In this document: piece by piece, positions 1 to 64,000 of the stretch | Numbering within the stretch: position 1 is the first letter of the stretch | How the letters are laid out: every line of letters starts with the position of its first letter | NCBI RefSeq assembly: GCF_036860695.1 | Contig: NZ_JAYKGJ010000001.1 | Coordinates: 1,302,001-1,366,000, forward strand | Source of the DNA: Rosettibacter firmus | GTDB taxonomy: Bacteria > Bacteroidota > Ignavibacteria > Ignavibacteriales > Melioribacteraceae | Direction of reading: 5' to 3' | Length of the DNA stretch: 64,000 bases | The notes under the pieces: generated by a model | Seen by the model: only the letters and a program-made list of their open reading frames with translations | The model's database searches: none | Told to the model about the DNA's origin: nothing | Position numbers and translations under genes: made by a program

Positions 1-1199
1 CCGAATATATAAAAAACTATGTTACAGATTTTGAAAAGGTAATGAGTGTTTCTAATTATAACGATCCTTTTTATGGTTATCAAAATTATATAGATGTTGA
101 TTCTTTCGTAGATGTGTTCTTGATGTTTGAATTTTCAAAAAGTGTTGATGCTTATCGTCTAAGCACATACTTTCATAAAGACAGAAATAAAAAACTATGC
201 GCAGGCCCACTCTGGGATTTTGATTTATCTTTTGGTCTTGCAGATTACTACGAAGGATACAAACCCGAAGGATGGCAATATAAAGTATATCTTGGAAATG
301 ACTTCTGGCAAAATCCTTTCTGGGTTTCTAAACTTTATGACGATCCTATTTTCAAAAACAAATTTGCAAAAAGATGGAATGAACTTAAAGATAATATTTT
401 AAGTTACGAATACATTTCTAATTTCATTGATGAATGTGTAACAAAAATTTCGGAAGCAAAAGAAAGAAACTTTACAAAATGGAAACAATGTTTTGATGGA
501 ATTACCTACATCTGGCCTAATAAAAATAAATTTACTTCTTACGAAGAAGAAATTAATTATCTTAAAAATTGGATTAAACAAAGATTAGAATGGCTTAATA
601 AAAATATTCCTTCTGAATTTTCTTATGTTGACTGGAATGAGATAAATGATAATATTGAAATTAAATTTAACGGAACTACTACAAAATATATCTTCGATAA
701 AAATTATTTTATTAATTCTACACACAACATTGATTCTATTACTTTTGTAACAAATAATTCTAATCTAAAAATCTCCTTAGAAAATGATATTGTAAATATT
801 ACCTTATTTGATTATGGAGAATTTACTGTTTATGGTCTGGGCTGGAAAAAAAATCAGGTTGTTACCATTTCACCAAAATTTATTTTTACTTCAACCTTAA
901 CAGATATTGAAGAAAACAAAACTCAAAACAACATAACTATTTTATTCCAAAATTATCCCAATCCATTTAATTCTGAAACCATAATAAAATATCATCTTTC
1001 TGAGTCTACACCAGTTGTAATAAAAATTTATGATTTACTTGGAAAAGAAGTTGCAACCCTTTTAAATGAATTTCAAAAAGCTGGTGATTATCAAATAACT
1101 TTTTCGGCAGATAAATTAAATTTATCGGAAGGAGTTTACTTTTATAGATTACAATCAGCTACATCTTCAATTACAAAAAAATTTATTCTAATTAAATAA
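1..1199 (+). CDS. CotH-family secreted protein, 5'-truncated by window edge, with T9SS sorting domain
   Basis: The reading frame is open from the first bases of the window (codons from base 3), so the ATG at 42 is internal and the true start lies upstream. The motif GPLWDFDLSFG at about bases 210-240 matches the conserved core of CotH-type atypical protein kinases (spore coat protein H family). An all-beta linker follows. The last 85 or so residues form a type A T9SS sorting domain (QNYPNPFN..., GVYFYRL, TKKFILIK at the end). The protein is therefore probably exported through the outer membrane and anchored on or released from the cell surface. Bacterial CotH proteins outside spore formers are mostly uncharacterised, and some sit with cellulosome or carbohydrate genes. 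The family call is fairly firm; the substrate is unknown. Confidence 0.8.
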   Translation, partial: EYIKNYVTDFEKVMSVSNYNDPFYGYQNYIDVDSFVDVFLMFEFSKSVDAYRLSTYFHKDRNKKLCAGPLWDFDLSFGLADYYEGYKPEGWQYKVYLGNDFWQNPFWVSKLYDDPIFKNKFAKRWNELKDNILSYEYISNFIDECVTKISEAKERNFTKWKQCFDGITYIWPNKNKFTSYEEEINYLKNWIKQRLEWLNKNIPSEFSYVDWNEINDNIEIKFNGTTTKYIFDKNYFINSTHNIDSITFVTNNSNLKISLENDIVNITLFDYGEFTVYGLGWKKNQVVTISPKFIFTSTLTDIEENKTQNNITILFQNYPNPFNSETIIKYHLSESTPVVIKIYDLLGKEVATLLNEFQKAGDYQITFSADKLNLSEGVYFYRLQSATSSITKKFILIK

Positions 1200-1326
1200 T
1201 AATCTCTCTACTAACCTTCCTTTCACATACTATAATAAAACAAGATCTTTTTTGTTTACGATGAAGTTTCATAAATAATTTATAGATTCTAATAAAGAAT
1301 AAAATTTTATTGTATTGAAATTATTT

Positions 1327-1989
1327 ATGAGCACTGCAATGACAGTAGAAGAAATAATAAAAGAACTTAAGAAACATAAAAACAAAAATAATCTTGCAGG
1401 GATGGCTCGTTTCGGAATTAATGTTGAAAAAGCTTTTGGAATATCAATTCCTTTTCTGAGAGCACTTGCAAAGAAAATTGGTAAAAATCATAATCTCGCA
1501 CTACAACTCTGGGAAACAAAATATCACGAAGCAAGAATTTTAGCTTCGATGATTGATGAACCAGAATTAGTTTCAAAATTGCAAATGGATAAATGGGCAA
1601 AAGAATTTAATTCATGGGATTTATGTGACCAGGTATGTATGAATCTTTTTAGTAAAAGTCCTTTTGCTAAAGAAAAAATATTTAAGTGGTCAAATAGCAA
1701 AAAAGAATTTGTAAAGAGAGCAGCTTTTACATTGATTGCCTGTCTTGCACATGATAAGAATATGAATAACAAAGAGTTTATTAAATTTTTCACATTAATA
1801 AAAAAGCAAGCTCTTGATGAACGTAACTATGTAAAAAAAGCAGTTAACTGGGCATTAAGGCAGATTGGTAAGAGAAACGAGTATCTAAAAAACAAAGCTT
1901 TACAATTATCAGAAGAAATTTTGAAAATGGATTCTAGTGCTAAATGGATAGCTCGCGATGCTATTAGAGAATTGAAAAAAATAATTTAA
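1327..1989 (+). CDS. DNA alkylation repeat protein, AlkD-like
   Basis: The protein is about 220 residues and all-helical, made of HEAT-like repeats as in AlkC/AlkD DNA glycosylases, which excise N3- and N7-alkylpurines without base flipping. The motif W-D-L-C-D (Trp97 and Asp101 counted from this start) has the W-x3-D spacing of the AlkD active site. A later Arg (VKRAAF) and Trp (VNWALRQIGKRN) match the other two conserved active-site positions. The frame also extends to a TTG at 1315, but the ATG at 1327 is preferred; a second in-frame ATG follows at 1339. No clear Shine-Dalgarno sequence precedes any of them. It stands alone between the CotH gene and the trp leader. Activity on alkylated DNA is inferred from the family. 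Confidence 0.85.
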   Translation: MSTAMTVEEIIKELKKHKNKNNLAGMARFGINVEKAFGISIPFLRALAKKIGKNHNLALQLWETKYHEARILASMIDEPELVSKLQMDKWAKEFNSWDLCDQVCMNLFSKSPFAKEKIFKWSNSKKEFVKRAAFTLIACLAHDKNMNNKEFIKFFTLIKKQALDERNYVKKAVNWALRQIGKRNEYLKNKALQLSEEILKMDSSAKWIARDAIRELKKII

Positions 1990-2003
1990 TTAATAAAAAT
2001 TTC

Positions 2004-2034
2004 TTGACAAATCTAACTTCAAAATTTACCTTTG
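2004..2034 (+). promoter_or_regulatory. Bacteroidota-type promoter of the trp leader and trpB
   Basis: TTG (inside TTGACA, 2004-2009) is followed after exactly 20 bases by TACCTTTG (2027-2034). This fits the Bacteroidota primary-sigma consensus with a -33 TTG and a -7 TAnnTTTG. A start site 4-6 bases beyond the -7 box would fall at or next to the A of the leader-peptide ATG at 2039. The transcript would then have practically no 5' untranslated region. Confidence 0.7.
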
Positions 2035-2038
2035 AACC

Positions 2039-2104
2039 ATGAATTTAAAATCAATTAATATTGTAAATAACTGGTGGTGGAGAATAATTTCTCTACCGTC
2101 CTAG
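2039..2104 (+). CDS. trpL: trp operon leader peptide (21 aa, three consecutive Trp codons)
   Basis: A 21-codon reading frame runs from ATG 2039 to TAG 2102-2104 and contains the run NNWWWRIISLPS. The three TGG codons occupy 2072-2080. Tandem Trp codons in a short peptide just before a terminator hairpin and a tryptophan synthase gene are the hallmark of ribosome-mediated attenuation. When charged tRNA-Trp is scarce the ribosome would stall on these codons. No Shine-Dalgarno sequence precedes the ATG and the predicted transcription start coincides with it, so translation is probably leaderless. The sequence and position make this a strong call, though the peptide itself is too short to compare by homology. 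Confidence 0.9.
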   Translation: MNLKSINIVNNWWWRIISLPS

Positions 2105-2158
2105 GTCTATATATTTTATGAAAGAGCCGTGGATGGTAGAACCATTCACGGCTTTTTT
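2076..2158 (+). promoter_or_regulatory. Tryptophan attenuator: pause hairpin 1:2, antiterminator 2:3, terminator 3:4
   Basis: Three mutually exclusive pairings can be drawn. Pairing 1:2 is GGTGGAGAA (2076-2084) with TTCTCTACC (2089-2097), nine pairs with one G-U and a TAAT loop; it overlaps the Trp codons. Pairing 2:3 is TCTACCGTCC (2092-2101) with GGATGGTAGA (2131-2140), ten pairs with one G-U; this is the antiterminator. Pairing 3:4 is the terminator at 2125-2153. A ribosome stalled at the Trp codons masks segment 1 and frees segment 2 to trap segment 3, allowing read-through into trpB. A ribosome reaching the stop at 2102 masks segment 2 and lets the terminator form. Confidence 0.88.
2125..2158 (+). 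terminator. Intrinsic terminator of the trp attenuator
   Basis: AGCCGTGGATGG (2125-2136) pairs with CCATTCACGGCT (2142-2153): twelve pairs including one G-U, with a five-base TAGAA loop. A run of T follows (2153-2158, then GTTTT). It lies between the leader stop codon and the trpB ribosome binding site, so it controls read-through rather than ending the upstream gene. Confidence 0.92.
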
Positions 2159-2208
2159 GTTTTAAAGTAATTTGAAATTGAGAAGACATACAAACACAGG
2201 AGGTTAAA

Positions 2209-3528
2209 ATGTCAGAAAACAAAATCGTTTTTCTTGAGCAAACGAAAATGCCCACTCATTATTACAACATTTTAGCAGACTTGCCCAAACCACTTGATCC
2301 ACCATTAAATCCAGCAACAAAACAACCAGCAACACCCCAGGAACTTGCTGCAATATTTCCAATGGATTTAATTATGCAAGAAGTAACGCAGGAAAGATTT
2401 ATTGAAATTCCAGATGAAGTAAGAGATTTATACAGGTTAAGTAGACCAACACCATTAATTCGAGCAGCAAATTTAGAAGCCGAATTACAAACTCCAGCAA
2501 AAATTTATTTTAAGTACGAGGGAGCCAATCCAACAGGAAGTCACAAGACAAATACTTCTTATGCACAGGCATATTACAATAAAAAAGCTGGAATAAAAAA
2601 ACTTGTAACAGAAACAGGAGCTGGTCAATGGGGAAGTGCACTAGCAATGGCCTGTAAACATTTTGGATTAGAATGTGAAATATTTATGGTAAAAGTAAGT
2701 TATAATCAAAAACCTTATCGAAAAACATTTATGAGATTATTTGGTGCTACAGTTCATGCAAGTCCAACAAATTTAACAAATGCAGGAAGAAAAGTTTTAG
2801 AAAAAGATCCAGATTCACCGGGATCACTGGGTATTGCAATTAGCGAAGCAATTGAAGTTGCAGTTCAAAGAGATGATACAAATTATAGTCTTGGAAGTGT
2901 ATTAAATCATGTATTATTACATCAAACAATAATTGGCGAAGAAGCACGTCTTCAAATGGAAATGCTCGATGAATATCCAGATGTTGTAATTGGTTGTGTG
3001 GGCGGTGGAAGTAATTTTGCTGGTATTGCTTTTCCATTTCTGCGTGATAAACTAAATGGCACAAAGAAAAATCTTGAAGTAATTGCTGTTGAACCTTCTT
3101 CGTGTCCATCTCTCACAAAAGGAAAATTTGATTATGATTTTGGAGACGAAGCAGGATTAACTCCTTTAATTAAAATGTATACACTTGGCCATGATTTTAT
3201 TCCACCTAAAATTCATGCAGGTGGTTTACGTTATCATGGAATGGCTCCTACAATTTCATTGCTTTATAATATAGGAGCAATTAATGCAAAAGCATATGGT
3301 CAGCTCGAAGTATTCAAAGCAGCACAACTTTTTGCTCAATGTGAAGGAATTGTGCCAGCTCCAGAAAGCTCTCATGCTGTAAAAGAAGTTATTGAACAGG
3401 CTTTAAGATGTAAAGAAACCGGTGAAGCAAAAACTATTTTGTTCAATTTATCCGGTCACGGATTTTTAGATCTGGGAGCTTATGAACTTTATCTTGAAAA
3501 TCTTCTTGACAATGGTAACAGTAAGTAA
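2209..3528 (+). CDS. trpB: Tryptophan synthase beta chain, TrpB2 type
   Basis: This is a PLP enzyme of 439 residues that condenses indole with serine to form tryptophan. The PLP lysine is in NPTGSHKTN (about residue 112), the phosphate-binding loop is [10 protein letters not shown] (about 264) and the catalytic-face motif is [12 protein letters not shown]. The extra N-terminal segment and the stretch [16 protein letters not shown] mark the TrpB2 subtype rather than the TrpA-partnered TrpB1. TrpB2 enzymes often work without TrpA, and some prefer O-phosphoserine. The start has a strong Shine-Dalgarno (AGGAGG, nine bases upstream). No trpA or other trp gene is adjacent. The attenuator in front shows that expression responds to tryptophan supply, which supports a biosynthetic or indole-salvage role. 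Confidence 0.95.
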
Positions 3529-3557
3529 AATATTCAGCGTAATCATCATTTAATTTT

Positions 3558-3590
3558 AATGCCCGCTGCTAATTGCGGGCATTTCATTTT
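3558..3590 (+). terminator. Terminator after trpB
   Basis: AATGCCCGC (3558-3566) pairs perfectly with GCGGGCATT (3575-3583) across an eight-base loop, followed by TCATTTTTTTAA. It separates the convergent trpB and argH genes. On the opposite strand the stem is followed by AAAATT only, so it may be weaker for argH. Confidence 0.9.
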
Positions 3591-3618
3591 TTTAATAAAC
3601 CAAAAAATTAGAAATAAC

Positions 3619-4989
3619 TTATTTCAATATTTTCTTCCACTTCTGAATTTGCTTTTCAACTTCTTTATATGATGTGCTTCCTTCAGATTTTTTGTTTTTA
3701 ATACTTACACCAGGATTAAAAAGCTCATAAATATCATCATCAAACTTTGTTGATATTTTTTTATAATCACTGATGGAAAGCTGATGAAGTTTCAAATTTT
3801 CTTCTACACATTTCGAAACAACTTTCCCAACTAAATTATGAGCTTTCCTGAATGGAACATTTTTTCTAACCAGATAATCAACCAGATCGGTTGCAAGAGA
3901 TAAATCGCCTTTTAATTCATCAACAAATCTATTTTTATTAAAGTTAGTATGCATTAACAATTCTGTAATTATATTCAAACAATCTTTCGTTGTATCTACT
4001 GCATTAAAAAGGTGATATTTATCTTCTTGCATATCACGATTGTAAGCCAGAGGAAGTGCTTTCATAACAGTAAGCAATCCAATAAGTGAACCATATACTC
4101 TTCCCGTTTTAGCCCTAATTAATTCTGCAAAGTCTGGATTTTTTTTCTGTGGCATTAAACTGCTACCTGTAGCATATTCATCATCAAAAGAAGCAAAAGA
4201 AAATTCCTGTGAACTCCATAAAATAAGTTCTTCGCTTAAACGACTGAGATGCATCATAATTATTGAACAGGCAGAAATTAATTCTATTAAAACATCACGA
4301 TCACTTACAGCATCGATACTGTTTTCAATTATTCCATTCATCTTTAATAATTTAGCAGAATAATATCTATCAATTAAAATTGAAGTGCCTGCAAAAGCAG
4401 CAGCACCAAGTGGAGATAGATTTACTCTTTTTAATAAATCACTTAATCTTTCTTTGTCTCTTTGCAACATCTCGATATATGCCAGTAAATGATGTGCAAA
4501 TAAAATTGGTTGTGCTCTTTGAAGATGTGTATAGCCTGGTATAATTGTATCTTTATGCTTATCAGCTATTTTTAGTAATACCTTTTGAAATGATGATATT
4601 AATTTCTCCAGAACTCCAATTTCTTTTTTGATATATAATCTTTCATCTAATGCAATTTGATCATTTCGACTTCTGGCAGTATGAAGTTTTTTACCAGTCT
4701 CACCAATTTTTTCTACAAGTCTTTCTTCGATTACAGAATGAATATCTTCTTTTTTCCAGTCAAGCTTTAATTTATTATTTAGAATTTCATTTCTTATTTC
4801 TTCAAGTGAATCGATAATTTTCTTTTCTTCAGCAGGACTAATTATTTTTTGTTTTGAAAGCATTCTAACATGAGCAATACTTCCATCAATATCTTCATTA
4901 AATAATTTTTGATCAATATCGATTGAAGAAGAAAATTTTAATGCCGATTCTGCAAGTTGTTTTTTAAATCTACTATTCCACAGTGCCAT
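3619..4989 (-). CDS. argH: Argininosuccinate lyase
   Basis: It splits argininosuccinate into arginine and fumarate, the last step of arginine synthesis. The 456-residue length is normal. The fumarase/aspartase superfamily signature GSSLMPQKKNPDFAE at about residues 272-286 carries the catalytic serine loop. The substrate-binding motif HTARSRNDQ lies near residue 100 and TRYTH-like GYTHLQRAQP near 155. This is the last gene of the leftward arg operon and starts one base after the argG stop codon, so translational coupling is likely. The ATG at 4989 is the only sensible start. Confidence 0.97.
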   Translation of the reverse strand: MALWNSRFKKQLAESALKFSSSIDIDQKLFNEDIDGSIAHVRMLSKQKIISPAEEKKIIDSLEEIRNEILNNKLKLDWKKEDIHSVIEERLVEKIGETGKKLHTARSRNDQIALDERLYIKKEIGVLEKLISSFQKVLLKIADKHKDTIIPGYTHLQRAQPILFAHHLLAYIEMLQRDKERLSDLLKRVNLSPLGAAAFAGTSILIDRYYSAKLLKMNGIIENSIDAVSDRDVLIELISACSIIMMHLSRLSEELILWSSQEFSFASFDDEYATGSSLMPQKKNPDFAELIRAKTGRVYGSLIGLLTVMKALPLAYNRDMQEDKYHLFNAVDTTKDCLNIITELLMHTNFNKNRFVDELKGDLSLATDLVDYLVRKNVPFRKAHNLVGKVVSKCVEENLKLHQLSISDYKKISTKFDDDIYELFNPGVSIKNKKSEGSTSYKEVEKQIQKWKKILK

Positions 4990-4990
4990 T

Positions 4991-6217
4991 TTAGACCGAA
5001 AGCTTACTTTCTACTTCTACTTTTTGCATTACTCTATTTATTGTTTTATAAGGTAGACCATAAATTTTGATAAATCCTTCCGAAGCAGAATGATCGAATT
5101 GATCTTCTGCAGTATAAGTTGCTAATGCTGGATCGTATAATGAATATGGAGAAGTTCTACCAGAAATTTTTATTGTTCCTTTATAAAGTTTAAGTTTTAC
5201 CAGACCAGTTACTTTTTCCTGTGTTTTATCAACAAATGCCTGAAGTGCTTCTCGTAGTGGAGTAAACCATAATCCATTATAAACTAAGTTAGCATATTCC
5301 TGCGATATTAATGTTTTAAAATGCATAACAGATTTTTCAAGTGTAATTCTTTCTAATTCCTTATGTGCAAAATGAAGAATTGTTGCAGCAGGAGCTTCAT
5401 AAACTTCTCTTGATTTAATTCCAACCAATCTATTTTCAATCATATCGATTCTTCCGATAGCATTTCTTCCACCAATTTCATTTAATAATTGAACAAGAGA
5501 AATCGAATCCATTTCTTTACCATTTACACTTTTTGGTATTCCAGATTCAAATTCAATAGTAACAAGTTCTGGTTGATCTGGTGCATTTTCTGGCGATACT
5601 GTATGAATGAAAGCATCTTCTGGTGGTTCTACCATTGGATCTTCCAGCACACCACATTCAATTGCTGTTCCCCATATATTATCGTCAATAGAATAAGGAT
5701 TACTTTTTGTGGCAGCAACAGGAATATTATTTGCGATTGCGTAGTCAATTTCTTCTTCTCTTGATTTAAATTCCCATGTTCTTAAAGGAGCAATACATTT
5801 TATATCTGGAGCTAAAGCACCTACAGAAACTTCAAAGCGAACCTGATCGTTTCCTTTTCCTGTACAACCATGAGCTACCATAGTAGCATTTTCTTTTCTT
5901 GCAATTTCAACAAGAGCTTTTGCAAGTAATGGTCTGCCTAACGAAGTTGCCATTGGATAAGCACCTTCATATAGTGCACCAGCTTTAAGAGCAGGGAAAG
6001 CATATTCTTCAAGAAATTCTCTGGTTAAATCTTCAATATATACTTTCGAAGCACCAGATTTAAGTGCTTTTTCTTCAAGGCCTTCTAATTCTTTTGATTG
6101 GCCAAGATTGCCAGTAAAAGTAATTATCTCGGCATCATAATTCTTTTTAAGCCAGTGAACCATAACCGAAGTATCGAGTCCACCTGAGTATGCAACAACT
6201 ATTTTTTGCTTGCTCAT
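4991..6217 (-). CDS. argG: Argininosuccinate synthase
   Basis: It joins citrulline and aspartate using ATP to give argininosuccinate. The N-type ATP pyrophosphatase P-loop AYSGGLDTS is at residues 9-17, and the motifs [14 protein letters not shown] (about 115-128) and [11 protein letters not shown]-like [16 protein letters not shown] near the end are characteristic. The length of 408 residues is typical. It lies one base from both argR upstream and argH downstream, which fits a single polycistronic message. Regulation is expected through the ARG boxes at 9.8 kb. Confidence 0.97.
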
Positions 6218-6218
6218 A

Positions 6219-6680
6219 TTACTTAATCCCTAATATTGTTTTTAATTGCTCAGTTACTTTTTTTATATTTTTAATTGTTTTAGGAACAACGATAATAGTA
6301 TCATCGCCAGCAATTGTACCAAGAATTTCAGGATCGTTTTGTTTATCAATATAAACAGCAACACCAGAAGCTCTTCCAAGAAAAGTTTTAACAAGAACAA
6401 CACATTCATTAGATTCAATAGAAATAATTTCTTCTGCTATATGTGTACGAATTGCTCCATCACCACCTTCTGAACCTAATTTATAAACAAGTCCTTCAGA
6501 AGTAGGAACACGCACCACTCCAAGTTCAGATAAATCTCTTGATAATGTTGCCTGAGTAACTTTAATACCTTTCTGTTTAAGTATTTTTACAAGTTGTGTT
6601 TGATTATAAATATTTTGTGAAGAAATAAGTGTTTTAATTAAAGCATGACGTTTTTGAATATCTTCTAATTTTCTACTCAT
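6219..6680 (-). CDS. argR: Arginine repressor ArgR/AhrC
   Basis: This 153-residue regulator has the usual two-domain build. Residues 1-75 form the winged helix (Q-T-Q-L-V-K-I-L... [13 protein letters not shown], the ArgR recognition helix). Residues 80-153 form the hexamerisation and arginine-binding domain, with the arginine-binding [11 protein letters not shown] motif at about 119-129. With bound arginine it binds palindromic ARG boxes. Its place inside the arg operon, between argB and argG, means that it is autoregulated together with its targets. The likely operators are the two boxes in front of argC. Confidence 0.95.
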
Positions 6681-6704
6681 AAATCACCATTAATATTTTT
6701 TAAT

Positions 6705-7553
6705 TTATTCTGATACTATTTCAGTTCCTACACCTTCGGTTGTAAATATTTCCAGTAAAAGAGCATGTTGAATTCTTCCATCAATTATATGAACTTTTTG
6801 AACGCCCGAATTAAGTGCTGAAATAGCAGAAGTTACTTTAGGAATCATTCCACCACTAATTGTTCCATCAGAAATATACTTTTCTGCATCACTTTTTGTA
6901 AGGTGCGAAATTAAATTATTACCAGCTTTAACACCTTCAATATCTGTCATATAAACCAGCTTTGTTGCATGTAAAGCTCCAGCAATGCTACTGGCAGCTA
7001 TGTCTGCATTCACATTATAAATAGTTCCATCTGCATCAACACCAATAGGAGCTATTACAGGTAGATATCCATCTCTCAATAAGTTTTTTATGAATGATTC
7101 ATTAATGCTTGTAATTTCACCAACAAGTCCAAGATCTTCTTTGTTATATTTCTTAACATTAACCAGACCAGCATCTATTCCGCTTATTCCTACTGCTCGA
7201 CCACCGTAAATATTAATTCTTCTAACAATATCTTTATTTATTAAACCTGCAAGAACCATCTGAACAACATCTCGAGTTTGTTCATCTGTATAGCGTTGAC
7301 CATTAACGAAAGTAGTTTTTAAATTTAATTTTTCTGATAGTGCTGTAATTTCTTTTCCACCTCCGTGTACAACAATGACATTAATACCAATTTTTCTGAG
7401 CAAAGTAACATCCTGAGCAACCATTTGTTTTAATGATTCATCATGCATTACTGCTCCACCATACTTAATCACAAAAATTGCATTTTCAAATTGTTGAATA
7501 TATGGCAGAGCTTCTACCAGAACATCTTCTTTTCTGTAGTTTGGTTGTGTCAA
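6705..7553 (-). CDS. argB: Acetylglutamate kinase (TTG start)
   Basis: It phosphorylates N-acetylglutamate, the second step of the pathway and often the arginine-feedback step. Residues 30-40 hold the ATP-binding FVIKYGGAVM and about 61-70 hold the VVHGGGKEI motif of the amino acid kinase fold. Length (282) is normal. The start is a TTG that overlaps the argJ TGA as TTGA, a four-base overlap equivalent to the usual ATGA. A GGGAG sequence sits 10 bases upstream, and the next ATG would remove the first 35 residues, so the TTG is accepted. The unusual start may reduce translation relative to neighbours. Confidence 0.95.
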   Translation of the reverse strand: MTQPNYRKEDVLVEALPYIQQFENAIFVIKYGGAVMHDESLKQMVAQDVTLLRKIGINVIVVHGGGKEITALSEKLNLKTTFVNGQRYTDEQTRDVVQMVLAGLINKDIVRRINIYGGRAVGISGIDAGLVNVKKYNKEDLGLVGEITSINESFIKNLLRDGYLPVIAPIGVDADGTIYNVNADIAASSIAGALHATKLVYMTDIEGVKAGNNLISHLTKSDAEKYISDGTISGGMIPKVTSAISALNSGVQKVHIIDGRIQHALLLEIFTTEGVGTEIVSE

Positions 7554-8773
7554 GTTCTATAACTCCCATTAATTTTTACATATTCTTCAGAAAAATCACA
7601 CGTCCAGCATGTAGCCGTTCCATTTCCAAGATTTAATTTCAATAAAAGATTTATCTCATCTGGTTTTAGCAATTTATTAGCTTCTTTTGCCGTAAGAGCA
7701 ACTTTATAATTTTGCATTAATACTGGTTGTCCATTGATTATAATTTCAAACTTAGCTGGATCGAATTCAACACCTGAATATCCAACAGCTGCAATAATTC
7801 TTCCCCAATTTGCATCTTCTCCGTGAATGGCTGTTTTAACAAGTGGAGACAATGCAACTGTTTTTGCAGCTTTTAAGGCTTGTTCGTCATTTAAAGCCCC
7901 TTCAACATTTATTTCCACCAATTTAGTTGCACCTTCGCCATCTTTCACTATATCAATTGAAAGTTTTTTAAGAATTTCATAAAGATTTTCATAAAAAATT
8001 CTATAAGCCTCGGTATCAGCAAAAATTGTTTCTATACCTGACATACCATTAGCCAGTGCAATTACCATATCGTTTGTGCTTGTATCACCATCAACAACAA
8101 TTCTATTAAAAGTTTTATCAGTAATTTCTTTCAGCATTGTTTGAAAAGTATTTTTTTCAATTGCTGCATCGGTTGTAACAAAAGCCAGCATAGTTGCCAT
8201 ATTTGGATGAATCATTCCAGAACCTTTAGCTATACCTCCAATAGTTACTTCTTTACCATCAATTTGAAAGCTAACCGAAGCAGTTTTTATAAATGTATCT
8301 GTAGTTAAAATAGCTTCTGCAGGAGATTTATAATCATCATTATTCAAATGATGTACAATTTTTTTTATTCCAGCAGAAATTTTATCCATCGGTAGCAGTT
8401 CACCAATAACACCTGTAGAAGAAACAAAAACTTCTTCTGGTTTGATATTCAATTCTTCTGCTGTTAATACAGACATCATAACAGCATCTTTATAGCCCTG
8501 TTCTCCTGTACATGCATTAGCATTTCCACTGTTTATTATTATTGCTCTAAATTTTTCATTTTCCTGAAGATACTTTTTGCATAATAATACAGGAGCTGCT
8601 TGAACTTTGTTCTGAGTAAAAACACCTGCAGCGGTTGCAGGTACATCAGAAACTATTAAAGCTAAATCTTTTTTAAAACGCTTAATTCCGCAATGAATTC
8701 CAGCAGCTTTAAACCCTTTTGGGGCTATTACACCAGTTTTCATATCGATTGCTATTTCGCAAGTTTGTTCCAT
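7550..8773 (-). CDS. argJ: Bifunctional ornithine acetyltransferase / N-acetylglutamate synthase
   Basis: It transfers the acetyl group from N-acetylornithine to glutamate, closing the acetyl cycle. The self-cleavage motif KGSGMIHPNMATMLAF contains the Thr that becomes the N-terminal nucleophile of the beta subunit. The GVIGELLPMDKI segment earlier forms the oxyanion-hole region. The length of 407 residues is typical. The ATG at 8773 overlaps the end of argC by 22 bases and has AGGA nearby. Whether the enzyme is bifunctional or monofunctional cannot be read from the sequence. argJ implies a recycling acetyl pathway, but argD and argF are not in this window. Confidence 0.95.
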   Translation of the reverse strand: MEQTCEIAIDMKTGVIAPKGFKAAGIHCGIKRFKKDLALIVSDVPATAAGVFTQNKVQAAPVLLCKKYLQENEKFRAIIINSGNANACTGEQGYKDAVMMSVLTAEELNIKPEEVFVSSTGVIGELLPMDKISAGIKKIVHHLNNDDYKSPAEAILTTDTFIKTASVSFQIDGKEVTIGGIAKGSGMIHPNMATMLAFVTTDAAIEKNTFQTMLKEITDKTFNRIVVDGDTSTNDMVIALANGMSGIETIFADTEAYRIFYENLYEILKKLSIDIVKDGEGATKLVEINVEGALNDEQALKAAKTVALSPLVKTAIHGEDANWGRIIAAVGYSGVEFDPAKFEIIINGQPVLMQNYKVALTAKEANKLLKPDEINLLLKLNLGNGTATCWTCDFSEEYVKINGSYRT

Positions 8774-9786
8774 TTTATTAATCCTGTTTCTTGTGGAAAA
8801 CCAAATAATATATTCATGTTTTGAATTGCCTGTCCTGCAGCACCTTTAATTAAATTATCTATAGTTGAAAAAATTATTATTGAATTATCTTCAATTACTT
8901 TAAAACCAATATCACAAAAATTTGTATATGTAACATCTTTCATTTCGGGAACACTATCGTTTAATACTCGAATAAATGGTTTTGTTTCATAAGTACTGAA
9001 AAAAATATCTCTAACATTATTTTCATTAATACCATCTTTTAATTTAGCATTGATTGTTGTATAAATTCCTCTTGTTGCTGGTAAAAGATGTGGAACAAAA
9101 GAAAATTTTATTGAACGTTCTCCAAAAAATTCCAGATAATATTTTATTTCAGGAATATGTTGATGAACTCCAACTTTATAAGCTCGAACATTTTCATTTA
9201 CTTCGCTAAAAATCATGTTTTGAACAGCAGATTTTCCAGCTCCTGAAGTACCGCTGTATGATACTATATTCACATCAGAATTTTCAATAACATTATTCTT
9301 CAGTAAAGGTAAAATTGCCAGTAAAATACTTGTTGGATAACATCCAGGATTCGATATAATTTCTGCTTTTGAAATTGCATCTTCGTTCCATTCACTGAGT
9401 CCATAAACAGCTTTATCAAGAAGCTCAATAGCTAAATGTTCATGCTTATAATATTTTTTATAGTCATCAATGTTTTTCAGTCTGAAGTCGCCACCTATAT
9501 CAATCACTTTAATATTTTTATTGTAAGCAGCTTTTACAAATTCAAAAGCCTGACCAGAAGGAAGTGCAACAAACAATAAATCCAATCCATTCAATAACTC
9601 TTCTGAAAAACTATCTACTGTTAATGAAATTAATTTTCTTAACGAAGTATGAATCTCATCTATACGTAATCCAGCAGTAGATTGACCAAACAATCTCTTT
9701 ATATTCACTTCAGGATGGTTTAATAAAAGTCTAACCAATTCATAGCCAGAATATCCTGTAGCTCCAATTATTCCTACATTTATCAT
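8752..9786 (-). CDS. argC: N-acetyl-gamma-glutamyl-phosphate reductase
   Basis: It reduces N-acetylglutamyl phosphate with NADPH. GATGYSGYELVRLLLNHPEV at the N-terminus is the NADP-binding Rossmann loop and SNPGCYPTSI (about residue 130) contains the catalytic Cys. The reading frame extends upstream to 9840, but the extra residues run through the ARG box and promoter and lie before the conserved MINVGIIGATG start. The ATG at 9786 (344 aa, usual length) is therefore chosen. This is the first gene of argCJBRGH. Confidence 0.96.
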   Translation of the reverse strand: MINVGIIGATGYSGYELVRLLLNHPEVNIKRLFGQSTAGLRIDEIHTSLRKLISLTVDSFSEELLNGLDLLFVALPSGQAFEFVKAAYNKNIKVIDIGGDFRLKNIDDYKKYYKHEHLAIELLDKAVYGLSEWNEDAISKAEIISNPGCYPTSILLAILPLLKNNVIENSDVNIVSYSGTSGAGKSAVQNMIFSEVNENVRAYKVGVHQHIPEIKYYLEFFGERSIKFSFVPHLLPATRGIYTTINAKLKDGINENNVRDIFFSTYETKPFIRVLNDSVPEMKDVTYTNFCDIGFKVIEDNSIIIFSTIDNLIKGAAGQAIQNMNILFGFPQETGLIKWNKLAK

Positions 9787-9805
9787 AGTAACTTTCAAAT
9801 TAATG

Positions 9806-9839
9806 GTTATAATTATACACAAATATGCATAATTATGCA
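9806..9839 (-). promoter_or_regulatory. Two tandem ARG boxes (ArgR operator)
   Basis: TGCATAATTATGCA (9826-9839) is a perfect palindrome and fits the ARG box core TGNATWWWWATNCA at every position. GTTATAATTATACA (9806-9819) matches 12 of 14 positions. Centres are 20 bases apart, close to the 21-base arrangement used by ArgR hexamers. The pair lies 20-53 bases upstream of the argC ATG and covers the promoter. Confidence 0.88.
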
Positions 9840-9840
9840 A
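9812..9840 (-). promoter_or_regulatory. arg operon promoter overlapped by ARG boxes
   Basis: On the minus strand TTGCAT (9840-9835) and TATAAT (9817-9812) are spaced by 17 bases, a good -35/-10 pair. Each element falls inside one of the two ARG boxes, so ArgR bound here would exclude RNA polymerase. This promoter uses the general -35/-10 form rather than TAnnTTTG. Confidence 0.6.
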
Positions 9841-10133
9841 ATAATTTTATTGTAAAAATATCGGTCTGGAGTATCAATTATAGGATTATTACGTAGAAGT
9901 TAGATTCTTATTTGACAGACAAAATCATGAAACAATAAATTCTTTACATCAGGCAATTCTATAAAAATTATAACATCCCACACTGAATCATACTAAAATG
10001 CTTTCTCATTCTGAAACAACCTGTAATTATTAATAATTAATTTTTCTTCGATTTTGCGTTGAAATCGCAATTTTTTTGTGGCATTTCTATTGACATAACA
10101 AATACAAGCATTAATATAATTTTAGGAGAAAAA

Positions 10134-13100
10134 GTGTCTACATATCAATTAAAACCATACTTAAGATTACTGATTTTATTCTTCATCTTAGTTGGTTTTA
10201 CCAATAACTTGTTTGCTCAATTAAAAGGAATTAAGCAAACAACAAACTATACCAGCATAGCAAAAATTAGTGGAACTGCTGAGGGGGTGTCAGTTTCTTA
10301 TATAAACCCATATACAAATCAAAGTGTAAGTAATTTTGCAGGTACTTTTAAAGGTACTCTTAATTCTAATTCTGTTAAGTTTTATTGCATAGACTTACAA
10401 CATGGATTAGTTTACAATCAAGATTATTGGGACGAAGATTATACTTCATCCGAAATTACTTACATTCTAAACAACTATTATCCTTACAAAAACAATTACT
10501 CTGGACAATTAAGTGACATCAACAAAGAAGCTGCAGCCATTCAGATGGCTATCTGGCATTTTAGTGATGGAGTAAACCCCAATACAATTACGAATAATAC
10601 TATTAAATCCAGAACACTTGCTATAATATCCGATGCAAATGCAAACCATAACAATTATGCACCATTACAAACTTTATTAATTCTTCCAGCCAATCAATCT
10701 CTTTTGCAGAATACACCTGCTCAATTTGATATTTATGCATATGATATTAATGGTAATCCTGTCGAAGGAGTTTCACTACAAATTTCTTCATCTATTGGAA
10801 CATTAAGTTCAAGCTCTGGAACTACTGATAATAATGGTCATTTTGGACCTGTAACTATTACTTATAATGGAGTAGGCACAGCAGTAATTAAAGTAAAAGC
10901 AAAAGTTGATATTCCGCAGGGAACAAAATATGTTCATAAGACAAAACCAAATGATAAACAAAAATTAGTTTTAGCAACCCCTTCGTTCGATGAAAAAGAA
11001 GAGAATGCCAGTATAGAATGGTATTCCCCATCTGAGTGCGATTTAAGAGGATATGTAACATTTACACAGGGTGGTTGGGGTAGCTCTTCTAATAGCACAC
11101 CTGGAAAAATTAGAGATCTATATTTTAATACTGTTTTCCCGAATGGAATGACTGTTGGCGGGAACTATAAGATTACATTTACTTCTGCGAGTGCAATTAA
11201 AAATTATTTGCCAGATGGTGGAACTCCTGCTGTACTTACACAAAATTATTTAAATCCTACCACTGATATTAGTGTATTAGCTGGACAGATTACAGCATTA
11301 AAATTAAATGTATATTATAGTGCAGCGGGTTATCTGGGTACAAATCCAATCCCATTAGGAAATCTTGTAATTAACAATGGACCTTTTGCAGGATATACAG
11401 TAAATCAATTTCTATCCTTTGCTGAACAGGTTTTAGGCGGAGGAGATACCAATGGTTTTACTCTTTCTCAAATTAATGATGCTGCAACAGCCATCAATGA
11501 AAATTTTGATAACGGAACAGTTGACAGAGGTTATTTAATTTGTTTGCAAAAGGCTTCGTTGGGAGATAGAGTCTGGAAAGACCTTAACAAAAATGGTATC
11601 CAGGATGATGGTGAACCAGGTTTAGAAAATGTAACTGTCAAATTATTTGATTGTAACGATAATTTAATTTCTACAACTACTACAAATTCACAGGGTTATT
11701 ACTTATTCTCAAATCTTACTCCTGGTAGCTATTATGTACAATTCATTAATCCACAGGGTTATGTATTCACAAATCAGGATTCGGGAAACGATGATAATAA
11801 AGATTCTGATGCTAATATTAATACAGGAAAAACAATATGCACTACACTAACTTCTGGTGAGAATGATTTATCGTGGGATGCAGGTCTTTATGAAGAAACT
11901 GTTTGCCAGAATAAAATTGGTGATTTTGTATGGCACGATAAAAATGTAAATGGAATACAAGATTCAGGTGAACCAGGTATTGAAGGTGTTGTAATTGAAT
12001 TATGGCAGAATAATCAACTAATTGCCACTGCAACAACAAATTCTAATGGCAAGTATGAATTTGACAATCTCTTAAATGGAACTTATCAGATAAAATTAGC
12101 TGCATCAAATTTTGCAAGTGGTGGTGTTCTTGAAAGCAATGCAAAAACAAAATGGTATTCTACAAAGAAAGATCAGGGTAATAACGATAGTAAAGATAGC
12201 GATGCAAACATTAATGAATCTGTAACAGTAAATATAAATTGCTCGGATGACATTAGTATAGATTTCGGATTTTATAAAACCTGCGTTAGTGTATACAAGA
12301 CTGCAGATAAACAAACAGCTAAGCCTGGTGATGTAATTACATATACATTTACTGTAGAGAACTGTGGTGATATTACATTAAGTGGTGGAGTTGATTTTTA
12401 TGATGCATTAATCAATCCAGATGGAGATCATAAAATCAAAAATATCACTCCAGTTTTACCAGGAGAAACTAAATCATTTACAAAAACTTATACAGTTACA
12501 CAGAATGATTGTGGTGAATTAATCAATACAGTTAAAGCAGTTGGTCATCCAGTTGATGGTTCTGCTATAGTTGAAGATGAAGCTTTCACAACTGTACAAA
12601 TTGATTGTGAATTATCCTGTGTAACTGATTGGACTGCAGTGTTGGGTCCAGATTCAGCAATATGCGAATATGATGCAAAACCAATTACAATTAATGGAAC
12701 TGTTCATATAACACCAAATCCAGGCAAAGCATATTTGCAATTATCCTGGAGAATAGTTTATCCAAATGATGGTAGTGTTGATAATTCAACTCATTACCAA
12801 ACAATTTTAATTACTAAGGATACCACATTTTCTATTACAGCACAATGGCCAGGAATTCGTCCAGAAGATCAAATCGTTGAAATTCATTATGGAGTAAATG
12901 TACTTGACTGCAATGGAAATCCAATTAAAAATGGAATAGGCAGAGATTTGTACTGGTATCCATGGGTATGCCCACCTCCACAGGAAGAACCTGCAGAAGT
13001 AAGAATTGAAAAGTCTGTTGACAATCAAAATCCAAATTGTGGCGAACAAATTACATATACAATAAAAGTTACAAATGATGGCCCAAACAAAGCTAAAGGC

Positions 13101-15293
13101 ATTCAAGTAACTGATTTATTACCCCAGGGTTTGAATTATAATTCCAGTTCCACTTCACAGGGGGTATATGATTCAAATACGGGAATTTGGATTGTTGGTG
13201 ATCTGAATTCCCAAACTTTTGCAACTCTAACAATCAATGCAGTTGTAGATTGCGATCAGTTATATAATTCAATATTCGATTTAGGACCAGCTAAAGATTA
13301 TAATTTATTTGTAATCTATGATGTTGACCAACCATCTTCTGATACACAGGGAAAAGTTGCTGTTGGTAGAGATGCACATTTTGCTAATTATAGTATAGGT
13401 GATCAACTCCCACAAAATAGTGGAGATGTTTTAATTGTAGGACGAGATCTTATCTTCACAAGTGGTCATGTTAATGGAAATGTAGTTTATGGAAATTCAA
13501 CAAATCTGCCTCAACCTTCTGTAAGCATTAATGGTACTTTACGTCAGGATAGTCCAATTAATTTTGCAGCAGCAAAAACTTATCTCGAAAATCTATCAAC
13601 TAATCTTTCTAATTATACTGTAAATGGTACAGTAGATTTTCAATATGGTGGATTAACATTGACTGGAACCGATCCATTCCTGAATGTATTCAAAGTAAAT
13701 GGTTCGGATCTTTCAATTGCTAATAATGTTACAATTAATGCACCTAATGGCTCGGTAGTTCTGGTTAATATAAATGGAACAAATGTATCTTGGACAGGTG
13801 GTTTAACAGTCAATGGTACAAGCATTACAAATGTTTTATATAACTTTTACGAAGCTTCACAATTAACAATTCAAGGAATTGACATACGTGGTTCTTTACT
13901 GGCTCCAACTGCAGATATCAATTTCGCAAGTGGTGTAATTAATGGTCAGATGATTTGTAAATCATTAACTGGAATGGGTCAGATGAATTTAGCACCATTC
14001 ATTGGCAATATTCCATTTGAAAAAGAAATAACAAATATTGCATCAATAACTGCTGTGTTAACAACCGATCCGAATCCAGATAATAATTCTTCAAGTGCAA
14101 CAATTACAGTTTCAACTTTAGATGAAACCAATAATGGTGATAACTCAGATAATCAAAATAACTGGCAATATTTAAATGGATTTTCTAATGGCGAAATTGT
14201 TTATGCAATGGCTTATGATGAATCTGGAAATATTTATGCAGGTACATGGGGCGGTAATATCTATAAATCAAGTAATGGCGGACAATCATGGTCAAAGATA
14301 AATAACAATATGAATGTTGGATTTATCTGGTCATTAAATATTCATAATGGATTTATATTTGCCGCAACTGAACAGGGTGTATTCAAATTCGATGGATTTA
14401 ACTGGACTTTAACTTCGTTATCAAATATCGATGTTCATGCTCTTGCTTCAGATGGTAACTCATTGTATGCTGGTACTTGGGGACTTGGAGTTTATGTTTC
14501 GAACGATAATGGTTCAACATGGAGCGAAATGAATAATGGTCTTGGATTTAATTTAGTTATAAATGCTCTTACAATTCATTCAAATACATTATACGCTGCA
14601 AGTTATGGTGGTGGAGTATTCAAGTACGAAAATTCATTATGGACAAAATTAAATGTTGGCTACGATTTCGTCTGGACAATCACATCAAATTCAAATGGCT
14701 TATATGCTGGAACTTATGGAGATGGATTATATCGTTCAACAGATAATGGTAATACATGGACAAAAGTATCTAACCTGAATGCTCCTTTCATTTATTCAAT
14801 AGCAGTAAATTTAAGTGGTAAAATTTATGTTGCATCGTGGACAAGTGGAGTATTTGAATCTACAGATAATGGTAATACCTGGAATTCACTTGGAATGGGT
14901 GGATTTGGTGTAAGTGCTCTGATTGTTTCAAGAAATAATGATAATGTTTATGTCGGCACTAAAGAAGGAAAGATTTATTTAAGTAAACGAGTTGCTGGTG
15001 TAACTTCTGTTGAATCTGAAGAAATTCCAACTAAATTCGAATTAAGTCAGAATTATCCAAATCCTTTCAATCCAGTAACAACAATTAAATTTGCAGTGCC
15101 AGAAAAAGGTAGATACACACTTAAAGTATATGATATACTTGGTCAGGAAGTTGCTACATTGTTCGACGATGAAATGAATGCAGGAATACAAAAAACAATG
15201 TTTAACGGAAGCAATTTAAGTTCAGGAGTTTACATTTATAGATTAATTGGAAATAATGTTAACATCAGTAAGAAAATGATTTTGATGAAGTAA
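10134..15293 (+). CDS. Giant thioester-domain adhesin with SdrD-B repeats, choice-of-anchor A domain, beta-propeller and T9SS signal
   Basis: The start chosen is GTG 10134, five bases after AGGAG and directly before a signal peptide (LRLLILFFILVGFTNNLFAQ); the frame extends 25 codons further up without a ribosome site. Of 1719 residues, 60-145 form a TQXA/thioester domain with FYCID (Cys85) and AIQMAIWHFSDG (Gln137), the pair that forms an internal thioester in Gram-positive adhesins. Next comes an Ig-like repeat (about 180-255), and two SdrD-B domains at about 470-590 and 592-715 (GDRVWKDLNKNGIQDDGEPG and GDFVWHDKNVNGIQDSGEPG, Ca-binding type). DUF11-like domains cover about 718-825 and 952-1326, the second interrupted by a choice-of-anchor A domain (about 1045-1298). 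BNR-like propeller repeats (YAGTWG..., about 1342-1618) and a T9SS type A sorting domain (1624-1719) complete it. It is a surface adhesin; the covalent-binding role is inferred from the Cys-Gln pair. Confidence 0.85.
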   Translation: MSTYQLKPYLRLLILFFILVGFTNNLFAQLKGIKQTTNYTSIAKISGTAEGVSVSYINPYTNQSVSNFAGTFKGTLNSNSVKFYCIDLQHGLVYNQDYWDEDYTSSEITYILNNYYPYKNNYSGQLSDINKEAAAIQMAIWHFSDGVNPNTITNNTIKSRTLAIISDANANHNNYAPLQTLLILPANQSLLQNTPAQFDIYAYDINGNPVEGVSLQISSSIGTLSSSSGTTDNNGHFGPVTITYNGVGTAVIKVKAKVDIPQGTKYVHKTKPNDKQKLVLATPSFDEKEENASIEWYSPSECDLRGYVTFTQGGWGSSSNSTPGKIRDLYFNTVFPNGMTVGGNYKITFTSASAIKNYLPDGGTPAVLTQNYLNPTTDISVLAGQITALKLNVYYSAAGYLGTNPIPLGNLVINNGPFAGYTVNQFLSFAEQVLGGGDTNGFTLSQINDAATAINENFDNGTVDRGYLICLQKASLGDRVWKDLNKNGIQDDGEPGLENVTVKLFDCNDNLISTTTTNSQGYYLFSNLTPGSYYVQFINPQGYVFTNQDSGNDDNKDSDANINTGKTICTTLTSGENDLSWDAGLYEETVCQNKIGDFVWHDKNVNGIQDSGEPGIEGVVIELWQNNQLIATATTNSNGKYEFDNLLNGTYQIKLAASNFASGGVLESNAKTKWYSTKKDQGNNDSKDSDANINESVTVNINCSDDISIDFGFYKTCVSVYKTADKQTAKPGDVITYTFTVENCGDITLSGGVDFYDALINPDGDHKIKNITPVLPGETKSFTKTYTVTQNDCGELINTVKAVGHPVDGSAIVEDEAFTTVQIDCELSCVTDWTAVLGPDSAICEYDAKPITINGTVHITPNPGKAYLQLSWRIVYPNDGSVDNSTHYQTILITKDTTFSITAQWPGIRPEDQIVEIHYGVNVLDCNGNPIKNGIGRDLYWYPWVCPPPQEEPAEVRIEKSVDNQNPNCGEQITYTIKVTNDGPNKAKGIQVTDLLPQGLNYNSSSTSQGVYDSNTGIWIVGDLNSQTFATLTINAVVDCDQLYNSIFDLGPAKDYNLFVIYDVDQPSSDTQGKVAVGRDAHFANYSIGDQLPQNSGDVLIVGRDLIFTSGHVNGNVVYGNSTNLPQPSVSINGTLRQDSPINFAAAKTYLENLSTNLSNYTVNGTVDFQYGGLTLTGTDPFLNVFKVNGSDLSIANNVTINAPNGSVVLVNINGTNVSWTGGLTVNGTSITNVLYNFYEASQLTIQGIDIRGSLLAPTADINFASGVINGQMICKSLTGMGQMNLAPFIGNIPFEKEITNIASITAVLTTDPNPDNNSSSATITVSTLDETNNGDNSDNQNNWQYLNGFSNGEIVYAMAYDESGNIYAGTWGGNIYKSSNGGQSWSKINNNMNVGFIWSLNIHNGFIFAATEQGVFKFDGFNWTLTSLSNIDVHALASDGNSLYAGTWGLGVYVSNDNGSTWSEMNNGLGFNLVINALTIHSNTLYAASYGGGVFKYENSLWTKLNVGYDFVWTITSNSNGLYAGTYGDGLYRSTDNGNTWTKVSNLNAPFIYSIAVNLSGKIYVASWTSGVFESTDNGNTWNSLGMGGFGVSALIVSRNNDNVYVGTKEGKIYLSKRVAGVTSVESEEIPTKFELSQNYPNPFNPVTTIKFAVPEKGRYTLKVYDILGQEVATLFDDEMNAGIQKTMFNGSNLSSGVYIYRLIGNNVNISKKMILMK

Positions 15294-15309
15294 TTCCCAC
15301 TTCAAAACT

Positions 15310-15339
15310 CTGCACCTCGAATTCAATTTCGGGGTGCAG
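15310..15339. terminator. Hairpin between convergent genes
   Basis: CTGCACCTCGAA (15310-15321) pairs with TTCGGGGTGCAG (15328-15339), twelve pairs with one G-U and a six-base loop. It follows the adhesin gene and precedes the end of the leftward gene at 15387. A clear T-run is lacking on both sides (AAAATTAAATAA rightward, AGTTTTGAAG leftward), so termination may be bidirectional but modest. Confidence 0.6.
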
Positions 15340-15386
15340 AAAATTAAATAACTTTGTAGCTAATTTTTGAGTTGCAGTAGTATTCG

Positions 15387-15656
15387 TTATGAATTTTTTA
15401 ATGAATTGATTGCACTATTAATTTTTTCGATTAACTCTTTCTCGCTAATATTTTCGTATCTGATTCTTGCTGTCTTTATAAATACTTCTGGTGGATCTCC
15501 TTCCCCTTTCATATACCTGTAAAGATTAAATCCAAGTCTGTATCTTTCATTCATAATTGGTATGTATTCTTTCAACGATTCTGCTATGTTATAACATTTT
15601 TTTTCAATTGAATCTTCTGGAAAATATTTTATTCCAGGTGGTGGTAAAGTTGTCAT
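15387..15656 (-). CDS. Hypothetical protein, 89 aa
   Basis: I do not recognise a family. The protein is soluble and charged, starts MTTLPPPGIKYFPEDSIEKK, and is predicted to be mostly helical after residue 20. It has no signal peptide or membrane segment and a single cysteine. It stands alone, leftward, between the adhesin gene and the LPS core genes. A weak purine-rich stretch (AAGAGA) lies upstream of the ATG. Residue composition and the clean stop favour a real gene over a chance frame, but this is not certain. Confidence 0.55.
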   Translation of the reverse strand: MTTLPPPGIKYFPEDSIEKKCYNIAESLKEYIPIMNERYRLGFNLYRYMKGEGDPPEVFIKTARIRYENISEKELIEKINSAINSLKNS

Positions 15657-15775
15657 CTTACAATCTCTTATTTTTTCATTCGAAAAATAAATAAGTAAAG
15701 ATTTAGTTCCAACCTGCGTTTTGAATGATATTTTTAATTATCTAATTTTTGAATTATAATTTCTTTAATTTCTTT

Positions 15776-16771
15776 ATGAAAGATATCTTTAAAAAAATCC
15801 TTATAATCAGGTTAAGTTCACTTGGAGATATATTACTCACTACACCTGTAATTCGAGCATTAAAAAAGAAATATCCCGAATCCAGTATTGATTTTCTTGT
15901 TAAATCACAATATTCAGATGTAATTAAATACAATCCATATTTAAATAAAATTTATGAATACAATTCCAGCAACTTAAAAGTGTTAATTACACAATTAAAA
16001 CAAAATGAGTACGAGTTAATTATTGACCTGCAAAATAATTTCAGAAGTAGATTAATTACATTTCAGCTTAAATCTCCTGCATATCATTTTAAAAAACTAT
16101 CATTAAAAAAATTTCTTCTGGTAAAATTCAAAATAAATTTATTCAATAAAACAAAAACAATTCCAGAGCGATATGCTGAAACATATCCACAAATTAAGCT
16201 TGATGAGAATGGTCTTGATCTATTTATTCCTTCAGAAATAGAAAATGAAATCGACACGAATTTTTCTAATGCACAGGTTATAGGCTTTTGTCCAGGTTCA
16301 AGACATTTCACAAAAAGATGGCCATCAGAATACTTTGTTGAACTTGGAAATAAATTAGCAGAAGATGGTTATCAAATTTTCATTCTGGGTGGAAAAAACG
16401 ATAAAGAAATTTGTGCTGAGATATCAAAAAAAATCCAGAATAGTATAAATCTTCAAAATGATGATGAAATATTAAAAACAGCTGTTTATATGAAAAAATG
16501 TAAAGCAATTGTTACAAACGATTCTGGATTAATGCATACTGCATCTGCAATTGGTCTTCCCGTTCTGGTTCTATTCGGATCAAGTGTAAAGGAATTTGGA
16601 TTTACACCATACAAAGTAAAAAATATCATACTCGAAAATAATTCTCTTTCCTGCAGACCATGCAGTCACATTGGTAAAGAAAAATGTCCTGAAAAACATT
16701 TTAAATGTATGAAAGACTTAACTCCAGATTTAGTATATCAAACTTTAAAAAAACTAATGAACTCATTATGA
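15776..16771 (+). CDS. Glycosyltransferase family 9 (ADP-heptose:LPS heptosyltransferase-like)
   Basis: GT9 enzymes add heptose to the lipid A-Kdo core on the inner face of the cytoplasmic membrane. The N-terminal IIRLSSLGDILLTTPVIRALKK is the classic GT9 opening. FCPGSRHFTKRWP (about residue 170) and TNDSGLMHTASAIGLPVLVLFGSS (about 245-268) form the nucleotide-sugar site. The C-terminal Cys cluster CRPCSHIGKEKCP...KCM is usual in heptosyltransferases. The ATG at 15776 is preferred over the in-frame TTG at 15749, which adds only a Phe/Asn-rich tail. It overlaps the next gene by four bases (ATGA), so it is cotranscribed with waaA. gmhA at 28.2 kb supplies the heptose branch. Confidence 0.88.
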   Translation: MKDIFKKILIIRLSSLGDILLTTPVIRALKKKYPESSIDFLVKSQYSDVIKYNPYLNKIYEYNSSNLKVLITQLKQNEYELIIDLQNNFRSRLITFQLKSPAYHFKKLSLKKFLLVKFKINLFNKTKTIPERYAETYPQIKLDENGLDLFIPSEIENEIDTNFSNAQVIGFCPGSRHFTKRWPSEYFVELGNKLAEDGYQIFILGGKNDKEICAEISKKIQNSINLQNDDEILKTAVYMKKCKAIVTNDSGLMHTASAIGLPVLVLFGSSVKEFGFTPYKVKNIILENNSLSCRPCSHIGKEKCPEKHFKCMKDLTPDLVYQTLKKLMNSL

Positions 16772-18042
16772 AATTATTCTGGCACTTACTTTATAACATT
16801 ATTTTTTATCCAGCATTATACTTAATAATTTTAATATCACCATTATTAAATGAAAAAATTAAATCCAGCATTAGAGATAGAAAATATTTATTTCCCAGAC
16901 TAATTCAATCATTAGCAAAAATAGATAGAAGTAAGAAACTTATCTGGTTTCATTCTTCATCGATGGGAGAATTTGAACAGGCAAAACCAATTATCGAAAA
17001 AATAAAATCAGAAAAAGATGTAAACATTGTTGTAAGTTTTTTTTCTCCTTCAGGTTATCGTAATTCACTCAACTATCCACATGCAGATATCATTACATAT
17101 TTACCATTCGATAAACTTAGCTTAACAAAAAAATTCCTTGATATATTGAAACCTTCAATTGCAATATTTATGAGATATGACATCTGGCCAAATATGATCT
17201 GGCAACTCGAACAAAAAAATATTCCATATTTCATTGTAGATGCCACAATGAGAAGCAACAGCAAAAGAACTTTGCCTATTATTAAGAATTTCCACAAGCA
17301 ATTATATCAATCTGCAGCAAAAATACTTACAGTATCAGAAAATGATGCAAAAAACTTTCTATCATTTGGAATAAATAAAAACATAGTAAAAGCTGTAGGT
17401 GATACTCGCTACGATAGAGTTTATCAAAAAAGTCTTCAAGCAAAAGAAAAAAATTTATTTAAAGAAGAAATATTTAAAAACAAGAAAGTACTAATACTGG
17501 GAAGCACATGGGAAAGTGATGAAGAAGTTTTATTCCCTGCTATTAATAAATTATTAAAGTACAATAAAGATATTATAGTAATAATTGTACCGCACGAACC
17601 TACTGAGATTCATCTCGAAAAGATTGAAAATTATTTTTCTGAAAAGCAAAGAACAATTCGATTTTCACTGATGAATAATTACAATGATGAAAATATAATC
17701 ATAGTTGATTCAATCGGAATTTTATTAACACTTTACAAATATGCCGATGTAGCTTATGTTGGCGGAAGTTTCAAACAAATTCATAATGTTCTGGAACCAG
17801 CTGTTTATGGCATACCAGTCATTTATGGACCGAAATACGAAAACAGTCAGGAAGCAATTAAATTAAAAGAAATTGGTGGTGGAATAGTAATTCAGAATAA
17901 AAAAGAAGCTTATAAAACACTTCGCAAACTCTTCTCAGATGAATCCTACCGTAAAAGTATTGGTTTAATTTGTATTAATTATGTAAAAAATAATATTGGA
18001 GCCACAGAAAGCATAATAAAAGAAATTTATTCACATCTCTAA
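16768..18042 (+). CDS. waaA: 3-deoxy-D-manno-octulosonic acid (Kdo) transferase
   Basis: It attaches Kdo from CMP-Kdo to lipid A precursor. Residues 1-25 include an N-terminal membrane anchor (LFWHLLYNIIFYPALYLIILISP). SSSMGEFEQAKPII (about 62-75) contains the catalytic Glu of WaaA, LGSTWESDEE (about 243) and YVGGSFKQIHNVLEPAVYGIPVIYGP (about 325-350) bind CMP-Kdo. Length of 424 residues is standard. The ATG at 16768 overlaps the stop codon of the GT9 gene as ATGA; the frame further upstream lies within that gene and is discarded. Together the pair builds the LPS inner core. Confidence 0.94.
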   Translation: MKLFWHLLYNIIFYPALYLIILISPLLNEKIKSSIRDRKYLFPRLIQSLAKIDRSKKLIWFHSSSMGEFEQAKPIIEKIKSEKDVNIVVSFFSPSGYRNSLNYPHADIITYLPFDKLSLTKKFLDILKPSIAIFMRYDIWPNMIWQLEQKNIPYFIVDATMRSNSKRTLPIIKNFHKQLYQSAAKILTVSENDAKNFLSFGINKNIVKAVGDTRYDRVYQKSLQAKEKNLFKEEIFKNKKVLILGSTWESDEEVLFPAINKLLKYNKDIIVIIVPHEPTEIHLEKIENYFSEKQRTIRFSLMNNYNDENIIIVDSIGILLTLYKYADVAYVGGSFKQIHNVLEPAVYGIPVIYGPKYENSQEAIKLKEIGGGIVIQNKKEAYKTLRKLFSDESYRKSIGLICINYVKNNIGATESIIKEIYSHL

Positions 18043-18084
18043 TATTGCCGTTATTATTTAGGATTGTTGTTTATATAACCTTAG

Positions 18085-18115
18085 TTGATAAAAATTATTT
18101 CATTTAATACCTTTG
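18085..18115 (+). promoter_or_regulatory. Bacteroidota-type promoter of pckA
   Basis: TTG (18085-18087) and TACCTTTG (18108-18115) are separated by 20 bases, the same spacing and nearly the same -7 box as in front of the trp leader. The predicted start near 18120 gives an untranslated leader of about 24 bases containing AAAGAGAG before the ATG. Confidence 0.65.
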
Positions 18116-18143
18116 TAATACAGGCAATAAAAAGAGAGATATA

Positions 18144-19736
18144 ATGAAATCAAAATTAGAAGTATGGCAACAATTAAATGAACAGGGAATTCATAATATT
18201 AATAACTTGTTCTATAATCTTACAACTCCAGCTTTATATGAACAAGCAGTAAGAAGAAGAGAAGCTATGATAGCTCATATGGGTCCACTTGTAGTAAGAA
18301 CAGGTCAACATACTGGAAGAAGTCCTAACGATAAGTTTATTGTTAAAGAACCAACAAGTGAAAAAAACATCTGGTGGGGCAAAGTAAATAAACCAATAGA
18401 AGAAAAATATTTTGAAATTATTTATAATCATATGTTATCGTACATGCAAAATAAAGATTTATATGTGCAGGATTGTTATGTTGGTGCCGACCCCAAATTT
18501 CGAATACCAATACGAGTAATTACAGAAACTGCATGGCACAGTCTTTTTGCAAGAAATATGTTTATAAGAGCAAATTCAGACGAACTAAAAGATCACAATC
18601 CTGAATATACACTAATTAATCTCCCTTATTTTCAAGCAGATCCAGAGAATAATGGAACCAATTCAGGAGTATTCATTATTATTAACTTCGGTAAAAAATT
18701 AATTTTAATTGGTGGAACAAGTTATGCGGGTGAAATAAAGAAATCAATTTTTACAGTGATGAATTATTTAATGCCTCTAAAAGGTGTAATGTCAATGCAT
18801 TGCTCTGCGAATATAGGAGAAAAGGGAGATGTTGCTATTATGTTTGGTCTTTCTGGAACAGGTAAAACAACACTATCGGCAGATCCAAAAAGAAAATTAA
18901 TAGGAGATGATGAACACGGCTGGAGTTCAGAAGGAATTTTTAATTACGAAGGTGGATGTTATGCAAAAGTAATACGTCTTTCTAAAGAATCAGAACCTTA
19001 TATTTATGAAACAACACGTCGTTTTGGAACTATATTAGAAAATGTTGCAATGGATGTTTTTACAAGAACACTTGATCTCGATGACGATTCTCTAACTGAA
19101 AATACACGAGCTGCTTATCCTATCGATTATATTCCAAATATAGAAATTTCTGGTGTTGGTGGTCATCCAGATAATATCATTATGTTAACCGCCGATGCAT
19201 TTGGAGTTTTACCTCCTATTGCAAAACTAACTACAGAACAAGCAGTATATCACTTTTTATCGGGATATACAGCAAAAGTTGCTGGTACAGAAAAAGGTGT
19301 AACCGAACCCAAAGCTACTTTCAGTACATGTTTTGGTGCCCCATTCATGGCTCTGCATCCATCTGTTTATGCTAAATTACTTGGCGATAAAATTAAACAG
19401 CATAATGTTAAATGCTGGCTTATTAATACTGGATGGACTGGTGGTCCATATGGTGAAGGACACAGAGTGAAAATAGAATATACAAGAGCTATGCTTAATG
19501 CAGCATTAAATGGCGAATTAGACAATACAGAAATTTATGAAGAAAACTTTTTTGGATTAAGAGTTCCTAAACAAATAAATGGAATCCCATCCGAAATTCT
19601 TAATCCTCGCAATACCTGGATTGATAAAAATAAATATGATGATACAGCTAAAAAATTAGTAGGTATGTTTAAAGAAAACTTTAAGAATTTTGAAAGTTAC
19701 GCATCAGAAGAAATAATCAAAGCAGGACCAAAGTAA
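18144..19736 (+). CDS. pckA: Phosphoenolpyruvate carboxykinase (ATP)
   Basis: It interconverts oxaloacetate plus ATP and phosphoenolpyruvate plus CO2, the first committed step of gluconeogenesis (or an anaplerotic step in fermenters). The kinase-1a P-loop GLSGTGKTTLSAD is at about 235-247, the RTGQHTGRSPNDKF substrate loop at about 52-65 and the metal-binding IGDDEHGW at about 252-259. The length of 530 residues is typical of the ATP-dependent type. It has its own promoter and AAAGAGAG upstream of the ATG, and is followed after 130 bases by the hexose phosphomutase gene, consistent with a gluconeogenic theme. Confidence 0.97.
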   Translation: MKSKLEVWQQLNEQGIHNINNLFYNLTTPALYEQAVRRREAMIAHMGPLVVRTGQHTGRSPNDKFIVKEPTSEKNIWWGKVNKPIEEKYFEIIYNHMLSYMQNKDLYVQDCYVGADPKFRIPIRVITETAWHSLFARNMFIRANSDELKDHNPEYTLINLPYFQADPENNGTNSGVFIIINFGKKLILIGGTSYAGEIKKSIFTVMNYLMPLKGVMSMHCSANIGEKGDVAIMFGLSGTGKTTLSADPKRKLIGDDEHGWSSEGIFNYEGGCYAKVIRLSKESEPYIYETTRRFGTILENVAMDVFTRTLDLDDDSLTENTRAAYPIDYIPNIEISGVGGHPDNIIMLTADAFGVLPPIAKLTTEQAVYHFLSGYTAKVAGTEKGVTEPKATFSTCFGAPFMALHPSVYAKLLGDKIKQHNVKCWLINTGWTGGPYGEGHRVKIEYTRAMLNAALNGELDNTEIYEENFFGLRVPKQINGIPSEILNPRNTWIDKNKYDDTAKKLVGMFKENFKNFESYASEEIIKAGPK

Positions 19737-19866
19737 CAGGAAAATTTTTCAGAGCTTTTTCTATTTATGCCATCAAGTCACAACTAAAATTAATTAATAC
19801 ATTTTTGATGAGTGTTCAAATAAAATTTATTTACTATCTTTATCATATAAAAAATGGAGATGTTGA

Positions 19867-21213
19867 ATGGAAAGAATAACTTCTTTCAAAGCTTATGATA
19901 TAAGGGGAATAGTACCTGACGAATTAAATCAAAATCTTGTATATAAAATCGGAAAAGCTCTCGCAAAATACCTCGGGGCAAAATCAATTGTAATTGGTAA
20001 AGACATTAGAAAATCTTCACCTGAATTGTCAAATGCTTTAGCGAATGGTCTTAGTGATGCTGGTTGTGATGTTATAGATATTGGATTATGTGGAACAGAA
20101 ATGATCTACTTTGCAACACCATTTTTAAATGCCGATGGGGGTGTAATGATTACTGCAAGTCACAATCCTCCACAATATAATGGACTCAAGTTTGTCAAAA
20201 GAAATTCTGTGCCTCTCGGTTACGATTCTGGCTTAAATGAAATTGAAAAAATGATATTGAAGGATGAACTTGATATTCAAGTAAAAGAAAAAGGAAAAGT
20301 TATTCAAAAAAATATTATGAATGACTTTATTAGTCATCTTGGTAAATTTTATGATCCTAAAAAAATAAAACCTTTCAAAGTTGTTGTTAATGCTGGCAAT
20401 GGATGTGCTGGACCTGCATTAAACGAACTTGAAAAATTTTTGCCAATAAAAATGATAAAAGTTTTCTTTGATCCAGATCCAGATTTTCCAAATGGTGTTC
20501 CGAATCCATTACTTCCTGAAAATAGAAAATCAACAATTGATGCAATTAAAGAACACAAAGCCGATCTTGGTGTTGCCTGGGATGGTGATTATGATCGTTG
20601 TTTTTTCTTTGATGAAAATGGCAACTTTATTGAAGGTTACTATATTGTAGCACTACTCGCAAAATCAATACTTAAAAATAATCCTGGTGAAAAAATTGTA
20701 TACGATCCAAGATTAACATGGAATACAATTGATGTTGTAACTAAAGCTGGCGGAATTCCAGTAATTTCAAAAAGTGGTCACGCATTCATAAAACAGAAAA
20801 TGCGAGAAGTAAATGCAATCTATGGTGGTGAAATGTCTGCTCACCATTATTTTAGAGATAACTCTTTTTCAGATAGTGGATTAATTCCATTTCTTCTTGT
20901 ATTACAATTGCTTTCAGAAGAAGATGCAAAACTTTCTGAACTTGTTGATGAAATGATAAAAGCATATCCCTGCTCGGGAGAAATAAACTCAACAATTGAA
21001 AATCCAGCTGCTAAACTTGCTGCTATTAAAGAAAAATATTCAGATGGTAAAATTGATGAAATAGATGGTGTAAGCGTCGAATATCCTGATTGGAGATTCA
21101 ATGTTCGTATGAGTAATACCGAACCACTTCTAAGATTGAATGTTGAATCGAAAGGTAATGAAAAACTTATGCGAGAAAAAACAGAAGAATTATTAAATTT
21201 TATACGCAGTTAA
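19867..21213 (+). CDS. Phosphomannomutase/phosphoglucomutase
   Basis: This alpha-D-phosphohexomutase moves phosphate between C6 and C1 of mannose or glucose, feeding nucleotide sugars for LPS and glycans. The phosphoserine loop TASHNPPQYNG is near residue 98, the Mg-binding DGDYDR at about 239-244 and the sugar-specificity loop GGEMSAHHYFRD at about 321-332 (GEMSAHHY is typical of the AlgC/ManB PMM/PGM group). A C-terminal phosphate-binding RMSNTEPLLRLNVE completes domain 4. Length 448 aa fits. TGGAGA precedes the ATG. AlgC-like dual specificity is probable but cannot be proved from sequence. Confidence 0.93.
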   Translation: MERITSFKAYDIRGIVPDELNQNLVYKIGKALAKYLGAKSIVIGKDIRKSSPELSNALANGLSDAGCDVIDIGLCGTEMIYFATPFLNADGGVMITASHNPPQYNGLKFVKRNSVPLGYDSGLNEIEKMILKDELDIQVKEKGKVIQKNIMNDFISHLGKFYDPKKIKPFKVVVNAGNGCAGPALNELEKFLPIKMIKVFFDPDPDFPNGVPNPLLPENRKSTIDAIKEHKADLGVAWDGDYDRCFFFDENGNFIEGYYIVALLAKSILKNNPGEKIVYDPRLTWNTIDVVTKAGGIPVISKSGHAFIKQKMREVNAIYGGEMSAHHYFRDNSFSDSGLIPFLLVLQLLSEEDAKLSELVDEMIKAYPCSGEINSTIENPAAKLAAIKEKYSDGKIDEIDGVSVEYPDWRFNVRMSNTEPLLRLNVESKGNEKLMREKTEELLNFIRS

Positions 21214-21265
21214 CAACTATAAATTCTTATAAACGTCTAAACAAGCAAATATAAGGAGATTAAAA

Positions 21266-21481
21266 ATGTCTGAGCAGGAAAAAACTTTTGATGTTGATAA
21301 ACTCTTAAAAAATAAATTAAAAAATGTTAGTATCAACACACTCGAAAATGCAATTGCTAAAGTTGTAAGTGAACTTGTTGGTGAAGATTATAAATGTACT
21401 ATAAGTGAAGTCAAATATACATTATTCAGTGGTGCAGATTTTCATGTAAAAATAGAATTAACATATAATCCCAATGAATAA
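21266..21481 (+). CDS. Hypothetical protein, 71 aa
   Basis: I do not recognise this small acidic protein (begins MSEQEKTFDVDKLLKNK, ends KIELTYNPNE). It has no membrane segment or signal peptide and looks like an alpha/beta mini-domain with a helix (residues 20-40) followed by two strands. AAGGAG seven bases before the ATG is a strong ribosome binding site. It follows the phosphohexomutase by 52 bases on the same strand without a terminator, so it is probably cotranscribed. It is real by ribosome site and codon use; function unknown. Confidence 0.7.
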   Translation: MSEQEKTFDVDKLLKNKLKNVSINTLENAIAKVVSELVGEDYKCTISEVKYTLFSGADFHVKIELTYNPNE

Positions 21482-21583
21482 TCTGCTAATGATATTCTGT
21501 ATGTTAATCTAAAAGAAAATTTGTACTCGAAATAAATTCAGCAAGTTAATAAACAAGTTTTAGTATAAAAATATCGAAATTGC

Positions 21584-22717
21584 TTATTCAATTATGTTCT
21601 TTAAAATCTCAATAACTCTATCAATTTCATTTTTAGTATTATAAAAATGGGGTGAAAATCGAAGCATCCCTTCTCGAACTGCACAATGAATATTATTAGC
21701 TTCAAGTTTATCAAAAATCTGTTCTGCTTCACTTAATTTAATTGTAACAATTCCCGCACGATTTCCCGAAGGTACATTTGCTAAAACTGGATTTAAACCA
21801 ATTTCCAATAATTTTTCTATAAAATAATTTGTATTATTTATAATATTCCTTTCAATATTACTCATGCCAAAATCAACAAAAAGATCTAATACAGAATCGA
21901 AGATAGCTATACCAAGTGAATTCAAAGTGCCATTTTGAAATCGATCAGCTGAGTTTTTAAGTACCAATTTGTAATCAAGAAGATTCCATGCATTTTTTAC
22001 AGAAGTCCATCCCACAAACTTTTGTTCTATTCTTTCCTGAAGACTCTCATTTAAATAAATATACGCCAGACCTTCGGAAGACATAAACCATTTTTGTGTT
22101 CCACCTGCAAGAAAATCGATCTGAGATTTATTAACATCTATTTCAATTACTCCAGCAGATTGAATTGCATCCACACAAAAAATTATATTATGTTTTTTAC
22201 ATAATTCACCTATCGCATCAATATCTGCACGATATCCAGTTAAAAATTGAACATGACTGATTGATAATAATTTTGTTTTTGATGTAATCGCTTTTTCGAT
22301 ATCATTTATATCAATTATTCCATTTTTACTTTTTACAAAATCTATTTCCACACCATATTTTTTAAGATTCAGAAATGGATACACATTCGAAGGAAATTCT
22401 AAATCATTAAGAATTATTCTATCGCCATCTTTCCAGTTAAGTCCCTGAGCCAAAATATTCAATCCATTCGATACATTATCGATCCAGGCTATTCTTTCTG
22501 GAGTAGTTCTCAATAGTAATGCAAGTTTTTTCTTGGCACTTGCACTCCATTTAAGAAAATAGTTGTAGTTTTCTATAACTTCGCCACTTCTCTGTTTTGT
22601 ATATTCATCGATCCTTTTCAAAGCATATTCACACCAGGGACCAATTGAAGCATGATTAAAATATATTTTATTCATTCTTAAATGGGGAAATAGATTTCGG
22701 ACTTCTTCGAGTGTCAT
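21584..22717 (-). CDS. Aminotransferase class V (cysteine desulfurase / isopenicillin N epimerase-like)
   Basis: This fold-type I PLP enzyme has 377 residues. SHVQFLTGYRADIDAIGELCKKH and FCVDAIQSAGVIEID (the Asp contacting the pyridine nitrogen) precede the PLP lysine in AGGTQKWFMSSEGLAYIYL (about residue 205). The group includes cysteine desulfurases, selenocysteine lyases, kynureninase-like and epimerase-like enzymes. No cysteine in a mobile desulfurase loop is obvious, so sulfur transfer is not supported. It is monocistronic, and diverges from a 52-residue gene at 22779. The exact substrate remains open. Confidence 0.85.
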   Translation of the reverse strand: MTLEEVRNLFPHLRMNKIYFNHASIGPWCEYALKRIDEYTKQRSGEVIENYNYFLKWSASAKKKLALLLRTTPERIAWIDNVSNGLNILAQGLNWKDGDRIILNDLEFPSNVYPFLNLKKYGVEIDFVKSKNGIIDINDIEKAITSKTKLLSISHVQFLTGYRADIDAIGELCKKHNIIFCVDAIQSAGVIEIDVNKSQIDFLAGGTQKWFMSSEGLAYIYLNESLQERIEQKFVGWTSVKNAWNLLDYKLVLKNSADRFQNGTLNSLGIAIFDSVLDLFVDFGMSNIERNIINNTNYFIEKLLEIGLNPVLANVPSGNRAGIVTIKLSEAEQIFDKLEANNIHCAVREGMLRFSPHFYNTKNEIDRVIEILKNIIE

Positions 22718-22759
22718 AATAAACCTAAATTAATTTCTGAAAAGTTCGATAATAAAAAT

Positions 22760-22777
22760 AGAAAAGGAGCCTTTTCT
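22760..22777 (+). promoter_or_regulatory. Perfect hairpin enclosing a Shine-Dalgarno sequence
   Basis: AGAAAAGG (22760-22767) and CCTTTTCT (22770-22777) are perfect complements around a two-base centre. As RNA this gives a seven-pair stem with a GAGC loop. The AAAAGGAG ribosome binding site of the gene at 22779 lies in the stem and loop. When folded it would mask the site, a plausible translational switch. Confidence 0.55.
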
Positions 22778-22778
22778 A

Positions 22779-22937
22779 ATGAATAAGATTTTAGAAATAG
22801 CATTAGCTTTCTATGGAATATTGGTTCCCAAGAAGTACATTAAAGAATTTTATCGACTTGTAATTGAATATCTCGACGAAAAATACTCCATAGAAACAGC
22901 AATAGGATTAGCACTAAGAAAATTAAAATTGAATTAA
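22779..22937 (+). CDS. Small hypothetical protein, 52 aa
   Basis: The frame runs from ATG 22779 to TAA 22935-22937 and gives a 52-residue protein starting MNKILEIALAFYGILVPKK and ending ALRKLKLN. The first 18 residues are hydrophobic enough for a short amphipathic or membrane-associated helix; the rest is charged and helical (YIKEFYRLVIEYLDEKYS). AAAAGGAG (22762-22769) lies nine bases upstream. I do not recognise the family. It sits alone between the divergent aminotransferase gene and convergent pepF. The strong ribosome site supports a real gene. Confidence 0.6.
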   Translation: MNKILEIALAFYGILVPKKYIKEFYRLVIEYLDEKYSIETAIGLALRKLKLN

Positions 22938-23044
22938 GAACTTTTATTATAGGATTTGCTAATCCCGAGCCACAATTTTATACTTTCAGATTATCGCACA
23001 TAATCTTCCAATAATTATAAATAAATTTAATCGAGCAATAACTT

Positions 23045-24919
23045 TTATTTTTTATTCAAGATTTCTTCAATCATATCCATAACTTTATTCATTTTCGACA
23101 TCGTTAAATCAAATGCTTCAGAAGAAAGTGGATCGATACCAGCTTTTTTAATCAGGTCAATTGGATATTCTGAACTACCACCTTTTAATATGTAATAAAA
23201 TTTATCAACTGCTGGTTGTCCTTCTTTTAAGATTTTTTCTGCAAAAGCAGTGGCATAAATTAGTGAAGTAGCATACTGATAAACATAATAAGTATAATTT
23301 ACAAAATGTGGTATGTAAGCCCACTCATAAGCAATATAATCATCGACGACACAAATTCCATTATCGTGACCATAATATTTTTTTACAATGTCATAATAAA
23401 TTTTACTCAGGTCTTCTCCCGTGAGTGGTTCGCCGTTTTCAATCCGTTTATGAATTTCCCATTCGAATTCTGCAAAAGAAGTTTGTCTGAAAATTGTTGT
23501 TCTGAGTAAATCGAGATATGATCCCAGTAAATACAATTTTTCTTCGTCTGATTTTACATTATTAACCATATAATTATTAAGTAAATTTTCGTTAATTGTA
23601 GAAGCAATTTCTGCAACAAATATAGAATATTGTGAATTAACAAAAGGTTGATGTTTATTTGAAAAATAGCTATGCATTGTGTGACCAAGTTCGTGAGCAA
23701 GTGTTGAAACAGATTCATAATCATCTGTCCAGTTCATCAAAATAAATGGATGATAATCATAAGCAGCTCCAGAAGAATATGCACCACTTCTTTTTCCTGC
23801 AGTTGGAATATAATCAATCCATCGTTCTTCAAAAGCTTTTTTGACTGTGTTTACATATTCTTCGCCCATAGGCTTAAATGCTTCAAGTAAAAATTTTTGA
23901 CCTTCTTCAATTGTGAACTTAAATTCAACTGATTTTACTAATGGAGTATAAAGATCGTAGTAATGAAGTTGATCTACTCCAAGCATTTTTGTTTTAAGTT
24001 TCAGAAATCGGTGTAATGTTGAAAGGTTTTTATTAATCTGTTCTATTAAATTCTCGTAAACTGTAACAGGAATATTATTTACATTTAATGCACTTTCGAG
24101 AACGGTTTTATATTTTCTATTCTTTGCATAGAAATAATCTGCTCTTAATTTACCAACTAAATTTGCACCAATTGTATTTTGAAATCTTTTATAGTTTTCA
24201 AAAGTAGATTTCATTACAAGTTCTCTATCAGCACGATTTTGAACTGTTCGATATTTTGTATAAGCTGCAGAAGTTAATTCAACTTCTTCTCCTGTAGATA
24301 ATTTAACTTTTGGATTTGGTTTTTCTGCATTATCAAAGATTCCATAAACTTCGCTTGGTGTAGAAGTAATTAATCCAGCACTTGCAAGTATTTCTTCTTC
24401 TCGTTGTGATAATGTATGTTCTTTCAAACGCAAAATGTCATTAACATAGAATTTAAATTCATCAAGTTCTTTTTTCTCTTCAAAGAATTTTTTAATTCTT
24501 TCTGGATCAATACTTAATATTTCAGGATTTATGTAAGAAGCAGCTTCGTTGAGTTTTGTACCAAGTGTTGTCGCTTGTTGATTTAAGGATTGATTAGCGC
24601 TTATTCTTAAATCTTCATCTGCAAGTCTAAATGCATAGTCTGATAGTTTATAGTATTTTTTTAGAGTATCAAAATAAAGTCTTAATGCATTATAAAATGT
24701 TTCTGCATTTTCACTTAATCTATTTTGATAAGATTTAATTTTTTCTATTTGATTTTCAATTTCCAATTTATCGTTATTCCATTCGTCCAGGTTTTTATAA
24801 AGAATAGAATTATCCCACTTATATTTTTCTGGAATATCTTTTCTTTCTTTATTTTGCATAAAGGTAACTTCGTACATAACAAACACCATAATTGTTATAA
24901 GATATAAACTTGTTTTCAT
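23045..24919 (-). CDS. pepF: Oligoendopeptidase F (M3B metallopeptidase) with N-terminal export-like segment
   Basis: This zinc peptidase cleaves peptides of roughly 7-17 residues. The zinc motif HELGHTMHSYFSN is at about residues 406-418, and a downstream Glu in the ASTINENLLNNYM stretch is the third ligand. The N-terminal oligopeptidase F domain and the M3 catalytic domain cover most of the 624 residues. Unusually, the protein opens with a hydrophobic MKTSLYLITIMVFVMYEV segment that resembles a signal peptide or anchor; most PepF proteins are cytosolic. It begins 32 bases after the peptide transporter gene on the same strand, so the two probably form a peptide-utilisation operon. Confidence 0.92.
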   Translation of the reverse strand: MKTSLYLITIMVFVMYEVTFMQNKERKDIPEKYKWDNSILYKNLDEWNNDKLEIENQIEKIKSYQNRLSENAETFYNALRLYFDTLKKYYKLSDYAFRLADEDLRISANQSLNQQATTLGTKLNEAASYINPEILSIDPERIKKFFEEKKELDEFKFYVNDILRLKEHTLSQREEEILASAGLITSTPSEVYGIFDNAEKPNPKVKLSTGEEVELTSAAYTKYRTVQNRADRELVMKSTFENYKRFQNTIGANLVGKLRADYFYAKNRKYKTVLESALNVNNIPVTVYENLIEQINKNLSTLHRFLKLKTKMLGVDQLHYYDLYTPLVKSVEFKFTIEEGQKFLLEAFKPMGEEYVNTVKKAFEERWIDYIPTAGKRSGAYSSGAAYDYHPFILMNWTDDYESVSTLAHELGHTMHSYFSNKHQPFVNSQYSIFVAEIASTINENLLNNYMVNNVKSDEEKLYLLGSYLDLLRTTIFRQTSFAEFEWEIHKRIENGEPLTGEDLSKIYYDIVKKYYGHDNGICVVDDYIAYEWAYIPHFVNYTYYVYQYATSLIYATAFAEKILKEGQPAVDKFYYILKGGSSEYPIDLIKKAGIDPLSSEAFDLTMSKMNKVMDMIEEILNKK

Positions 24920-24951
24920 TTGAATTCACCATATAATAATTTTGAAAAAAA

Positions 24952-26928
24952 TTATTCCTTATTTGTTCTGAAAGAATCCCATATCATATATGCAGAAATT
25001 AAAGTGAACATAATCAAAGCAAGTAATTCTGCTTCGTTAGATTCCTGCCATTCAACATTTACCCAGTTATAGCCAGCATAACGAAGAATTGCACTTATAA
25101 CGCCAAAGAGTGCACCTCCTGCAATAAATCCAGATGCAATTAAAGTTCCCCTTTCTCTTCTCGAATTATTTATCGATTCATCTTTACTTCTTGTCGAAAC
25201 AAAGTGAGCAATTAAACCACCAACTAATAATGGAGTATTTAATTCAAGTGGAATATACATTCCAAGTGCAAAAGGTAAAGCTGGTACTTTTATAATTGTT
25301 AAAATCAAAGCAAAGAAAGCTCCTGCAAGATAAAGCATCCATGGTGCAGGTTGATTTGACATTAATGGTTTAATTACAGCAGCCATTGCATTTGCCTGTG
25401 GAGCTACTAAGGCATTATCACCTTTAAATCCATAAGTTTCATTTAAAACCATTATAATCCAGGATACAGTAGCAGCAGAAAATATAGTTCCTACAAATTT
25501 CCATCTTTCCTGTTTATAAGGAGAAGAACCAAGCCAATAACCAATTTTCAAATCAGTAATAAAAGCTCCAGCTTGAGATAATGCTGTACAAACAACACCA
25601 CCGATTATCAAAGCTGAAATCATTCCAGAAGTTCCTGTTAATCCAACTGATACTAAAACTGCGGACGAAAGAATTAAAGTCATCAATGTCATTCCAGAGA
25701 CAGGATTTGTTCCAACAATAGCTATTGCTGTAGCTGCAACTGTAGTGAATAAGAAGGAAATAATTAATACTATCAATAAACCAACAAGTGCCTGAAATAA
25801 ATTATTAACAACACCAAAAAGGAAAAAAACAAATATTAGAACAGCAGTAATGAAAATACCACCAAAAATAATTTTCATTGGTAAATCTCTTTGAGTACGT
25901 TCATTATTTTCATTTATTCTTTTGCCAAATAGTTCTTGAAATCCAAGCTTAAAAGCTTTTTTAATAATTCCCGAAGAACGAACAATTCCAATAAATCCAG
26001 CCATTGCTATTCCACCAATACCAATGTGACGAACATAAGCCCGAAATATTTGTTCGGCTGACATATCTCTAATCAACAAAGTAACATTAGCTCCTATTGG
26101 CGTAGTGATGTAATCTCCAAAATATGCAATAACAGGAATCAATACAAACCATGAAAGAAACGAACCAGCAGTAATTATTGAAGAGTATTTTAATCCAATT
26201 ATATAACCAAGTCCAAGTATAGCTGAGCTAACACTTAATCGAAATTCCAGTTTTATTTTTTCTGCCAGAGTTTGACCTAATGGGAACACTTTAGTTGTAA
26301 ACAATTCACTCCACCATCCAAAAGTTGCAACAACAAAATCATAAACACCGCCAATTAATCCACTAATTACGAGTACCAAAGCCTGTTTACCACCCTTTTC
26401 GCCAGCAACTAAAACTTCGGTTGTTGCAGTGGCTTCGGGGAAAGGAAATTTGCCATGCATTTCGGATACAAAATATTTTCTAAATGGAATTAAAAAAAGT
26501 ATACCTAAAAATCCTCCAAGAAGTGAAGCAAAAAATATTTTATAAAAATCTGCCTGAAGTTCAAGTATATAAAGAGCTGGAATTGTAAAAATTGCTCCAG
26601 CTACAATCGTTCCAGAAGTAGCACCAATTGATTGAATTATTACATTCTGACCAAGAGCACTTTTCTTTTTCAAAGAAGCAGATAACCCAACAGCTAAAAT
26701 TGCTATTGGAATTGCAGCTTCGAATACCTGTCCAATTTTTAATCCAAGATATGCAGCTGCAGCCGTGAAGATTACCGCCATTATTATTCCAGTAATAACA
26801 GAATAAGGAGTAACTTCAGGATATTCTTGAGTAGGCAACATTACTGGAATATATTTTTCGCCAGGTTTCAACTCGGTATAAGCATTTGATGGAAGTCCCT
26901 GTGAAGTTTTGTTTTCCGATTGATTCAT
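24952..26928 (-). CDS. OPT-family oligopeptide transporter
   Basis: This integral membrane protein of 658 residues has around 15-16 predicted helices. Early in the sequence, YSVITGIIMAVIFTAAAAYLGLKIGQVFEAAIPIAILAV matches the opening of bacterial OPT (oligopeptide transporter) proteins; LIPFRKYFVSEMHGKFPFPEATATTEVLVAGEKGG is a conserved OPT block. The family imports oligopeptides or metal chelates, proton-coupled. AGGAGAG precedes the ATG. The downstream oligoendopeptidase gene, 32 bases away, supports peptides as the substrate rather than metal-siderophore. Confidence 0.93.
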   Translation of the reverse strand: MNQSENKTSQGLPSNAYTELKPGEKYIPVMLPTQEYPEVTPYSVITGIIMAVIFTAAAAYLGLKIGQVFEAAIPIAILAVGLSASLKKKSALGQNVIIQSIGATSGTIVAGAIFTIPALYILELQADFYKIFFASLLGGFLGILFLIPFRKYFVSEMHGKFPFPEATATTEVLVAGEKGGKQALVLVISGLIGGVYDFVVATFGWWSELFTTKVFPLGQTLAEKIKLEFRLSVSSAILGLGYIIGLKYSSIITAGSFLSWFVLIPVIAYFGDYITTPIGANVTLLIRDMSAEQIFRAYVRHIGIGGIAMAGFIGIVRSSGIIKKAFKLGFQELFGKRINENNERTQRDLPMKIIFGGIFITAVLIFVFFLFGVVNNLFQALVGLLIVLIISFLFTTVAATAIAIVGTNPVSGMTLMTLILSSAVLVSVGLTGTSGMISALIIGGVVCTALSQAGAFITDLKIGYWLGSSPYKQERWKFVGTIFSAATVSWIIMVLNETYGFKGDNALVAPQANAMAAVIKPLMSNQPAPWMLYLAGAFFALILTIIKVPALPFALGMYIPLELNTPLLVGGLIAHFVSTRSKDESINNSRRERGTLIASGFIAGGALFGVISAILRYAGYNWVNVEWQESNEAELLALIMFTLISAYMIWDSFRTNKE

Positions 26929-27049
26929 AAATTCTCTCCTATGACAAGTAATAAATTTTATAACAACTTTCTTATTAAGGAATTGAAATTATTCATAACA
27001 ATTTGTATTTGAATATAATATCTCGCATTTAAAGATTTTATTTTTATTG

Positions 27050-27856
27050 TTACTTCACATCAATCTTGCTATAATCTAACTCAGAACCGAGCAGACTATG
27101 AGGTATTAAATAAACAATTAACATCAGAATTGCTGCAGCAAGAACCCAAACTTTTGGATTACTCGATTTCTTTATTTTGTAGAATGCAAATAACCATCCA
27201 ATCATAGCAATTAGAGTTTTATTATCTGTTAAGTCAAATCCAAAAGGGAAACCAGTCCACCATTTTCCAAAAGCATAATATTGCATTATAGGTCCAAGAA
27301 TAAAACCACCTATAAAGAGTGAAATAATAGTTAAGAGAAAATAAAATTTTAATTTAGGTTCTTTACTAAAATATTCGAATGCTGCTCGAGTGGAGAATAA
27401 CATCGATAAAAACATTGCAAGTATATGAGGAATTAATATAAAATCAGGAACATCTCCTTTAAATCTTATTACAACAGTTTTATCTTCTGGAAGAAATATC
27501 TTTTTGTCATCCTTTTTAAGTTCTATAAAATACTCAAGCTTTCCTGCAGGAGGTTGCTTTGGCAATTCTGCTTTTAGACCATTATTATTAGTCATTAAAA
27601 TGCTTTTAAAATTTTGATCGAACTTATATCTTTTCCAGTACAAAATTCCTTCAACATTATTATCAATATTAATTTCTATTAAATAATTTTTATTAGATGA
27701 GTGACTGCGTTCAAATTTGTAGGTGATTAATTTACCATCAAAATTAACTCTGCCTTTGACTGGATAAGTAGGACCTGTAACTCTTTGGTAGATTGCTGAT
27801 GAAATCGTAATTAAAAAAGCTAAGAACCAGAAAAGAATACTTTTTGTTTTGGTCAT
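27050..27856 (-). CDS. Conserved-type membrane protein of unknown function, 268 aa
   Basis: An N-terminal hydrophobic helix (residues 7-25, SILFWFLAFLITISSAIYQ) is followed by a beta-rich extracytoplasmic domain (about 30-130, YPVKGRVNFDGKLITYKFERS...) and then by four or so membrane helices (about 140-165, 175-195, 215-230, 238-258). The topology is a single exported domain between membrane anchors. I do not recognise a named family. It is leftward, upstream of the OPT gene by 120 bases, so cotranscription is possible but not evident. Confidence 0.7.
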   Translation of the reverse strand: MTKTKSILFWFLAFLITISSAIYQRVTGPTYPVKGRVNFDGKLITYKFERSHSSNKNYLIEINIDNNVEGILYWKRYKFDQNFKSILMTNNNGLKAELPKQPPAGKLEYFIELKKDDKKIFLPEDKTVVIRFKGDVPDFILIPHILAMFLSMLFSTRAAFEYFSKEPKLKFYFLLTIISLFIGGFILGPIMQYYAFGKWWTGFPFGFDLTDNKTLIAMIGWLFAFYKIKKSSNPKVWVLAAAILMLIVYLIPHSLLGSELDYSKIDVK

Positions 27857-27915
27857 ACAATAATTACAATAATTCTATAAGCAACTTATGAAATGTTTTT
27901 ATATAGAACAATCAC

Positions 27916-28119
27916 TTAAATTAAGTTTAATTTCTTTTGTAATTGTGCAAAGCATTTATTGTTTTTGTTATTATATTTTTTAAAATGCTTACACCAAATA
28001 GACAACTCCTTTCTGCAAGCACCTATTGAAGATGGGCTCCCAAAAGAAGCATATTTACACGAATAATCACAGAATAGTGGATAATTTTCTTTTCTTTTAT
28101 TAATTGATTTCTTTGCCAC
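27916..28119 (-). CDS. Small cysteine-rich protein, 67 aa (GTG start)
   Basis: The GTG at 28119 has AAAAGG six bases upstream and starts a short, basic protein with five Cys (CDYSCKY..., ACRKELSIWC, NKCFAQ). The C-x3-C ... C-x7-C ... C pattern resembles a small metal-binding or disulfide-stabilised module; I do not recognise a family. It has no signal peptide, so zinc or iron-sulfur binding in the cytoplasm is more likely than disulfides. It is leftward and diverges from gmhA. Confidence 0.6.
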   Translation of the reverse strand: MAKKSINKRKENYPLFCDYSCKYASFGSPSSIGACRKELSIWCKHFKKYNNKNNKCFAQLQKKLNLI

Positions 28120-28158
28120 AATTTACCTTTTAATTTATCGAATAATATGAAACTTTCT

Positions 28159-28166
28159 TATCTTTG
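28159..28166 (+). promoter_or_regulatory. Candidate -7 element of the gmhA promoter
   Basis: TATCTTTG (28159-28166) matches TAnnTTTG fully and lies 24 bases before the gmhA ATG. A good TTG is not present 20 bases upstream (TTA/TTT instead), so this is a weaker case than the pckA and trp promoters. Confidence 0.45.
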
Positions 28167-28190
28167 AAAATAAATAAAAAGGAATTAATA

Positions 28191-28772
28191 ATGGATAAAG
28201 AAAAATTTTTTTCAGATTCATTAAAAGAAAGTGCAGAAACTAAATTGAATATTGAAAAATATTGTAAAGAAGAAGTTTTAAAAGCTATAGATATAATTTC
28301 CGGGGCATACAGAAAAGGGAAAAAAGTTTTGCTATGTGGAAACGGAGGAAGTGCTGCAGATTGTCAGCATATAGCAACTGAGTTAATGATAAGATTGAGT
28401 CATAAAATTAATCGTCCTGCATTACCTGCAATAGCACTTACTACCGATACATCAAATTTAACAGCTGGGAGTAACGATCTTGGTTTCGAAAATGTTTTTG
28501 CAAGAAGTATTGAAGGACTTGGCAACGAAGGTGATATTCTAATTGCAATTTCAACAAGTGGAAATTCTCCAAACATTATAAAAGCTGCAGAAAAAGCTCA
28601 TGAAAAGAAAATGTTTATTATTGGATTACTTGGTGGTAGTGGAGGTAAATTAAAAGATTATGTTGATTTATCTATTATAATACCTTCTTCAAATGTTCAA
28701 AGAATACAGGAAGGACATATTACCGTAGCCCATATAATTTGTGAGCTTGTTGAGTTCGATTTATTTGGTTAA
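28191..28772 (+). CDS. gmhA: Phosphoheptose isomerase
   Basis: It converts sedoheptulose 7-phosphate to D-glycero-D-manno-heptose 7-phosphate, the first step toward ADP-heptose for the LPS inner core. The SIS fold is shown by LLCGNGGSAADCQHIATELMIR (about residues 45-66) and AISTSGNSPNIIKAA (about 120-134); the sugar-binding Ser, His and Glu fall in these blocks. The start at 28191 (193 aa, normal length) is chosen because AAGGAA lies eight bases upstream; the frame also extends to 28164. It works with the heptosyltransferase at 15.8 kb. Confidence 0.94.
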   Translation: MDKEKFFSDSLKESAETKLNIEKYCKEEVLKAIDIISGAYRKGKKVLLCGNGGSAADCQHIATELMIRLSHKINRPALPAIALTTDTSNLTAGSNDLGFENVFARSIEGLGNEGDILIAISTSGNSPNIIKAAEKAHEKKMFIIGLLGGSGGKLKDYVDLSIIIPSSNVQRIQEGHITVAHIICELVEFDLFG

Positions 28773-28835
28773 GATTTCAGTACAATTTTTATAAATAATA
28801 ATTTAATCCTATAAATAACACAAGTTAAAATTTTT

Positions 28836-28843
28836 TATCTTTG
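28836..28843 (+). promoter_or_regulatory. Candidate -7 element of the aconitase promoter
   Basis: TATCTTTG (28836-28843) is identical to the -7 element before gmhA. It lies 28 bases before the aconitase ATG, and AGAGGGG is the ribosome binding site. No TTG is found at the expected -33 position, so the upstream half is missing or divergent. Confidence 0.45.
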
Positions 28844-28870
28844 CAATGAATTTTATAAAAAGAGGGGAAT

Positions 28871-31354
28871 ATGACAGCAAATTTTGACATGATAAAGAAA
28901 GTATATGCAGGATTCGAAAAGAAAGTAAAAGCTGCGCGTAAAGTTGTAGGAAGACCTTTAACTTATGCCGAGAAAATACTTTATGCACATCTCTGGAATC
29001 CTGCAAAAAAAGAATTTATCCGCGGGAAAGATTTTGCTGAATTTGCACCAGACCGCGTAGCTATGCAAGATGCAACAGCACAGATGGCTATGCTTCAGTT
29101 CATGCATGCCGGAAGAAAAACTTCTGCTGTACCAGCTACTGCACATGCAGACCATTTAATTGTTGCTCAAAGTGGTTCTAAAGAAGACCTCGAAAGAGCA
29201 ATCGAAGAAAACAAAGAAGTTTATGAATTCCTTGAGAGCATCTGTAAAAAATATGGAGTTGGTTTCTGGAAACCCGGTGCTGGCATAATTCATCAGGTTA
29301 TTTTAGAAAATTATGCATTCCCGGGAGGAATGATGATAGGCTCAGATTCTCATACCCCAAATGCTGGTGGACTTGGAATGATCGCTATTGGTGTCGGGGG
29401 TGCCGATGTTGTTGATGTTATGGCGGGTATGCCCTGGGAATTAAAATGGCCTAAATTAATTGGTATTAAACTTACTGGAAATCTCTCTGGCTGGACATCT
29501 CCTAAAGATGTAATCCTGAAAGTAGCAGGAATTCTAACCGTTAAAGGTGGAACCGGTGCAATAATCGAATATTTTGGAGAAGGAACAAAATCAATTTCGT
29601 GTACGGGTAAAGCTACTATTTGTAATATGGGTGCAGAAGTTGGTGCTACAACTTCAATCTTTCCTTTTGATGATAGAATGGCAAATTACTTAAGGAAAAC
29701 CGATCGTGCTGACGTAGCAGAACTTGCAGAGAAATTAGCTCACGAACTTAAAGCCGATGACGAAGTTTATGCAGAACCAGAAAAATATTTTGATCAGATA
29801 ATTGAAATTAACTTAAATGAACTTGAACCTCATATTAATGGACCTTTTACACCAGATCTGGCTCATCCAATTTCAAAAATGAAAGAGGCTGTAATTCAAA
29901 ATAACTATCCAGATAATATAAGCGTTGCATTAATTGGAAGCTGTACTAATTCAAGCTACGAAGATATTGATCGTGCAACTAATGTAGCCCGTCAGGCATT
30001 AGCTAAAGGTTTAAAAGCAAAAACTCAATTTACAATCACACCGGGTTCAGAACAGGTTCGTGCAACTATTGAAAGAGATGGTCAACTTCAGGTTTTGACA
30101 GAATTTGGTGGAACAGTTTTAGCAAATGCATGTGGTCCCTGCATTGGAATGTGGAAAAGAATGGATATAAAAACAGGCGAAAAAAATACAATTATAAATT
30201 CATTTAATAGGAATTTTGCTAAACGAAATGATAATAATCCAGAAACCTATTCGTTTATAGCAAGTCCCGAAATAGTTACAGCTCTTGCAATTGCAGGAAG
30301 ATTATCCTTTAATCCAGAAACTGATTATTTAACTAACGATGCTGGAGAACAGGTAAAACTTGATCCTCCATATGGAGATGAATTACCCGAAAAAGGATTT
30401 ATAAAAGATGTAGAAGGATATATTGCACCAACACCAGATGGTTACAAAACAGAAGTAAAAATTGATCCGAATAGCGAGCGATTACAATTTCTTGAAAGAT
30501 TTGAGCCCTGGGATGGAAAAGACTTTATTGATTTACCACTTTTATTAAAAGTAAAAGGAAAGTGTACAACAGACCATATTTCTCCTGCTGGTGCATGGTT
30601 AAAATATCGAGGTCATCTGGATAATATCTCAAAGAATATGTTTCTAGGTGCTATCAATGCTTTTACTGATAAAGCAGGAGAAGCAAAAAATATTTTTACA
30701 GGTGAATATAAACAGGTTCATGAAGTAGCAAGAGAATATAAAGCTCAGGGACTCGGCTGGATTGTAGTTGGCGACGAAAATTATGGCGAAGGTTCATCCC
30801 GTGAACATGCTGCAATGGAACCAAGATACCTTGGCGGCAAAGCTATAATCGCAAAAAGTTTTGCTCGCATTCATGAAACCAATCTTAAAAAACAGGGAAT
30901 GCTTCCACTCACTTTTGCTAATCCCGATGATTACGATAAAATTCGTGAAGATGATAGATTAAGTATTATTGGACTAAAAGATTTTGCACCTGAAAAACAA
31001 CTTAAATTAATTGCAAAACATTCAGATGGCACTGAAGATGAAATCTGGTTGAATCATTCTTTTAGTTCTACACAAATAGAATGGTTCAAGGCTGGAAGTG
31101 CACTCAATTTAATTGCACAAAGTCAAATTAAAGCTGCAAAGAAAAAACAAGCAGCAAAAAAACCTAAAGCTGCTCAATTAAAAAAGGCTAAACCTGCTGC
31201 TAAAAAGAAAGAAGTGAAAAAAGCTACTGCAAAAAAGGCAAAAGCTCAAAAACCAAAAGCAAAAAAATTGGCTAAAAAAGCTGCTCCTAAAACAGCTACC
31301 AGAACACAAAAGAAAAAAGCAGTAAAATCAAGCAGTAAATCAAAAAAGAAATAA
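28871..31354 (+). CDS. acn: Aconitate hydratase with a lysine/alanine-rich histone-H1-like C-terminal tail
   Basis: It isomerises citrate and isocitrate in the TCA cycle. The iron-sulfur ligands are in SCTNSS (about residues 357-362) and ANACGPC (about 418-424); [19 protein letters not shown] in domain 4 is the swivelling active-site loop. Residues 1-752 match the mitochondrial-type aconitase in full. Residues 753-827 are an added tail with 33 lysines in 75, plus Ala and Pro ([26 protein letters not shown]). This composition is that of bacterial histone-H1-like or AlgP tails that bind nucleic acids. The fusion is in one clean frame, so it is not a sequencing artefact of a frameshift type. The tail's role is unknown. 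AGAGGGG precedes the ATG. Confidence 0.95.
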
Positions 31355-31361
31355 TTTAAAT

Positions 31362-31400
31362 ATCCCCTTCGTGCAAATGTAAAACACGAAGGGGATTATT
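31362..31400. terminator. Bidirectional terminator between aconitase and the DUF192 gene
   Basis: ATCCCCTTCGTG (31362-31373) pairs perfectly with CACGAAGGGGAT (31385-31396) over an eleven-base loop, then TATTTAAT. The opposite strand is followed by ATTTAAATTATTTC. It separates the convergent genes. Confidence 0.85.
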
Positions 31401-31945
31401 TAATCTCTTCTCCAGACAATTTTATCACCTTCTTTAATTCCATATTTATCTGTGTAACCTGCATTTACTTCTACTACATATTGTGCAGGTTGACCAGATG
31501 AATATGATTGTTCAGAAAATGGAGTTGTGTTTTTGTGAATCTTTACTATTTCCATTTTTGAATTAACAAAAATCATATCAAGCGGGATAAATGTATTTTT
31601 CATCCAGAATGATTGTTGTGCTTCATAAGGAAAAATAAATAACATCCCTTGATTCTCTTCCATTTTATCGCGAAACATTAAGCCAGTCATTCTCTGTTCG
31701 TCATCATCTGCAATTTCAATATTTAATTGTGAAATCAATTCACCATCAGGTTTAATAAATGTAAGCTCACCTTCTTTAGTAAATGAATATGCTGCTTTAC
31801 CTTTCATTGCTTTTTCTAATTCTGGATTAATCTCTTCTTTATTCATAATGACATTTGATAAAACAAAATACACTATAAATAGCAGTATTACCACTCCAAC
31901 TGTAACTTGCATAATTAAATTTTTTCTTTTCTTTTTTTTTACCAT
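31400..31945 (-). CDS. DUF192 family protein, membrane-anchored
   Basis: A basic N-terminus (MVKKKKRKN) and a hydrophobic segment (about residues 11-30) anchor or export the protein. Residues 60-178 match DUF192 (COG1430): INIEIADDDEQRMTGLMFRDKMEENQGMLFIFPYEAQQSFWMKNTFIPLDMIFVN is the family core. The family is small, periplasmic or extracytoplasmic in bacteria and has no settled function. It is the last gene of the leftward aroK-aroB-GHL10 run, 17 bases after the previous gene. Confidence 0.88.
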   Translation of the reverse strand: MVKKKKRKNLIMQVTVGVVILLFIVYFVLSNVIMNKEEINPELEKAMKGKAAYSFTKEGELTFIKPDGELISQLNIEIADDDEQRMTGLMFRDKMEENQGMLFIFPYEAQQSFWMKNTFIPLDMIFVNSKMEIVKIHKNTTPFSEQSYSSGQPAQYVVEVNAGYTDKYGIKEGDKIVWRRD

Positions 31946-31962
31946 AGCTTTCCCTTTATTAA

Positions 31963-33366
31963 TTACATTTTTAGTTTCATCATTTTATTTGATGAAAGAA
32001 AGATTAACAGAATTTCTTTATATCTACTTAAATCTGATTTTAATTCAATTAAATTCTTACCAGACTTTATTTTTGTTGTAATAATTATCTCTTCATCTGT
32101 ATCATTACTCCCTTTCAACATTACTTCGTCTTCTGTTTCAGAAAATATTATAACATCAAAATTATCTTTTGATTTTTTAATCAAAACAGGTTTTAAGAAA
32201 TTACTATTCATTAACGAAAAGTTTACTGGTTCAAATATTTCATTTTCATCCTGTTCTTTTCTGTTTACTGTTGATGTTTTATTATCTAAAAAGTTTTGAA
32301 ACTTATAATCTTTTATACTCGAATATCTAAAAATTGCAAAGCCCTGTGCACCAATAGTTCTGGTATATTCAATCATCTTTTCGATTTTACTTTTGATATC
32401 ATCCTTAAAAGCTCCGATTCCAATTATAACATTTTTCCCGAATGAATTATTAACCCATTCTCTGGTTATAACTTCAAAATTATTTTCAATAGACCAATAA
32501 ACCTGAGGAACGATATAATCAAGCAATCCTCTTTTTAACCATTCTCTTGCATCCTGATAAACATCATTATATCCTTCCCAGCCACTCATTCCAGAGTGAT
32601 TTTTGTAAATTCCAATTGGTGTAGCTCCAAGTTTAACATAAGGTTTTACAGATTTTATTTTTTTATTTATTAACTCAATTAAGTCTGTAATATTTTTTCT
32701 TCGCCAATTGTCTTTTGATAATCCTTTTCCGTAAATATTAAAAAGAGAATCATCATTAAAATTTCTGCCTGGATAACGAATGTAATCAAGATGAATTCCA
32801 TCAACATTATAATTTTTTACTAATTCTTTAATCAAATCAGAAATATATTCTCTAACTTCTGGAATTGCAGGATTTAACCAGTATGATTTCATTTCATTTT
32901 CCTGATATTCAATAATCCAATCAGGTTTTCTTTTTACAATATGATCTGGATTATTTAAAATATCCAGTTCGCCACCTGCAAATACCTGCACAACATTCAA
33001 CCATGCATGAATTTCAATGCCACGTTTATGTGCTTCTTGAATTGCAAATTGTAGTGGATCATATGGCAGATTTCCTTTACCATCAATATAAAATGAACAC
33101 GGTTCAAAAGAAGAATTGAATAAAACAGTACCGTTACTTCTAACCTGAAAATAGATTGTGTTCAAATTTTTTGATTTAATGCTATCAAAAATTTCTATGA
33201 GAGATTTTTTTTGTACTTCAATATCAAAAGTTGGCGGTGGCCAATCCAATCTATGATTTGTTGCAATCCATACCGCACGAATTTCTTGATTTTTTTGAGA
33301 AAAGTTGATTGAATGGAATAGAAAGAAAAGCGAAGTTAATAAAAATATCTTCTTTATCAGCATCAT
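31963..33366 (-). CDS. Glycoside-hydrolase-like family 10 protein (GHL10)
   Basis: A signal peptide (IKKIFLLTSLFFLFHSINFSQ) is followed by a TIM-barrel of the GHL10 family (Pfam DUF187 type). AVWIATNHRLDWPPP, YFQVRSNGTVLFNSSFEPCS and YNVDGIHLDYIRYPGR are the characteristic blocks; the last includes the conserved Asp. A C-terminal beta-rich extension follows from about residue 370. Members are thought to act on cell-wall or lipoprotein glycans, and the substrate is unproven. Its ATG overlaps the aroB stop (TAATG), so it is translationally coupled to aroB. Confidence 0.87.
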   Translation of the reverse strand: MMLIKKIFLLTSLFFLFHSINFSQKNQEIRAVWIATNHRLDWPPPTFDIEVQKKSLIEIFDSIKSKNLNTIYFQVRSNGTVLFNSSFEPCSFYIDGKGNLPYDPLQFAIQEAHKRGIEIHAWLNVVQVFAGGELDILNNPDHIVKRKPDWIIEYQENEMKSYWLNPAIPEVREYISDLIKELVKNYNVDGIHLDYIRYPGRNFNDDSLFNIYGKGLSKDNWRRKNITDLIELINKKIKSVKPYVKLGATPIGIYKNHSGMSGWEGYNDVYQDAREWLKRGLLDYIVPQVYWSIENNFEVITREWVNNSFGKNVIIGIGAFKDDIKSKIEKMIEYTRTIGAQGFAIFRYSSIKDYKFQNFLDNKTSTVNRKEQDENEIFEPVNFSLMNSNFLKPVLIKKSKDNFDVIIFSETEDEVMLKGSNDTDEEIIITTKIKSGKNLIELKSDLSRYKEILLIFLSSNKMMKLKM

Positions 33367-34460
33367 TAAGCTTTATAATATTGTAGACCATTGTTTAATG
33401 CATAAATAACATCTTCTTTTTTTGTTTCAATATCGACAAATAACTCTCCAGCTTTTTTAAGAAGTACGAATTTAATTTTCTCATCTTTATTTTTTTTATC
33501 TCGTTTCATTATTTCATAAAGTTTTTTAGTATCATACTTTTGAATATCAATTGAATCAGCAAAACTTATTAGTAATGGTAAATATTTCTCGAGATTTGAA
33601 TCGTTAAGTAAATTAATTTTATTTGATAGATGAAGTGCACATGCAAGTCCAGCAATTACAGCCTGTCCATGTTTTATATGATGTTTTTGTTCTACTTCAA
33701 TTGCATGAGCAAAAGTATGACCAAGATTCAATACTTTCCTTAAACCTGTTTTTTCTTTTTCATCATTTCTGACTATATCACTTTTAAATTGAATACAATT
33801 TTTAATAACATCAATAATTGTAGTGCTATTAAACTCAAGAATTTTATTGCGTTTATTTTTGATTTCTTCGAAAAAATTATCTCCAATAAGTAGACCATAT
33901 TTTAAGATTTCACCCATACCACAAACAATTTCTTCGTGTGGTAAAGTTTTTAGAAATTCTATATCAATAAACACCAGATCTGGTTGATAAAAAGTTCCGA
34001 CAATATTTTTTGTGTTGCCAAAATTAATTCCTGTTTTACCACCAACAGAACTATCAACCATAGAAAGAAGTGTTGTTGGTACATTAATATATTTTATGCC
34101 TCGTGAATATATTGATGCAGCAAAGGATGCTACATCACCAGTTATTCCTCCACCAATAGAAATTAATAATGTATCTCTTCCAAAATTGTTTTTAATTAGA
34201 GCAGCGATAATATTTTTTATTTCAGTAAATGATTTATTTTTTTCTGTTGCCTCGAAGACATACAGAAATTTTTTCGTTCCAATATTATTATAAAATAAAG
34301 AAATCTTATCTCTATGATTTAGATACAGATTTTTATCAACTACCAGGAAAATATTTTTATTTCTTTTAATTACATCTAAGTTTGATAGTTTATGAAAGAT
34401 ATTGCTACCAAGATAAACTTGATAAAAATTATTTGGAATTTTTATATCAATCTTTTTCAT
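33366..34460 (-). CDS. aroB: 3-dehydroquinate synthase
   Basis: It closes DAHP to 3-dehydroquinate, the second step of the shikimate pathway. NAD-binding SIGGGITGDVASFAASIYSRG is at about residues 92-112, followed by NVPTTLLSMVDSSVGGKTGINFG. The zinc ligands are in GEILKYG (Glu), NLGHTFAHAIE (His) and HGQAVIAGL (His). The length of 364 residues is typical. It overlaps aroK by 14 bases upstream and the GHL10 gene by one base downstream. Confidence 0.96.
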   Translation of the reverse strand: MKKIDIKIPNNFYQVYLGSNIFHKLSNLDVIKRNKNIFLVVDKNLYLNHRDKISLFYNNIGTKKFLYVFEATEKNKSFTEIKNIIAALIKNNFGRDTLLISIGGGITGDVASFAASIYSRGIKYINVPTTLLSMVDSSVGGKTGINFGNTKNIVGTFYQPDLVFIDIEFLKTLPHEEIVCGMGEILKYGLLIGDNFFEEIKNKRNKILEFNSTTIIDVIKNCIQFKSDIVRNDEKEKTGLRKVLNLGHTFAHAIEVEQKHHIKHGQAVIAGLACALHLSNKINLLNDSNLEKYLPLLISFADSIDIQKYDTKKLYEIMKRDKKNKDEKIKFVLLKKAGELFVDIETKKEDVIYALNNGLQYYKA

Positions 34461-34989
34461 TAAATAATCTCAATATTTTTTTTGCGATTGTATCAATTGT
34501 AACACCGATAGGATTGGAACTAGTATCAACAATTAGATCTGCTTTTTCATAGAAAGGTTTTCTTTTTTCAAGAAGTTCATTAATTCTTTTCATAAATTCT
34601 TCTTTTGAAGCTTCGCCAAGGACAAACTCACGTAATAATGGTCGATCGGTTTTATTTTTAAGTCTTTTATAAATTTCTTCTGGTGATACTTTAAGATAAA
34701 TAATTTTTCCTGTGTTTTTCATTAATTCATAATTATCTGGAAATGTAATAGTCCCACCTCCAAGTGAAATAACAACATTATCCTTTTGAGTTAATTTTTT
34801 TAGTATTTCACTTTCAAGATTTCGGAAGTATGGTTCACCTTTTTTCTCGAATATTTCAACAATTGTAGATTTTTCAAATTCTTCGATTTCCTGATCGAGA
34901 TCATAAAAATCTAATCCAAGCACATTAGATAGGATTGGTCCTATCGTGCTTTTACCACTTGCCATAAATCCAGTTAGATATATACGCAT
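34447..34989 (-). CDS. aroK: Shikimate kinase
   Basis: It phosphorylates shikimate with ATP. The Walker A GFMASGKSTIG is at residues 7-17, the shikimate-binding DLDQEIE near 32, RNLESEI near 57, SLGGGTITF near 79 and the adenine/lid DRPLL near 116. The length of 180 residues is standard. aroK and aroB overlap by 14 bases, the usual pairing in many bacteria. The remaining shikimate genes are outside the window. Confidence 0.95.
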   Translation of the reverse strand: MRIYLTGFMASGKSTIGPILSNVLGLDFYDLDQEIEEFEKSTIVEIFEKKGEPYFRNLESEILKKLTQKDNVVISLGGGTITFPDNYELMKNTGKIIYLKVSPEEIYKRLKNKTDRPLLREFVLGEASKEEFMKRINELLEKRKPFYEKADLIVDTSSNPIGVTIDTIAKKILRLFNEKD

Positions 34990-35062
34990 AACTTTTATAA
35001 AAGTTTATTGACAAATATAAATAAACTTATTGAACATCAGAATTACTGTTATTAACATTTTA

Positions 35063-35758
35063 TTAGAAATGAATTCCAATTCCAAGGCAAAAACTTATTC
35101 CATCGACATTGGTTTTTGTGGTAAAAGTTTGTGGATATATATAGTATCTTCTGCCATTATGGATTAATGAGTTATCGGAGTATTTACTTTTCAATTCTAT
35201 GTTTGGATCACGAAACCTCATTTGTGTTCGTAAAAAAATTAAACTATTAATTATATAATCCATAGTAAAAGAGACCTGAATGCCAAAATCAAAATTAATT
35301 TTATCATTAACAGCATAAATGTTCTCAAAATTTCTGTTGCTTTTTCCAAAATAAAATCCTGCACCACCACCCATATAAAATTTAAATTTTTCTGTTGAAA
35401 ATGGGAGCAGATAATAAAGTGTTATTTCAAAAGGAATAATTTTATATCCATCGTTAATATCCAGACTTATCTGGCCAAGGTTATAATTTTTAATAACCAA
35501 ATTTTTTTCCACATACTCGATCCAGAAACCAGCATATAAGTTTTCGAGCATTTGAATGCTAAGTTCGGTTGATAGACTAATTATATCATTTAATTCATTA
35601 TATGACGAACGAACAACTGGATCCGGTGAGTCTGGCTGTAAATAAAACTTAGAAGTATTAGTATAATTGAAGTTTACTGATACATTAAAATTCTGAAAAG
35701 TTTGCGAGTAAATAAAAGTTGAATAGAAAATAAATATCAAATAAAAACAACGATTCAT
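35063..35758 (-). CDS. Outer-membrane beta-barrel protein (predicted)
   Basis: A signal peptide (MNRCFYLIFIFYSTFIYSQ) is followed by about 210 residues rich in alternating aromatic and polar positions. FYMGGGAGFYFGKSNRNF is a barrel-type glycine/aromatic strand pair, and the protein ends FCLGIGIHF with a C-terminal aromatic residue, as outer-membrane barrels do. I do not recognise a specific family; it resembles eight- to ten-stranded PorT-like or OmpW-like barrels in general character only. It is leftward, 73 bases before aroK. Confidence 0.7.
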   Translation of the reverse strand: MNRCFYLIFIFYSTFIYSQTFQNFNVSVNFNYTNTSKFYLQPDSPDPVVRSSYNELNDIISLSTELSIQMLENLYAGFWIEYVEKNLVIKNYNLGQISLDINDGYKIIPFEITLYYLLPFSTEKFKFYMGGGAGFYFGKSNRNFENIYAVNDKINFDFGIQVSFTMDYIINSLIFLRTQMRFRDPNIELKSKYSDNSLIHNGRRYYIYPQTFTTKTNVDGISFCLGIGIHF

Positions 35759-35825
35759 TCTTAAAAAAAATTGTGTTTAAAACTAAATAAATTTTTTAAA
35801 CGAAACTCAATGTATAAATAAAAAA

Positions 35826-35848
35826 AGCCGTGATTATAACTCACGGCT
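35826..35848 (-). terminator. Terminator after the PpiD-like gene
   Basis: On the minus strand AGCCGTGA pairs with TCACGGCT (35848-35841 and 35833-35826), with a seven-base loop and a run of seven T after it. It lies 23 bases beyond the stop codon of the peptidyl-prolyl isomerase gene, separating it from the barrel gene. Confidence 0.9.
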
Positions 35849-35870
35849 CTTTATCTGCGAACAAAAATAA

Positions 35871-37961
35871 TTAACGATAAAAGAGATGCCGATTATCTAC
35901 AATATCAGCTTCTTTTTTAATTTCCTGCAGCCACATATTGAGTAAATAATTTTTCTTATACTGAGCAAGTTCTCTTCTAATTCCAAGCTTTTGTAATTCA
36001 AAAGTATTAGGATCGAACTTAGTACGATATCTTACATTTATCAAATAAACACCCAGGTTACCTTTAACCGGTTGTGACCATTTATTCAATTCTCCTTTAA
36101 GCGAGTAATCTGCAAAAGCATATTCCAACCCAAGATTAGGGATAGAACCTGCAGAAGTAAATTCTGAAGTAGAATCAACCCGGGCTTTATTCCACACAGT
36201 TAATGCTAAATTTTTATCTCCATTATCACCAAGTTTAGCACGAATTTGTTTAGCAATCGACAATGCTTTTTGAATCTTTTTCTCTTGAATAACTTTTGCT
36301 CTTACAAAGTTTTTAACTTCTTCAAACTTCTGGAAACCAGCTTTCTTTGCATCAGAAATTTTAACTACAACATAACCTGCAGGAACTCGGAATACATCGC
36401 TTACATCACCCAGACTATTTTCAAATGCCCATTTAACCAGTGCTTTATTTACTCCCAATCCAGGAATTGCAACTACATCTTCTGTAAAAGGTGGAGTTTC
36501 AATAACATCGTATTTCATCATTTTAGCTTCAGATTCAAAACCATTTTCTTTTGCTACGTAAGCAAAATCTGATGCATCTTGATAAAGTTTATCGAGTGTT
36601 GAAGCTGAGATTTGTATTTTATTAGTAATCTTTTCTATAACAAAATCTTCATTTAATTTACCAGTAACTTTTATTATATGATAACCATAAGTTGTCTTAA
36701 CAGGTTTTTGAATAACACCTACTTTGCCTTTGAAACAAGCATCTTCAAATTCTTTAACCATCTGGCCTTTAGAAAACCAGCCCAGGTCGCCACCATTTGC
36801 TGCAGAACCAGGATCGTTTGATTTTGATTTTGCAACTGTGGCAAAATCGGCTCCTTTAATTAATTCATTATAAATTTGATTTGCTTTTTCTAAATCTTGT
36901 TTATCATTTCCTGTAGAACGAATCAAAATGTGAGAAGCACGAACAACTTCATTTTTAGATTTAACCCTATCGATCAACTTATAAATTGTATATCCTTCGT
37001 AAGTGGCAATTGGTCCAATTACATCACCTTTATTTGATTTAAGTAAAATATCTCTTACCTGTACAGGAAGTGCTGTAATTGAAATTGTATCTCTTCTATA
37101 AGGTTGATCTGAATATATCTGAACATAAGATTTAAATGAAGCAGTATCACTTTTAATTTTAGCTACAATAGCTTCAAGATTATTTTTAATTCCTATAGAA
37201 TCACTTTTAGATGGCTGACGGCGGAAAAGTACATACTTAAGTTTTCTGGTAGGTTCAACTTTATAATCTTCTTTATGTTTTTCATAATAATTTTTTAATT
37301 CTTCTTCAGTGACTTTAATTTCGTTATCTGGTATAGAGCCAGTGCTAACAAGAACATAATCGGCACGCATTTTAATATTTTGCCTGATGAAATGCTCTTT
37401 AACTTCTTCGTCGCTAATAACAATTGAAGCAAAAAGATAATCCTGAAGTTTTTGTTGTTGTAATTGTTCTCTAATTAAATCTTCATAATAAAGAACAATT
37501 TCTTTATTTCTTGGATCTCGAAGAGCCTGTTCGTAGAGTTGTCTATTGAAAAATCCAGTTGAATCAGTAAATTGTCTTCTCAATTCTTCTGGTGGATTTG
37601 GTCCAAGGAGAGCTTCTCTAACTTCGTCATCGGTAACAACAATTCCAAATTCTTTTATTTTTTTCTGAAGTAATTTTTGAGTGACGATTGCATCCCATAC
37701 CTGATCTCTAAAGAAATCCATCTGGCTTTCGTCAATTTGCTGTCCAGTCATTCTTTCTTGATTCTGTCGTGCTCGTTCAACCATATTCGAAAAATCCTGG
37801 TAAGAAATTTCCTCTCCATCAATGGAACCCACATTTTGAGATCTTTGACCTAAAAATTCAAGAACTCTTGAATCTGATATAACCATAAAAAGAACAAATA
37901 AACCACCCACAAGAAGAATGAACCACGGAGCTAAACTCCTCATTCGGGCCATCATCGCCAT
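35871..37961 (-). CDS. Membrane-anchored peptidyl-prolyl isomerase, PpiD/SurA-type
   Basis: A single N-terminal helix (APWFILLVGGLFVLFMVI) anchors a periplasmic protein of about 696 residues. A SurA-N-like chaperone domain (SIDGEEISYQDFSNMVERARQ) is followed by a parvulin domain (VRASHILIRSTGNDKQDLEKANQIYNELIKGADFATVAKSKSNDPGSAANGGDLGWFSKGQM) and a second, degenerate isomerase region. Such proteins assist folding of exported and outer-membrane proteins. The frame extends to a TTG at 37970, but the ATG at 37961 lies nine bases after GGAGG and is chosen. A terminator follows. Confidence 0.92.
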   Translation of the reverse strand: MAMMARMRSLAPWFILLVGGLFVLFMVISDSRVLEFLGQRSQNVGSIDGEEISYQDFSNMVERARQNQERMTGQQIDESQMDFFRDQVWDAIVTQKLLQKKIKEFGIVVTDDEVREALLGPNPPEELRRQFTDSTGFFNRQLYEQALRDPRNKEIVLYYEDLIREQLQQQKLQDYLFASIVISDEEVKEHFIRQNIKMRADYVLVSTGSIPDNEIKVTEEELKNYYEKHKEDYKVEPTRKLKYVLFRRQPSKSDSIGIKNNLEAIVAKIKSDTASFKSYVQIYSDQPYRRDTISITALPVQVRDILLKSNKGDVIGPIATYEGYTIYKLIDRVKSKNEVVRASHILIRSTGNDKQDLEKANQIYNELIKGADFATVAKSKSNDPGSAANGGDLGWFSKGQMVKEFEDACFKGKVGVIQKPVKTTYGYHIIKVTGKLNEDFVIEKITNKIQISASTLDKLYQDASDFAYVAKENGFESEAKMMKYDVIETPPFTEDVVAIPGLGVNKALVKWAFENSLGDVSDVFRVPAGYVVVKISDAKKAGFQKFEEVKNFVRAKVIQEKKIQKALSIAKQIRAKLGDNGDKNLALTVWNKARVDSTSEFTSAGSIPNLGLEYAFADYSLKGELNKWSQPVKGNLGVYLINVRYRTKFDPNTFELQKLGIRRELAQYKKNYLLNMWLQEIKKEADIVDNRHLFYR

Positions 37962-38122
37962 ATAATTCAACCTCCGTTTAAAGAAAACATTAAATTTTAG
38001 GAAGTTAATTTAGATACACTGTATAACAAAAGCAATGAAGAAGAATGTTTATTTTATTAAGAATCCATGTAAATATCTGGAAGGTAAAAATAAGTTTTGT
38101 TTAGAAATGCATTAAGAAATTA

Positions 38123-38722
38123 TTAAAAACTAACCTTTTTTGTATAAGCTTTAAATAATAACTCATTATATTCATCAAAAGAGATTTCAACCGAGCCAAA
38201 CATTTTCAAATGTTCTGTTTGAAATTGAACATCAAGTAATACAAATCCTTTTTCATTTAATCTTTCTAAAAGTTTTACGAGTGCACATTTTGAAGCCTGC
38301 GATACTTTTGAAAACATCGATTCGCCAAAAAATGCTCCACGGTATGCAATTCCATAAAGTCCTCCAACCAATTCATTATTTTCATAAACTTCAACAGAAT
38401 GAACATAACCGAGTTTAATTAATTTTTTATAAGCTTCTATTAATTCTTCAGAAATCCAGGTATGAGGTCTATTTGCACAATTTAGAATTACTTCAAGAAT
38501 TTTTTCGTCGTATTTGTATTCAAAATTTGATTTTTCCATAAACTTACGAAGTGAGCGAGGTATGTTGTAGTTATCAAGTGGAATAATAGTTCTAATTTCT
38601 GGCAGATACCATTCAATTACTCCATTCTCATCTGCCATAGGGAAAGCACCCTGTGCATAAAGTTGAATCATATATTCGGGTTTGAGAAAATCTTTTTTAG
38701 AAATAATTTGCTTTTCACTCAT
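38123..38722 (-). CDS. aat: Leucyl/phenylalanyl-tRNA-protein transferase
   Basis: It adds Leu or Phe from tRNA to N-terminal Arg or Lys of proteins, creating N-degrons for ClpS/ClpAP. WYLPEIRTIIPLDNYNIPRSLRKFM and the catalytic-domain block GGLYGIAYRGAFFGESMFSKVSQASKCAL are family signatures, and LLDVQFQTEHLKMFGSVEIS near the end matches the conserved DxQ motif. Length (199) is slightly short relative to about 230 in E. coli, as in many Bacteroidota. Its start overlaps the DUF2721 gene by eight bases. Confidence 0.94.
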   Translation of the reverse strand: MSEKQIISKKDFLKPEYMIQLYAQGAFPMADENGVIEWYLPEIRTIIPLDNYNIPRSLRKFMEKSNFEYKYDEKILEVILNCANRPHTWISEELIEAYKKLIKLGYVHSVEVYENNELVGGLYGIAYRGAFFGESMFSKVSQASKCALVKLLERLNEKGFVLLDVQFQTEHLKMFGSVEISFDEYNELLFKAYTKKVSF

Positions 38723-39200
38723 GTGATATTACTTCGAACTTTATTATATCAAAACCTTTTTTAGATTCAAACCCGGCAAAGAATACTCCAATAAAAACGA
38801 GCAACATTCCTACAAGAAAAGTTGCAATAATAAAAGTATCCATTTTTTGGACAACAAATATTGAAGATAATCCCAGTAATATCGAAGTCAACACAAACAG
38901 AGAAACAGCACTCACTAAATATAAAACTGCATTCCGAACAAGTTTTAATCGATAAACCAATGCTTCTATTTGCTTTGCAATACTTGCAAGACGCACATTT
39001 TCTTCTGTATCAAGAGCTTTTTCGCCAGCTTTTAATAACAATCTTCTTTTTTCTTCATTCAATAATCTTATTCGATTGGCCAAAAGTGAATATCGATTAT
39101 TCAAACTCAGAAGAAGAAGACCGCAGGCACTTATCATGACTGCAGGTGCTAACATCAATTGAATTATGTTAACTGCTTTAATTGAGAATAAATTTTCCAT
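38715..39200 (-). CDS. DUF2721 family membrane protein
   Basis: It has three hydrophobic helices: residues 12-32 (IIQLMLAPAVMISACGLLLLS), and about 85-110 and 118-143 (YLVSAVSLFVLTSILLG, FIIATFLVGMLLVFIGVFFAG). The IQLMLAPAVMISACGLLLLSLNNRYSLLANRIR opening is typical of DUF2721. The cytoplasmic loop (about 33-80) is charged and coiled-coil-like. No function is established. It lies one base from the CBS gene and overlaps aat. Confidence 0.85.
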   Translation of the reverse strand: MENLFSIKAVNIIQLMLAPAVMISACGLLLLSLNNRYSLLANRIRLLNEEKRRLLLKAGEKALDTEENVRLASIAKQIEALVYRLKLVRNAVLYLVSAVSLFVLTSILLGLSSIFVVQKMDTFIIATFLVGMLLVFIGVFFAGFESKKGFDIIKFEVISHE

Positions 39201-39201
39201 C

Positions 39202-39630
39202 TTATTTTGAATATATATAATTATGAAGAACTTCGATTGTTTCTTTTTGTACCTTTAAATCTATTTCTAAAAGATCACGAATTGATAAGATTCCAACAAG
39301 TTTATCATTTTCAATTACTAATATATGTCTTGTACCTCTATCTTTCATTTTTTTTAAGCATTCTTCGTATGTTTCATTTATATCTGCAAGAACTAAATCT
39401 TTAGACATAACTGTATCTACAGTAGTCGACTTTAAATCAAGGTTATTTGCAATTACTCTTCTTACTAAATCTCTTTCAGAAAATACGCCGAGTAATTTTC
39501 CGTCTTCGCTTAAAACAGGAACCAAACCAATATTATATTTTGCCATAAAGAGGACTGTATCGTAAATACTGGTTCCCGATTTTACAGTTAATATACTCTT
39601 GGTAAGAATTTTTTGTTTTATTGATTTCAT
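39202..39630 (-). CDS. Two-CBS-domain protein
   Basis: The 142 residues consist almost wholly of two CBS motifs: residues 10-70 (TVKSGTSIYDTVLFMAKYNIGLVPVLSEDGKLLGVFSERDLVRRV) and 75-135 (VMSKDLVLADINETYEECLKKMKDRGTRHILVIENDKLVGILSIRDLLE). CBS pairs bind adenine nucleotides and act as energy sensors; this one has no attached effector domain. GGAGG precedes the ATG. It heads the run CBS-DUF2721-aat. Confidence 0.93.
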   Translation of the reverse strand: MKSIKQKILTKSILTVKSGTSIYDTVLFMAKYNIGLVPVLSEDGKLLGVFSERDLVRRVIANNLDLKSTTVDTVMSKDLVLADINETYEECLKKMKDRGTRHILVIENDKLVGILSIRDLLEIDLKVQKETIEVLHNYIYSK

Positions 39631-39719
39631 TTCCCCTCCAAATTTTTTCTACAAAGACTTAAAGTCTATTTTAATCTAATATAAATAAGTAGAGAATTGC
39701 AACAGTTTAAATTTTAAAA

Positions 39720-41114
39720 TCAAATTTTGTTTGAAGCTACCTCTTCAATTTCTTCGATTGATTTTGGAATAGGTTTTCCAAGTATTCTACTTCCATTGTT
39801 TGTAACTAAAATATCATCTTCGATTCGTATTCCACCGAAATTTTTATATAAATTCAGTCTCTGATAATTTATAAATTCTTCGAACTTTTTTTCTGCTTCC
39901 CATTTTTCAATTAATTGTGGAATAAAATAAATACCGGGTTCTACTGTAATTACAATTCCCGGTACCAGAGCTTTTGCATAACGAAGCGATTTTAGTCCAA
40001 ATTGAGAGCTTCGTTTTATTTTATTATCGTAGCCAAAATTATTTTCACCAAAATTTTCAAGATCATGAACATCAAGACCAAGTAGATGACCGAGTCCATG
40101 TGGAAAGAAAAGAGCATGAGCTCCTTGTTTTACAGCTTCTTTAATATCACCTTTCATTAATCCAAGTGCTTTTAAGCCTTCTGCAATTACTGTTGAAGCT
40201 TTCAAGTGGATATCTTTATAACTAACTCCCGGTTTAATGGATTTTATAGCTGTTAACTGTGCAAGTAAAACTATTTCATAAATTTCTTTTTGTATCTGAG
40301 AAAATTTACCACTTACAGGAAAAGTTCTTGTAATATCACTTGCATAATGTAAAAAACTTTCTGCACCACTATCATTTACAACAATATCTCCAGCTTTTAA
40401 TTTATTTCCATAATAATGATTATGAAGAGTTTCGCCATGCTTCGAAAAAATAACTGGAAAAGACAAACCATTTCCCATTGAAATTGCTATTCCTTCAATA
40501 AAACCAGCTATTTCTTTCTCAATCATTCCTGGTTTTGTAAATCTCATAGCCGATACCTGCATTTCATATGCAATTGAAATTGCTTTTTCTATTTCTTCTA
40601 TTTCCTCTCTTGATTTAACAGCACGCTGTTCGGCTACTGCTTTAATTAATTCAGGAGATGCATAATCATTTATTCTTGTAGCATCAATTCCCAGTAATAT
40701 TTGTAACTTAATCATATTACTATGTCGATATTGCGGAATGAAATGAATTTTTCTTCCTTTTGATAGTGCGTTTTTCAAAATATTTTCCAACTCACTCATA
40801 CTATAAGTCTGTTTAACTCCACATCTTGAGGCTTTTTGTTTAACTGTTTTTTGTGGACCCATCCAAATTATTTCATCTATTGTAAAATCATTCCCAAAAA
40901 TCAATTCTTTGTTTTCGTCTATATCAATAATAGCTGCAAAGTTTGGCTCGTCAATCCCGAAGTAATATAGAAATGTACTATCCTGTCTGAATCTGTAGGT
41001 ATTATCTGTATAATTCATTGGTGATTCATCATTACCCAAAAAAAGAATTAGACCACTTTTAATTTTCTTTTTTAGTTCATTTCTTCTTTCTTTATAAATC
41101 TTTGGTGAAAACAT
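39720..41114 (-). CDS. Xaa-Pro aminopeptidase (PepP type)
   Basis: It removes N-terminal residues before proline. Residues 1-130 match the aminopeptidase P N-terminal domain (IKSGLILFLGNDESPMNYTDNTYRFRQDSTFLYYFG). The pita-bread catalytic domain carries all five metal ligands: Asp in NDSGAE, Asp in YASDITRTFP, His in GLGHLLGLDVHD, Glu in TVEPGIYF and Glu in GGIRIEDDILV. The length of 464 residues is normal. AGAGGA precedes the ATG. It diverges from the MbfA-like gene. Confidence 0.94.
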   Translation of the reverse strand: MFSPKIYKERRNELKKKIKSGLILFLGNDESPMNYTDNTYRFRQDSTFLYYFGIDEPNFAAIIDIDENKELIFGNDFTIDEIIWMGPQKTVKQKASRCGVKQTYSMSELENILKNALSKGRKIHFIPQYRHSNMIKLQILLGIDATRINDYASPELIKAVAEQRAVKSREEIEEIEKAISIAYEMQVSAMRFTKPGMIEKEIAGFIEGIAISMGNGLSFPVIFSKHGETLHNHYYGNKLKAGDIVVNDSGAESFLHYASDITRTFPVSGKFSQIQKEIYEIVLLAQLTAIKSIKPGVSYKDIHLKASTVIAEGLKALGLMKGDIKEAVKQGAHALFFPHGLGHLLGLDVHDLENFGENNFGYDNKIKRSSQFGLKSLRYAKALVPGIVITVEPGIYFIPQLIEKWEAEKKFEEFINYQRLNLYKNFGGIRIEDDILVTNNGSRILGKPIPKSIEEIEEVASNKI

Positions 41115-41282
41115 TTTATCCTCTTTATAATATTTTTAATTCTTTTAGCAAAATAAAAAATAAATTTTTAACAAAAAGTTTATTTCTAATTCTTTATGTA
41201 AATTTATTAATCAATTTAGCACCCGATAATTTTTTTAATTATTTTGTAATTCAATTCTTGAGATTAATAACCAACAGCAATT

Positions 41283-42395
41283 ATGATTGATAAAAAAACA
41301 AAAGCATTATGGAAGAAAAGATTGCAGGAAGAAATTGATGCTGAATTTCTGTATAAAACTTTATCAGAAATAGTAGAAGATGAAATCAAAAAATCTCTTT
41401 ACCAAAAGTTAGCTTTAATAGAGGAAAAACATATAAATGTTTGGTTAGAACATTTTAAAAGAAATTCTATTCCCATTGATGAATTAAAACCAACAATAAA
41501 AGCCAGGTTATTAAGTAAGTTCAGCAAAAAATATGGTTCTACTTTTTTAAGCAGATTGATGTTAATGGAAGAATCATCAGAAGTAAAATCATATCTAAAT
41601 CTTTATAAAAACTCCGATTCTTCTCAAACAAAAGACATAGCATTAAAGTTAGCCAAAGATTCAGCATTACACGCAAAATCGTTAATGACTTCACTGGAGA
41701 AGCAAGCAGAACCATGGCATGCAGCTGAATCTGGAGGATTACTTCGAAATATAGTTTATGGATTTAATGATGGATTAACAGCAAATTTTGGATTGATAGC
41801 CGGCGTAATTGGTGCTTCTGCTCAGCAGCATATAATATTGATTTCAGGTATAGCAGGAATGATTGCAGATGCACTTTCGATGGGCTCATCTGGTTATCTT
41901 GCAGCAGTAAGTGAAAAAGAAGTATACGAACATGAAAAAGCAATGGAAGCTGAAGAAATTAAATTGATGCCAGAACTTGAAATTGAAGAACTCGCATTAA
42001 TTTATGAATCAAAAGGAATTGAAAAAACTGAAGCATTGCAAAGAGCTAAAGAAATTATGCAAAATCCACAACAAGCACTTGAAGATAAAATGCACGAAGA
42101 ACTTGGATTGGCTGAACGAAATATTAGTCCCTTAACCGAAGGCTGGGTTACAGGATTAGCAACTGCAATTGGGGCACTAATACCAATCTTCCCATTTTTC
42201 CTTTTTGATGGATCAATTGCAATCTGGAGTTCATTTGCTATTTCAATGTTGTCTCATTTTGCTGTTGGGGCAGCAAGAAGTTTCTTCACAGGTAGAGGTA
42301 TTTTCCGAAGTGGTTTTGATATGTTTATAGTTGGATTTGGAGTTGCTGCAATTGGATATATTATTGGTGATCTGGTCTTAAAATTATTTTTGTAA
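41283..42395 (+). CDS. Ferritin-like/VIT1 fusion iron transporter (MbfA-type)
   Basis: Residues 1-135 form a ferritin-like (erythrin) helical bundle: EEIDAEFLYKTLSEIVEDE and EEKHINVW (E-x-x-H) are typical diiron ligands. Residues 145-370 match the VIT1/CCC1 family (GGLLRNIVYGFNDGLTANFGLIAGVIGA, and MIADALSMGSSGYLAAVSEKEVYEHE). The combination is that of MbfA, which exports iron under high-iron or acid stress in alphaproteobacteria. An Mn or Fe substrate is expected from the family. No obvious Shine-Dalgarno sequence precedes the ATG. Confidence 0.9.
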   Translation: MIDKKTKALWKKRLQEEIDAEFLYKTLSEIVEDEIKKSLYQKLALIEEKHINVWLEHFKRNSIPIDELKPTIKARLLSKFSKKYGSTFLSRLMLMEESSEVKSYLNLYKNSDSSQTKDIALKLAKDSALHAKSLMTSLEKQAEPWHAAESGGLLRNIVYGFNDGLTANFGLIAGVIGASAQQHIILISGIAGMIADALSMGSSGYLAAVSEKEVYEHEKAMEAEEIKLMPELEIEELALIYESKGIEKTEALQRAKEIMQNPQQALEDKMHEELGLAERNISPLTEGWVTGLATAIGALIPIFPFFLFDGSIAIWSSFAISMLSHFAVGAARSFFTGRGIFRSGFDMFIVGFGVAAIGYIIGDLVLKLFL

Positions 42396-42449
42396 TGACC
42401 ACAAAGACGTAATAACTATTTTTCAAGCTCAAAATAAATTTAGATAAAG

Positions 42450-43328
42450 ATGAACAACAAATTAAAATCACTTTTGTTCGCCATCGCATCAATTATATTA
42501 TGGTCAACATCGGCAACTGCTTTCAAACTTACTTTGAAAGGATTGAGTGTTTCTCATCTTCTTTTAATTTCTTCTTTTACAAGTACAATCATTTTTTTTG
42601 TTTTTATGTTATTAAATTCTCAAAAAAATATATTATTGATACTCAGAGGTAAAGATTTCAAAAATAACTTAACTCTGGGAATAATTAATCCCTTTCTTTA
42701 TTATTTAATATTATTCAAAGCATATTCAATTTTACCTGCACAGGAAGCACTTCCATTAAATTACACATGGCCTATTGTAATTTCGATTTTTTCTGTTCTT
42801 TTTCTTAAAAATAAACTTACTGCAAGAACAATAATTGGTTTAATTATAGCTTTCATGGGTGTAATAACAATTGCAACAAGAGGAAATATTTTCAGTCTAC
42901 ATTTTCATAATTTACTTGGAGTTTCACTTGCTATAGGAAGTTCTGTAGTTTGGGGATTATTCTGGATACTCAATCTACTCGACAATAGAGAACCATCAGA
43001 AAAACTTTTTGGATCATTTTTATTTGGTACTATTTTAATTGCATTCTATGTTTTTCTTTTTGATGCGGACTTTAATATTCAATTAAATTATTTCTTAGGA
43101 GCAGTCTATATTGGATTTTTTGAAATGGGCATCACATTCTTTTTGTGGTTGAAAGCATTATCATTAAGCGAAAATAAAGCCCATACCGCAACACTTGCTT
43201 ATCTTTCTCCATTCATTTCATTAATATTTATCTCATTAGTACTTGGCGAAAAATTATTTGCTTCATCTGTACTGGGACTTGTTCTTATTGTTGGTGGGAT
43301 ATTAATTCAACAAATAAAACAGAATTAA
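42450..43328 (+). CDS. EamA/DMT-family transporter
   Basis: Ten predicted membrane helices in two EamA halves (about residues 5-140 and 150-288). SIILWSTSATAFKLTLKGLSVSHLLLISSF opens the first repeat, and GVSLAIGSSVVWGLFWILN the second; YLSPFISLIFISLVLGEKL is a usual family ending. Members export or import amino acids, nucleosides or other metabolites, and the substrate cannot be told from sequence. It lies 54 bases after the MbfA-like gene, and its stop is five bases from the convergent ClC gene. Confidence 0.9.
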   Translation: MNNKLKSLLFAIASIILWSTSATAFKLTLKGLSVSHLLLISSFTSTIIFFVFMLLNSQKNILLILRGKDFKNNLTLGIINPFLYYLILFKAYSILPAQEALPLNYTWPIVISIFSVLFLKNKLTARTIIGLIIAFMGVITIATRGNIFSLHFHNLLGVSLAIGSSVVWGLFWILNLLDNREPSEKLFGSFLFGTILIAFYVFLFDADFNIQLNYFLGAVYIGFFEMGITFFLWLKALSLSENKAHTATLAYLSPFISLIFISLVLGEKLFASSVLGLVLIVGGILIQQIKQN

Positions 43329-43333
43329 TCTTC

Positions 43334-45361
43334 TTACCAGTTTTCTACTTTATCAATATTTTCATCTTTACCAAATAAAATAAGGCTATCCCCTTTTTCA
43401 ATAACATAATTTGAATTAGGGAATATTACATTTTCCTTATCTGTTGATGATTTTTTTATCATTAAAACTTCCAGATCAAAATTTTTTCTGAATTCAAGTT
43501 GCAAGAGTGATTTCCCGACTAAATCTTTAGGAACATTTTTTTCTATTATTGAATATCCTTCAAATATTTTTACTCTTTTTGCTTTTTCCAGTTTAATGAG
43601 ATTGAACGAGAGTTGCTCAATTAATTCTGTTTTTAAGCTTTCTTTATTGTATAAAGAAATAACATCATTTCTACTAATTGTACCAAGTATTTTTTCACCA
43701 TCAGAAGAAACAACTGGAAATTCATCAATTTCAGTAATTTCAAATAATCTAATAACAGTTTCTAATGTATCATCTTCTTTGATTATAGTGATATTATTCG
43801 AAGCAATATCTTTTGCAACAAGAATATCCTTAATACTTTCATACGAAGTAAACAATTCTCTTAAGTTCGATAGAGATATGTATCCATTAATTTTCCCAGA
43901 ATTATTAACTATATAAAAAACATTATGATTACTTTCCACTAATTTCTTGATTAAAACTGTTAGCGGTGTATTTTCATGAATAACATCTATATCTTTTTTC
44001 ATTGCATATTTAACAGGTATAAAATCGATATTTATTTCTTTTCTTTGTGCAATTCGATAACCCTGTTGTTCAAGGTATCTCTCGTGTATAGATTTTTTTA
44101 ACGTAAGTTGAACAAACATTGTGCTTGTTACAACTGCAAGCATTAATGGAAGTATAAATGAATAATCTTTTGTCATTTCAAAAATTATTAAGATGGCAGA
44201 AATAGGTATAAAATTAATTCCTCCAAGTACAGCTCCCATTCCAACTAACACAAATGCTGTTATATCAATATTATTTCCAAATAAGGTATGCGTAGAAATT
44301 CCATACAAATAACCAAGACAGGCACCAATAAATAACGAAGGAGCAAAAATACCACCAAAACCACCTGAGTTCAGTACCATAGGAACCAGCATAAATTTTA
44401 AGATCAACAAAATAAAAACTACTTGCCATGCCAATGAATTCGAAAGAATTTGATTAATTCCGTTGTAACCAATTCCAAAAATATATTTATAGAAATAACC
44501 ACTTATACCTACAATTAATCCAATAGATGTCATTAAAACCCACTGTGGAATTTTCTTAATAAATTTTATCTGGAAAAATTTATTTAATAAATCTGAATAA
44601 GTAACAAATGCAAAAGAAACAATGCCTGCAAATATTCCAAGCAAAGCATAATGATAAAGTTGAAGATAATTACCTACTTCTGGACTATGAAAAATAAAAA
44701 CAGATTTATTTCCTAAAAAAGATCTTGATACAGCACTTGCAGTTATTGATGAAAGAATTAAAGTAGGAAAGCTGGAAGTAGAAAATTCATTTAATAAAAT
44801 AATTTCAAGGGCAAAGAAGATTCCTCCAATAGGTGTATTGAAGATAGCGGAGATAGCAGCACCAGCTCCAGCTGCAGTAAGAACTCGTTTTTTATTATCC
44901 GGAAGTTTAAATAAAAATGCTAACTTATTAGCAATTCCTCCTCCCAGACGAGCTGCTGGTCCTTCGGGCCCAACTGTATTTCCAGAGCCAATACTAATAA
45001 CTGGAGCTATAAAATGAAATATTGTTGTTCTGAATGGGATTCTATTACTAAGAGCAACTGCTTTAATAACTTCTGTAACCCCTCGTTTGTTTGCATAATC
45101 CGGGGCTAATAAAATCATTATACTTTGAATTAACATTCCCACTGCTGGAATAAAAATAACAGCATAAGTACCAAGGAAATATAAACCATTTGCAGTTTGT
45201 TTAAAAAAGAGTTCATTGAAGAACTCAATTGAATTGTGGAACAAAACAGCGGCTAAGCCAACTATTAATCCAGTAACAATTGAATATAAAATATTTAATG
45301 TGAACTCGTGCTTGATTGAGTATGAAAAAATTTTCCGGGAAAGTTTTTTATTAAAAAACAA
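43334..45361 (-). CDS. ClC chloride channel/antiporter with CBS pair and TrkA-C domain (TTG start)
   Basis: Residues 1-430 are the ClC membrane domain. GSGNTVGPEGPAARLGGGIANKL contains the GxEGP selectivity/gating Glu, and GGFGGIFAPSLFIGACLG the GxFxP motif. Two CBS domains follow (about 455-580: MKKDIDVIHENTPLTVLIKKLVESNHN..., VAKDIASNNITIIKEDDTLETV), and then a TrkA-C/RCK-C domain (about 600-672). The start is a TTG with AAAAGGAA upstream, near the phosphatase gene's end, so it is read from the same message. CBS and RCK-C domains imply control by nucleotides or another ligand. Confidence 0.92.
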   Translation of the reverse strand: MFFNKKLSRKIFSYSIKHEFTLNILYSIVTGLIVGLAAVLFHNSIEFFNELFFKQTANGLYFLGTYAVIFIPAVGMLIQSIMILLAPDYANKRGVTEVIKAVALSNRIPFRTTIFHFIAPVISIGSGNTVGPEGPAARLGGGIANKLAFLFKLPDNKKRVLTAAGAGAAISAIFNTPIGGIFFALEIILLNEFSTSSFPTLILSSITASAVSRSFLGNKSVFIFHSPEVGNYLQLYHYALLGIFAGIVSFAFVTYSDLLNKFFQIKFIKKIPQWVLMTSIGLIVGISGYFYKYIFGIGYNGINQILSNSLAWQVVFILLILKFMLVPMVLNSGGFGGIFAPSLFIGACLGYLYGISTHTLFGNNIDITAFVLVGMGAVLGGINFIPISAILIIFEMTKDYSFILPLMLAVVTSTMFVQLTLKKSIHERYLEQQGYRIAQRKEINIDFIPVKYAMKKDIDVIHENTPLTVLIKKLVESNHNVFYIVNNSGKINGYISLSNLRELFTSYESIKDILVAKDIASNNITIIKEDDTLETVIRLFEITEIDEFPVVSSDGEKILGTISRNDVISLYNKESLKTELIEQLSFNLIKLEKAKRVKIFEGYSIIEKNVPKDLVGKSLLQLEFRKNFDLEVLMIKKSSTDKENVIFPNSNYVIEKGDSLILFGKDENIDKVENW

Positions 45362-45372
45362 TCTTATTCCTT

Positions 45373-46557
45373 TTACTTTTCCTTTCTAATAATTATCAAC
45401 GTTGCATCGTCGTCCCAATTTCTTCCGCCGCCATAAACATAAAGTGTATCAAAAACTATATCCAATAATTGATCTGGTGTTTTATCGAAATGTTCTTGAA
45501 TAATTTTCTTTAATCCAGAGACATCAAAATCATTTTTATTTCCATTTTTTCTTTCAGTAATTCCATCACTAAAAAGAACAAGTAAGCTTCCGGGTTTCAT
45601 GAAAGCATGTCCGCGTTGTATATTAATTTCTGGTAAAGCACCAAAGATTAATCCGGTAGAATCAAGCTCTATAAATTCTTTGCCATCGTATAATAATGGT
45701 GCTGGGTGACCAGCATTTACATAAAGTATATTTCCATTTTTTTCAATTTCTGCATAAAATAGAGAAATAAAACTTGTTGAGTATACACTGCGATAAATAA
45801 CATTATTTAATTTTTTAAATGTATAAACCATTTTAAGATGTTTTTCGAGTCCCATTCTAAGTCCAGTAACAACATCGCGAGCTAATAATGCAGCAGGTAA
45901 TCCATGACCACTTGCATCGCCAATACATACACCAAAAACTTCGTCATCAAAATTAAAGTAATCATATAAATCACCACCGACCATCTCTGCAGGAATTGAT
46001 CTTCCTGCAACAGTTAGTCCTTCAAATTCAGGAGCATTGAGCGGCAATAAGCTTTGTTGAATTTGAGCAGCCTGTTCCATTTCATTTTTTACAGCTTCAG
46101 AAGTTAATCTATATGATAGAACAGTTCTTACTGCATTCAAGCACAATTCAATTTCTTCACGTATCCAGCCGCTCATTAAATCAAAAATAAAAATCCATCG
46201 CTGGTCTTTACTTTTAACAGTAATTGCTGCTGGAATTCTGTATTCTCCATTTTGTCCAACAGTTTTATCGATCGTTAATTCTGGATTATCAAAAATATAC
46301 GTCTTTGATTTTAGTAATACCTGAATAGCATTTGAATCAACAGGAATTTTTTCAGGATGATTTTTATTTGAAGATATTAAAACGAATTCGTTTTCTCTTT
46401 CTTCATAAATTCTACCGTTGCCAATATGTAAATCCTGGCCAAATGTTCTTTCGAGTTCATCAACAATTGAAAAGAGAAAATCTTTACCAGATTTTTCCTG
46501 TCCAATTTTCGAAAGGAGAGAATCCAGCTTTCTATGAAATATTTTTGGATCGAGCAT
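45373..46557 (-). CDS. PP2C-type protein phosphatase, RsbU/SpoIIE family
   Basis: An N-terminal GAF-like sensory region (about residues 15-150) precedes a SpoIIE/RsbU phosphatase domain. MEQAAQIQQSLLPLNAPEFEGLTVAGRSIPAEMVGGDLYDYFNFDD marks its start, and GDASGHGLPAALLARDVVTGLR and LVLFSDGITERKN supply the metal-binding Asp residues. Such enzymes dephosphorylate anti-sigma-antagonist (STAS) proteins in partner-switching pathways. The ATG at 46557 is preferred to an in-frame TTG at 46566. The partner genes are not adjacent; it lies eleven bases upstream of the ClC gene. Confidence 0.92.
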   Translation of the reverse strand: MLDPKIFHRKLDSLLSKIGQEKSGKDFLFSIVDELERTFGQDLHIGNGRIYEERENEFVLISSNKNHPEKIPVDSNAIQVLLKSKTYIFDNPELTIDKTVGQNGEYRIPAAITVKSKDQRWIFIFDLMSGWIREEIELCLNAVRTVLSYRLTSEAVKNEMEQAAQIQQSLLPLNAPEFEGLTVAGRSIPAEMVGGDLYDYFNFDDEVFGVCIGDASGHGLPAALLARDVVTGLRMGLEKHLKMVYTFKKLNNVIYRSVYSTSFISLFYAEIEKNGNILYVNAGHPAPLLYDGKEFIELDSTGLIFGALPEINIQRGHAFMKPGSLLVLFSDGITERKNGNKNDFDVSGLKKIIQEHFDKTPDQLLDIVFDTLYVYGGGRNWDDDATLIIIRKEK

Positions 46558-46686
46558 ATCTTTCAAAGATTAAATTAATTTATAATATAAATTTACAAAA
46601 GATAATAAACTTATTTTAATAAAATTTATGGCTTAAGTTAAAGTTGAAGGTAAATAGCACTCTTAGATTAAATTATTTCATCTGGA

Positions 46687-46717
46687 TTGATTCATTTCTT
46701 AATAAATTTTAGTTTTG
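46687..46717 (+). promoter_or_regulatory. Bacteroidota-type promoter of the NhaD-like antiporter gene
   Basis: TTG (46687-46689) and TAGTTTTG (46710-46717) are separated by exactly 20 bases, as in the trp and pckA promoters. The predicted start near 46722 leaves about 27 bases to the ATG. Confidence 0.65.
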
Positions 46718-46748
46718 CAGGAATTTTAAATTAATATTGTGAGAAAAG

Positions 46749-48047
46749 ATGGAAACACAAAGTATTTCAATCCCATTATTAAGTTTACTCCCATTCGTTT
46801 TGATGTTATTATCAATTGCAATATTCCCTTTATTCTGGAATCACTTCTGGGAAAAAAATTCTAACAAATTAATTGTTGCAATTATACTCAGCTTTCCTGC
46901 AGCTATTTATCTTTTAGCAGCAAATTTAAGTGACCACTTATACGAAACGATGGTTTTTGATTATGTGCCATTTATAATTCTTCTTGGTTCCCTTTTTACA
47001 ATAACAGGAGGAATATATTTATCGGGCGATATTCAGGCAAAGCCTTCTGTAAACACATTATTTTTAGGAATTGGTGCAGTGCTTGCATCATTTATGGGAA
47101 CAACAGGTGCTGCAATGCTTTTAATTCGTCCTGTCATTCAAACAAATAAAGAAAGACAATTTAAAGTGCACACCATTTTATTTTTCATTGGTATTATTGC
47201 TAATTGTGGTGGTTTATTAACACCACTTGGAGATCCACCTTTATTTATGATGTATTTACGCGGTGCACATTTTACCTGGTTCTTTAAATTATTCCCTGAA
47301 TGGTTTATTACTAATGCACTTCTTCTATTAATTTATTTTATAGTTGATTCATATTATTATAAAAAGGAACCCATTTCTTCCATTCAACTTGATAGAACAA
47401 ATATTCGTCCAATAAAGTTAGAAGGAAAAATTAACTTTTTGTGGCTTGCAGGTGTTGTTTTATCTGTTGCTTTCCTGAATGAACAATATTTACATTTTAT
47501 TGAAAAGAATGAATACTATAAATTCATTCGTGAAGCTGCAATTGCTGCTATGGCTATCCTTTCTCTTTTATTTACACCAAAACTTGTAAGACAATCAAAC
47601 AACTTTACATGGGAACCAATTAAAGAAGTTGCTTATTTGTTCTTTGGAATATTTATAACAATGGTTCCATGTTTACTTTATCTTGAAGTAAATGCACATA
47701 CTTTAGGTGTTACACTGCCACATCAGTTTTATTATTATACTGGATTATTAAGTAGTTTCCTTGACAATACTCCAACAGCAGTTACATTTCATTCTTTAGC
47801 TTTAGGTTTAGGAATTAATACTGGTAATCTTGTTGCTGGAATTCCAGAAGAATTATTAAAAGCAATTTCTACAGGTGCAGTCTTTTTTGGTAGTATGACT
47901 TACATAGGAAATGGTCCAAACTTCATGGTTAAAGCAGTTGCAGAAGAAAATAACATTAAAATGCCAAGCTTCTTTGCTTATATGTACAAGTTCTCTTTAA
48001 TAGTTCTATTACCAATTTTTATAATAATTCAATTATTATTCATATAA
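46749..48047 (+). CDS. Sodium:proton antiporter, NhaD/ArsB-like ion transporter superfamily
   Basis: Around eleven membrane helices. NCGGLLTPLGDPPLFMMYLRGAHFTWFFKLFPEW at about residues 154-188 and SFLDNTPTAVTFHSLALGLGINTGN at about 336-360 are the two hairpin motifs of the ion-transporter superfamily (TPLGDPP and DNTPT). This subtype is frequent in Bacteroidota and is annotated as sodium:proton antiporter or citrate carrier. The antiporter role is inferred. It has its own promoter and no clear Shine-Dalgarno. A terminator follows. Confidence 0.87.
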   Translation: METQSISIPLLSLLPFVLMLLSIAIFPLFWNHFWEKNSNKLIVAIILSFPAAIYLLAANLSDHLYETMVFDYVPFIILLGSLFTITGGIYLSGDIQAKPSVNTLFLGIGAVLASFMGTTGAAMLLIRPVIQTNKERQFKVHTILFFIGIIANCGGLLTPLGDPPLFMMYLRGAHFTWFFKLFPEWFITNALLLLIYFIVDSYYYKKEPISSIQLDRTNIRPIKLEGKINFLWLAGVVLSVAFLNEQYLHFIEKNEYYKFIREAAIAAMAILSLLFTPKLVRQSNNFTWEPIKEVAYLFFGIFITMVPCLLYLEVNAHTLGVTLPHQFYYYTGLLSSFLDNTPTAVTFHSLALGLGINTGNLVAGIPEELLKAISTGAVFFGSMTYIGNGPNFMVKAVAEENNIKMPSFFAYMYKFSLIVLLPIFIIIQLLFI

Positions 48048-48053
48048 TTAAAA

Positions 48054-48105
48054 AAAGAGAGACTACAATTTCATATCAAGATTTATTTGTTTGTAGTCTC
48101 TCTTT
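48054..48105. terminator. Bidirectional terminator overlapping the end of the M50-like gene
   Basis: AAAGAGAGACTACAA (48054-48068) and TTGTAGTCTCTCTTT (48091-48105) are a perfect 15-base inverted repeat around a 22-base loop. It lies seven bases after the antiporter gene, and one arm is made of the last codons and stop codon of the convergent leftward gene, whose last codons lie in the loop. Confidence 0.85.
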
Positions 48106-48587
48106 ATTGCTGGTAAAATTAGTGCAAGTAAAAAAGTTATTAATCCAAGATAATAAAATATATCACCCACGATATGATCATAATTAATAATTCCTGTTTC
48201 GTTCAGAATATAATTCCAATCATGATAAACTTTTTTACCACCCAATAATGGTAATCTCATTAATCTTGCATCTGAAGCATATGCGCTGATGTTTAAAAAA
48301 TTTTCGCCCAGCCAGATTAAAAAGATTTGTGCAATAACAGTATTGTTAACTTTCAAATAATAAACTACAAACATTAAAGGAATTAAAATCTGTGTAATTG
48401 TTCCACCAAGAGTATAAATGAATTTACCAAATAATTTAAATATGCCGTGCCCTCCTTCGTGGATTAATAAATTTATGTAATCAATAAATATAAATTTTCC
48501 ACCATTATTTATTAGATAAACAACGATTGGAATTAACAAAATAGAACTAATCCATTTTTTAAAATTGATCTTCAAACTAATCTTCAA
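48063..48587 (-). CDS. M50-like membrane metallopeptidase-type protein (HEGGH)
   Basis: The 174-residue protein has around four to five membrane helices. INLLIHEGGHGIFKLFGKFIYTLGGTITQILIPLMFVVYYL (about residues 38-78) carries an HExxH zinc motif (HEGGH) at a helix start, followed by a hydrophobic helix, as in M50 and related membrane peptidase-like families. No clear third ligand (NxxPxxxxDG) is seen; an Asp occurs later in YDHIVGDIF. It may be an inactive or distant member. Its start overlaps the asparaginase stop by eleven bases. Confidence 0.65.
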   Translation of the reverse strand: MKISLKINFKKWISSILLIPIVVYLINNGGKFIFIDYINLLIHEGGHGIFKLFGKFIYTLGGTITQILIPLMFVVYYLKVNNTVIAQIFLIWLGENFLNISAYASDARLMRLPLLGGKKVYHDWNYILNETGIINYDHIVGDIFYYLGLITFLLALILPAIKRDYKQINLDMKL

Positions 48588-49551
48588 ACATTTTTCTTAA
48601 TTGATTAATATCTCGAGTTATTCCCAGACATACAATTAATTTTATTCTTGCTTTCTGTCCATTCAAATATTCCGCAAAAATAACTCCAATTTGTTTTAAC
48701 CATTTACCAGCTCCCTGATAACCATAAATATCAAGTGTTTCGCCAGCAGGACATCTTGAAACAAGAACTACAGGAATATTTTTTTCTACTGCATATTTTA
48801 TTCCCTCAAATGCCTTAGGTGGAACATTACCTACTCCCATAGCTTCAATAACAATCCCATCAACACCACTATCGGCAGAGAATCGGAAAAATTTTTCATC
48901 CATGCCAGCATAAACTTTAATTAAATCAACATTAGGATTAATTTCATCAACTTCAAATTTTTCAAGCTTTCTTGGCATTCGATTAAAAAATACTCTCCCT
49001 TTATCAACAAATCCCAGAGCACCAAAATCGAGACTTCTAAATGTTTCTACATCTTCTGTATGAGTTTTTGTTACTTCACTTGCAGCATTAATTTCTCCAT
49101 TAAGGCATACTAAAACTCCCATGCCTCTGCTATTTGGATTATTAATAATATGAATCGCATCAATTAAATTTTGTGGGCCATCCCAGTCTGGTTCAGAACT
49201 TGTTTTCATTGCTCCAATCACAACAATTGGTTTTTCTGTCTTAACCACTAAATCCAGAAAGTAAGCTGTTTCTTCAAGAGTATCTGTTCCGTGAGTAACA
49301 ATTATTCCATCTATTGCTGGATTATTAACTAACTCTTTAATTTTTTTTGATAGCTCAAACATCAATTGCGGAGTCATGTGGGGACCTGGATAATTACCAA
49401 ATTCATAAATCGAAATATTTGCAAGATTTTTTGCTTCGGGAATTAGTTGCATAATTTCATTCCCATGAAAGAAAGGAACTGCAGCTTTTGTGTGTTCATC
49501 AATTTTCATTGAAAAAGTACCACCGGTAAATACAATTAATATATTTTTCAT
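48577..49551 (-). CDS. ansA: L-asparaginase, type I-like
   Basis: It hydrolyses asparagine to aspartate and ammonia. VFTGGTFSMKIDEHTKAAVP contains the first catalytic Thr (about residue 11), and VTHGTDTLEETAYFLDLV the second Thr with Asp (GTDT, about residue 86). GAMKTSSEPDWDGPQNLIDAI supplies the Lys of the second triad. No signal peptide is present, so it is cytosolic. The ATG at 49551 has GAGAGGA just upstream; the frame extends four codons further to a TTG inside this site. It is cotranscribed with the HEGGH membrane protein. Confidence 0.93.
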   Translation of the reverse strand: MKNILIVFTGGTFSMKIDEHTKAAVPFFHGNEIMQLIPEAKNLANISIYEFGNYPGPHMTPQLMFELSKKIKELVNNPAIDGIIVTHGTDTLEETAYFLDLVVKTEKPIVVIGAMKTSSEPDWDGPQNLIDAIHIINNPNSRGMGVLVCLNGEINAASEVTKTHTEDVETFRSLDFGALGFVDKGRVFFNRMPRKLEKFEVDEINPNVDLIKVYAGMDEKFFRFSADSGVDGIVIEAMGVGNVPPKAFEGIKYAVEKNIPVVLVSRCPAGETLDIYGYQGAGKWLKQIGVIFAEYLNGQKARIKLIVCLGITRDINQLRKMFED

Positions 49552-49855
49552 TAATCCTCTCAAAATAATTTTAAGTTACACTTAATTAAAAAACTTGTAC
49601 TGTAATTATGAGATAATCTTTCATAAAAATTTTTTTGATATTAAAACACAATATGATATAACAAAAAATATCAAAACTCTTATGAAAAACATAAATTTTA
49701 TTACTTTAATAAGATTCATTTCTAATGTTATCAAAATATTAAATTTTTATTAGCATAATAAAAAACACCATTAACTCATACTTCTTATATAAAAGCATAC
49801 TTAATAACTCACTCACAAATGCCATCAGAACTCCTCTTTAATGAAAATAATTTTC

Positions 49856-49884
49856 TTGACAAAAAAAGTTTATAAATTTATATT
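49856..49884 (+). promoter_or_regulatory. Promoter candidate for the TonB receptor/polysaccharide cluster
   Basis: TTGACA (49856-49861) and TATATT (49879-49884) are spaced by 17 bases. A start near 49891 gives a leader of about 115 bases that contains the inverted repeat at 49900-49941. Unlike the three promoters with TAnnTTTG, this has the general -35/-10 shape. Confidence 0.5.
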
Positions 49885-49899
49885 GTTATCGATATTATA

Positions 49900-49941
49900 C
49901 TAATTAAACCGTTTTTATATATAATGAATTGGTTTAAGTAG
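49900..49941 (+). repeat. Imperfect inverted repeat in the leader of the TonB receptor gene
   Basis: CTAATTAAACC (49900-49910) and GGTTTAAGTAG (49931-49941) match as an inverted repeat at 10 of 11 positions, with 20 bases between. Next to it AAACCGTTT (49906-49914) is itself a near-palindrome of the kind bound by LacI-type repressors. It could be an operator or an RNA hairpin. Confidence 0.45.
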
Positions 49942-50007
49942 TCCCTTTTTTAATTTCTTTATACTTTTTTAATGAAAATAAATCGAAAATAGTTATAAGG
50001 GGGAGCC

Positions 50008-53007
50008 ATGAAGTCAAATTTTTACAAATCTTTCTACTTACTAATCTTTTTCACTTCACAATTAATTTTAGCACAGGGTTCCGGAAGTATCAAAGGAAAA
50101 GTAATAGACAGTAATACAAAAGAACCATTAGTAGGTGCAAATGTTGTAATTGTTAACACAAGTCTTGGTGCAGCAACAGACTATGATGGAAAGTTTGTAA
50201 TTCATAATGTACCTACTGGTAAAAGAGTAATAAAAATTTCATATATCGGTTACAAAACAAAAGTTATTGAGATTGATGTTGGTACAAAAATAATTGATTT
50301 ACAGGATATTCCCTTAGAACAACAAGTAGCAATAGAACTTGAAGTAGTTGTAACTGCACAGGCAAGAGGGCAACGTGATGCTATAAACAAACAATTATCA
50401 TCAAACACTATTAAGAATGTAGTTTCTGCAGAAAGAATTAGAGAATTACCAGATGAAAGTGCTGCTGCAGCATTAAGCCGTTTACCAGGTATGTCGTTAA
50501 TGGATGGAGATAAAATTGTAGTAAGAGGCATACAGGCAAAACAAAATGTAATATTAATGAATGGAATCCAATTACCATCAACTGATATGAATGATCGTTC
50601 AGTTAATCTTGGTTTTATTTCATCAAATATGCTTTCTGGTATAGAGGTAATTAAAGTACTAACACCAGATATGGATGCAAATGCAATTGGTGGTGTGGTA
50701 AACTTAAGAATTATGGAAGCACCTGAAAACTTTCATTTCGATGTACTTTCACAAGGAACATATAATAGTCAAGATAGAACATTACCAAACGATAATTATA
50801 AATTCTGGGTAAGTGCAAGCAACAGATTTTTTAATAATAAATTAGGCATCTTCGTTCAAGGAAATATTGATAGAGTAAACGCTGGTGGAGATATAACAAA
50901 CGCAGGATATCAGAAGGGTGTTGATACTATGGGTTATGGATTAGCTGAATATAGAATGTTAGATTTTGCTTTTTCTGACGAAGAAAATATTGTTACAAAT
51001 ACTGGTGGTAGTGTTGTTATTGATTACAAACTACCAAATGGAAAAATCTTTTTACAAAATACTTTAGCACATACAGTAAATGACATGGCAAGATATAGAA
51101 CTGAATTTGATTTTGCCGAAAACAGCTTATTCTACACTCTGAATCGCGATAAACATAATAAAGAATTACTTATTAATGCACTTCAAGCAGAATATAACTT
51201 TGGAAAATTTAAAACAGAATTAAGTTTATCACATTCTTACTCGGATAAAAATACAGATATAAGATATGGCGACCCTGGACTGGAATTCGGTTTCCGTGAA
51301 TCTAAAGGACAACCATTCGTAAAGTATGAAAATGGTAATATGGTTTATGTAACTTATGTACGTGAACGTGATTACATGACACCGGACGATGTTTATAAAA
51401 TTCAACTTGATCCCGATGCCTGGAAACGTAGCCCAATTTATGGATGGGCTGGTATGCGTTCTGAAGCATTCAAGCAGAATTTGTATACTGCTAAACTTGA
51501 TTTATCCTACCCCATTAGTATTACTCAGGCTATTTCTGGTACAATTAAATTGGGTGGAAAGTATGACTTTTCTAAAAGAAATAATAATGTTGAAGAAAGT
51601 TATCATCGAGTAGGTGATCCTGATTTTTATAATGCTGTAAGCAATTTCTTCACTAATAAAGTTATTAGCAATTCCTCTCCTCTAATGTTTGCCGATATTA
51701 GAAATTATGATTACAAAAGAGGCGATTATTTTCTTGATGGTACTTACGACTTTGAATACGCAATAGATAAAAAACTTATGGATTCGTTTTTGCCTAAATC
51801 TGTAAGTGGCTGGTTAAAATCAAGACATCGTGCAAAATCCGAAAGAGATGATTTTGAAGGAAAAGAAACTTTTAAAGCAAGCTACATAATGGGTGAATTT
51901 AGTATTGGTTCAAAATTCAATGTAATATTAGGTGCAAGATACGAACACTTTAATAGGAATTACAAAGCTAACTTTTTCTATGTAACACATGCTGTTGATG
52001 GTGATGGAGTTCTTTACGATACCTTAAACAATGCTAATCGTAACGAAGAAAATATATTCCCAAATTTACAACTACGCTATAAAATTACTGATTGGGCTGA
52101 TTTAAGAGCTGCTTATTCAAAATCAATCTCAAGACCTGATTACTTAGCTCTCTTGCCCAATATTTATTATGAACCAGGTGGAGGAGCTTCGGCCGGTAAT
52201 CCTAATCTTAAACCTACTGTAACAACAAATTACGATTTAGCTATGTATTTCTATAGTAATAAACTGGGTTTGTTAACAGTTACCGGATTTTATAAAAAAT
52301 TAAAAGATGTTTTCTTCCAGACACAATTTTATTATCAAAATATTAAATCATGGAACGTATGGTTCCCAGATTCAGCACTATGGAATGCTTTGAAACTTCA
52401 AGCTCCTAATAGATCTCAATTAGTTACATCTTATGTAAATAATCCAAACCCAGGTTATCTTCGTGGATTTGAAATAGAATGGCAAACAAATTTCTGGTAC
52501 CTGCCAAAACCATTTAATTCTCTGGTACTAAATATAAACTACACAAGAACCTGGTCTAAAATGGATTATCAAGTTATCGAAAATATTGACTCGGTTGCTG
52601 GTTCAGGTATTAGACAACGTCATTATTATCTTACAAAATCAAGAGTTTATTCAGGCAGATTGCTTCATCAAGCCGATCACATTCTCAATATTGCAATTGG
52701 GATAGACTATAAGGATTTCTCAGGAAGAATTTCTTACAACTTAAAAGATGCTGTAACTTCATATGTTGGTGTAAGACCTGAAGAAGATCAATTAACTGGC
52801 ACTATTCACAGATGGGATCTAACTTTACAACAAAAACTTCCTATTAAAGGATTCAGTATTTTCTTCAATGGAGTGAATTTATTCCGCAAACCAATAAAAA
52901 CATATAGAGATTTTAGAAGACCAAACCAGACAGAAATAATTTCAAATCTGGTTTCAACAAGTTATTATCCTACATTTTATGAAATTGTACTAAGATACAG
53001 TCTTTAA
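50008..53007 (+). CDS. TonB-dependent outer-membrane receptor with CarboxypepD_reg-like domain
   Basis: A signal peptide ends around residue 22 (LIFFTSQLILAQ). A carboxypeptidase-regulatory-like domain follows (about 25-110, GSIKGKVIDSNTKEPLVGANVVIVNTSLGAATDYDGKFVI). The plug domain has RIRELPDESAAAALSRLPGM and VVRGIQAKQNVILMNGIQLPS (about 145-195), with a barrel to the C-terminus ending in YSL. The type (RLPG...RG plug) resembles the TonB receptors of Xanthomonas/Caulobacter carbohydrate-uptake loci rather than SusC. No SusD gene follows. It opens the polysaccharide cluster, so a glycan substrate is inferred. Confidence 0.9.
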   Translation: MKSNFYKSFYLLIFFTSQLILAQGSGSIKGKVIDSNTKEPLVGANVVIVNTSLGAATDYDGKFVIHNVPTGKRVIKISYIGYKTKVIEIDVGTKIIDLQDIPLEQQVAIELEVVVTAQARGQRDAINKQLSSNTIKNVVSAERIRELPDESAAAALSRLPGMSLMDGDKIVVRGIQAKQNVILMNGIQLPSTDMNDRSVNLGFISSNMLSGIEVIKVLTPDMDANAIGGVVNLRIMEAPENFHFDVLSQGTYNSQDRTLPNDNYKFWVSASNRFFNNKLGIFVQGNIDRVNAGGDITNAGYQKGVDTMGYGLAEYRMLDFAFSDEENIVTNTGGSVVIDYKLPNGKIFLQNTLAHTVNDMARYRTEFDFAENSLFYTLNRDKHNKELLINALQAEYNFGKFKTELSLSHSYSDKNTDIRYGDPGLEFGFRESKGQPFVKYENGNMVYVTYVRERDYMTPDDVYKIQLDPDAWKRSPIYGWAGMRSEAFKQNLYTAKLDLSYPISITQAISGTIKLGGKYDFSKRNNNVEESYHRVGDPDFYNAVSNFFTNKVISNSSPLMFADIRNYDYKRGDYFLDGTYDFEYAIDKKLMDSFLPKSVSGWLKSRHRAKSERDDFEGKETFKASYIMGEFSIGSKFNVILGARYEHFNRNYKANFFYVTHAVDGDGVLYDTLNNANRNEENIFPNLQLRYKITDWADLRAAYSKSISRPDYLALLPNIYYEPGGGASAGNPNLKPTVTTNYDLAMYFYSNKLGLLTVTGFYKKLKDVFFQTQFYYQNIKSWNVWFPDSALWNALKLQAPNRSQLVTSYVNNPNPGYLRGFEIEWQTNFWYLPKPFNSLVLNINYTRTWSKMDYQVIENIDSVAGSGIRQRHYYLTKSRVYSGRLLHQADHILNIAIGIDYKDFSGRISYNLKDAVTSYVGVRPEEDQLTGTIHRWDLTLQQKLPIKGFSIFFNGVNLFRKPIKTYRDFRRPNQTEIISNLVSTSYYPTFYEIVLRYSL

Positions 53008-53109
53008 TTACTAACAACTCAATTATGGAGGTATTATATGCAATAAATATTTTATCTCAATTTATGTTACACATAATTAATTCACTAAATTAATAAATAG
53101 GAGGTAACC

Positions 53110-54846
53110 ATGAGGAACCTTTCATTTACTCTTTTATTGGCTTTAATCTTTTGTGCTAATAGTTTAATGGCACAATATTTAAGCGATTATATTGAAGAAT
53201 TTAGAGGAGATACTGCTGTTGTTAAACCTGGAGACAACACTCTTTATGGAGCAATTGTTTATGATACATTAGCAACAAATGGAAGAGTATATCTTTTGAA
53301 AAAAAATGAGGTTTATAGCCTTGCAAGTAATCCGACCACAAGCGATAAAATTCATACTGTTATTGTAGGTGAAGATAGCAGACGTCTTGTAAATAACAAT
53401 GATCCTGATTCACATCCACCTGTAATTTGTGGCTCAGGTACAAATACTGGCGGTATAAATTATGGCGGTGATGTTACTGTTAAAAATGTTAATATGGTAC
53501 CTGCTTCTGCAGCAAATAACCTTGGTTGGACTTTCTTCTGGGGTTCAAAAGCTGGCAGTACCGTTACTCTCGAAAATTGTTTGTTCGAACGTACAAGATG
53601 GGTCTTCGTTGCTTCAAATCAAGTTGAAGGTACAAAACTCTATATCAAAGATTGCTACTTTGTAAACATGAGTGGACAACCCTGCAGAAGAAATGGTGGC
53701 GTTTATGATAATGTTGAACATAACACTGATGTAATCTGGGTTGAAAATAGTACTCATGTAATGGCACAGGGAATGTTATATAAATTCAGAAATTATCCAA
53801 TTAAGGAATTATTCTTTAATCATAATACTTTTGTTAATTGTGCCGGCCCAGTATTTGAAAATCAGGGTTATGTAAGTAACATGATTGTTGCTAATAATAT
53901 TTTTGTTAATAGCAATATGCAACCATATTGCCCATCATTAGATTTAAGTGAAACTGATCTGGATTTGTTACCAACTGGACTTATCAACGTCAGAGATTTA
54001 CCACCAGATTATGAACAGGTAGATAGAAAAATTCTGGTTACAAATAATAATGCTTACTGGGATAGTTATTTTGCAGATATGCATCAGGTTCTTAAAGAAA
54101 GAAAAACAAATAATACTGATCAGTGGTTCTCCCAAATGATCAAAATGAATTCACGTACTCAGGCCATGTTCGACGACAATCAAAAATATCCATACCTTGT
54201 TGAAGGAAACTGGTATTCTGAAGATCCACAATTTACAGATCCACAAGATCTGTTCAGTGATGAAATGAAAGCCCATATTAGAGAATTTGTTTTAAATACT
54301 GTTGATACAACCAATAGTACAGCTGTATTGAATTTATGGAGAAAGGTTTATAGCGAAGCTGAATTTCCACATGTTTCTGATTGGCCAATCCCTGTTAATC
54401 TTTCATACAAAAATTCAACTTTGTTAAAAGCTGGTTTGGGTGGTTTCCCACTTGGAGATTTAAACTGGTTCCCTGAGAAAAAAGCTCAATGGTTAGCACA
54501 AAGAGATGCTGAAATAGCAGCTCTAAAAGATGCTTTGAACAAAGGTCAATTGCCCACAGATGTTAAGAGTGATGTAGTACCAACTAATTTCTATGTATAT
54601 CAAAACTATCCTAATCCATTTAACCCATCCACTACAATCTCTTTTGAATTGCCACAATCCGGTAATGTTGTAGTAAAAATTTATAACGTAATGGGTCAGG
54701 AAGTAAAAACATTACTAAACGGATTTAGAACAGCTGGTTATAATGTAGTTAATTTTGATGCTTCAGATTTATCAAGTGGAGTTTATATTTATAATGTTAA
54801 TTTCAATGGTCAGAGTATTTCAAAGAAAATGGTTCTTATGAAATAA
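53110..54846 (+). CDS. Secreted right-handed beta-helix protein with T9SS sorting domain
   Basis: A signal peptide (LSFTLLLALIFCANSLMAQ) precedes a repeated beta-strand region (about 100-280) with N/V-rich rungs: NYGGDVTVKNVNMVP, STVTLENCLFERTRW, TKLYIKDCYFVN, LFFNHNTFVNCAG, NMIVANNIFVNSN. This is the pectate-lyase-like parallel beta-helix pattern. A helical region follows (about 340-480), and a type A T9SS sorting domain ends it (YQNYPNPFNPSTTISF...ISKKMVLMK). It may be a lyase, hydrolase or glycan-binding surface protein; no catalytic residues are evident. AGGAGG precedes the ATG, and a strong terminator follows. Confidence 0.8.
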   Translation: MRNLSFTLLLALIFCANSLMAQYLSDYIEEFRGDTAVVKPGDNTLYGAIVYDTLATNGRVYLLKKNEVYSLASNPTTSDKIHTVIVGEDSRRLVNNNDPDSHPPVICGSGTNTGGINYGGDVTVKNVNMVPASAANNLGWTFFWGSKAGSTVTLENCLFERTRWVFVASNQVEGTKLYIKDCYFVNMSGQPCRRNGGVYDNVEHNTDVIWVENSTHVMAQGMLYKFRNYPIKELFFNHNTFVNCAGPVFENQGYVSNMIVANNIFVNSNMQPYCPSLDLSETDLDLLPTGLINVRDLPPDYEQVDRKILVTNNNAYWDSYFADMHQVLKERKTNNTDQWFSQMIKMNSRTQAMFDDNQKYPYLVEGNWYSEDPQFTDPQDLFSDEMKAHIREFVLNTVDTTNSTAVLNLWRKVYSEAEFPHVSDWPIPVNLSYKNSTLLKAGLGGFPLGDLNWFPEKKAQWLAQRDAEIAALKDALNKGQLPTDVKSDVVPTNFYVYQNYPNPFNPSTTISFELPQSGNVVVKIYNVMGQEVKTLLNGFRTAGYNVVNFDASDLSSGVYIYNVNFNGQSISKKMVLMK

Positions 54847-54873
54847 TATTCTGGTTGTAATATTAATTATTAT

Positions 54874-54908
54874 CAGACGGAGCAATTTTTTGCTCCGTCT
54901 GGTTTTTT
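54874..54908 (+). terminator. Strong terminator after the beta-helix gene
   Basis: CAGACGGAGCA (54874-54884) pairs perfectly with TGCTCCGTCTG (54891-54901), an eleven-pair stem with loop ATTTTT, followed by GTTTTTTAA. It separates the receptor and beta-helix genes from the downstream parvulin gene. Confidence 0.92.
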
Positions 54909-54953
54909 AAAAGATATATTTCTAACTTTTTAATATTCTCGGGATTAACAATA

Positions 54954-56711
54954 ATGATTAAAAATAAATTCTCTTGCCCCTTAAAATCATTAATTCTCGT
55001 TTTATTTTTATTCTCTTCTCTTCTTGCAGAAGATAAAAATAATTCTGAAATAATTGCTAAAATTGGAAGTAATTATACCATCAGTTTCTCTGACCTTAAA
55101 AATTATGTATACGAAAATTTTTATCACAAAATTTATTTGAAAGAAAAATCAAAGGGCTATCTACCAGCACTTGAACAGATAATTAATAAAAGACTAAAAG
55201 TAATCGACTTTTTTGAACGCGGGCTCGATAAAAATAAAACTCTGGTAAGTAAACTAAACAGAATATTAAACGAAGAATTATACAATGAATATTATGAAAA
55301 ATATTATTCAGAAAAATATGTAACTGAATCTAACATACAGAAAGTTTATCAAAGTATGGGTCGCACTGTCTATTTCCAGCAAATATTATTACATAAAGGT
55401 CTCGACTTAAGAGAAGCAATTATTGACTCAATTAAATCACTGGCAATGAATTTAAAAAAACAAGCAGAAGAAGGAAAAGATTTTACAGCTTTAGCTAAAA
55501 TTTTTTCTGACGATACCTTAACTATTGGATCAACATTAAAAGCAGATTGGAAGAAAAATTTATTATCACCGATCTATAATATAATATTTAATCTTCCCAA
55601 AGGAGCTATACGAGTTCTTGAAGATAGTCAATCATTTTATGTAATTAAAATTATTGATGTTGAATATACAGATGTTGAACCTCTCGAAAAAGTTATTGAT
55701 GATATAAAAAGCACACTTAAAACTGCTTTTTCGTATTCAAGTATAAAAGATTTTGAAAATGAACAATCAAAATTAATAGATGAAAAATCAATTAAATGGA
55801 ATCAGAGTGCATTAAATAAATTAGTGACCTGGTCTAAAATACCTGGCTTTTATGATGGCTTGTATAAAGATACTATTCAAAATGCATTATCAAAAGGTAA
55901 GAACTTTAGAATACTTTCATCTTCTCGATACAAAGTCGATTTGAAAAAATATCTTCAACTACTTGATGAAGTTTTAATATTGGGGCGTTCCACAATTATA
56001 AAAGAACAGGATATTAAAAATTTTATTCTCGAAGCCCTTAAAATTGAAGCTATTGCCAATAAAGCTCGCAAACTGGGAATGTTTAACGATGTATTTAATC
56101 CATTCACTAAAAGTCAAATACTGGTAGATGAAATAGCCAAACTATATGATTCTGAAATTATCGAGAAACAAATACCAGAACCAGATGAAAAAAATTTAAA
56201 AATGTTCTATGAAGAAAATAAAGATTCTCTGTATTATCAATTAGCAAAAGTTAACATCTATGTTGCATTTGCAAGCGACACAATTAAAATTGATAGTTTG
56301 AAAAAGAAATATTCAAAAGGTATCCCATTTGAAAAATTAGATAATAGAATTTTCGTAAAAAGATTTATTCGTCAAAAAGATGGCTCAATCAAAGCAGACC
56401 ATTTAGATCAAGACACATCATTAGCAAGTATAGCATTTAAATTGAATCAAGATGAAATAGCAGGACCAATTAAATATGAAAGTTCGGATTCAAGTAAAAA
56501 ATTTGCACTAATAAAATGTGTTCATAAAAGAGAAGAAAAACAATTACTTTATGATGATGTTAAGAAAAATATTAAAGACGATTTTATTAAATTCTATAGA
56601 GATAAAATCTCTAAAGAAATATTAAATAACCTAACAACCAGGTATGGTGTTGAAATTTATTATGAATCATTAAAAAAGAAGCTTTCTGAAATTGGTATTG
56701 TTTTAAATTAA
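54954..56711 (+). CDS. Periplasmic parvulin-type peptidyl-prolyl isomerase, SurA-like
   Basis: A signal peptide (LKSLILVLFLFSSLLAED) opens the 585-residue protein. A SurA-N-type helical chaperone segment (about 30-125) precedes a parvulin-like domain (about 130-240, VYFQQILLHKGLDLREAIIDSIKSLAMNLKKQAEEGKDFTALAKIFSDD). A second helical module (about 260-400) and a further beta-domain follow. The catalytic Cys/His pattern of active parvulins is weak, so it may be mainly a chaperone. It is the second parvulin in the window and lies in the polysaccharide cluster, where it could serve folding of the barrel or secreted enzymes. Confidence 0.82.
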   Translation: MIKNKFSCPLKSLILVLFLFSSLLAEDKNNSEIIAKIGSNYTISFSDLKNYVYENFYHKIYLKEKSKGYLPALEQIINKRLKVIDFFERGLDKNKTLVSKLNRILNEELYNEYYEKYYSEKYVTESNIQKVYQSMGRTVYFQQILLHKGLDLREAIIDSIKSLAMNLKKQAEEGKDFTALAKIFSDDTLTIGSTLKADWKKNLLSPIYNIIFNLPKGAIRVLEDSQSFYVIKIIDVEYTDVEPLEKVIDDIKSTLKTAFSYSSIKDFENEQSKLIDEKSIKWNQSALNKLVTWSKIPGFYDGLYKDTIQNALSKGKNFRILSSSRYKVDLKKYLQLLDEVLILGRSTIIKEQDIKNFILEALKIEAIANKARKLGMFNDVFNPFTKSQILVDEIAKLYDSEIIEKQIPEPDEKNLKMFYEENKDSLYYQLAKVNIYVAFASDTIKIDSLKKKYSKGIPFEKLDNRIFVKRFIRQKDGSIKADHLDQDTSLASIAFKLNQDEIAGPIKYESSDSSKKFALIKCVHKREEKQLLYDDVKKNIKDDFIKFYRDKISKEILNNLTTRYGVEIYYESLKKKLSEIGIVLN

Positions 56712-56804
56712 AATTTCCTGGAGATATAAAACCTGTTTTTCATACCTGTTTTTTAAAATAATACTTAAACGCATAATCCAAGCATATCTAATTAAGGAGG
56801 CAAA

Positions 56805-59351
56805 ATGTTAGAAAGAGAATTCAAAATTTTTAGAACAATATTCTTTATAATTATAATGATAGGATTATCTGTAAATAATTATTGCCAGAAATTAAAGCTT
56901 AATGATCTTGAATATTTTGAATCTCGTGGATTTGATGTTTTTGTTTTCAATAATCAATACAATGGTTTCTTCTTTGATGAAAAAACTGCAGGGATTGAAT
57001 TTATTCATCATGGTGTAAGAACAGCAACCGGAGGAGCAGTAAGATTAAGACATACACCAGAACAATGGGATCTGGTTCCAATGCTGATTGATAAAAAAGT
57101 TGATAAAGAAAATAATAGCATAACAGTCAAACTTGAATATGATAAATATAATTTTATTTCAAATGTAACAGTAACAGGTAAAGAAGATGGAATTATTATA
57201 AGTGTATTCTTAGAAAAACCTTTGCCTGCTGAACTCGTTGGTCATGCTGGTTTTAATTTAGAATTTCTACCTTCAGCTTATTTTGAAAAAACATATTTAA
57301 TTGATGGTAAACCAGGTGTGTTTCCTTTATATCCTTCTGGACCTGTAAAAGTAAAACCAAATACAGATAAAATTCCCCAGTTTGCCAACCATAATACTTT
57401 TGATGATAGAGGTCGAAATGAATACGTTGATCCAGAACCTATTGCAGTTGGAAAAACAATAATTCTTGCACCAGAAGATCCCGAAAGACGAATTCAAATT
57501 AATTCTTTAATGAATGATATTATGTTATTTGATGGACGTAATGTTGCACAGAATGGATGGTTTGTTGTGCGTAGTTTAATTCCAGAAAATAAAACAGGAA
57601 AAGTTGTTGAATGGATTATAAAAGCATCTACAATTAACAACTGGGTTCGTCAACCAAATATTGCATATTCACAAGTAGGATATCATCCAGCACAAAAGAA
57701 ACTTGCTATTATTGAATTAGACAAAAATGATACCTTTAAAAATGATGCTACACTCTACAAGCTATATCCCGATGGAGAAACTAAAAAAATATTTACAGGC
57801 AATATCGTTCAATGGGGAATTTTTCTCAGATACAAATATGGAATTTTTGATTTTAGTTCAATAACAGATACTGGTTTATTTATAATAGAATATGAAACTC
57901 AAAAAACAAAACCATTTATGATAAGTAAACATGCATATGAAAATATATGGCAGCAAACGCTTGGTATCTGGTTCCCGGTTCAAATGGATCATATGTTTGT
58001 AAACGAAGCTTATAGAGTATGGCATGGTGTTCCATATAAAGATGATGCTTTGCAGGCACCACCAAATCATATTCATTTTGATGGATACAAAATGGAATCT
58101 ACAACAGACACAAAATACAAACCTTATGAACGTATTCCTGGCTTAGCTGTTGGAGGCTGGTTTGATGCAGGTGATTTTGATATTCAAACTGGTTCACATT
58201 GCGATGTGATTTTAAATTTTGTTGATACATGGGAACAATTTAAGTTGAATTATGATCAGACTTACATAGATCAAAAACAAAGATATGTTGATATACATAG
58301 ACCTGATGGTATACCTGATATTATTCAACAAATTGAACATGGAACACTCCAGCTTGTAGCTCAGCAAAAATATATTGGACATGCAGTTAGAGGAATTATT
58401 GTTGGAAATCTTCATCAATATCATCATCTTGGTGACGCTTCAACTGTTACAGATAATCTACCATATAATCCTTCCTTAAAACCATATGAGACAGATGGAA
58501 AATCAAGTGGCACTATGGATGATAGATGGGTTTTTACCAATAGAGTTACCTGGTTAAATTATTATGCTTCTGCTGCACTTGCAGCATCTTATAGAGCATT
58601 AAAAGATTATAATAAAGACCTTGCAGAAGAAGCATTAACTGAAGCAATTAAAGCCTGGAAAAAAGAACAATTAGAAGGACCAAGAAAATTAAACATCTGG
58701 GAAGAACGACGAGGTACAAGTACAGAACTTTTAGCAGCACTCGAATTATTTAAATCCACCAACGATGAATCTTACAAAAAATATTTCATTAACAAAATCT
58801 GGGATGCTTTAAACGATTCTACAATTGCCTGGAATATGTCAATTGCAATAAAAGCAGTTCCATATTTTGATAAAGAATATAAAACCAAATTAAAATCATA
58901 TGTTGAAAAATATAAAAGTATTATGGACAAATTATTAGAAAATAATCCTTTTGGAGTTCCATTACAAACAAGAGGCTGGGGAGCTAATAGTGTAATTATT
59001 AATCAGGCAATTACCAATTATTACCTTAACAAACATTATCCTGAAATAATTGATCCTGAATATGTATTCCGTGGTTTGAACTATATTCTTGGTTGTCATC
59101 CATATTCCAATATTTCATTTGTATCTGGTGTGGGAGTTCAATCTAAAAAAATTGCTTATGGCGGTAATAGAGCAGATTTTAGTTTTATTGCTGGAGGTGT
59201 TGTTCCAGGATTACTCATTCTAAAACCAGATTTTCCAGAAAATAAAGAAGATTGGCCCTTCTTATGGGGTGAAAATGAATATGTTATTAATATTTGTGCA
59301 GCTTATATATTTCTTTCGAATGCTGTAAATAATCTGGTTAATTCTCTTTAA
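56805..59351 (+). CDS. Glycoside hydrolase family 9 (cellulase/endoglucanase-type)
   Basis: GH9 enzymes hydrolyse beta-1,4-glucans or related polymers with inversion. A hydrophobic N-terminal segment (FRTIFFIIIMIGLSVNNYCQ) signals export. A long beta-rich region (about 30-290), then an Ig-like cellulase N-terminal domain (about 285-385, NIAYSQVGYHPAQKKLAIIELD), precedes the (alpha/alpha)6 barrel. GGWFDAGDFDIQTGSH (about 450) has the catalytic-base DAGD, and WGENEYVINICAAY (about 820) the general-acid Glu. At 848 residues it is longer than typical because of the N-terminal extension. No T9SS sorting domain is present, so it may stay periplasmic. AGGAGG precedes the ATG. Confidence 0.9.
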   Translation: MLEREFKIFRTIFFIIIMIGLSVNNYCQKLKLNDLEYFESRGFDVFVFNNQYNGFFFDEKTAGIEFIHHGVRTATGGAVRLRHTPEQWDLVPMLIDKKVDKENNSITVKLEYDKYNFISNVTVTGKEDGIIISVFLEKPLPAELVGHAGFNLEFLPSAYFEKTYLIDGKPGVFPLYPSGPVKVKPNTDKIPQFANHNTFDDRGRNEYVDPEPIAVGKTIILAPEDPERRIQINSLMNDIMLFDGRNVAQNGWFVVRSLIPENKTGKVVEWIIKASTINNWVRQPNIAYSQVGYHPAQKKLAIIELDKNDTFKNDATLYKLYPDGETKKIFTGNIVQWGIFLRYKYGIFDFSSITDTGLFIIEYETQKTKPFMISKHAYENIWQQTLGIWFPVQMDHMFVNEAYRVWHGVPYKDDALQAPPNHIHFDGYKMESTTDTKYKPYERIPGLAVGGWFDAGDFDIQTGSHCDVILNFVDTWEQFKLNYDQTYIDQKQRYVDIHRPDGIPDIIQQIEHGTLQLVAQQKYIGHAVRGIIVGNLHQYHHLGDASTVTDNLPYNPSLKPYETDGKSSGTMDDRWVFTNRVTWLNYYASAALAASYRALKDYNKDLAEEALTEAIKAWKKEQLEGPRKLNIWEERRGTSTELLAALELFKSTNDESYKKYFINKIWDALNDSTIAWNMSIAIKAVPYFDKEYKTKLKSYVEKYKSIMDKLLENNPFGVPLQTRGWGANSVIINQAITNYYLNKHYPEIIDPEYVFRGLNYILGCHPYSNISFVSGVGVQSKKIAYGGNRADFSFIAGGVVPGLLILKPDFPENKEDWPFLWGENEYVINICAAYIFLSNAVNNLVNSL

Positions 59352-59397
59352 TAAAATTCTTAATTGATATGTTTTTCTATTTCCAGAGCATTTAATA

Positions 59398-61734
59398 ATG
59401 AAAAACGAAAATCTGTTAATCTATATAGTTACATTCTTTCTATCTATTACTGTGATTAGTTTTGAAATTATTTCAACGCGTGTTAGTTCTGTTATATTTG
59501 TGCATAATTATGCATTCATTATACTATCTTTTGCAATTTCTGGGTTGGGATTCGGAAGCATTTATTCATTTTATAAATTAAAATCCATTCAAAAAGAAAA
59601 TGCAACGAATTTAATTTTTAGATTCCTTACTTATTATGGTTTTTCACTGGCACTATTTATTTTAATCATCACACTATTTTCAATTACAAATCACTTTTTA
59701 TTTTTTCTCTTTTTATTTATTCCTTTCTTTATAGCTGGAATTTTATATTCCCAAATTTTCAAGCTTTATTCTGATTATAGTTTTAAACTTTATGCTGCTG
59801 ATCTAACTGGTGCAGCACTGGGTTCATTATTGCCGCTTTTATTATTAAATATTCTGGGTGCTTCGAACTTCATTTTACTTTTATCGCTAATAATTATATT
59901 TATTTCTTTCTCATTTAAATTCGTAAAAGAAAAACCAACAGTTGCACCAGTCCCAATTATTTTATTAATAACAATTATTCTTGTTTTCATAAATGGTAGT
60001 CGAGATCTAATTGGCAAAATTCCAATAGGTAAATTTGATGAAAAAGATTTTTATTACGTCTATCCAGATCCAGAAATAAAAGCAAATATTTTAGAAAGCC
60101 GATGGAGTATTTATGGAAGAACAGATCTTGTAGCATATAGCCATCAAGATGTGGTTCGCCAGATGTTTATTGATGGTGCTGCTGGAACTCAAATGTATCG
60201 ATTTAATGGAAACATTCAAAAAGCAGGAAAGACTTTATTAGAGTTATTACTTGAACATACAACAACAATTCCTTTCCTTTATCTCAATGAAAATCAAAAA
60301 GATTCAATGTTGATAATTGGTCCAGGTGGAGGCAAAGAAGTTTTAATTGGATTATTCGCAGAAGTAAAAAATATTACCGGCGTAGAAGTCAATCCCGATT
60401 TTGTCAACATGGTAAAAGATTACAAAAATTATAATGGTGGAATTTATACGAATTTCCCAAATGTCAATATTATTATAAAAGAGGGACGCAATTATATCAA
60501 ACAGGTAAATAAAAAATTTGATTTAATTGTAATTGCTCTTCCTTCTACAAAACAGTTGCAGAACATTGATGCTTTAGCTATGAATGAAAATTATTTGCTT
60601 ACTGTTGAAGCATTAAATGATTACCTAAATGTACTTACACCCGAAGGTATGTTAATTTTTACATTACACAATAAATGGGAACTTCTACGTTTTATTGTTA
60701 CATCAATGAAAGCTTTTGAAAAAAATGGAATCAAAAATCAAAACTTTGTTAATCATGTTATAGTTTTAGAATCTGATTATGCACCAACAATCTTAATTAA
60801 AAAAACACCTTTCAAAAAAGAAGAATTAATTAAGTGGAATAAAAAACAGAATGAATTACCCGCCCGTTTTCATAAAATAACTTTTATGCCTTATCTGAAT
60901 AATGAAGCAAATTTTAATAATGTTACAGGTTCTATAATAAATAATTTTTTATATGGTATTTCTACTTCTCAATTTACACTTAATGAATTTATTGAAGAAC
61001 ACCCATATGATATAACTCCATGTTACGATAATAATCCCTTTTTCTACAAAGTATCAAAATTTTTACCATCAGAGTACACTGGACTTTTTTTCACAATATT
61101 CATAATAAGTTTGATTTTTGTTTTAAAACTATTAACTCAATTTAAAAAAGAATTAGTTAAGTCAAAGATTCTTACTCTTCGAAAGCTTTTAATTGTTTTT
61201 GCATCCATAGGTACAGGCTTCATGATTATAGAAGTAGTTCTATTTCAGAAAATGATTCTGTATTTAGGTTCACCAACTGTTTCTCTATCAATTTTATTAT
61301 GTTCAATATTACTGGGAATGGGTGCAGGTAGTTACAGCGGAAATAAAATTATTTCTAATAATCATTACAAAAGGTTATTTGTTACAAGTTCATTAATAAT
61401 TTTTTACGGATTAATCTTATTTCTAATTGTACCGGAATTTTTAAATCAATTAATGTCAATAAACCAGGTTATCTTAACAATAATAATCTTTTTATTAATT
61501 CTGCCACTTGGTTTTCTACTCGGGATACCATTCCCTACTTCAATTAAATTACTCAGAGAACAAAAATTAGAAAATTATATCCCATGGATGTATGGTATTA
61601 ATGCCACATTATCTGTGTTTGGTTCTGTTTTTTCAATACTCTTAGCAATGTTATATGGATTTAATATTTCCTTTTTTGCTGGATTATTTTTCTATGCTTT
61701 GGTTTTAGTAGCATTTAAAGGTAAAACATCTTAA
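59398..61734 (+). CDS. Membrane spermidine-synthase-like protein
   Basis: The 778 residues contain three parts. Residues 1-205 hold about six membrane helices (FFLSITVISFEIISTRVSSVIF...). Residues 225-460 form a spermidine-synthase/methyltransferase Rossmann domain: LIIGPGGGKEVLIGLFAEVKNITGVEVNPDFV binds the adenosyl ligand, and KFDLIVIALPSTKQL is the next motif. Residues 560-775 hold about seven further helices (TGFMIIEVVLFQKMILYLGSP, GIPFPTSIKLL). Such membrane-embedded members are common in bacterial genomes with no proven substrate. It lies 46 bases after the GH9 gene. The linkage to polysaccharides may be only positional. Confidence 0.8.
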   Translation: MKNENLLIYIVTFFLSITVISFEIISTRVSSVIFVHNYAFIILSFAISGLGFGSIYSFYKLKSIQKENATNLIFRFLTYYGFSLALFILIITLFSITNHFLFFLFLFIPFFIAGILYSQIFKLYSDYSFKLYAADLTGAALGSLLPLLLLNILGASNFILLLSLIIIFISFSFKFVKEKPTVAPVPIILLITIILVFINGSRDLIGKIPIGKFDEKDFYYVYPDPEIKANILESRWSIYGRTDLVAYSHQDVVRQMFIDGAAGTQMYRFNGNIQKAGKTLLELLLEHTTTIPFLYLNENQKDSMLIIGPGGGKEVLIGLFAEVKNITGVEVNPDFVNMVKDYKNYNGGIYTNFPNVNIIIKEGRNYIKQVNKKFDLIVIALPSTKQLQNIDALAMNENYLLTVEALNDYLNVLTPEGMLIFTLHNKWELLRFIVTSMKAFEKNGIKNQNFVNHVIVLESDYAPTILIKKTPFKKEELIKWNKKQNELPARFHKITFMPYLNNEANFNNVTGSIINNFLYGISTSQFTLNEFIEEHPYDITPCYDNNPFFYKVSKFLPSEYTGLFFTIFIISLIFVLKLLTQFKKELVKSKILTLRKLLIVFASIGTGFMIIEVVLFQKMILYLGSPTVSLSILLCSILLGMGAGSYSGNKIISNNHYKRLFVTSSLIIFYGLILFLIVPEFLNQLMSINQVILTIIIFLLILPLGFLLGIPFPTSIKLLREQKLENYIPWMYGINATLSVFGSVFSILLAMLYGFNISFFAGLFFYALVLVAFKGKTS

Positions 61735-61805
61735 CATATTAAATACATACAAAAATTTTTACCTGCAAAAAATATAATGATTAAACAATTCTTAATGGGA
61801 GAAAA

Positions 61806-63341
61806 ATGATGACAAACAAAATTGTTTCACTCATTATTTACATAATCATTTTTAATATGAATATTATTTCACAGGAATTGCCACTATCTTATGATGTTGA
61901 AAATACTGGTACCAATTGCTCACTTCCACCTTTACCATCTATCAACGAGTTGCCTGTAATAAATCATTTACCAGATCCATTTATGTGGGCAGATACAACA
62001 AAGGGACGTATTAAATCCATAGATGATTGGAGATGTCGTCGTGCAGAAATTGGTGCACAAATTCAATATTATGAACTCGGAAAAAAACCTGAACCACCAG
62101 ATACACTGTTAGCAACTTTTTCACCAGATAGCATATTGACAGTTACAATTATAGAAAATGGAGATACACTTATATTAACTTCAAAAGTTACTTTACCTGA
62201 TGGCGAGGGACCATTTCCAGCTGTAATTGGCGTTGGTTTCGGGGGCGGAACAGGAAGTTTACCACCAGATATTTTTATAAATCGAAAAATTGCTACTATT
62301 CAATTCAGATTCTGGGAATTAGCACCCTGGGGTTTTGATATTAAAAGAGGAACCGGTGGATTTTATAAACTTTATCCTGATTCAAAAGTTGGATTCTTTA
62401 CTGCATGGGCATGGGGTGTAAGTAGAATTATTGATGGGATAGAAAAAGCTCTTAAGACAAAAATCGATATGAAACGATTAGCCATAACGGGTTGTTCGTT
62501 TGCTGGTAAAATAGCACTATTCTCTGCAGCATTTGATGAACGAATTGCTCTAACAATTGCACAGGAACCGGGTGGTGGTGGAGATGCCGCCTGGAGAGTA
62601 ACAGAAACTTTAAGTGGCAGTAGAGAAACTCTAAGAAATGCTCAGGGAGCTCCATGGTATCATCAAGACATTCGTCAATTCAATAATTTAGTAAATAAAC
62701 TTTCATTCGATCATCATGAATTAATGGCTATGATTGCACCAAGAGCACTCCTTGTTCTTGGCAATCCAGATTATGAATGGCTTGCAGAAGAATCCGGTCA
62801 TGTATCCTGTAAGGCAGCTAAAGAAGTCTGGAAAGCTCTTGGAGTTCCAGATAGATTTGGATTTTCTAAAGTAGCCGGTCATATTCATTGTCAACTACCC
62901 GATATTCAAAGACCTGAAGTTATAGCATTTGTAGAAAAATTTCTTCTGGGAAATAAAAATGTAAATACAAATATTGAAATCAGTCCATATAATCCAGACC
63001 TTACTAAATGGATTCCATGGAGTACTCCAGAACTTTCAACAGCCACAGATATACATGAAGAAGAAACAAAAAAAATTAGAAACTTCAATCTCAAGCAAAA
63101 TTATCCTAATCCATTTAATCCCGAAACAATAATTTCATTCACATTAACAGAAAAAACAAAAGTCAGTTTGATAGTCTATGATGTTCTTGGAAAATTAATT
63201 AAAGTTCTTCTTGATGAAGAGAAAGAACCTGGTGAATATCAAATTAAATACACGCCAGATTCACTTTCTTCCGGGACTTTAATTTATCAGCTTAAAACTC
63301 CACAGGGTTCATTAAATAGAAAAATGGTTTATGTCAAATAA
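61806..63341 (+). CDS. Glucuronoyl esterase (CE15-like) with T9SS sorting domain
   Basis: CE15 esterases cleave the ester between 4-O-methyl-glucuronic acid of xylan and lignin alcohols. A signal peptide (VSLIIYIIIFNMNIISQ) leads the protein. The alpha/beta-hydrolase nucleophile motif AITGCSFAGKIALFSAAFDERI (Ser at about 229) has the GCSxxGK pattern of the family. AQEPGGGGDAAWR (about 251-263) carries the acid Glu, and VAGHIHCQLP (about 357-366) the catalytic His. The last 85 residues are a type A T9SS sorting domain. GGGAG precedes the ATG. It and the GH9 enzyme indicate plant cell-wall attack. Confidence 0.9.
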   Translation: MMTNKIVSLIIYIIIFNMNIISQELPLSYDVENTGTNCSLPPLPSINELPVINHLPDPFMWADTTKGRIKSIDDWRCRRAEIGAQIQYYELGKKPEPPDTLLATFSPDSILTVTIIENGDTLILTSKVTLPDGEGPFPAVIGVGFGGGTGSLPPDIFINRKIATIQFRFWELAPWGFDIKRGTGGFYKLYPDSKVGFFTAWAWGVSRIIDGIEKALKTKIDMKRLAITGCSFAGKIALFSAAFDERIALTIAQEPGGGGDAAWRVTETLSGSRETLRNAQGAPWYHQDIRQFNNLVNKLSFDHHELMAMIAPRALLVLGNPDYEWLAEESGHVSCKAAKEVWKALGVPDRFGFSKVAGHIHCQLPDIQRPEVIAFVEKFLLGNKNVNTNIEISPYNPDLTKWIPWSTPELSTATDIHEEETKKIRNFNLKQNYPNPFNPETIISFTLTEKTKVSLIVYDVLGKLIKVLLDEEKEPGEYQIKYTPDSLSSGTLIYQLKTPQGSLNRKMVYVK

Positions 63342-63460
63342 ATTCATTACAAAATTATTCATGGTTTGAGATAATTCAGAATCTGTTTTAATAACAATTA
63401 ATTTGCGAATGAAACTTATGCCACATAATTTGCTATACAAAATATTTCAGGTTATGTAGA

Positions 63461-63673
63461 ATGCCAACATTTTTCAATTCCTGGTTACCTTTCATTTATT
63501 TATATGTAGGTGGTGGAATATTTTTTATTGCAGGATTAATATTAATCCGCAAAACCAAAGCATTAGATATGAGACTAAAGCGTCATCGATTCTGGTGGAA
63601 GGTTCTAATCTTTGGATATTTTTATTTTATGGCCATACATGCCTTTCTAATAATCGCCGCACTTTACTTGTGA
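63461..63673 (+). CDS. Small two-helix membrane protein, probable symporter partner
   Basis: The 70-residue protein has two hydrophobic helices (about 8-28, FIYLYVGGGIFFIAGLILI, and 47-68, VLIFGYFYFMAIHAFLIIAALYL) joined by a basic loop (RKTKALDMRLKRHRFWWK). I do not recognise the family. Small two-helix proteins are often encoded beside sodium:solute symporters (YhdT with PanF, YjcH with ActP), and this one ends seven bases before the symporter gene, so a subunit or assembly role is plausible. Confidence 0.7.
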   Translation: MPTFFNSWLPFIYLYVGGGIFFIAGLILIRKTKALDMRLKRHRFWWKVLIFGYFYFMAIHAFLIIAALYL

Positions 63674-63680
63674 GACTACC

Positions 63681-64000
63681 ATGGAACAAATACACAATAT
63701 AGGAACTCAACTCGACTGGGCAGTACTGGTTATATACATGATAACCATGCTGCTTTTTGGTTCATACTTTGCAAAATATAATAAAGATACAAATGATTTT
63801 TTCTTTGGGGGAAGAAGATTTAGCTGGTGGCTTATTGCAATGTCTATAGTTGCAACGGGAATAAGCAGTCATAGTTTTATAAAATATTCGGCTATGGGTT
63901 TTAAATATGGATTTTCTTCTTCAATGTCTTATATGAATGACTGGTTCTTTGTTCCCCTTTTTATGTTTGGATGGTTACCAATTATTATATATTCAAGAAT
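63681..64000 (+). CDS. Sodium:solute symporter family, 3'-truncated by window edge
   Basis: The ATG at 63681 opens a frame that runs to the end of the window (about 106 residues seen). It begins with a helix (DWAVLVIYMITMLLFGSYFA), then NKDTNDFFFGGRRFSWWLIAMSIVATGISSHSFI, the conserved SSS-family opening (D-F-x-x-GGR-x-x-x-W). At least two to three helices are visible. The family couples uptake of sugars, amino acids or organic acids to sodium. Following the CAZyme cluster, a sugar or uronate substrate is plausible but unproven. Confidence 0.88.
   Translation, partial: MEQIHNIGTQLDWAVLVIYMITMLLFGSYFAKYNKDTNDFFFGGRRFSWWLIAMSIVATGISSHSFIKYSAMGFKYGFSSSMSYMNDWFFVPLFMFGWLPIIIYSR

What the first reader, a model, noticed from the sequence alone, without database searches (positions are those of the whole stretch)
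2004..2158. Complete tryptophan attenuator with a probably leaderless leader peptide in front of trpB2
Seen: a 21-codon frame with Trp-Trp-Trp, stop at 2102, and three exclusive pairings (2076-2084/2089-2097, 2092-2101/2131-2140, 2125-2136/2142-2153) with a T-run. The -7 box TACCTTTG ends only four bases before the leader ATG, so the transcript should start at or beside it; no Shine-Dalgarno is present. Established: ribosome-mediated attenuation with tandem Trp codons is known from Proteobacteria and others. Inference: here the switch starts with leaderless translation and controls a lone TrpB2, in a phylum where attenuation is little studied.
Basis: partly seen in the sequence, partly recalled or inferred. 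Interest (0 to 1): 0.78.

Follow-up and report, generated by a model that had tools for sequence, protein, structure and literature searches.

The report
Leaderless tryptophan attenuator before trpB2
Just upstream of a stand-alone tryptophan-synthase gene (trpB2) lies a classic tryptophan-sensing RNA switch: a 21-codon leader with three Trp codons whose start codon is probably the first bases of the transcript, conserved in related bacteria including some that have lost the rest of the tryptophan pathway.

Summary
The leader is 2039-2104 (MNLKSINIVNNWWWRIISLPS*). The three pairings 1:2, 2:3 and 3:4 are real (fold z -6.85), and the terminator ends in a T run. The same arrangement precedes trpB2 in many Ignavibacteria. 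In an 18-sequence set the antiterminator pairs in 122 of 126 cells, with changes on both sides at three pairs (0 of 1000 shuffles reach this). The predicted transcription start is exactly the A of the leader ATG, using the -7 box position (-12 to -5) mapped in Flavobacterium. The spacing is conserved: 26 of 55 Trp leaders have a strong promoter 2-9 nt before an in-frame start (0.15 expected), while 21 other strong promoters in about 870 kb of this genome lie at least 20 nt from their gene. No start site was measured. The same genome has a second, near-leaderless Trp leader before trpEGDCFBA, wired differently. Three relatives without trpE, trpC, trpA and trpB1 keep trpB2 with its attenuator, which points to indole salvage. 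The mechanism is textbook; leaderless trp leaders are known in Sinorhizobium and Streptomyces, and trp attenuators in Bacteroidota. A well-supported new member of a known kind.

The parts
2004..2009 (+). -33/-35 element TTGACA
   Evidence: Exact match, 17-nt spacer to the -7 box; the TTGAC-N17-TAnnTTTG pattern is enriched before genes of this genome, 21 against 6.7 +/- 2.1 in shuffles, 13 of the 21 with spacer 17.
2027..2034 (+). -7 box TACCTTTG (TAnnTTTG)
   Evidence: Exact consensus; in Flavobacterium this box occupies -12 to -5 (PMC9723704), which puts +1 at 2039.
2039..2104 (+). Leader peptide ORF MNLKSINIVNNWWWRIISLPS*, predicted leaderless
   Evidence: Direct reading; conserved Trp run in relatives.
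2072..2080 (+). Three tandem Trp codons TGGTGGTGG, inside the 5' arm of stem 1:2
2071..2084 (+). Region 1
   Evidence: Pairs with 2089-2104; 1:2 pairing P <= 0.05 in 15 of 29 trpB2 leaders.
2089..2104 (+). Region 2 (antiterminator core 2092-2101); also holds the stop codon 2102-2104
   Evidence: Pairs with region 1 or with region 3.
2131..2140 (+). Region 3, mimic of the Trp-codon strand, pairs with 2092-2101
   Evidence: 24 of 29 trpB2 leaders P <= 0.05; covariation.
2120..2158 (+). Intrinsic terminator 3:4, core 2125-2136/2142-2153, T-rich tail 2153-2163
   Evidence: conserved hairpin plus T run in relatives. The simple consensus scan does not list it.
2196..2203 (+). Shine-Dalgarno region of trpB2 (AGGAGG)
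   Evidence: Sequence.
2209..3528 (+). trpB2, stand-alone TrpB-like enzyme, 439 aa
   Evidence: TIGR01415 676 bits (cut-off 519), NF009057 732 bits; GSHKTN motif.

Best explanation
A ribosome-mediated transcription attenuator that senses charged tRNA-Trp and controls trpB2. RNA polymerase starts at or within a base or two of 2039, so the transcript begins with the AUG and the first ribosome loads without a Shine-Dalgarno sequence. With enough Trp-tRNA the ribosome runs to the stop at 2102 and covers region 2, the terminator 2120-2158 forms, and transcription ends before trpB2. When Trp-tRNA is short, the ribosome stalls on codons 12-14 (2072-2080) and masks region 1; region 2 pairs with 2131-2140, the terminator cannot form and trpB2 is made. 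If the leader is not translated, 1:2 and 3:4 form and transcription ends. Shown here: the parts, their exclusive pairings, conservation, covariation and promoter spacing. Inferred: the start site, ribosome stalling, the direction of control, and the role of TrpB2 in making Trp, probably from indole.
For: Parts and folds. Trp-run leaders before trpB2 in most Melioribacter/Stygiobacter-like relatives and in about half of 30 class-level loci, with terminators. 2:3 pairing P <= 0.05 in 24 of 29. Covariation at 2:3. Promoter 2-9 nt before an in-frame start in 26 of 55 trpB2/trpE leaders, 0.15 expected; the 21 other strong promoters near genes in about 870 kb of this genome have gaps of at least 20. 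A second Trp leader before the trp operon. Trp attenuator kept on trpB2 in genomes lacking trpE, trpC, trpA and trpB1.
Against: No transcription start or termination data. The -12 to -5 calibration comes from Flavobacterium, not Ignavibacteria. Gaps of 7-13 in some relatives allow 5' UTRs of 3-9 nt, so 'leaderless' is not strict everywhere. A weak sigma-70-like site (1972-2000, 9 of 12) could give a leadered transcript. About half of the class-level trpB2 genes show no recognisable Trp leader.
Confidence: 0.88

Rival explanations
1. The same Trp attenuator, but on a leadered transcript: transcription starts upstream (weak site 1972-2000, or read-through from the 1315-1989 gene) and the leader is started by an SD-independent route.
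For: A 9-of-12 sigma-70-like match at 1972-2000; the upstream gene ends only 14 nt before TTGACA; many genes here lack an SD (44% have one).
Against: A perfect TTGAC-17-TAnnTTTG lies in between, and its short spacing to the start codon is conserved in diverged relatives.
Confidence: 0.12
2. A ligand- or protein-bound terminator/antiterminator (riboswitch, T-box or TRAP-like); the short ORF is incidental. The Rfam trpB motif RF04312 was proposed as such a riboswitch candidate.
For: Sub-threshold RF04312 match, 37 of 59 bits.
Against: Tandem Trp codons are conserved in frame with start and stop; the conserved region is small and explained by pairing; RF04312 is a Firmicutes/Fusobacteria motif whose authors do not exclude attenuation (PMC11109978), and its weak matches elsewhere in the class are plain terminators.
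Confidence: 0.03
3. Only the terminator of the upstream gene plus a chance ORF.
For: An intrinsic terminator follows a gene on the same strand.
Against: Own strong promoter after that gene; three exclusive pairings; Trp run and covariation conserved before trpB2; fold z -6.85.
Confidence: 0.01

Closest known systems
trpL attenuator of the E. coli trp operon (general knowledge)
   Same: Short leader with tandem Trp codons, exclusive 1:2, 2:3 and 3:4 pairings, T-run terminator.
   Different: Trp3, predicted 0-nt 5' UTR without SD, region 2 inside the ORF, controls a lone trpB2.
rnTrpL/peTrpL of Sinorhizobium meliloti (PMC7298713) and trpL1 of Streptomyces lividans (PMC8079986)
   Same: Transcript starts at the leader ATG; Trp codons; attenuation of a trp gene.
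   Different: Other phyla, target trpE, different sequences.
Bacteroid-trp, Rfam RF01692 (Weinberg 2010, PMC2864571)
   Same: Trp3 leader in Bacteroidota; 10 of 29 members examined here also have the start 1-7 nt after TAnnTTTG.
   Different: 24 of 49 bits, below cut-off; the members found here are nearly all in one other family; most have a 12-16-nt 5' UTR by the same reckoning.
trpB motif, Rfam RF04312 (PMC11109978)
   Same: Two hairpins, second a terminator, antiterminator in the right shoulder of the first; sometimes upstream of trpB.
   Different: 37 of 59 bits; Firmicutes/Fusobacteria; no Trp leader ORF described; proposed as riboswitch candidate.
Attenuator of trpB2A in Corynebacterium diphtheriae (PMC1262725)
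   Same: Predicted Trp attenuator at a trpB2-named gene.
   Different: Second trp operon of an actinobacterium, not a stand-alone trpB2.

Membership tests
Ribosome-mediated Trp attenuator | Short ORF with tandem Trp codons | tested here: met
Ribosome-mediated Trp attenuator | Mutually exclusive antiterminator and intrinsic terminator | tested here: met
Ribosome-mediated Trp attenuator | Target gene in Trp metabolism | tested here: met
   (TrpB-like, TIGR01415); enzymatic activity not tested
Ribosome-mediated Trp attenuator | Read-through rises when Trp-tRNA is scarce | not testable with these tools
   Needs an experiment
Leaderless leader-peptide mRNA | Transcription start at the start codon | tested here: inconclusive
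   Predicted +1 = 2039 from box spacing; no start-site data
Leaderless leader-peptide mRNA | No Shine-Dalgarno before the leader | tested here: met
Rfam Bacteroid-trp RF01692 | Score over the curated cut-off of 49 bits | tested here: not met
   23.9 bits; own genome no match
Rfam trpB motif RF04312 | Score over the curated cut-off of 59 bits | tested here: not met
   37 bits; 20 relatives none
Rfam Trp_leader (proteobacterial) | Match to the covariance model | tested here: not met
   Not among matches up to E 10

The most novel reading that the evidence does not exclude
In Ignavibacteria leaderless translation start is largely reserved for Trp leader peptides, tying ribosome loading to RNA polymerase from the first nucleotide. 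Trp attenuation of a stand-alone trpB2, kept after loss of the whole pathway, would mark TrpB2 as a Trp-controlled indole-salvage enzyme, with two differently wired Trp attenuators in one genome.
Probability: 0.45. Interest if true: 0.6.

Novelty: new member of a known kind. Interest (0 to 1): 0.42.

Why it matters
It extends covariation-supported Trp attenuation to Ignavibacteria and gives a testable case of leader-peptide translation from an AUG at the RNA 5' end in the Bacteroidota group, where leaderless mRNAs are only about 4-6% (PMC7366714, PMC9723704). Regulation is also a clue to enzyme function: the role of stand-alone trpB2_o genes was left open in 2007 (PMC1854888; indole salvage was later reported in Thermococcus kodakarensis, cited in PMC11085991). 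A Trp-specific attenuator on trpB2 in genomes lacking the other trp genes argues that it makes Trp from scavenged indole.

Tried and rejected
(1) The 22-nt exact copy at C1:482376 (L002) is a chance match inside a coding gene. (2) RF04312 as identity: sub-threshold, and its class-wide weak matches are plain terminators. (3) RF01692 as identity: sub-threshold. (4) Eight other TGGTGGTGG sites of the genome were examined; only the one before trpE sits in a start-to-stop leader-like ORF. (5) For trpE leaders the classical 2:3 wiring (5' arm) failed in 25 of 25; pairing with loop plus 3' arm passed in 19 of 25. (7) MAFFT columns were slightly out of register for 2:3, so covariation was counted on anchored segments; shuffles there do not correct for relatedness. 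(8) The terminator scan missed the hairpin, probably because the stem runs into the T tract.

Full report
OBSERVATION. The window reads TTGACA (2004-2009), 17 nt, TACCTTTG (2027-2034), AACC, ATG (2039), then 21 codons MNLKSINIVNNWWWRIISLPS and TAG at 2102-2104. The RNA 2039-2163 folds at -44.8 kcal/mol against -21.25 +/- 3.44 for shuffles, z -6.85. Its two hairpins are 2071-2084/2089-2104, which contains the Trp codons, and 2120-2158, a terminator running into a T tract. The alternative pairing 2092-2101/2131-2140 forms when the 3' arm is not yet made (z -3.94). The downstream gene is a stand-alone TrpB-like enzyme over both curated cut-offs, preceded by AGGAGG. argH and other arginine genes follow on the opposite strand.

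RELATIVES. TrpB2 searches gave 110 loci. Trp-run leaders stand about 130-210 nt before trpB2 in nearly all Melioribacter/Stygiobacter/Ignavibacteriales loci with enough upstream DNA and in about half of the 30 class-level loci; looser versions occur in KSB1, Caldithrix and others. Examples: MKFKNINIANNWWWRSFSLPS (94% identical TrpB2), MNFRNQNSANNWWWWRKLSLLS, MKNETRNNKNFWWWWSNTFPLS (70%). A T-run terminator follows. Region 2 pairs with the 5' arm of the terminator better than shuffles (P <= 0.05) in 24 of 29. In 18 Ignavibacterial sequences, 122 of 126 cells of the seven anchored 2:3 pairs are standard pairs; three pairs show changes on both sides (C-G to U-A), and none of 1000 column shuffles reaches the observed values. 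The shuffles ignore relatedness, so this supports the pairing but is not an exact probability. The terminator sequence is itself strongly conserved, as expected when region 3 must imitate the Trp-codon strand.

LEADERLESSNESS. In Flavobacterium psychrophilum the TAnnTTTG box lies at -12 to -5 (PMC9723704), so a box ending at 2034 puts +1 at 2039, the A of ATG. Among 55 trpB2 and trpE leaders, 26 have a strong promoter 2-9 nt before an in-frame start codon; shuffled upstream DNA gives 0.15. Typical gaps are 4-8 nt, i.e. 5' UTRs of 0-4 nt. In about 870 kb of the same genome (800 kb plus window plus the trp operon region), the 21 other strong promoters near genes have gaps of 20 nt or more (gene starts are my own mechanical calls). 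Leaderless mRNAs are a small minority in Bacteroidota (3.7% with 5' UTRs under 10 nt in B. thetaiotaomicron, 5.5% in F. psychrophilum). So the spacing is unusual for genes and typical for these leaders. The start site itself is not measured.

SECOND ATTENUATOR. The genome has a full trpEGDCFBA operon preceded by TTGACA-18-TATATTTG-8-ATG, leader MKTRKVTYYFNSVWAWWWWQVYIRTISVT* and a terminator. Such leaders occur before trpE in most of 30 relatives. Their wiring differs: region 2 does not pair with the 5' arm (0 of 25) but with loop plus 3' arm (19 of 25, P <= 0.05). A recurrent TYYFN stretch in the leader matches an RNA segment complementary to one just after the stop (TACTTCAA/TTGAAGTA in this genome).

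FUNCTION OF TrpB2. G009, G145 and G187 (98-100% complete) have no trpE, trpC, trpA or trpB1 over cut-off, yet keep trpB2 with leader, terminator and antiterminator (L092, L086, L088; for L086 and L088 the pairing was scored on loci L006 and L011, which carry the same leaders). This fits a Trp-controlled enzyme that makes Trp from indole and serine. Indole salvage by TrpB2 has been reported in Thermococcus kodakarensis (Hiyama 2014, as cited in PMC11085991).

COMPARISON. Rfam: no gathering hit for this element in the window or 20 relatives; RF04312 37/59 bits, RF01692 23.9/49 bits. The RF04312 trpB motif belongs to Firmicutes and Fusobacteria. Bacteroid-trp members in other Bacteroidota show two spacing classes, 1-7 nt (10) and 16-43 nt (19), so near-leaderless Trp leaders also occur in that family. 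Leaderless trp leaders are experimentally known in S. meliloti and S. lividans. A predicted attenuator at trpB2A exists in C. diphtheriae. The case is therefore a new member of a known kind; its leaderless start and lone trpB2 target are the interesting features.

Noticed in passing
L148:7940-8140 (minus strand; G000:C2 about 426940-427140): Second Trp leader (MKTRKVTYYFNSVWAWWWWQVYIRTISVT*) before trpEGDCFBA, near-leaderless, with region 2 pairing to loop plus 3' arm of the terminator instead of the 5' arm; same wiring in 19 of 25 relatives.
   Followed up: partly
L092, L086, L088 (upstream of trpB2): Genomes that lack trpE, trpC, trpA and trpB1 keep trpB2 with an intact Trp attenuator, suggesting indole salvage.
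   Followed up: partly
L227-L255: Rfam Bacteroid-trp leaders fall in two classes by distance from -7 box to ATG (1-7 nt, and mostly 16-20 nt), so near-leaderless starts occur there too.
   Followed up: partly
L086, L005, L009, L088 just after the terminator: A second terminator-like hairpin (such as AGCCGTGAAC...GGCTTTTT) follows the attenuator terminator in several relatives.
   Followed up: no
L106, about 150 nt before trpB2: Frame with Trp-Pro-Trp (NHTWPWRR*) after a TTGACA promoter, without an obvious terminator, in a genome (G119) that also lacks trpE; possibly a degenerate or different leader.
   Followed up: no
window 3529-3600: Intrinsic-terminator-like hairpin (GCCCGC...GCGGGC, T-rich tail) after trpB2, between it and the converging argH.
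   Followed up: no

Follow-up and report, generated by a model that had tools for sequence, protein, structure and literature searches.

Most of the thioester domains (TEDs) characterised to date come from a host or pathogen context. In the founding survey they occurred "exclusively in Gram-positive bacteria", with an LPXTG anchor "almost always" present in TIE proteins (Walden et al. 2015, PMC4450167). The bond joins the cysteine of a [YFL]C motif to the glutamine of a later beta-strand motif, PhiQ-zeta-PhiPhi, while another glutamine, in a helix motif TQxxPhiW, touches the backbone of the cysteine in solved TEDs and is dispensable for the bond by mutagenesis (PMC4450167; Miller et al. 2018, PMC6194298). 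As calculated from residue numbers, cysteine and glutamine are 129-153 residues apart in class I and, in class II, 171 apart in SaTIE, 204 in EfmTIE86 and 188 in the pLS20 adhesin (PMC4450167, PMC6194298, PMC8092201). In the last of these the glutamine was placed by modelling, and the cysteine is needed for function (PMC8092201). Two further systems bear on the gene described here: DUF11, recognised as the isopeptide domain CLIPPER with a Lys-Asp-Asn triad (PMC12617251), and the type IX secretion system (T9SS), for which processing and anchoring of cargo by PorU have been described in Bacteroidota (PMC10202324).

The window analysed here is a stretch of 64,000 nucleotides from Rosettibacter firmus (Ignavibacteriales; contig NZ_JAYKGJ010000001.1, positions 1,302,001 to 1,366,000). 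One of its genes likely encodes a long fibrillar surface adhesin that is exported by the T9SS, carries a class II-like thioester domain at its tip and captures its ligand covalently. In the literature searched we found no paper on the combination of a TED with the T9SS. Databases already label such sequences PF08341, so the sequences themselves are known and only undescribed as far as we searched.

RESULTS

The gene and its product

One long open reading frame spans 10059-15293, its longest form beginning with TTG at 10059. The GTG at 10134, chosen as start by an earlier sequence-only reading of this DNA, has an AGGAG Shine-Dalgarno sequence a few bases upstream (at about 10121-10126) and opens a Sec-type leader that runs to ...NNLFA, so the 1719-aa form is the likely protein and the reading frame proposed earlier, 10134-15293, can be kept. 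All residue numbers are counted from this GTG (Table 1).

Table 1. Features of the adhesin gene, in window coordinates
Feature	Position	Strand	Basis
Whole gene, 1719-aa T9SS-exported thioester-domain adhesin (predicted)	10134..15293	+	ORF, domain profiles, sequence
Sec-type signal peptide, residues 1-28 (...FTNNLFA, before Q)	10134..10217 (next domain from 10218)	+	sequence; boundary inferred
Thioester domain, class II-like, residues ~29-301, including inserted Ig-like sandwich	10218..11036	+	PF08341, Big_1, homology to Streptomyces/Embleya TEDs
Cys85, predicted thioester cysteine, [YFL]C motif FYCID	10386..10388	+	invariant 40/40, 75/75, 34/34
Gln137, TQxxPhiW-type helix motif AIQMAIW, probably not the bond-forming Gln	10542..10544	+	invariant 75/75; role from PMC4450167, PMC6194298
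Ig-like (Big_1-type) sandwich between helix 3 and the Gln strand, residues 196-256	10719..10901	+	Big_1 matches
Gln276 (KQKLVLATP), predicted thioester-forming glutamine	10959..10961	+	invariant 40/40; aligned with HSQTLI / KSQTQI of Gram-positive TEDs
Conserved unannotated ~170-aa domain, CDLxGxxTxTQGGWGS..., residues 302-471	11037..11546	+	alignment of relatives
Two SdrD_B domains, stalk	11553..12275	+	PF17210 E=8e-69, two stretches; lower end of second approximate
DUF7507 (CLIPPER_2-type) stalk domain, residues 718-813	12285..12572	+	Pfam
DUF11/CLIPPER domain, first part, residues 956-1042, with Lys960 and Asp994	12999..13259	+	Pfam, alignment
pAdhesive_15 / choice-of-anchor A putative adhesive domain, residues 1050-1285, inside the DUF11 domain	13281..13988	+	PF20597 E=3e-55; TIGR04215 E=8e-59
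Asn1301, predicted isopeptide partner of Lys960, with Asp994 catalytic	14034..14036	+	triad alignment; PMC12617251
Repeated AGTWG/BNR-like stretch, probably beta-propeller	14175..15005	+	weak BNR/Beta-prop matches, NF045728 below cut-off; limits approximate
T9SS type A C-terminal sorting domain	15054..15281	+	PF18962 and TIGR04183 over cut-offs

A thioester domain by profile and motif

Pfam TED (PF08341) matches residues 83-169 with 48.5 bits against a cut-off of 22 (E=1.3e-12), and 40/40 family members match it as well; the NCBIfam TQXA model (TIGR03934) gives 26.0 bits, under its cut-off of 30.4. Both motifs on which the sequence-only reading had relied are present, FYCID with Cys85 as the [YFL]C-Phi-zeta cysteine motif and AIQMAIWHFSDG with Gln137. 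However, this two-motif pattern also arises in 24 of 2000 shuffled copies of the protein (~1%) and is by itself modest, weak evidence; the claim is carried by the much stronger profile matches, by which the window protein holds a genuine thioester domain.

The bond-forming glutamine

Four residues, Cys85, Gln137, Trp141 and Gln276, are invariant in 40 TEDs that PF08341 picked out of this genome and related ones. The PF08341 match stops ~100 residues short of Gln276, so the selection of this set is not biased toward that residue. The same four are invariant in a second set (75/75), which is less independent, since the helix motif and QKLVLATP were among the patterns used to gather it. In the window protein the helix motif reads IQMAIW, with I in place of T, and the strand motif KQKLV agrees with PhiQ-zeta-PhiPhi except at the first Phi, where this protein has K and relatives have Y, K or other residues. 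Spacing between Cys85 and Gln276 is 191 residues, and 189-205 across the 75 TEDs. Conservation and motif context make Gln276 the best candidate and the most likely thioester partner of Cys85. Another glutamine with a fitting motif, Gln179 (LQTLL), was rejected, as the Gln is kept in only 12/40 family members.

Class of the domain and its Gram-positive kin

Between helix 3 and the Gln strand the domain bears an Ig-like insert, whose Big_1 match is under the Pfam cut-off in the window protein and found in 37/40 family members. In the alignment with Cpa-TED2, a ~24-residue segment at the site of the class I alpha-0 helix is missing from the family profile. Both class-defining indels, the insert before the Gln strand and the absence of alpha-0, thus point to a class II-like TED. 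No class II chain was matched in our sequence and profile search of PDB sequences, and profile-profile comparison with pLS20-type TEDs gave no alignment.

Gram-positive diversity was sampled through plasmids, of which tblastn with the window TED returned one weak match, in Embleya, to a protein whose C-terminus is a LAKTG sortase-type motif. Used as a query, this protein led to a Streptomyces protein annotated as 'Cys-Gln thioester bond-forming surface protein' that is over the strep_LAETG and TQXA cut-offs. Both of these proteins are hit by an HMM built from the 75 TEDs (E~2e-13 at Z=1e6), the matches covering hmm positions 47-264 and 29-266, and its alignment to the two actinomycete TEDs places the Cys, the helix Gln and Trp, the Ig insert and the terminal Gln in register. 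When a core profile without the Ig part was searched against 177,635 PDB sequences, the top three matches were the TED structures 5dcq, 4c0z and 5a0l, with only 5dcq individually near significance (E=0.0036). A wider profile including the two actinomycete sequences ranked Cpa-TED2 (4c0z) best at E=1.1e-5, with its YCFNL under YCID. Several other PDB matches were intimin/invasin-type Ig domains, aligned to the insert. These alignments support the view that the window TED belongs to the same family as those of the sortase-anchored proteins.

The stalk and a second adhesive domain

The SdrD-B repeats noticed earlier are confirmed as two SdrD_B domains, while the DUF11/DUF7507 domains, pAdhesive_15 and the propeller-like region had gone unmentioned. 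The unannotated domain at residues 302-471 occurs in 23/34 relatives and only once in the window genome; Cys302 and Cys470 are either both present or both absent among the 34, a co-occurrence that suggests a disulfide. In the DUF11 domain, Lys960 and Asp994 precede the pAdhesive_15 insert and Asn1301 follows it. The alignment of relatives has K/D/N at these positions in 31/34 and K/E/N in two, the N being kept in 34/34. Taken from alignment position and the published description of the family, this triad predicts that the adhesive insert would be clamped by a Lys960-Asn1301 isopeptide bond. No solved CLIPPER structure was matched when the joined DUF11 query was searched against the PDB.

Export and envelope

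Where TIE proteins usually have a C-terminal LPXTG sortase anchor, the window protein lacks one and has a T9SS sorting domain (48 bits), which the earlier reading had correctly placed at the end and which proves to be of type A. The genome holds 91 Por_Secre_tail matches, a full-length SprA (1081 bits) and two C25 peptidases, so that signal peptide, type A CTD over the cut-off and translocon, as expected of T9SS type A cargo, are found together. The architecture is general among relatives: a T9SS-type tail ends 59/59 Ignavibacteriales-type ORFs that are complete at the 3' end (translations inspected), and a Pfam scan of 34 full-length relatives gave TED and Por_Secre_tail in 34/34 each and pAdhesive_15 and DUF11 in 33/34 each. 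Genes for heptosyltransferase II and KDO-transferase lie directly downstream of the adhesin gene, which supports a diderm, LPS-bearing envelope.

Distribution

A PF08341 search found TEDs in 36/58 genomes of the same genus, family or order, and in only two of the several hundred genomes taken from elsewhere in the phylum, one match being weak (E=1e-4). Melioribacter, Stygiobacter and Ignavibacterium are the named relatives, besides other Ignavibacteriales, and they come mostly from free-living settings, for example sediment, groundwater or hot springs. Melioribacter sp. SKW195 is the nearest, at 78% over the TED and 84% over the full protein. The cultivated Stygiobacter electus has relatives of the gene as well (L057 and L090). 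Several genomes have two or three TED paralogues; Stygiobacter contig MHAZ01000006.1, for example, carries two different TED genes about 10 kb apart (L062 and L091). No TED relatives were found in viral contigs and phages. A TED in an Anaerolineae (Chloroflexota) MAG (L096, 4129-5796) is nested within the Ignavibacteriales TED tree, and its protein has a C-terminal hydrophobic tail and no T9SS domain. Transfer accompanied by a switch of anchor may explain this, and is more probable than a binning error because the tail differs from those of the Ignavibacteriales proteins.

Neighbourhood

Among 79 related loci the neighbouring LPS genes are kept only in the closest, so the adhesin gene is outside any conserved operon and offers no operon-based function. 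Upstream and divergent from it is a run of arginine biosynthesis genes on the minus strand (argC-argJ-argB-argR-argG, 4991-9840), and an 89-aa minus-strand ORF (15387-15656) separates it from the heptosyltransferase gene. Farther away, at 50008-63341, a TonB-dependent receptor, a GH9 glycoside hydrolase and two T9SS-tailed proteins, one of them a fungal-type glucuronyl esterase, stand in a row that is likely a lignocellulose-degradation group; a protein with PPIC-type rotamase domains (54954-56711) lies within it, and a separate SurA/PpiC-like gene is found at 35871-37970. Plant material is a plausible adhesion surface in view of this lignocellulose-type group, which lies 40 kb off and has no link to the adhesin gene.

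DISCUSSION

The protein would be made and used as follows. During the folding in the periplasm that follows Sec export, Cys85 and Gln276 would lose ammonia to form the internal thioester, with the glutamine coming from beyond the inserted Ig-like sandwich, and DUF11 would probably lock itself by the Lys960-Asn1301 isopeptide around the pAdhesive_15 insert. The type A CTD would then direct the folded protein to the T9SS (SprA) for export, and a PorU-type C25 peptidase would probably cut and anchor it, an anchoring that we assume for Ignavibacteriales by analogy. Displayed on the stalk at the surface, the thioester could react with an attacking amine (or hydroxyl) group on a specific ligand, leaving a covalent, shear-resistant bond. 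We infer the proximity of Cys85 and Gln276 from sequence, as we infer bond formation, anchoring and covalent capture of the ligand. Formation of the Cys85-Gln276 thioester seems to us very likely; covalent capture of a foreign ligand we rate lower.

The thioester might instead form for covalent crosslinking of cells to each other or to matrix in mats or biofilm, or react with the cell's own surface, and not serve for attachment to foreign surfaces. The mostly free-living settings of the relatives (hot springs, groundwater, sediment) fit this use, as does the pLS20 TED, which acts in cell-cell contact during conjugation (PMC8092201). However, the stalk and the second adhesive domain fit either use, and we regard such a role as possible but rather unlikely. 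It is improbable that the domain is a relic, its fold kept for structure or non-covalent binding with the thioester absent or soon hydrolysed: some relatives do live at high temperature, where thioesters would hydrolyse faster, yet both bond residues are absolutely conserved while the rest of the domain drops to about 40% identity.

The pairing in the sequence-only reading, a Cys85-Gln137 thioester in a domain of about 150 residues, is not borne out and we consider it very improbable. Gln137 is conserved in 75/75 sequences, just like Gln276, and the TQxA-type motif around it gave the NCBI domain its name; in solved TEDs, however, the bond is made by the later strand Gln, and the corresponding helix Gln, which touches the backbone of the Cys, can be dispensed with (PMC4450167, PMC6194298), and here Gln276, in a Q-zeta-Phi-Phi context, aligns with the terminal Gln of Gram-positive TEDs. 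It should be noted that a construct of the first 150 residues, as had been suggested for modelling, would not contain Gln276 and would wrongly refute the thioester idea. What does stand of that reading is the pairing of a thioester domain with another export route, since a TED with a T9SS tail is found in an LPS-bearing, free-living lineage. That Cys85 serves a disulfide, metal or lipid attachment is hardly credible: the protein has 18 cysteines, but Cys85 is the sole Cys of the TED in 64/75 sequences, which makes a conserved disulfide unlikely, the next one, Cys302, is missing in 11/34 relatives while Cys85 stays, and Cys85 is far from the signal-peptide cleavage site.

With the Cys85-Gln276 thioester at the tip of a T9SS-exported adhesin as the preferred reading, we lean, with some reserve, towards a wider one: covalent thioester adhesins may be a standing feature of a Gram-negative order, in which a thioester made in the periplasm would survive T9SS transport in a folded protein and attach free-living cells covalently to one another, to biomass or to particles, while a second adhesive domain would sit clamped in an isopeptide-locked stalk domain. 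If this is true, order-wide TEDs in free-living diderms would mean that covalent adhesion is more general as a surface chemistry, and the TED tip would have had three partners: sortase, the T9SS and a C-terminal hydrophobic tail, the last in a single Chloroflexota MAG. It also poses the question whether a reactive thioester can form in the periplasm and pass the outer membrane intact.

Among known systems, the Gram-negative fibrillar adhesins with CLIPPER (DUF11) stalks and Por_Secre tails (PMC12617251) share with the window protein the T9SS tail and a DUF11 stalk domain, which in the window protein is of isopeptide type by prediction, whereas we found no mention among them of the pairing of an N-terminal TED with that tail. 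Class I TEDs (SfbI, FbaB, Cpa-TED2, CpTIE) share the core by profile match and the Cys and TQxxPhiW motifs, but have alpha-0, no sandwich insertion and a Cys-Gln distance of 129-153. The Streptomyces and Embleya LAETG/LAKTG proteins (L142 and L141) have TED homology over nearly the full length, with the Ig insert and key residues; unlike the window protein of 1719 aa with its T9SS tail, they are shorter (461 aa in Streptomyces), sortase-anchored and from Gram-positive actinomycetes. Class II TEDs (BaTIE, SaTIE, EfmTIE86 and p34/TIEpLS20 of pLS20) are alike in the N-terminal position behind a signal peptide, the YCID-type Cys motif, the beta-sandwich insertion ahead of the Gln strand, the lack of alpha-0 and a stalk with isopeptide-type domains (predicted in the window protein), and their Cys-Gln distances of 171-204 compare with 191 in the window protein. 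They differ in being Gram-positive and mostly sortase-anchored by LPXTG, where the window protein has a T9SS tail, and in the insert, which is Big_1-like only in the latter, the sequences being too distant for the pLS20 profile to align.
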